A DNA stretch of 19,117 nucleotides, taken from positions 1-19,117 of the forward strand of contig JADHWK010000042.1 in NCBI GenBank assembly GCA_016783505.1, read 5' to 3'. The notes under the pieces are model-generated. The model was not told the origin of the DNA and ran no database searches. It was given only the letters and a program-made list of their open reading frames with translations. The number at the start of each line of letters is the position of its first letter. Position 1 is the stretch's first letter. Source of the DNA: Candidatus Zhuqueibacterota bacterium (GTDB lineage Bacteria; BS750m-G25). Of the stretch, positions 1 to 19,117 are shown piece after piece. The position numbers and the translations under genes were made by a program.

Positions 1-163
1 TTAAACCAAGATAGGAATTCGATCCCAGCATGATGACTTTTTTCCCGTTCATCACCACCTCGGTATCCTGATCGGACTGGATTTCCCGGAAATAGGGATA
101 AATTCCCTGGGCCATTACCTCCCGGGCGGCGGTGAAATTCTTAATCTTATCAAAAAATTTCAT
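1..163 (-). CDS. Serine palmitoyltransferase-like alpha-oxoamine synthase, N-terminal fragment
   Basis: This is the first 54 residues of a pyridoxal-phosphate-dependent alpha-oxoamine synthase; the gene runs off the left edge. The start is the ATG at 161-163. The visible protein reads [10 protein letters not shown], then [16 protein letters not shown], then [19 protein letters not shown]. The YPYFREI and GSNSYLGL blocks are the N-terminal signature of bacterial serine palmitoyltransferases such as the Bacteroides type. These condense serine with an acyl thioester to start sphingolipid synthesis in the cytoplasm. The family also contains BioF and glycine C-acetyltransferase, and the catalytic lysine lies outside the window, so the exact activity is inferred. 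Its start overlaps the end of the upstream phosphatidyltransferase gene by 14 bp, which implies translational coupling. Confidence 0.8.
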
Positions 164-740
164 AATTATTCCCTATTTTTCTGTATTTATCTGGCGGACT
201 TTTCATAAGGTTCAGAAAGACTTTAAAGTAACTGGTCAGCGAGACGGCTATCATTACCACTCCTATCCACATCATAATTAGACAGTAGGGTTCCCATCCC
301 AGGGTATAAAGAATGATCACCAAAGCCAAGATAATCGCTGTACGTTGGCCGATCTTATTGGAAGTCCCCACTGTATTTTTCAATCTGATGACTAAAAAAT
401 TGGCGGAGAGTATGGCCAGGTCCCGACCCAAAACCAGGACGACAAACCAAATTGGAATTTTAATTTCCCTGGGGAGGAACGTCAAAAAGATAATCACAAC
501 GGCGATGCAGACTTTATCCGAAACGGGATCAATGATCTTACCCCAGTAGGAGACCTGATTTAATTTCTTGGCTAAATAGCCGTCAACATTATCCGTAATG
601 ATAGCCAGAACCATAAAGAACATGGCCCAGAAGTTACCTGTGGGGGAATCTTGTTTTAAAAAGAAAAATATGGGGATGAGAAATAATAATCGAAAAGCGC
701 TGATAAAGTTGGGTATGGTAAAGACCCTTTTATCATCCAT
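150..740 (-). CDS. CDP-alcohol phosphatidyltransferase
   Basis: This 196-residue integral membrane enzyme transfers a phosphatidyl group from CDP-diacylglycerol to an alcohol. The family signature DX2DGX2A(R/K)X8GX3DX3D is complete: D50, D53, G54, A57, K58 in place of the usual Arg, G67, D71 and D75. Several hydrophobic segments follow (about 12-28, 36-50, 78-90, 98-118, 133-147, 152-172), and the length is normal for PgsA-like members. Phosphatidylglycerophosphate synthase is the commonest role. The overlap with a serine palmitoyltransferase-like gene makes an inositol- or other head-group transferase for membrane lipids equally possible. The ATG at 738-740 has only a weak ribosome site. It follows the truncated glycosyltransferase by 20 bp. 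Confidence 0.88.
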
Positions 741-760
741 AATATTTGCCTAAAGTTTAA

Positions 761-1225
761 TTACAAAATCAGCCCGTCCCGGGCCCGCTCATGGGCTTTT
801 TGTCTTGTGACATGTTTCCGACGAAATGGGACCCATTCATCCGACAATTTGGCAATGTGGGCTTTGAAAAACTCCTGAACCGACAAGAAAGGGGTTATGG
901 ACCTGTTCAAATCCGAAGAATTCATCTTGATCAATTTCTCATAGCTCCCTATCAATTTTGCGGTGCACCTTTCCAACGAAAATTCCCCGGCCCGGATCAA
1001 GGCGTTTCGTGAAAATTCAGTTCTCTTCTCATTGTCCTGGATCAATTCTAAAACCCTTTTGGAAAATTCCCCCTCATCCGGGAAAGTTAGGTATCCGGTA
1101 ATACCGTCGAGTATAATCTCCCCAATCCCGGGGGCATGGACGGCTATAACCGGCGTCCCACCGGCCAGGGCTTCAAGAACTACCAGGCCCTGGGTTTCAG
1201 TCAATGAGGAAAAAACGGAAGGCGA
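761..1225 (-). pseudogene. GT4-family glycosyltransferase, C-terminal fragment
   Basis: Only the last third of a GT-B fold glycosyltransferase is present. The block SLTETQGLVVLEALAGGTPV, followed by GIGEIILDGITGYL, is the nucleotide-sugar-binding C-terminal domain of GT4 enzymes such as those making glycolipids, including the conserved E..G..LEA..GG.PV pattern. The first possible initiator is TTG at 1202-1204, which lies inside the conserved block. The frame stays open to 1225 and reads SPSVFSSLTETQG, which still looks like family sequence, and a stop lies at 1226-1228. The whole N-terminal Rossmann domain is missing, so the fragment cannot be an active enzyme as shown. It abuts and overlaps the 3' end of dctQ in another frame. 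It is either a true gene remnant or an assembly join. After the catalytic domain come about 50 basic residues with no recognised domain. Confidence 0.8.
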
Positions 1226-1652
1226 TCACAAAAAAGCCCAACGGAAGTATGATTTGAATGATCCAGATGGGTAAATTATTAAAAAGGATGCCCTGGCCCT
1301 GGCGCTCCATAGCCAGGAAGGTCCAGGCCGCCAAACCCAAAAAGAGGCAGACGGCCAAGGAGAGGACCTCAACCACACATTTTGACCAGAGCTTCCCCCT
1401 GGGGCGGAGCAGTTTGGTCAGCACGTCAATGTTGATGTGTTTATTCTCCCGGGTGGACAAGGACGCCCCTAAAAAAGCTACCCATAGGACTAAATGTCGA
1501 AGAAAGGTATCCGCCCAGGGGATACCAGTGGAGAAAAAATTTCGCAATACCACCTGCAGAAAGGCCAGCCCGATCATGGTGGTTAAAAAGAGGACGATGA
1601 TGACCCCTTCGGTCAACGCTAAATATTTGTCAATCGTTTTCAGGACTTTCAT
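1197..1652 (-). CDS. dctQ: TRAP transporter small membrane subunit (DctQ), probably 3'-truncated
   Basis: This is a 151-residue four-helix membrane protein of the DctQ type, the small subunit that bridges the TRAP solute receptor and the large permease. Helices are at about 15-37, 51-70, 91-112 and 127-147. The segment FLQVVLRNFFSTGIPWADTF, followed by LVLWVAFLGASLSTRENKHI, is the typical DctQ pattern, including the conserved R.N...G..W.DE-like region between helices one and two and the H(I/L).ID motif after helix two. The protein ends only four residues after FVIAFRFF, at the end of helix four, where family members usually run somewhat longer. The stop is supplied by DNA that also encodes glycosyltransferase in another frame. 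DctM, normally next in the operon, is absent. It follows dctP by 116 bp. Confidence 0.85.
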   Translation of the reverse strand: MKVLKTIDKYLALTEGVIIVLFLTTMIGLAFLQVVLRNFFSTGIPWADTFLRHLVLWVAFLGASLSTRENKHINIDVLTKLLRPRGKLWSKCVVEVLSLAVCLFLGLAAWTFLAMERQGQGILFNNLPIWIIQIILPLGFFVIAFRFFLID

Positions 1653-1768
1653 CTTTTTCGCAAAGCGTGAAGCGTAGATCGTAAAAGCGAAAGGTCAAAA
1701 TTTACGCTCCACTCTCTTATGCTCTCCTCTCTTCGTTGTGCCCCCGAGGCCTCGGGGGGATGAGGGTT
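1653..1768. repeat. dctP-dctQ spacer with perfect palindrome and AGCGT-rich motif
   Basis: The spacer holds an 18-bp perfect palindrome, cccccgaggcctcggggg, at 1741-1758 and, at about 1660-1695, a degenerate run of AGCGT/AGCGA units with A-rich linkers. The palindrome could fold into a hairpin in the dctP-dctQ transcript and weaken expression of dctQ relative to dctP. TRAP receptors are typically needed in excess, so such a processing or attenuation hairpin would make sense, but no T tract follows and it is not a standard terminator. It may equally be a remnant of a dispersed intergenic repeat. Confidence 0.5.
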
Positions 1769-2830
1769 TCATTCTTCGTGACCCCGAGTATTTGGTATAG
1801 GGGTCTGCTTTGAACGGAATTCCTCAATGTAAAACAGCAGCTCATCCAGCAGTTCCCGGGAATACATCTTTCCCACCAGGTTTTCCCGGGCCCTCTCCCC
1901 TACCCCGTAAAATTCGGCCATAACGCTGTCCGGTGGAGTCGGGGTGATCTGGATGCCGTTTTCTTTGAGGATCTCCACCGACTCGGCATTGTCCCTGCGG
2001 GTGAGTTGAATCAAGCGTGAAAGATGTTTGCGGGCACTTTCTTTTAGTAAAATCTGTAAATCCTGGGGTAACCCATCATAGTAACGTTTGGTGATCAACA
2101 CCGCGCCGTTGGAATCAGCCACCGGGACTTCGCTCATGTATTTTACCTTGGTGAACCACTGCATGGCGATGGCCCCATAGGGCGAGATGTATACAGCATT
2201 GATCAGTCCGGTCTGCAGGGAGGAAAGCACGTCAATCACCGAGAGGGGGATGGGGCTAACCCCAAGGGCCTTGAATAGGGCCACCGCCAGCGGGTCCCCT
2301 TCCCACATCCAAATCTTCAGGTGTTTCACATCATCCATGGAATAAATGGGCTTGTTAGAGAAGAAATGAACGAACCCCACCTCGGCCCAACCTAAAAGGA
2401 CGAATCCCTTCTCCTCAAAGGCGGCGGCGAACCGCTCGTGCATTTTTTCTTGAATATAATCTACCTCACCATAGTTACGGAAGATAAAGGGTAGATCCAT
2501 GACCCTCACTTCCGGCAGAATCTCTCCCATTCCCACCCCGGTGAAGCCGGCGCAGTGGATCTGTCCTATTCTCATTTTTCTTAAGACATCCTTCTCATCC
2601 CCCGATACCCCCCCGGCGTAGATTCGAAAACCCATCTCTCCCCCACTCTTCTCTTGGATCTCCTGGTCAAATTCTCTCAACACCTTCATCCAGGTAGTCC
2701 CCTCGGGGGCGACGGTGGCGAATTTGATTACGTATTCTTTTCCTGACACAGCAGGACTAAAAATGAAAAGAAAACCTATCACCATACTTATCGCCAGCCT
2801 TCTAAAAGGATGAAAAACTTTCTTTAACAT
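1769..2830 (-). CDS. dctP: TRAP transporter solute-binding protein (DctP family)
   Basis: This periplasmic receptor captures a small acid or related solute for a TRAP secondary transporter. I choose the ATG at 2828-2830 because GAGGAGAGA precedes it and it gives a clean signal peptide (MLKKVFHPFRR, then a hydrophobic core to about residue 27, cleavage near VSG-KE). The reading frame is open 22 codons further upstream. The mature protein opens with YVIKFATVAPEGTTW. It carries GGVSGDEKDVLRKMRIGQIH and VMDLPFIFRNY, all typical DctP blocks, and is 353 residues long, a normal size. Where many DctP proteins have an Arg that grips the substrate carboxylate, this one reads LKIWMWEGDP (171-180), a variant in which no Arg is present. 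The substrate may therefore differ. The permease subunit dctM is not in the window. Confidence 0.9.
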   Translation of the reverse strand: MLKKVFHPFRRLAISMVIGFLFIFSPAVSGKEYVIKFATVAPEGTTWMKVLREFDQEIQEKSGGEMGFRIYAGGVSGDEKDVLRKMRIGQIHCAGFTGVGMGEILPEVRVMDLPFIFRNYGEVDYIQEKMHERFAAAFEEKGFVLLGWAEVGFVHFFSNKPIYSMDDVKHLKIWMWEGDPLAVALFKALGVSPIPLSVIDVLSSLQTGLINAVYISPYGAIAMQWFTKVKYMSEVPVADSNGAVLITKRYYDGLPQDLQILLKESARKHLSRLIQLTRRDNAESVEILKENGIQITPTPPDSVMAEFYGVGERARENLVGKMYSRELLDELLFYIEEFRSKQTPIPNTRGHEE

Positions 2831-3316
2831 TCTCTCCTCAATAAAACCAGTAAAGATCATGAGTCGTCTGCGCAATACTGAACCAGCCCTAGTCAACCCT
2901 TGCCTGCACTTCGCTTTCCAGTGCTTTGGCTAAATACATCTGTGAAAAAACTTATTTATTAATTTTTGTATTCATAAATTTTCCCCAAATATTATTTTTT
3001 AATATTTTTGGCTCTTCTGGACTTTAATACGGTAGAAAAAAGTGCTTAGGTCATGGTAAAGACAGGCATAACCTGATTATATTTAGATACTTAATTATTT
3101 TATTAAAGTGTTGTAAATGTGGTTAGGTATGTCGGCAAAGATACTGGGGTCTATTCTTAATCTTAAGGGGATTCGGGTTCGAAGTATTTCCCATTCCAGT
3201 CAAGATAAACTCAACGGATTTTTTTATATGATAGACGATTCTCCATACTGAAAATTTTAAATTATGTCAAAAAAAACTACCGTATAAATTTCCAGATGAA
3301 CCTTTTTTTTAAACAT
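2831..3316. other. AT-rich 486-bp intergenic region
   Basis: No convincing gene lies here on either strand. I see three things. First, an AT-rich imperfect hairpin at 2985-3011 (ccaaatatta, then taatatttttgg). Second, a possible minus-strand promoter with TTGACA at 3265-3270 and a poor TATGGA at 3242-3247, separated by 17 bp, which would give dctP a leader of about 400 nt. Third, a 9-bp inverted repeat, atacggtag at 3027-3035 and ctaccgtat at 3277-3285, that brackets 241 bp. The region separates the lipid gene run from the TRAP genes. It could hold a small RNA or a short mobile-element remnant, but the sequence does not establish either. Confidence 0.5.
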
Positions 3317-4438
3317 TTAGATTTCTATCTCATAGATTCTATATTTTTTATACAGCTTCCCCCCTATTGCCTCGTCAAACCGATTGATCAAATCATTATC
3401 CTCCAGGTTCCACGACATTTCACACCAGCGGTAGCCCAATTTTGCCCCGGCCTTTTCCGTTTCATAGTACAAGACAGTATTGATGCCCGTACGCCGATAC
3501 TCTTTTTTGAGGCCAAATATCAGGGCTCGCAGGCCGGTTATTTTTCTCCTGTAATAGATAAGCTTAAGAATCCCAACCGGGCCCAGCCTACCATTGAGTC
3601 TTTTCAGCACCTGGTTGAAGTCGGGAATGGTAACACTGACGCCAACGGGCTCTCCGTTTACTTCAGCGAAAAGTACCAGTTCGGGCTCAGCAATGGGTTT
3701 TAGTTCCTTGGCCATTAAATCCATTTCCGCATCAGTCATGGGTACGAATCCCCAATTCATCTCCCAGGAAGAATTGTAGATATCCTTGATAAGCGCCACC
3801 TCTTGCTCGAATTTTTTCATATTAATAGGCCTTACCACGACATTCTCTTTTTTCTTTACTCTTTCCACCAGTCTGGCGATACGCTCAAGGACTCCTACTT
3901 CGCTCTTTAGGAAAGCGTACAAATCCTTCGCCTTTCGGAAACCATACCGCTCCATAAATTCAAGATAATATTTGGGATTATAAGGCATCATAATAACCGG
4001 ACTTGAATCGAAGCCCTCAAGGAGAAAGGCGCATTCATCGTTCATGCTCAGGTTCATCGGCCCTCGCAGGAGATTCATGCCGTTTTTCCGACACCATTTT
4101 TTGGCGGCGGTGAGCAGAGACTCGGCGACATTATAGTCTCGCACACACTCAAACAGACCGAAGAAGCCTGTGTTCTCCTGATGAAATTTGTTGTGGTTAA
4201 AGTCAATAATAGCGGCTATTCTACCAACCGGTTCGCTGTCTCTTCTCGCAAGGAACAGCTCCATCTCGGCGTGCTCGAAAAAAGGATGCTTCAGACGGTT
4301 CAATTTGAATTTCATTTCCTTAAGGAGCGGGGGTACCCAATAAAGGTCGCCATCATAGACCTTCCACGGCAAACGGAGAAAATCGTTGAGATCCCTTTTC
4401 CCCTCCACTCTATGTACACTAATCTTTTCTCTGTTCAT
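3317..4438 (-). CDS. YghO-like N-acyltransferase, candidate bacterial ceramide synthase
   Basis: This cytoplasmic protein of 373 residues has two GNAT-like halves. The strongest signature is GPMNLSMNDECAFLLEGFD (126-144), followed by MMPYNPKYYLEFMERYGF, which I know from the YghO-type family. That family includes the Caulobacter GNAT-like protein shown to act as a bacterial ceramide synthase, which N-acylates the product of serine palmitoyltransferase. The second half carries a GNAT core (VLFAEVNGEPVGVSVTIPDF), then FGLKKEYRRTGINTVLYYE, where the R/G-rich acyl-CoA loop would lie. Start: ATG 4436-4438, preceded by AAGGAGGG. It lies 81 bp after the methyltransferase gene and is the last gene of the lipid run. 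The serine palmitoyltransferase-like gene at the left edge makes the ceramide role plausible, but that link is inference. Confidence 0.75.
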   Translation of the reverse strand: MNREKISVHRVEGKRDLNDFLRLPWKVYDGDLYWVPPLLKEMKFKLNRLKHPFFEHAEMELFLARRDSEPVGRIAAIIDFNHNKFHQENTGFFGLFECVRDYNVAESLLTAAKKWCRKNGMNLLRGPMNLSMNDECAFLLEGFDSSPVIMMPYNPKYYLEFMERYGFRKAKDLYAFLKSEVGVLERIARLVERVKKKENVVVRPINMKKFEQEVALIKDIYNSSWEMNWGFVPMTDAEMDLMAKELKPIAEPELVLFAEVNGEPVGVSVTIPDFNQVLKRLNGRLGPVGILKLIYYRRKITGLRALIFGLKKEYRRTGINTVLYYETEKAGAKLGYRWCEMSWNLEDNDLINRFDEAIGGKLYKKYRIYEIEI

Positions 4439-4519
4439 GTTTCCCTCCTTCGGTCAAATTATGTCTACTGATTTCTTAATGTTGAAATTCTCACAAAGAA
4501 AGAAACAGCAACGGTTAAC

Positions 4520-5338
4520 CTAACAGACCCATTTTTGCAGCACGAAGCTTAGGTATATAACCCCTCCAGTCCGAAAACATTCATAAATTTTAGAACCTTT
4601 GACTCCGGCAAACTCTTGAAATAATTTTAACAACAACTTGGGTATTGATTTTTGAATAAGCACCATCTTGCGTTCATTGTCCAAATTCAGAGCCTCGATA
4701 ACATTGGGGATTATATTCGTTTCTTTGATGAGAGTCATTCCTGAACGGCGAAGCTGTTTGTAAAGTGTATCAATTTTGTCTTTGCCACGAAAGTCTGCGT
4801 AAAGAAAGTAACCACCTTGTCGGAGGATCCTCTTGACCTGCATAAGAAAAGCATCCATTGAACCATAACAGTGTGAAGACTCTACATTAACAATCACATC
4901 AAAGCTATTATCCTCAAAGGGCAGAAATTCAGCATCGGCCGTTACGAATGAAAGTCCTTCAACAAAATAACTCTTATTACAAAATGCCACGGCTTTTTCT
5001 GAGAAATCAACACCAACCATTGTTTTTGGTTCTAAATAACGTTTGATATAATGTGATCCTCCTCCTCGACCGCTGCTTACCTCTAGCACATTTAAATCCC
5101 TAAGGTTAACAACATTGGCAACATGATGATAGAGTTGAACGCAGTAGCGATTTGGCTCGTCATCATCGCCTAAGTTAAGCTTTTCTGTTTGAGGGTCTAA
5201 TGGGGCATAACCATAGTTCATGAATGACCAGTCTTCTCTCTGATAGTATCCTGCCAGGAACTGGTACCACTGTCTCCGGATTAATCTTCCAAGATAAGGA
5301 GAAATTCGGCAAAGTGCCATGAATAGCTTAGTTATCAT
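4520..5338 (-). CDS. Phthiotriol/phenolphthiotriol-type SAM methyltransferase
   Basis: This class I SAM-dependent methyltransferase has 272 residues. The SAM-binding motif is VLEVSSGRGGGSHYI (84-98), the acidic motif II is GVDFSEKAV (109-117), and the motif DAEFLPFEDNSFDVIVNVES follows at 135-154. The pattern DDEPNRYCVQLYHHVA before motif I, then NVESSHCYGSMDAFL, and the G.KGS..Y...R.GG.IY ending, match the mycobacterial Rv2952 family remarkably well. Rv2952 O-methylates the phthiotriol chain of cell-envelope waxes. An N-terminal amphipathic stretch (1-30) may attach it to the membrane. Start: ATG 5336-5338 with AAGG upstream. It follows the PlsC gene by 18 bp and lies in a lipid-modification operon, so a hydroxylated lipid substrate is likely; which one is unknown. 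Confidence 0.82.
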   Translation of the reverse strand: MITKLFMALCRISPYLGRLIRRQWYQFLAGYYQREDWSFMNYGYAPLDPQTEKLNLGDDDEPNRYCVQLYHHVANVVNLRDLNVLEVSSGRGGGSHYIKRYLEPKTMVGVDFSEKAVAFCNKSYFVEGLSFVTADAEFLPFEDNSFDVIVNVESSHCYGSMDAFLMQVKRILRQGGYFLYADFRGKDKIDTLYKQLRRSGMTLIKETNIIPNVIEALNLDNERKMVLIQKSIPKLLLKLFQEFAGVKGSKIYECFRTGGVIYLSFVLQKWVC

Positions 5339-5356
5339 GAAATGTCTACCTTTTTG

Positions 5357-5965
5357 TCAAGTTCTGTAAATAGCAAGAATTTTATTTCTTACCCTCTCAG
5401 TAACTTCATTTATTATTTTTCGGTCATACCCTTCCTTATAATAATTGTCAAAATAAATAGGTTTCCCAATTTTAACTGTGATTTGATGTGGCCTGGGAAT
5501 TTTTTTACCATAAGGGAGTACTCGGTTACTTCCGATAATGACTACTGGTATAATCGGGGCCTTAGCCTCTAGTGCAAATCTGGCAATACCCTGCTTAAAG
5601 CGCCCCAGTGTTCCATCTTTACTGACATAACCTTCGGGAAAGATAGCAACGATCTTTTGCTGCTGTAATATTTCGGTAACTATCTTAAAGGTTTGATGAC
5701 AAAAACCCATGCGGTTAACTGAAATTCCATTAAGTCTAGTAAACAGAAATCTTAAAAATGTATTTTTAAACAGTTCTTTTTTTCCGAGTGTGTAAATTTC
5801 CTGTTGAACGGCAGCCATTAGAATAAAAGCATCCAGAGTGCTAAAATGATTAGCGGCTAAAATAAATGTCTCATTCTGCGGCAAATAGTAACATTCCTCA
5901 ATCCGCAGCCTCGAATATATCTTAAAGAATACCCAAGATACTATCTTAACAAATTTGTAAAGCAT
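5357..5965 (-). CDS. PlsC-family 1-acylglycerol-3-phosphate acyltransferase
   Basis: This membrane-associated acyltransferase has 202 residues. The catalytic HX4D motif is NHFSTLD (H40, D45), and the acceptor-binding motif is FPEG (109-112), followed by GTLGRFKQGIARFALEAKAP, the usual third block, and IIPVVIIG. A hydrophobic segment at 1-18 anchors it. I start at ATG 5963-5965. The frame also extends to a TTG at 5987-5989, but that codon has no ribosome site and sits 2 bp from the stop of the gene before it. PlsC enzymes acylate lysophosphatidic acid, but family members also acylate ornithine lipids, glycolipids and other lysolipids. Placed between a lipid kinase and a lipid methyltransferase, this one may serve a special lipid rather than housekeeping phospholipid synthesis. 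Confidence 0.88.
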   Translation of the reverse strand: MLYKFVKIVSWVFFKIYSRLRIEECYYLPQNETFILAANHFSTLDAFILMAAVQQEIYTLGKKELFKNTFLRFLFTRLNGISVNRMGFCHQTFKIVTEILQQQKIVAIFPEGYVSKDGTLGRFKQGIARFALEAKAPIIPVVIIGSNRVLPYGKKIPRPHQITVKIGKPIYFDNYYKEGYDRKIINEVTERVRNKILAIYRT

Positions 5966-5991
5966 CGTCCGCTCAGTATCTTTTAACAAAA

Positions 5992-6873
5992 CTACTTAGG
6001 AACCATCACCTTTAGGGCCTTAGGAACTAAGGACACCTTCAGCCTGGCATCCCCATCTAAAGCTTCACCGTCCACCTGTATGGGTGCCGGCCCGGGTAGA
6101 ATAATCTCCACATTCGAAGACCGATAGATTTCAAAATAACGGGTTCTATCAATATGTCCGGTGAAAAGTTTCGGAAGATGATAGATGGCTTGTAATATAT
6201 TCAGGTCATTAATAATGCAAATATCCAGTAAGCCATCGTCAGGCTGTGCCTGTGGTGCGATAATAGCCCCGTTGCCAAATTGTATGGTGTTAGCCACGGC
6301 CACCAAAAGGGCCTTTACAGTGATCTGTCGGTGATCAAACCTGAGGGCAATCTTTTTAGGTGAGTAGTTGAAAAACTCTTGAAGACCAACATAGAAATGA
6401 GGTAGTAACCCTCTCCGTGACCTTGTATTAAGCCGTTTTGTCACTACGGCACCAAACCCAACCCCGGCGGTAGCGAAAAAATATCGGCCTTGTATTTTGC
6501 CTACATCTATTCTCCTGAATTTACCTTGACATAATATTTGACAGGCTTTCTTGAGTTGGAGAGGAATTCCCAATCCTCTCGCCAGACCATTTCCCGAACC
6601 TATAGGAATAATTCCTAAGCATGCATCTGAATTAACCAATGCTGAGGCCACTTCATTAACCGTGCCGTCGCCTCCAACGGCCGCCACCACATCGAAACCT
6701 TCCCGTATCGCTTCACGGGCTGTCCGCAGAGCATCGCCTCGGCCCACGGTCTGTTGGATGTGATACTCACACGGAAATTTATCTAAGACACTGGCAAGGA
6801 TTCGTTTCATTCTAGCCCCATTTCTGCCCCTGCCAGCTATTGGATTTAAAATAAATTTTATTTTAAAGGCCAT
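5992..6873 (-). CDS. Diacylglycerol/sphingoid-base-type lipid kinase (DAGK catalytic domain)
   Basis: This ATP-dependent lipid kinase of the YegS/DgkB/LCB5 fold has 293 residues. The N-terminal domain opens with KFILNPIAGRGR and carries the nucleotide-binding motif GGDGTVNEVA (67-76) and IPIGSGNGLARGLGIP (89-104). The C-terminal beta domain has the conserved DDGLLDICI and QVDGEAL blocks. I choose the ATG at 6871-6873, which starts directly at the family N terminus and lies 7 bp after the aarF stop; a TTG further up at 6907-6909 would overlap aarF. Such enzymes phosphorylate diacylglycerol, sphingoid bases, ceramide or lipid A analogues, and the motif alone cannot tell which. With a serine palmitoyltransferase and a ceramide-synthase-like protein nearby, a sphingoid or ceramide kinase is worth considering. 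Confidence 0.87.
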   Translation of the reverse strand: MAFKIKFILNPIAGRGRNGARMKRILASVLDKFPCEYHIQQTVGRGDALRTAREAIREGFDVVAAVGGDGTVNEVASALVNSDACLGIIPIGSGNGLARGLGIPLQLKKACQILCQGKFRRIDVGKIQGRYFFATAGVGFGAVVTKRLNTRSRRGLLPHFYVGLQEFFNYSPKKIALRFDHRQITVKALLVAVANTIQFGNGAIIAPQAQPDDGLLDICIINDLNILQAIYHLPKLFTGHIDRTRYFEIYRSSNVEIILPGPAPIQVDGEALDGDARLKVSLVPKALKVMVPK

Positions 6874-6880
6874 TTCTTTG

Positions 6881-8566
6881 TTACAACTTAGCTGAACGCA
6901 TAATAGCAATAATCAGCCACAAGCCCAAAACCGCTGCTATCAGATACCCCACAATCCCGATAGCCGGGAAACCAAATACTAACGGCCCTTTGTCCAGTTG
7001 AACAATCAAGGATGAACCAATAATCAGCGCCGCGATGATCATACTAAACGACAGGCGATTGCTGGATTTATCCAATTCTGAAATGAGGTGGTCCAGACCG
7101 CGATGTTCAAACTTAATGCTTAATTCGCCTTTCTTAATCTTGGTTATAATTGCCCGAATTTCCAGCGGCAAAATCTTAAACAGGCGGTTAAACTCGTCGA
7201 GAGTGCTGGCATAGTCTTTTAGATACCTTCGGGGATCCAACTTGCGAACCATTATTTCTTGAACATAAGGTTTAGCCAGGGAGATCATATCAAAATCAGG
7301 ATCAAGTTCGCGACCAATTCCTTCTTCAGTCGCTAGAGCCTTACCCATCAGGGTCAAATCAGAGGGTATTTTAATGCGATGCCTTCTGACAATTTCCATA
7401 GCCTCATTAATTACTATGCCAATGTTAATTTGATTGAGGGGAACCTGATAATAGCGATCTAGAAAATCCAGTATATCACGCCGCAATGCTCTGACATCCG
7501 AGACATCTTCTATAATGCCGATATGCCTGAAGGCACTGATTATCCTATCAGCATCCTTGTGCACGATTCCAGAAAGAAGATTGCCCACTTCTTCCCTCAT
7601 CTCATCATCCAGTCGTCCCATCATGCCATAATCCAGGGGAGCAATGACGTTATTTTCCAGCACAAAAATGTTGCCTGGATGGGGATCGGCATGAAAGAAG
7701 CCGTGCTCAAAGACCTGTTTTAAAATTGCCTGGGCTCCATTAACGGCGATGATCTTCCTGTCCAGTCCTGCCGCCTCTAATTTCTCTATTTCCGAAGCCT
7801 TTATACCATCAATATACTCCATGGTCAAAACACGGTCAGTGGCCAATTCCCAGTAAACTTTAGGAACATAGATGGTATCATCCCCGGCAAAATTTCTGCG
7901 AAAACGATCTATATTACGCCCCTCTTGAATGAAGTCTAATTCCCGCCGAATAGTTTTAGCAAACTCCTCAACGATGGCTACGGGATTGTAAAGTTCGCTT
8001 TCAGGGATGCGCCGTTCAACCAACACTGCCAGGTCAAAAAGAATACTTAAATCAGTTTCGATAACTTTCTGAATATTGGGGCGCTGAATTTTCACCACCA
8101 CCTGCTCACCATTTTCAATGACGGCTCGATGAACCTGCGCAATTGATGCTGCGGCCAACGGTTCTTCCACAAAGGAATCAAATAGCTGTTCCACCGGGGC
8201 GCCCAATTGCGCTTGAATGACCTCTCGTGCTTGCTGAACAGGAAAAGGCGGCACCTCATCCTGGAGCTTTTTAAATTCATTAATAAAATCTTCGGGGATC
8301 AGATCCGGACGAACGCTTAGCATTTGACCCAGCTTAACGAACGTAGGCCCCAATTCTTCAAAGGCCAGCCGTACCCGTTGCGCCCGGGTAACCTTCTCTA
8401 AATCCCTTTCTTTTAACCTGGGAATCACCTTTTTCCCCAGTTTAATGTAGTATTCGATTTTCAACCTATTAATGACATCGTCAAAACCATATTTGACCAG
8501 AATCATCAAAATCTGGCGGTATCTCTTAAGATGGCGATAGGTCTTGGTAAATTTGGTTATTTGCAT
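6881..8566 (-). CDS. AarF/UbiB/ABC1 (ADCK-type) atypical kinase
   Basis: This 561-residue member of the UbiB/COQ8 family carries every family hallmark. These are the KxGQ motif in FVKLGQMLSVRPDLIP (K78, Q81), the Ala-rich nucleotide loop AAASIAQVHRA (138-148) that replaces the Gly-rich loop, the kinase lysine in VVVKIQRP (K159), HADPHPGN (292-299) as catalytic loop, and the metal-binding LDYG (D312). The C terminus has two predicted membrane helices (about 510-525 and 533-556), as in typical UbiB proteins. COQ8/UbiB ATPases help extract or present lipid quinone precursors to their enzymes. Here no quinone genes are nearby, and the neighbours are a phasin and lipid-modifying enzymes, so a lipid-mobilising role is plausible. 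It starts 82 bp after the phasin gene, behind a hairpin. Confidence 0.93.
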   Translation of the reverse strand: MQITKFTKTYRHLKRYRQILMILVKYGFDDVINRLKIEYYIKLGKKVIPRLKERDLEKVTRAQRVRLAFEELGPTFVKLGQMLSVRPDLIPEDFINEFKKLQDEVPPFPVQQAREVIQAQLGAPVEQLFDSFVEEPLAAASIAQVHRAVIENGEQVVVKIQRPNIQKVIETDLSILFDLAVLVERRIPESELYNPVAIVEEFAKTIRRELDFIQEGRNIDRFRRNFAGDDTIYVPKVYWELATDRVLTMEYIDGIKASEIEKLEAAGLDRKIIAVNGAQAILKQVFEHGFFHADPHPGNIFVLENNVIAPLDYGMMGRLDDEMREEVGNLLSGIVHKDADRIISAFRHIGIIEDVSDVRALRRDILDFLDRYYQVPLNQINIGIVINEAMEIVRRHRIKIPSDLTLMGKALATEEGIGRELDPDFDMISLAKPYVQEIMVRKLDPRRYLKDYASTLDEFNRLFKILPLEIRAIITKIKKGELSIKFEHRGLDHLISELDKSSNRLSFSMIIAALIIGSSLIVQLDKGPLVFGFPAIGIVGYLIAAVLGLWLIIAIMRSAKL

Positions 8567-8595
8567 GGCATTGCCTCAAATTTGAAAATTAAATT

Positions 8596-8630
8596 ATCGG
8601 CGCCGGGTGGTTATTAGACCCGACGCCGAT
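8596..8630 (-). terminator. Strong hairpin between phasin and aarF genes
   Basis: The arms 8596-8608 (atcggcgccgggt) and 8618-8630 (acccgacgccgat) form a 13-bp GC-rich stem with one mismatch and a 9-nt loop. On the transcribed minus strand the 3' arm is followed by aatttaattttc, a moderately U-rich tail. The stem begins 19 nt after the phasin stop and ends 30 nt before aarF starts. It may act as a partial terminator or mRNA-stabilising element, so that the structural phasin is made in excess of the kinase. Confidence 0.65.
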
Positions 8631-8648
8631 AGATGGGTGTAACTACCC

Positions 8649-8945
8649 TCACTTTGCCATCTTTTTCGCCAAACCATCGATCTTCTTTTCCAATGCTTCA
8701 AAGTCCTTCTTAGTTGGCAGACCCAGTTTTGCAACTGCCTTCTCGATCTCTGCACTAATTTTGCCCGCCAGCACCTTTTCCGCTTCTTCTGCCTTCTTAA
8801 GGAACTCATCGATGGCTGTAGAGCGTTCTTCCCTGGCTAATTCACCCTTTTTGATAAGTTCATCTACCAGGGCTCCGGCTTTTTCCCTGGTAAGGGTTAC
8901 TGCACCCATGCCCAACAAGACGCCTTTTTTGAGCAGCTCGAACAT
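8649..8945 (-). CDS. Phasin-like polyhydroxyalkanoate/lipid-granule-associated protein
   Basis: This small, highly charged, almost wholly alpha-helical protein of 98 residues has a hydrophobic N terminus (MFELLKKGVLLGMGAVTLTR) followed by Lys/Glu-rich heptads. Near the C terminus it ends LGLPTKKDFEALEKKIDGLA. That ending is the pattern of the PhaI/PhaF-type phasin family, whose members coat polyester or neutral-lipid granules. I choose the ATG at 8943-8945, 7 bp after AGGAGGT; the in-frame GTG at 8952-8954 lies inside that ribosome site and can be excluded. It follows the beta-barrel gene by 18 bp and precedes aarF. Phasin-like genes beside UbiB-family kinase genes are a recurring arrangement. 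No PHA synthase is in view, so the bound hydrophobic body is unknown. Confidence 0.75.
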   Translation of the reverse strand: MFELLKKGVLLGMGAVTLTREKAGALVDELIKKGELAREERSTAIDEFLKKAEEAEKVLAGKISAEIEKAVAKLGLPTKKDFEALEKKIDGLAKKMAK

Positions 8946-8963
8946 AGCAAACACCTCCTTTAC

Positions 8964-10313
8964 TTAAAAACTCACCTTCACTTTTACATAAACCTCATCA
9001 TTTTCCTTCACTCGACTGAACAAGCTTTCCCCCTTGCCTTCGATAAGAAATGCACCGAGGGTCAGTTCAATATTATCCGACGGGCAGTAATCGATCTCTG
9101 GCGCACCCACAAAGCCATAACTATTTTTCACATCATCCCAATCTTCGATACTGATAGCCCCACCGAAGGGCACAATCTTAAGTCCGTCATTGAGAAACTT
9201 TTTCTCGAAACGGAAAACAATATAATCCTTCAACTCATCCCTACCCCTTTCGTGGATGAATCCATGAAGATATTGAGCATTCACGTATAAGCCGTTCTTA
9301 AAGGTGTAGTCACCACCGACGACATATTTGAAGTAAGGCTCGTCATCCAGTGCCGTTGAGGTCTGGGTCGTCATGCCCATGGGTGTAGGGAGGGTGGTGG
9401 ACATAGCCACCCTTTCAGGAATAGTCAGGGCACCCTCGGCCCAGATGCCCACTTTTCCGATGGCCCCAGCCATGTCAGCGCCGACAATCTGCATCCTGGG
9501 AAAGGTGAGGGTTGATGAAACATCCACCGTGCCCAGGGTGTCCACCGGTGTTATGGTTACTGAATTGAATAAAGGCAGGTCGTCCCGTCCATTGAAATAG
9601 CTCAAGGAAACATCATAATTAAGCAGGGTTGTGGCAACTTTAAATCCTGTCATTGAGGATTCGGAAAGTTTTTCTTCGGGCAATATCAAACTGTCCGAAA
9701 TATCTCGGATGATCATGCCTGGCGGAAGGGACATAGGTGCAGAAAAGGCGGCAGCCCAGTCTGGTGGGGGTAAAATCGCTGGTGTGAATACTGGGACAAA
9801 AACGCCCGTCAGCATCGCATTTCCAAGGTAGTAAGTAGCTTTTAGGGAGCTGCTCCCCAACCTCTCCCCGAAGTTGAACAGGTCTTCCAGATCGTCGGGA
9901 TTCAGGTTGTCAGTGGGATTGAGCCTATCGGCCGTTCCCCAGGTAATTCGCTGTCGGCCTATACGAACGTCAAGATTTTCCATAAGGAATCCGTAGATAT
10001 CCACATAAGCTTCCCGAAATTCCAATGCCCATGGGTAGACCTCATCCTTTTCCCGCCGTTGCAGGTCCCATGAAGCTGCTGATTTAGGAAATCCAAATCC
10101 CCGCAACCGGAGTTCACTGTAAAAATGAAGCTTATCCGAGGAATTACCTTCAAACTTTAGACCCAAGCGATTTTCGTTCCAGGTATAGTGTTTGTCGCCT
10201 TGCAAGCGACATCGGTTATCGGTTTCCACGTAACCACCAATCTCTACTTGCGAGAACAGATTTGAAGCAAAAATAACCATCACTATAAGAGAAAGAATCG
10301 TTTTTTTCTGCAT
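8964..10313 (-). CDS. DUF1302-like outer-membrane beta-barrel protein
   Basis: This 449-residue predicted outer-membrane protein has the signal peptide MQKKTILSLIVMVIFASNLF (1-20, cleavage near SQ). It has many alternating amphipathic strands and a C-terminal phenylalanine (VYVKVKVSF), as needed for BAM-dependent insertion. The block RIGRQRITWGTADRLNPTDN (117-136) resembles the G(R/K)Q...WG.(S/A)D.LNP.D region of DUF1302-type proteins, which co-occur with RND/MMPL exporters and lipoprotein-sorting-like proteins. The start is ATG 10311-10313, 7 bp after AAGGAG. The frame is open a further 20 codons, but that extension would bury the signal peptide. It lies 159 bp after the LolA-like gene. Inferred role: outer-membrane exit or acceptor for the lipid carried by the exporter. 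The DUF1302 assignment rests on motif memory. Confidence 0.78.
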   Translation of the reverse strand: MQKKTILSLIVMVIFASNLFSQVEIGGYVETDNRCRLQGDKHYTWNENRLGLKFEGNSSDKLHFYSELRLRGFGFPKSAASWDLQRREKDEVYPWALEFREAYVDIYGFLMENLDVRIGRQRITWGTADRLNPTDNLNPDDLEDLFNFGERLGSSSLKATYYLGNAMLTGVFVPVFTPAILPPPDWAAAFSAPMSLPPGMIIRDISDSLILPEEKLSESSMTGFKVATTLLNYDVSLSYFNGRDDLPLFNSVTITPVDTLGTVDVSSTLTFPRMQIVGADMAGAIGKVGIWAEGALTIPERVAMSTTLPTPMGMTTQTSTALDDEPYFKYVVGGDYTFKNGLYVNAQYLHGFIHERGRDELKDYIVFRFEKKFLNDGLKIVPFGGAISIEDWDDVKNSYGFVGAPEIDYCPSDNIELTLGAFLIEGKGESLFSRVKENDEVYVKVKVSF

Positions 10314-10472
10314 GGTTGTGCTCCTTAGTTTTAGATTTAATCCACCGACAATATTACTCGGCTTAGTTTTCACCCTTTCACCTCGGCACCCCTGCTCCTC
10401 TGCTTGTTAATATTCAAATAAACTTAGATGAATAGAAATTCTTTCTGTCAAAAAGGATTATTCATTGAAGAA
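10314..10472. repeat. Spacer with a dispersed GC-rich repeat and weak promoter-like motif
   Basis: The 159-bp gap contains gcacccctgctcctctgct at 10386-10404. Its reverse complement shares 13 bp with 18001-18013 and 12 bp with the reverse complement of 18130-18141, so it belongs to a dispersed intergenic family. On the minus strand a TTGACA at 10446-10451 is followed 16 bp later by ATCTAA, a weak -10, so an internal promoter for the beta-barrel gene is possible but not convincing. Confidence 0.45.
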
Positions 10473-11219
10473 TCATTTCCTCCGCTTCAAATACCGTTGG
10501 GTGAAGAGCTTATCGGTCAACCCGGTGTCAAATTCCATCTTGTCAACCAACATTTTGGTGCTGTGCTTCTGTTTTACATCCTTCATTTCCATTTCTTCAG
10601 TATACCAATAATTTCCCTGCTTTTTGAGCTTGCGGCGCTCCATTATTTTCCAGAGCCTACCGCCTTTATTGTAATACTCAATTTTGACAGGGTAGAAGTT
10701 GTCCTTTCGCACCCACATTTTCAACTTGCCGTAATCTTTTTTGACATCAGGCTTCGGCGTAAGCTCCAGAAGATAGCACTCTCCGGTGGTTCCCAACAGC
10801 TTCGGATCGTACTCCTCAGCGAACTTGAAGGCGCTCAGGTCATCGTAGGTAAAGTCCGTACCTGCGAATTTGGTATTCTTTACATGCGAAGCAATGCGGC
10901 GCACTTTTTTGAATGCCGGCAGGTAAAGGTACTGGACATCATTGGGAAGCCCCAGAAAAGCGATTCCTTTTTGGTCAGCAGGGGAGAGAAAACGCACCAG
11001 GCGCTTATCGTCACCCTTTTGATACATCTCTGTCTCACGCACCTTTTCCCAGCCGTCTTTGTCAATGAGAATCATTTTGGACAGCATCTTTTGGTCTTTA
11101 GGTGCATTGACCACCGCGTCGGCTTTTTTCAGAATATCCACGGCGGTTAGCTCCTGTGCCTCTACCCCAGCGAAAAGTACCAGGGTGAAGATTGCGGTGA
11201 GTAGGCTAATTCGTCTCAT
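10473..11219 (-). CDS. LolA-like outer-membrane lipoprotein-sorting-type protein
   Basis: This periplasmic protein of 248 residues has the signal peptide MRRISLLTAIFTLVLFAGVEA (1-21). The mature part contains ADAVVNAPKDQKMLSKMILI, then VRFLSPADQKGIAFL, YLYLPAFKKVRRIA and KFAGTDFTYDDLSAF (117-131). These are characteristic of the LolA-like family annotated as outer membrane lipoprotein-sorting protein, which regularly accompanies RND/MMPL exporters and beta-barrel partners. The fold is a half-barrel that holds acyl chains. The motif GTDFTYDD is the family's best marker. Start: ATG 11217-11219, after AGGAG. It is 43 bp downstream of the helical protein gene. In this operon it would shuttle the hydrophobic cargo from the exporter towards the outer membrane; the cargo is unknown. 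Confidence 0.88.
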   Translation of the reverse strand: MRRISLLTAIFTLVLFAGVEAQELTAVDILKKADAVVNAPKDQKMLSKMILIDKDGWEKVRETEMYQKGDDKRLVRFLSPADQKGIAFLGLPNDVQYLYLPAFKKVRRIASHVKNTKFAGTDFTYDDLSAFKFAEEYDPKLLGTTGECYLLELTPKPDVKKDYGKLKMWVRKDNFYPVKIEYYNKGGRLWKIMERRKLKKQGNYWYTEEMEMKDVKQKHSTKMLVDKMEFDTGLTDKLFTQRYLKRRK

Positions 11220-11262
11220 TGTACTATCTCCTATTGTTTTGGGTTAATGAGGGTTCAGTAAA

Positions 11263-11685
11263 CTACCTTATGGTATCCAGATGTTTTTTAACCCGCAGGC
11301 AATGATTTTCAAACAACATAAAATGGGAATCCAGATGCTTTATATTACGGCGTTGCTCCCTACCCGATTCAATCTCCTTTCTGATGTGTTTTACGTCATC
11401 ATAAATGGCACTCAGGTCAGAGAATGCCAGATTTATCCCATCATTAAGTAAGGCCGTTTTCCGTTCATCATCGGCCATTTCTGATGGCATTTTCATAATA
11501 GCAGTCGAGAGCGAAGCCAGATTCCCTTCGATCTCTTTTAAAATCTCCATTGCACTTTTTACATCCTCATTGTCCACCCCCAGACTAATCCAGCTTGAAT
11601 TCTCAAGCTTGATCCGATTGACCAGCTTTTTTGCTCTATATAGGATGTTCTGGAGCTCCTCAATACTTCTTTCTAAATCCTCCAT
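11263..11685 (-). CDS. Hypothetical helical protein, family not recognised
   Basis: This 140-residue protein is predicted to be almost entirely helical, with no signal peptide or membrane segment, so it should be cytoplasmic. It opens MEDLERSIEELQNILYRAKK and continues with acidic and basic heptads, then EMADDERKTALLNDGINLAF and a basic C terminus. I recognise no catalytic motif. The start is ATG 11683-11685 with GAGGAGG upstream. It sits between the radical SAM gene (69 bp) and the LolA-like gene (43 bp), all on one strand, so it is very likely a component of the same system, for example an adaptor, a small helical lipid or acyl carrier-like partner, or a scaffold. The presence of a good ribosome site and the tight context support it as a real gene. 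Confidence 0.7.
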   Translation of the reverse strand: MEDLERSIEELQNILYRAKKLVNRIKLENSSWISLGVDNEDVKSAMEILKEIEGNLASLSTAIMKMPSEMADDERKTALLNDGINLAFSDLSAIYDDVKHIRKEIESGREQRRNIKHLDSHFMLFENHCLRVKKHLDTIR

Positions 11686-11754
11686 CGGGTTTCCTCCTCA
11701 AATGGTTTTTTTCATAACTATATCTGAGTTGGACGAACCGCCTTTAGAAACTGC

Positions 11755-13224
11755 TTAAGCCGCTTCCTTTTTCTCCACCCGTTCCCTCTCCGGTCCAATG
11801 TATTCCTTTTCCCAGATGGGTCGGGTGAGACGGTCTACCTCATCGCCGCAGGCTACCAGTCCCCTGTAATAAGCCGGATCCTTGAGGGCCTCTCCCGCCT
11901 CTCGATCCCCTGGTCTTGCTCCTGCCGCATCAATGATCTCTCGGGCCTCGCGGTGATGATCCTTGGAAATGCAGGGAACAATCTGGTTTCCTACCTCATG
12001 CGCGGGTTTCATATAGCTGTAATCCCGCTGCCACTCCCGGATAGACCGGAAAAAGGGACTTATCAGGACGGTGTTCAGGTCTCCTCCTTCTCTGTAAACC
12101 TGGTAGATATTATCTACTGTGTAAGGATTAAAGGCACAGGGCAGGCAGTTCCCGTTCCAATCAATGTAGAAGTATCCCCCTGAACGACCCGCTGAGATGC
12201 AGCCGTTGGATACCGCCCCACTGTTCCAGAAGTCAGCGATAAACAGGGCTTTCTCCCGTATCAGATGCTGCTCCCGCTGGAACATCCACTTGCGTTGTTC
12301 CGGGGTAACCATTAGATCAAGGGTGTAGCTTCGCCCGATGGGCATGTACTGAAAAATCCAGCCGTAGACGGCCCCCTGCTGCTCAAAATAGAAGTCCAAA
12401 AACTCGTCGCTGAGGACGAACTCGGCGTTGGAGCGCATTGCCGTGATGGAAATCCCGAAGGGGACACCATTATTCCGCAGATTTTCGAACGCTTTGAGAA
12501 TCCGCTTGTGAACACCCTTTCCTCGCCGGGCGTCGGTCTCATTCTCAAGTCCTTCTACTGAGATTGCCGGTGTAATATTACCCACCTCGGCCATCCGTTG
12601 AGCCATTTTCTCATCAATGAGCGTCCCGTTGGTATACATGAGGAAATACTGGTCGCTGTGTTTGGCGGCGACATCAATGAGGTCTTTTCCTTCACTCTCC
12701 CACATAAGCGGCTCTCCCCCGGAAATTACGGTGAAGTGGGAACCCCAAAGTTCTCTCTTCTCCGTCAGGATACGATCCGCTGTTTCGTAGTCCAATTTCT
12801 CCGCATTGGCGGCGCAGCTGGAAGCATAACACCCGATACAGCGGAGATTGCACCGCTTGGTGGGACTGATGAGCAGAAAAAAAGGGACACCGAATCCGTG
12901 GGTCTCCTCGAAGGCTCTTCTCGTAGCATTGTCCTCCAAAAGTACATTGCCCACCAGAACCCTGATAAGGCCTCGGCGAACAGACGGCGAAACCCTCATG
13001 TTTTCCAGAGCCCTATTGATGGAGTGAAGCATGTTCCTGAGCATGTAGTACTTGTCTTCCTGAACCCGTCGGGGTCCGCCGCTGTCGTTTCTTTCGACGA
13101 GGGTGTGATATATTTTCTTCTCCCCCACCTTCAAGGCCAGCCCCCGAAGGGCATCGTTGGCTAAAACGGCGTTAACCAAAGTGAGGAAAGGCATGGCCAG
13201 CATTGATTTTACTGTGGGCAGCAT
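11755..13224 (-). CDS. Radical SAM protein with SPASM-like C-terminal cluster motif
   Basis: This is a 489-residue radical SAM enzyme. The [4Fe-4S] motif CX3CX2C is RCNLRCIGCY (C125, C129, C132), with GGEP at 169-172 and YTNGTL after it. The C-terminal part has C342, the typical YFYIDWNGNCLPC block (C360, C363) and C418, a SPASM/Twitch-like set of ligands for auxiliary clusters. The N-terminal 110 residues are helical and unassigned. SPASM enzymes usually modify peptides, but some radical SAM enzymes join or rearrange lipids. It follows the exporter gene by 33 bp and has GGAGGT before ATG 13222-13224, so it is part of the exporter operon. Its substrate is unknown; a lipid carried by the exporter or a partner peptide are both possible. 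Confidence 0.9.
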   Translation of the reverse strand: MLPTVKSMLAMPFLTLVNAVLANDALRGLALKVGEKKIYHTLVERNDSGGPRRVQEDKYYMLRNMLHSINRALENMRVSPSVRRGLIRVLVGNVLLEDNATRRAFEETHGFGVPFFLLISPTKRCNLRCIGCYASSCAANAEKLDYETADRILTEKRELWGSHFTVISGGEPLMWESEGKDLIDVAAKHSDQYFLMYTNGTLIDEKMAQRMAEVGNITPAISVEGLENETDARRGKGVHKRILKAFENLRNNGVPFGISITAMRSNAEFVLSDEFLDFYFEQQGAVYGWIFQYMPIGRSYTLDLMVTPEQRKWMFQREQHLIREKALFIADFWNSGAVSNGCISAGRSGGYFYIDWNGNCLPCAFNPYTVDNIYQVYREGGDLNTVLISPFFRSIREWQRDYSYMKPAHEVGNQIVPCISKDHHREAREIIDAAGARPGDREAGEALKDPAYYRGLVACGDEVDRLTRPIWEKEYIGPERERVEKKEAA

Positions 13225-13257
13225 GATGGCACCTCCTTTCTGATTAGTTGAAAAATA

Positions 13258-16236
13258 TCAAGAATTTCTATTCTTAAGTTTTTTTATCCTTGCCTTTGCT
13301 CTACCAATTACGGCATCGGTTCCGCCTGCCACTGCAGTAGCAAAGCCAGAAAAATCCCCGATACACTTTGCTTTGGTGATCAAAATTAGGGCTGGCAGGA
13401 TGGTAACAGCACTGAAGGCGCTGGTCATCATGGTGAGGGCCATTAGATAACCAAACCACTTCATGGGAACGATATCCCCGGTAACCAGCACCAGAAAGCC
13501 CATCATCACCGTCACGGCGTTAATCATAATCGCCTTCCCGGTGGTCTCCAGGGTTCTGTCCAGGGCCTCCAACTCGCTCTTGCTTTTAGCAAACTCCACC
13601 TTAAATCGGGTGATGAAATGAATGGCGTAATCAATCCCAACCCCCATGGCTATGTTGCCCATTAGAATTGTAAGCTCATCCAAAGGTATATCTAAGATTA
13701 CCATCAGTATAAAATTGATAAGAATGGCAAGGATAATCGGGAAAACAGACATCAGCCCACCGACCAGCGATTTTAGCCTGATGGCAAGGAGGACAAAGAC
13801 TAAAAATATGGCAAGGCCCAGGCCCAAGCTCTGACTCCTCATAATCTTTCGATCCAGTTCCTTGTAGATCAAGGGTAATCCTGTTTGCCAAGCAGCCAGT
13901 TTGACCTCGGCCTTACCAGGGTTATCCTGTGCTGAAAAAAGGCTGGCATATTGGGAACTTTCCACAACAATCCAATCTTCGTTGATCTCCCAAACATCAT
14001 CCCGTAGATCTTCCAGAAATTCAGTGTTATTAGTCAATTTTCGGGAAAGAAGCGGCTTTAAGTCTTCAAGCAGATGGTTAACCCTGGCCCATTTTGCCTG
14101 CTCGTTGATAACAGCCACTATGGATTCAGCAGCATATTCCAGAACCACGGGATCATCCGCATAGACTTCTTTTGATACATTCCATTTAAGAATTGTACTA
14201 ATGGCTTCTTCGTCCGGTCTGCTGGTCTGCAATAGCTTGCCAATATTATTAACAATTCGTTCAATAACTTTTTCGGATTCTATCTGGACATCGGCTTCAT
14301 CGCTTAAGAAATAATCGCTAATTTTTTGCTTAATGATCTTTATGGTAGCTTCGTCGAACCTCTCATGATCAGCCAGGACCGCTGCCGTGATGACCTTTTC
14401 CAAATTGGCATCAGGGATTTGTTCATTCACCGCTCTTTTTCTAATGTCCCATTTCATTTTGGATACAATCCCTGCAACACGCTCTTTTTTTAATCGTCCA
14501 GCCAGTTCACCCTCGGCTTGAGAAATCCTTGCCTCGACCAAATTGGTCTTCAGGTGTTGTCTCAAATAGTCTTCAACTGCATCCACAGCAGCGATGGCCT
14601 TTTTCGTATTTACCGAACCCATCTTGGCCTGAATCAGGCCTTCGGTAGCCTCGCTGTTGATCAACTGATCCAGCACCTCATTTCCTTCAATGAAGAACCA
14701 GAGGTTGGCCACCCCTTCTCTGGTATCAGGGATTGTCCGATGGCCATTCATCACCCAATTCATTTCACAGATAAGATCCGCAATTGATTGGGGATCGTTA
14801 ATATTGGGCAGGGATTCCAGGTATTTCTCAAACCTGAGCATCTCTTTTAACACAAAGGGATTTTTTATGTCACCTTTGACAAAGAGTTGAATTGGAATGG
14901 CACCACCCAGTTTTTGTTCTAAGAGCTCTTCGGCTTGCCTGATTTCACTATCTTTCTCAAAATAGCTGGCATAATCCACCTCACGATCCAGTTTTGGAAT
15001 AGCGACCAGAGAGATTAAAATAACAACCGCACCGAGGACGAGAATCAGTTTCTCCCTTTTGAGGACAAACCCTCCCAATCTGTCCATAAATCTTGTCGCC
15101 CAGTTGTCCTCTATCCCTCTGTGATCTACTTTGACTTTTTTGACCTTTAAGAAGGAAAGGACTGCGGGCAAAAAGGTTACTGACATGATCATGGCGACCG
15201 TTACACCCAAGGCAGTACTGGCACCAAATTCCCGGATCACATTCAAATCGGAAGATAAAAAGGAAAGGAAGCCGATTAGAGTAGTGACACCAGCCAGCAG
15301 TATAGGAACGCCCACTTCGCTCAAAGCATGTTTTATTCCCTCAATTTTGGTGTCCCCCCGGCGGACATCCTCATTGTATTTGGCCACCATGTGGATGCCG
15401 TACGCACTGCCAATGGCGATGAGCAAAACAGGTACCACCTGGGAAGCCATGGTGAGTGAGATATTCATTAAGCTCATTACCCCCATAGCCCACACCGAGC
15501 TGATAAAAACGGTGATCAGTGGAAGAAAAACCCCACGAAAGCTTTTGAAACTAAAATAAAGAGAAGCCATCACCAACAGGGAAACCAGGGGAAGAAATTT
15601 TTTCAAATTTGCCATTATGAGGTCAATCAGGAAGACCATTTGAAATGGTAGGCCACCGTAATAGATCTTCTCATCACCCGGGGTTTCTGCGATGATCTTT
15701 TTTAGCTGGCGTCCGATGGCTATTTTGTCAACCTCTTCTCGCAAGCGAGCAATTACGAGGGTTACCTCGCCGTCAGCGGAAACCAAGCTTCCCCGATACA
15801 TATTCTTGGAAAGTGTGTACTCACGCAGACTTTTCAGTTCTTCCGGAGTCTGAGGGATGTTATGTTTATCAATAAGCTTACTGATTTCCAGCCCCCATTC
15901 GGTCTTTTTTATGTCCAGAATATCGGTCAACCCCATGACATGTGAGACTTCGTCCAACCGTTTGAATCTTTCAATAATTGTATTGACCCTGTTAAGGGTT
16001 TTATAATTAAAGACATCATCGGTCTCCAAAGCCACCATGGCCAGGGAATTACCACCGAATTTTTGCCCGACTTCATTGAAAAGAATAACAATGGGATCAT
16101 CCTGGGGCATGTAGCTTAAAATATCGCTGTTTATTTTGAGGTCTTTCAGTGAATAGCTGAAGAAGGCCGTAACCAGCATGGTAGTCACAATAATGGGAAT
16201 TCTGAATCTGATAACTAAATCGGCAAACTTTTTCAT
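13258..16236 (-). CDS. RND/MMPL-family exporter (HAE3-like) with enlarged periplasmic loop
   Basis: This inner-membrane proton-driven exporter of 992 residues has two repeats of six helices. Helices lie at about 8-30, 212-230, 233-258, 262-286, 307-328, 335-363, 394-414, 800-819, 823-847, 852-877, 898-918 and 925-953. The first periplasmic loop (31-211) is normal; the second (415-799) is about twice as long and holds a charged, helical insertion around 520-780. Helix 10 has the proton-relay motif GVGIDYAIHF (866-875 region), while the matching place in helix 4 reads IGSAYGIHMV, without Asp. Related proteins move hydrophobic lipids such as hopanoids or wax precursors. Start: ATG 16234-16236, after GGAGGT. 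It opens the export part of the operon, 79 bp after tetR. Confidence 0.93.
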   Translation of the reverse strand: MKKFADLVIRFRIPIIVTTMLVTAFFSYSLKDLKINSDILSYMPQDDPIVILFNEVGQKFGGNSLAMVALETDDVFNYKTLNRVNTIIERFKRLDEVSHVMGLTDILDIKKTEWGLEISKLIDKHNIPQTPEELKSLREYTLSKNMYRGSLVSADGEVTLVIARLREEVDKIAIGRQLKKIIAETPGDEKIYYGGLPFQMVFLIDLIMANLKKFLPLVSLLVMASLYFSFKSFRGVFLPLITVFISSVWAMGVMSLMNISLTMASQVVPVLLIAIGSAYGIHMVAKYNEDVRRGDTKIEGIKHALSEVGVPILLAGVTTLIGFLSFLSSDLNVIREFGASTALGVTVAMIMSVTFLPAVLSFLKVKKVKVDHRGIEDNWATRFMDRLGGFVLKREKLILVLGAVVILISLVAIPKLDREVDYASYFEKDSEIRQAEELLEQKLGGAIPIQLFVKGDIKNPFVLKEMLRFEKYLESLPNINDPQSIADLICEMNWVMNGHRTIPDTREGVANLWFFIEGNEVLDQLINSEATEGLIQAKMGSVNTKKAIAAVDAVEDYLRQHLKTNLVEARISQAEGELAGRLKKERVAGIVSKMKWDIRKRAVNEQIPDANLEKVITAAVLADHERFDEATIKIIKQKISDYFLSDEADVQIESEKVIERIVNNIGKLLQTSRPDEEAISTILKWNVSKEVYADDPVVLEYAAESIVAVINEQAKWARVNHLLEDLKPLLSRKLTNNTEFLEDLRDDVWEINEDWIVVESSQYASLFSAQDNPGKAEVKLAAWQTGLPLIYKELDRKIMRSQSLGLGLAIFLVFVLLAIRLKSLVGGLMSVFPIILAILINFILMVILDIPLDELTILMGNIAMGVGIDYAIHFITRFKVEFAKSKSELEALDRTLETTGKAIMINAVTVMMGFLVLVTGDIVPMKWFGYLMALTMMTSAFSAVTILPALILITKAKCIGDFSGFATAVAGGTDAVIGRAKARIKKLKNRNS

Positions 16237-16315
16237 TCTACTACCTCCAGTTGTGTGTCTTTTTGTTTAAACAAATAGACTAAATCAGTTTTATGGTCAC
16301 TTTAGGTAAAAAAAA
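16237..16315. promoter_or_regulatory. tetR-exporter spacer with candidate operator
   Basis: The spacer holds a perfect 14-bp palindrome, tttgtttaaacaaa, at 16262-16275. Directly beside it, tagactaa at 16276-16283 repeats the core of the inverted repeat in the tetR leader (tagactaa at 16900-16907). A weak minus-strand promoter (GTGACC, 17 bp, TATTTG) overlaps this core. A TetR dimer could bind here to control the exporter separately. The shared 8-mer is short and the second site is not a full inverted repeat, so this is a suggestion. Confidence 0.4.
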
Positions 16316-16885
16316 TTATCTTTTCTCAATCCCCTTAAATAAAATGTCTAACAATAGATCAATACTTTCCTCCATCGCTATTTGACTGTCTTCTATAATC
16401 CAGGGGTATTCCAGCCCCTTCAAAGCGGTAACGATAGCAAATGATGTAACCTCAATATTCTTTATCATAAATTCTCCTTTCGTAATCCCATCCACCAGAA
16501 TCTCCTGAACAATCTTTTTTTCTTCCAAGAAGCTTTCCTTTCGTGCAAACTCAGCCTGGGGCCAAAATTCAGACACATTTTCCCGGGTAACATTATAAAG
16601 ATTGGCCAGGTTTTTAAGATATCGCATTTTGGTTAAAACAAAGGTCCGCATCTTTTGCTGGGGCGTTTCCACTTTGGAAATCTCTTCCCTGATCTTACCC
16701 ACCAGAAATTCGCTTTCCTTTTTAACCACCCCATAAAAAACGTCCTCCTTATTAGTGAAATATTTGTAGATCGTTCCCTTCGCCACCCTGGCCAATTTAG
16801 CTATTTCATCAATGGTGGTCTTCCTCAGACCAAACCGCCCGAACAAACCCTGGGCAACCGTCAAAATATTTTCTTTTTTTCCCAT
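16316..16885 (-). CDS. TetR/AcrR-family transcriptional regulator
   Basis: This dimeric repressor has 189 residues. The N-terminal helix-turn-helix is complete: ILTVAQGLFGRFGLRKTTID, then EIAKLARVAKGTIYKYFTNK and EDVF, with the usual TIYKYF recognition helix. The C-terminal ligand and dimer domain (60-189) is helical and divergent; it binds an unknown, probably hydrophobic ligand. The start is ATG 16883-16885; no Shine-Dalgarno is visible in the short leader, which instead carries an inverted repeat likely to be its own operator. It lies directly upstream of the RND exporter, the classical place for a regulator that senses exporter cargo. It probably represses itself and the lipid operon until the lipid or an inducer accumulates. 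Confidence 0.92.
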   Translation of the reverse strand: MGKKENILTVAQGLFGRFGLRKTTIDEIAKLARVAKGTIYKYFTNKEDVFYGVVKKESEFLVGKIREEISKVETPQQKMRTFVLTKMRYLKNLANLYNVTRENVSEFWPQAEFARKESFLEEKKIVQEILVDGITKGEFMIKNIEVTSFAIVTALKGLEYPWIIEDSQIAMEESIDLLLDILFKGIEKR

Positions 16886-16895
16886 CTGTTAAAAC

Positions 16896-16910
16896 ATATT
16901 AGACTAATAT
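16896..16910. promoter_or_regulatory. Inverted repeat in tetR leader, probable TetR operator
   Basis: The perfect inverted repeat atattag-a-ctaatat lies between the promoter's predicted start point (near 16923) and the tetR start codon. Size and place fit a TetR-family autoregulatory operator. Binding there would block transcription and also cover the region where a ribosome site would lie. Confidence 0.6.
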
Positions 16911-16929
16911 CGTTTTTTAGTTCACCACC

Positions 16930-16958
16930 AATATACAACATTTTTTTGAATTTGTCAA
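16930..16958 (-). promoter_or_regulatory. Sigma-70-type promoter of tetR and the lipid operon
   Basis: On the minus strand the -35 box TTGACA (16953-16958) is perfect. The 17-bp spacer is ideal, and the -10 box is TATATT (16930-16935). Transcription would start near 16923, giving a leader of about 38 nt. It lies between the upstream terminator and tetR, so it is well placed to serve the whole downstream run. Confidence 0.75.
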
Positions 16959-16964
16959 GTCTTT

Positions 16965-17000
16965 TTTAAAAAAAATCCCCAAAGTATCAATGGGGGATTT
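16965..17000 (-). terminator. Rho-independent terminator on the minus strand
   Basis: The arms aaatcccc (16973-16980) and ggggattt (16993-17000) form a stem with a 12-nt loop. In minus-strand RNA the stem is followed at once by a run of T residues, then TTTAAAAAAG. It would end transcription coming from the methyltransferase and TonB receptor genes just before the tetR promoter. Confidence 0.75.
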
Positions 17001-17034
17001 CTGGTTTCGATAACCTTTTCGGGACGGAACAACT

Positions 17035-17240
17035 ATAATGAGCCCCGATTCGGAAAATACCGTCGGCCCGAAGGGTCTTGCCTGCCCGGTCCGTAGGAGG
17101 CTACGCTCCCCAGACGGGTCGTATGACCAGGGGGAAACGATCTTGGGAAACGACACTGAAATGATTGCTGATTGATGCTGGAACCTAGGTTTTAACAATT
17201 AGCAACCTGCCCGCCAGGTCTTGGCAGGCGGGTTAACAAT
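17035..17240. repeat. Intergenic GC-rich repeats and hairpin between tetR and the methyltransferase
   Basis: No gene is visible here. The stretch 17060-17130 contains ggaggctacgctcc (17096-17109), which occurs inverted at 18078-18091, and an arm pair ggtc-gtat-gacc at 17117-17128. A hairpin with arms 17204-17215 and 17223-17234 (12 bp, one wobble, one mismatch, 7-nt loop) follows. Direct repeats of ttaacaat lie on both sides of it (17192-17199, 17233-17240). The block cctgcccgcc (17206-17215) recurs inverted at 18111-18120. These look like members of a dispersed intergenic element; the hairpin may also serve as a first terminator for the methyltransferase, 60 bp after its stop. Confidence 0.6.
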
Positions 17241-17293
17241 CAACAATTCAGTGGTTTTCAGTGTTGAATTTCCAGATTTGGGATAAAATAGGA

Positions 17294-17902
17294 TTACAGT
17301 TTCTTAACCCCTTGCACAAAGTACAGGTCCGGTTGATCAATCATCTTCAAGGGGTAAAAGTTAACCGACTTTAAAAGAACCTCCATCTCATCCAAGGAAG
17401 GCAAATAGTCATTTCGGATCGCTCCCCCTTTTTCTCGGTGAAACTCATTTACCCCCTGCTGACCCATTAAATGTATAATGGTAAACCTCCCCCCTGGTTT
17501 CAGGACCGACCAAACGGATCCCAGGGCTCGGAGCTTGTCCTGAACGTGGGGAAATGTGGAAAAACACACCGCCTGATCGAGGGAAGCTTCCCTGAGGGGA
17601 ATCGAATGCAAATCTGCGCATACAATAAGGGAAGATACTGAAAAGGGTCGGCGCCTCAGTCGGTAAAGCATCTCAGCCGAAAAATCCAGGGCAAAAACCC
17701 GCCCGGTCTCCCCCACCGCCTGGCTAAGCAAGGGCAGCAACCTTCCCGTTCCGCACCCAAGATCGGCCACCCAGTCGCCTTTTTTAATCCCCAGAAGGGA
17801 AACAATTTCCCGAGAGCGCTCGCAATTAAAAGGGGGTTTTTTCCATTGGTCGGCGACGGCATCGAAAAACCCACGGTGAGGATCAAATTCAACCACTTCC
17901 AT
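17294..17902 (-). CDS. Class I SAM-dependent methyltransferase
   Basis: This cytoplasmic methyltransferase has 202 residues. Motif I is VADLGCGTGRLLPLLS (45-60), with VFALDFSAEML as motif II (69-79), CADLHSIPL as motif III region (95-103) and VLKPGGRFTIIHL (133-145) as the post-motif block. It opens EFDPHRGFFDAVADQWKK, a pattern I associate with small methyltransferases found beside metal or cofactor uptake genes. The substrate cannot be read from sequence. The start is ATG 17900-17902 with a weak ribosome site (TTAGG). It follows the TonB receptor by 298 bp on the same strand, with repeats between them, so co-transcription is possible but not certain. It is separated from tetR by hairpins and a terminator. 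Confidence 0.85.
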   Translation of the reverse strand: MEVVEFDPHRGFFDAVADQWKKPPFNCERSREIVSLLGIKKGDWVADLGCGTGRLLPLLSQAVGETGRVFALDFSAEMLYRLRRRPFSVSSLIVCADLHSIPLREASLDQAVCFSTFPHVQDKLRALGSVWSVLKPGGRFTIIHLMGQQGVNEFHREKGGAIRNDYLPSLDEMEVLLKSVNFYPLKMIDQPDLYFVQGVKKL

Positions 17903-18200
17903 TAACCTAAATCCGGAAAATCAACAATAGCTGAAGGTTCGCCCTGGCAAAAAAACACCGAAAATCGGTCAGGCGCCCAACTGATCTGAAATTGAAAAAC
18001 AGCAGAGGAGCAGAGGGGCTGAGGAGCTGAGGAGAGAAAAAAATATCTATTTCTTTTTCCCCTTTGCTCCTCCCTGGGAGCGTAGCCTCCCTGGCCGTGC
18101 CTATGGGCAAGGCGGGCAGGCTTCGCCCCTGCACCCCTGCTCTTTCATTCTGATACCTTCTTATTCATTGTCAACTTCATATAAACTAAACCGATACTTT
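17903..18200. repeat. Spacer with period-8 tandem repeat and dispersed elements
   Basis: Between the TonB receptor and the methyltransferase I see no gene. There is a tandem repeat of period 8 at 18002-18033 (gcagagga, gcagaggg, gctgagga, gctgagga). A block at 18073-18120 contains ggagcgtagcctcc (inverted copy of 17096-17109) and ggcgggcagg (inverted copy of 17206-17215). The sequence gcacccctgctc at 18130-18141 is also present at 10386-10397. These are pieces of the same intergenic repeat family as the stretch near 17040-17240. Confidence 0.6.
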
Positions 18201-19117
18201 TTAAAAACTGAAACTAACCCCCCCGGTCACCGCCCGTCCAGGCATGGTATAGACCCCGGCGGAACCGCCGGGAAGATCGACATAAATTGCATAGTCCCTG
18301 TTAAGGAAGTTATCAACCGCAAGGAAGACTCGAAAACCGGGGACGATCTTGTAGTTCAGCTTGGCGTTGATCACAAGGTAATCGGAAATTGGTTCTCCCC
18401 AATTGTCCTCAGCGAAATAGTCGGCGACATATTGAGCGGTGAGGGAAAGGGCAAGCTTTCTCCGTGCATACCTAAGGGCAAAGTCAACCTTATCCCCTGG
18501 TCGTCCCCTGGTCTTCTCGCCAGGATCAAGGTAGGTGTAGTAAATCCGAACCGAAAGCCCCGCCCCGATCTGAGCCTTGAGACCCGCCTCTATCCCCCTA
18601 AAGTCAAATTCCCCGGTATTTCGGAACTTGTACATCGGCGGAGGATTGGGATTTGTCTCTTTCTGGATGAGATCTTCACCCTTGATCAAGTAGCCAACGA
18701 TGTCAATATCCACACCAGCCAAAATCCGCTGGTTAAGTCCTACCTCATAGTTCCAGACCTTCTCTGGTTTAAGATCGGTATTGGATGGTGGGAACAAATA
18801 CAACTCGTTGATCTGGGGAGAACGAAATCCCTTGTTCACCGCTCCCCGAAGGATAGTTCCCCCCCTTGGATGGAAAACCAACCCGGCTTGAGGACAGAAC
18901 TCGCTGCCGGCAATCTCATCCTGGTTGTATCTTGCGCCGAAGGTAAATATCAGCTTTCTGAGAAGGATCTGCTCATCATGGAAGAAGACCGCATATTCGG
19001 CCTTGTCCCATTCGCCTGGGGAGTTGCCCATTCTCTCTCCACCTTGTTCTCTGAATTCTGCCCCCACGGTAAGTTCGTTGCTAGCGAAAAGTTTTCCTGA
19101 GCCATGAAGCACGGCAC
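18201..19117 (-). CDS. TonB-dependent receptor, C-terminal part
   Basis: This is the last 305 or so residues of an outer-membrane TonB-dependent receptor, running off the right edge; the plug domain and TonB box lie outside. The visible part is the C-terminal half of the 22-strand barrel. It includes FTFGARYNQDEIAG, the very typical NKGFRSPQINELYLFPPSN followed by LKPEKVWNYEVGLNQ, and the repeated aromatic strand ends. The last residues are GGVSFSF, with the terminal phenylalanine needed for barrel insertion. The overall pattern is that of BtuB/siderophore receptors, but the substrate cannot be inferred from this part. A GTG at 19110-19112 is not a start; the frame stays open to the edge. The downstream small methyltransferase may belong to the same uptake locus. 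Confidence 0.92.
   Translation of the reverse strand, partial: AVLHGSGKLFASNELTVGAEFREQGGERMGNSPGEWDKAEYAVFFHDEQILLRKLIFTFGARYNQDEIAGSEFCPQAGLVFHPRGGTILRGAVNKGFRSPQINELYLFPPSNTDLKPEKVWNYEVGLNQRILAGVDIDIVGYLIKGEDLIQKETNPNPPPMYKFRNTGEFDFRGIEAGLKAQIGAGLSVRIYYTYLDPGEKTRGRPGDKVDFALRYARRKLALSLTAQYVADYFAEDNWGEPISDYLVINAKLNYKIVPGFRVFLAVDNFLNRDYAIYVDLPGGSAGVYTMPGRAVTGGVSFSF

Follow-up and report, generated by a model that had tools for sequence, protein, structure and literature searches.

Twelve consecutive minus-strand genes in a 19,117-nucleotide stretch of DNA from a Candidatus Zhuqueibacterota bacterium (the window) appear to form a TetR-controlled operon that would make, modify and export a specialised membrane lipid; to this reading, with a ceramide-type sphingolipid as the most likely product, we give an even chance. 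The observed basis comprises the gene families (Table 1), two conserved gene modules, a TetR subfamily common to both, and the linkage of serine palmitoyltransferase (SPT) to GNAT and transport genes. Family assignments derive from Pfam and NCBIfam profile searches of the translations, and the host MAG is 60% complete, with a genome of 2.5 Mb from which rpoB, a marker for the phylum, is missing. All twelve open reading frames that an initial annotation had placed between 3317 and 16958 are present, the profile matches agree with the families it named, and the spacings it called mostly short lie between -29 and +99 bases. Within the twelve-gene region, terminator-like sites are no commoner than in shuffled sequence. 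The same annotation ended the cluster at 3317 and overlooked SPT. The lipid cluster reaches past that point: at the left end of the window, also on the minus strand, are a gene for a CDP-alcohol phosphatidyltransferase (150-740) and the first part of an SPT gene (162-1), which leaves the contig.

Table 1. Features of the window, in order of position
Feature	Position	Strand	Evidence
SPT, start of gene	1..162	-	NF047600 positions 4-56 at window 160-2; leaves contig, continues in C62
CDP-alcohol phosphatidyltransferase	150..740	-	PF01066 E 3.5e-30; overlaps SPT start
GNAT N-acyltransferase, proposed ceramide N-acyltransferase	3317..4438	-	PF00583; SPT linkage
SAM methyltransferase, lipid O-methyltransferase kind	4520..5338	-	NF045823 E 7.5e-72, below cut-off
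PlsC-type acyltransferase	5357..5989	-	PF01553 E 1.8e-26; HX4D motif, NHFSTLD in translation
YegS/DAGK_cat-type lipid kinase	5992..6909	-	TIGR00147 171 bits, over cut-off
UbiB/ABC1 atypical kinase	6881..8566	-	TIGR01982 511.9 bits (cut-off 487.55)
Phasin-family protein	8649..8954	-	PF05597 43.5 bits (cut-off 28.8)
DUF1302-like outer-membrane beta-barrel	8964..10373	-	PF06980 E 1.2e-4, 21.6 bits (cut-off 23.2)
LolA-like periplasmic lipid carrier	10473..11219	-	PF17131 E 1.6e-60, 204 bits
Small helical protein	11263..11685	-	Conserved near radical SAM gene in L006, L008, L009, L012
Radical SAM enzyme, auxiliary-cluster (twitch/SPASM-like) region	11755..13224	-	PF04055 E 6e-23
MMPL/RND (HAE3-like) inner-membrane lipid exporter, 992 aa	13258..16236	-	PF03176 E 1.6e-51, 175.7 bits
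TetR regulator	16316..16885	-	PF00440 E 1.5e-13
Candidate TetR operator ATATTAGtCTAATAT	16896..16910	.	Perfect 7-1-7 palindrome between promoter and TetR start
Sigma-70-like promoter TTGACA-17-TATATT	16930..16958	-	11/12 consensus; head of operon

In the proposed pathway, SPT, whose genes lie immediately downstream and at another place in the genome, would supply a sphingoid base for N-acylation by the GNAT enzyme, and the sphingolipid, or lipids akin to it, may be decorated by the methyltransferase, the YegS-type kinase and PlsC. At the membrane, the radical SAM enzyme may modify lipid chains with the small helical protein, the phasin and the UbiB ATPase as partners, phasin and UbiB perhaps extracting or presenting the hydrophobic substrate. 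MMPL would lift the product from the inner membrane, the LolA-like protein would carry it through the periplasm, and the barrel would insert it in, or pass it through, the outer membrane. The substrate, the order of these steps, the direction of transport and the role of the radical SAM enzyme are inferred. A bolder version, in which the radical SAM-phasin-UbiB set alters the sphingolipids themselves (for example by joining ceramide chains) to give a new class of sphingolipid, which the MMPL-LolA-barrel route brings to the outer membrane, is a long shot. Literature searches found no described route for movement of bacterial sphingolipids to the outer membrane and nothing relevant on sphingolipids with MMPL/RND transport, and lipidomics of the Black Sea (PMC11334938) indicates that uncultured producers of sphingolipids are numerous. 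With SPT partners tied to an MMPL-LolA-barrel route in a regulated operon, sphingolipid transport to the outer membrane would become a testable question. In addition, the conserved TetR-radical SAM-phasin-UbiB module, present in many phyla, points to a radical lipid modification of which no description was found in the literature.

The SPT gene spans the window and a second contig of the same genome (C62), the two sharing an exact overlap of 139 bases. Beyond the overlap, C62 carries SPT, a second GNAT with 51% identity to that of the window, an epimerase and a second lipid kinase. The C62/window SPT scores 614 bits against an NCBIfam equivalog cut-off of 640, and the epimerase/3-beta-HSD-type protein, which likewise lies near SPT in relative L162, has HpnA as its best model, below cut-off. 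A second SPT locus (C57) was considered as the other half of the window SPT and was ruled out by the exact C62 overlap. At C57 the SPT stop overlaps the start of a LolA-like gene by 4 bases, with barrel and patatin genes following. SPT models rank first for the C57 fragment and for the homologues adjacent to radical SAM genes, and SPT lies directly or closely downstream of the radical SAM gene at four loci of relatives (L016, L018, L019, L030).

The GNAT enzyme has no match in NCBIfam, including the curated ceramide-synthase models, and thus no specific family. Its homologues lie beside or near SPT on C62 and in five relatives (L154, L162, L161, L164, L151), and SPT co-occurrence with GNAT stands at 14/14 against 4/10 related genomes (p = 0.0016). 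The SPT at the window edge and on C62, the overlap of SPT with a LolA-like gene on C57 and the tight GNAT-SPT linkage therefore support a sphingolipid-like product, as the initial annotation had suggested; the wax-like alternative that it offered finds no support. The broad radical SAM family shows no co-occurrence with SPT in 145 diverse genomes (p = 0.8), and the sphingolipid link therefore rests on the close subfamily and its neighbourhood. Near 1197-1204 of the window (ca. 1200), DctQ abuts a glycosyltransferase truncated at its N-terminus and DctM is absent, which points to possible rearrangement or misassembly here. Such a junction may weaken the direct link between SPT and operon on this contig; the CDP-alcohol phosphatidyltransferase, which is PgsA-like below cut-off, also lies beyond it. 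C62 and L162 resemble the Spt-bCerS-CerR ceramide pathway of Caulobacter and relatives in clustering a probable SPT with a candidate N-acyltransferase and a gene of the epimerase/dehydrogenase type, along with a DAGK_cat-type kinase. However, the N-acyltransferase here lacks a curated family match, and the radical SAM enzyme, UbiB, phasin and MMPL route fall outside the pathway as described.

The sphingolipid kinases of P. gingivalis and Caulobacter presumably belong to the DAGK_cat/YegS superfamily, as does the lipid kinase of the operon. The P. gingivalis enzyme, which resembles human sphingosine kinase, acts on dihydrosphingosine (PMC9045371), and Caulobacter possesses a ceramide kinase (PMC11324152). 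The methyltransferase also matches NF045825 (E 3e-62), its nearest models being those for phthiotriol-dimycocerosate and Mtf2 methyltransferases, both below cut-off. For PlsC and the lipid kinase a glycerolipid role is equally possible, which counts against the sphingolipid reading.

In the radical SAM enzyme, six cysteines (C125, C129, C132, C342, C363 and C418) are invariant, and the nearest folds to its predicted model (pLDDT 93.5) are SkfB (Z 24.7), anSME and SuiB. The small open reading frame beside it is, judging from 72-86% identity in close relatives and 29% in distant ones, a real conserved protein. It is modelled as a four-helix bundle (pLDDT 72) with no significant match in the PDB, and is predicted to be a partner of the radical SAM enzyme. 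Among same-strand neighbours within 6 kb of the radical SAM gene at 77 loci, TetR occurs 31 times, phasin 21, UbiB 18 and patatin 15; the resulting TetR-radical SAM-phasin-UbiB(-patatin) module recurs across several phyla, the carriers of the radical SAM gene including Chloroflexota, Planctomycetota, Latescibacterota, Acidobacteria and Patescibacteria. Alignment favours ATG 8945 over GTG 8954 as the more likely phasin start. Lipid storage, as suggested in the initial annotation, is not supported: in some 20 genomes the phasin goes with UbiB and the radical SAM enzyme, and the genes of the window include no PHA synthase or granule gene. Literature on phasins with UbiB or radical SAM enzymes gave only unrelated matches. 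The UbiB protein has two C-terminal hydrophobic segments by hydropathy, and it stands beside a small helical protein, as in ubiquinone synthesis with UbiB and small accessory proteins, where by analogy the accessory protein may help a membrane-bound substrate to reach a soluble enzyme. Unlike that system, this one pairs UbiB with a phasin and has a radical SAM protein as its enzyme, and no quinone genes were seen beside this UbiB.

The neighbourhoods of the radical SAM gene are rich in glycerolipid-type enzymes (patatin, PlsC), and the enzyme could be an Mss-like synthase of membrane-spanning lipids, or a cross-linker of lipid tails, acting on glycerophospholipids, with PlsC, kinase and patatin remodelling glycerolipids and the SPT linkage incidental; we regard this as possible, though unlikely. 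PlsA/Ger, we assume, carry DUF2229. A 1436-aa DUF2229 protein, of a domain also tied to T. maritima, is encoded in the same genome; the link is weak, with DUF2229 in 13/24 broad radical SAM carriers against 39/121 others (p = 0.06). Mss homologues also occur in the phyla named above as carriers of the radical SAM gene (PMC11868695), and Tes and bacterial Mss are likewise radical SAM enzymes amid lipid genes. The core fold is held in common with tetraether synthase (7tol/7tom; Z 18.2 for 7tom), and a Tes profile matches the protein at E 2.9e-6 over the core region only. However, this enzyme has only three conserved cysteines beyond the radical SAM motif and an N-terminal helical domain of its own, closer to SPASM/twitch enzymes, and both sequence and fold ranking place it nearer SkfB, anSME and SuiB; its identification as Tes is thus unsupported. 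The SPT neighbours and the common TetR would also be left unexplained.

Export of the putative sphingolipid would fall to the MMPL, LolA-like and barrel proteins. In relatives the exporter gene is regularly next to the other two, barrel orthologues likewise adjoining MMPL and LolA genes. The cassette is conserved in eight relatives, with TetR seen upstream in seven. The LolA-like protein has a hydrophobic, signal-peptide-like N-terminus and also matches DUF1329 (E 9e-10, 38.8 bits), both this match and PF17131 being over cut-off; the genome holds three other matches to the family.

Lipid synthesis coupled to trans-envelope export is well supported by the families and conserved modules. The earlier claim that the locus matches no described system holds in part: the joined lipid-synthesis and radical SAM/phasin/UbiB genes differ, but the trio is of a known type. 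A similar cassette, of an inner-membrane HAE3/MMPL pump, a LolA-fold periplasmic protein and a DUF1302-type barrel (in the window a match narrowly short of its cut-off), is found in AmeABCD of Castellaniella defragrans (HAE3 RND, DUF1302 and DUF1329) and in PP_0765/0766/2018/2019 of P. putida. TetR regulators are typical of efflux and tolerance systems, and the cassette might instead serve import or tolerance, moving an external hydrophobic compound (hydrocarbon, terpene or detergent) in the manner of AmeABCD, with the enzymes modifying the compound or the membrane in response, which seems quite improbable. The two known systems do serve monoterpene efflux and use of Tween 20 (PMC6394551, PMC10866462). 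However, AmeABCD-type cassettes have catabolic genes alongside, and none were recognised in this operon or the linked loci; the genes encoded with the cassette (GNAT, PlsC, SPT, lipid kinase) are those of biosynthesis. AmeABCD also includes a second periplasmic protein, AmeC (COG4447), with no counterpart among the twelve genes. No literature was found on radical SAM enzymes together with MMPL, DUF1302 or LolA.

The operon is a fusion of two modules, transport and modification, that are mostly apart in relatives. The initial annotation had allowed that the gene order might be conserved in no relative; instead, both modules recur and are partly fused in L006 (MMPL-radical SAM-small helical protein-LolA) and L014 (MMPL-LolA-radical SAM-HEAT-phasin). 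A chance run of two or three lipid-envelope units that are unrelated and merely co-directional would agree with the separate loci in most relatives and with the kinase-PlsC-methyltransferase run, which among relatives' loci was not found as a unit outside this one, but it is very unlikely given the short gaps throughout, the partial fusions recurring in differing orders, and the single TetR subfamily that heads both modules. The window TetR forms one clade with the TetRs of relatives' radical SAM loci and MMPL cassettes; within this clade, those of L030 (TetR-patatin-radical SAM-SPT) and L181 (TetR-FabH-like-MMPL-LolA-barrel) are 93% identical.

The promoter reported as strong at the head of the operon matches the consensus at 11/12 positions, and the likely operator downstream of it stands as a candidate. 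The exact palindrome, to which TetR may bind, occurs only once in the 2.5 Mb genome, a genome-wide search for further copies showing no excess over control, and no palindrome is common to the regions upstream of related TetR genes. The -35 region, ACTTGACAAA, is common to the upstream regions of 6 of the 18 related TetR genes.

The source genome is metagenome-assembled (2.5 Mb, 60% complete), and the window corresponds to its contig C55. All twelve genes named in the initial annotation are found on the minus strand, spaced by -29 to +99 bases, and their families are borne out by Pfam and NCBIfam. The proposal of an operon for lipid synthesis and export is well supported; a sphingolipid is the best reading of the cargo, at roughly an even chance. 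Beyond the operon's head, an intergenic inverted-repeat sequence (17136-17282) is 76-92% identical to two sites on another contig of the genome, C62 (L148 2084-2192 and 5102-5201) and is a dispersed short repeat.

Features of the operon, of the window's left end and of a second locus on contig C57 (SPT, serine palmitoyltransferase)
Feature	Position	Remarks
Twelve-gene operon: TetR, MMPL, radical SAM, uncharacterised small helical protein, LolA_like, barrel near DUF1302 cut-off, phasin, UbiB, YegS-type lipid kinase, PlsC, lipid-type methyltransferase, GNAT acyltransferase		Pfam/NCBIfam
Promoter TTGACA-17-TATATT	16958-16930	Ahead of TetR
Perfect 15-base palindrome	16896-16910	Ahead of TetR
CDP-alcohol phosphatidyltransferase	150-740	Then SPT start
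SPT, first 54 codons	160-2	NF047600 match
C57 locus (L003/L150): SPT, LolA-like, FadL-like, patatin, flippase-like, DUF1302-like second barrel, DUF3108	63-7018 of L003/L150	

The operon had been described as matching no known system. This does not hold for the transport trio, which is of the same kind as AmeABCD (PMC6394551) and the DUF1302/DUF1329 system of P. putida (PMC10866462). No description of the radical SAM-phasin-UbiB module, or of its joining to this transport route, was found in the openly licensed literature. Precedents for a lipid kinase within a sphingolipid cluster are PG1348 of P. gingivalis, which phosphorylates dihydrosphingosine (PMC9045371), and the Caulobacter ceramide kinase CC_1160 (PMC11324152).

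The cluster's extent was initially drawn too small, with further lipid genes lying at the window's left end. The first 139 bases of the window are the last 139 of C62, where the SPT is completed (614 bits). Downstream on the same strand follow a second GNAT, 51% identical to that of the window, two small ORFs resembling, by eye, a nucleotidyltransferase/HEPN pair and, further on, a HpnA/3-beta-HSD-like epimerase and another kinase of the YegS type. Near 1197-1204 an N-terminally truncated glycosyltransferase is overlapped by the end of DctQ, and DctM is absent at this site, which may be a rearrangement or assembly junction; the stretch between operon and SPT may thus be rearranged or misassembled. 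Independently of this doubtful junction, SPT is coupled to a LolA-barrel route on C57, which starts within another SPT whose stop overlaps the LolA-like start by 4 bases. At the DNA level, the LolA-like and barrel genes of C57 share 66-67% identity with the window's (C57 genes were named partly by eye, partly by similarity to annotated relatives).

Among 24 related genomes, 14 encode GNAT homologues (45-60% identity). An SPT of at least 450 bits is present in all 14, versus 4/10 of the remainder (p = 0.0016, indicative only, the genomes being related and the MAGs incomplete). The two genes adjoin or lie within ~8 kb on C62 and in Zixibacteria (L154), Melioribacteraceae (L162), Latescibacterota (L161, L164) and Calditrichaceae (L151). 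The L151 cluster also has a 59%-identical barrel and, by eye, a Mla-like ABC system; it further gathers three helical proteins, PlsC and a FabH-like gene, and is possibly another sphingolipid export cluster.

In the radical SAM enzyme, Cys125, 129, 132, 342, 363 and 418 are invariant across 79 sequences. Its model (pLDDT 93.5) is closest in fold to SkfB, anSME and SuiB (Z 23-25); tetraether synthase gives Z 18. The N-terminal ~110 residues are predicted to be helical, the first helix being hydrophobic. The genome also encodes a DUF2229 protein, which we take to be possibly of the PlsA/Ger kind. Since several phyla carrying this radical SAM type are also named in surveys of the membrane-spanning-lipid synthase Mss (PMC11868695), this protein and those surveys make a membrane-spanning-lipid role possible for the enzyme. 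In co-occurrence tests radical SAM gives p = 0.8 with SPT and p = 0.06-0.09 with DUF2229; for the close radical SAM subfamily, SPT is present in 18/24 genomes, a proportion confounded by ancestry.

Radical SAM relatives were collected at 80 loci from named genomes and 29 from a 145-genome sample, with carriers including Aminicenantes, Planctomycetota, Eisenbacteria, Krumholzibacteriota, Latescibacterota and Calditrichota. Same-strand neighbours within 6 kb, counted at 77 named-genome loci, were TetR (31), phasin (21), UbiB (18), patatin (15) and SPT (4), where by our own estimate a gene such as UbiB is expected by chance in ~1% of such windows. Barrel homologues stand in MMPL-LolA-barrel cassettes in eight genomes, with TetR upstream in seven. 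Module and cassette are fused in the window and, in different orders, in L006 (MMPL end-radical SAM-small helical protein-LolA) and L014 (MMPL-LolA-radical SAM-HEAT-phasin). In a tree of 28 TetRs, the window TetR groups with those from Aminicenantes radical SAM loci and MMPL cassettes (support 96/98), and the TetRs of L030 (TetR-patatin-radical SAM-SPT) and L181 (TetR-FabH-like-MMPL-LolA-barrel) are 93% identical. This identity and the TetR clade tie module, SPT and cassette together, from which we infer that they may form one regulon.

In L016, L018 and L019, radical SAM and SPT are immediately preceded by a PHB_acc_N/phasin-type protein (domains verified for L019, under L164), giving this context a phasin of another architecture. 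A NAD-synthase-like gene recurs close to radical SAM (L009, L023, L094). TetR, a GT2-like gene and radical SAM are consecutive on two Patescibacteria-labelled contigs (L031, L032), possibly through misbinning or transfer.
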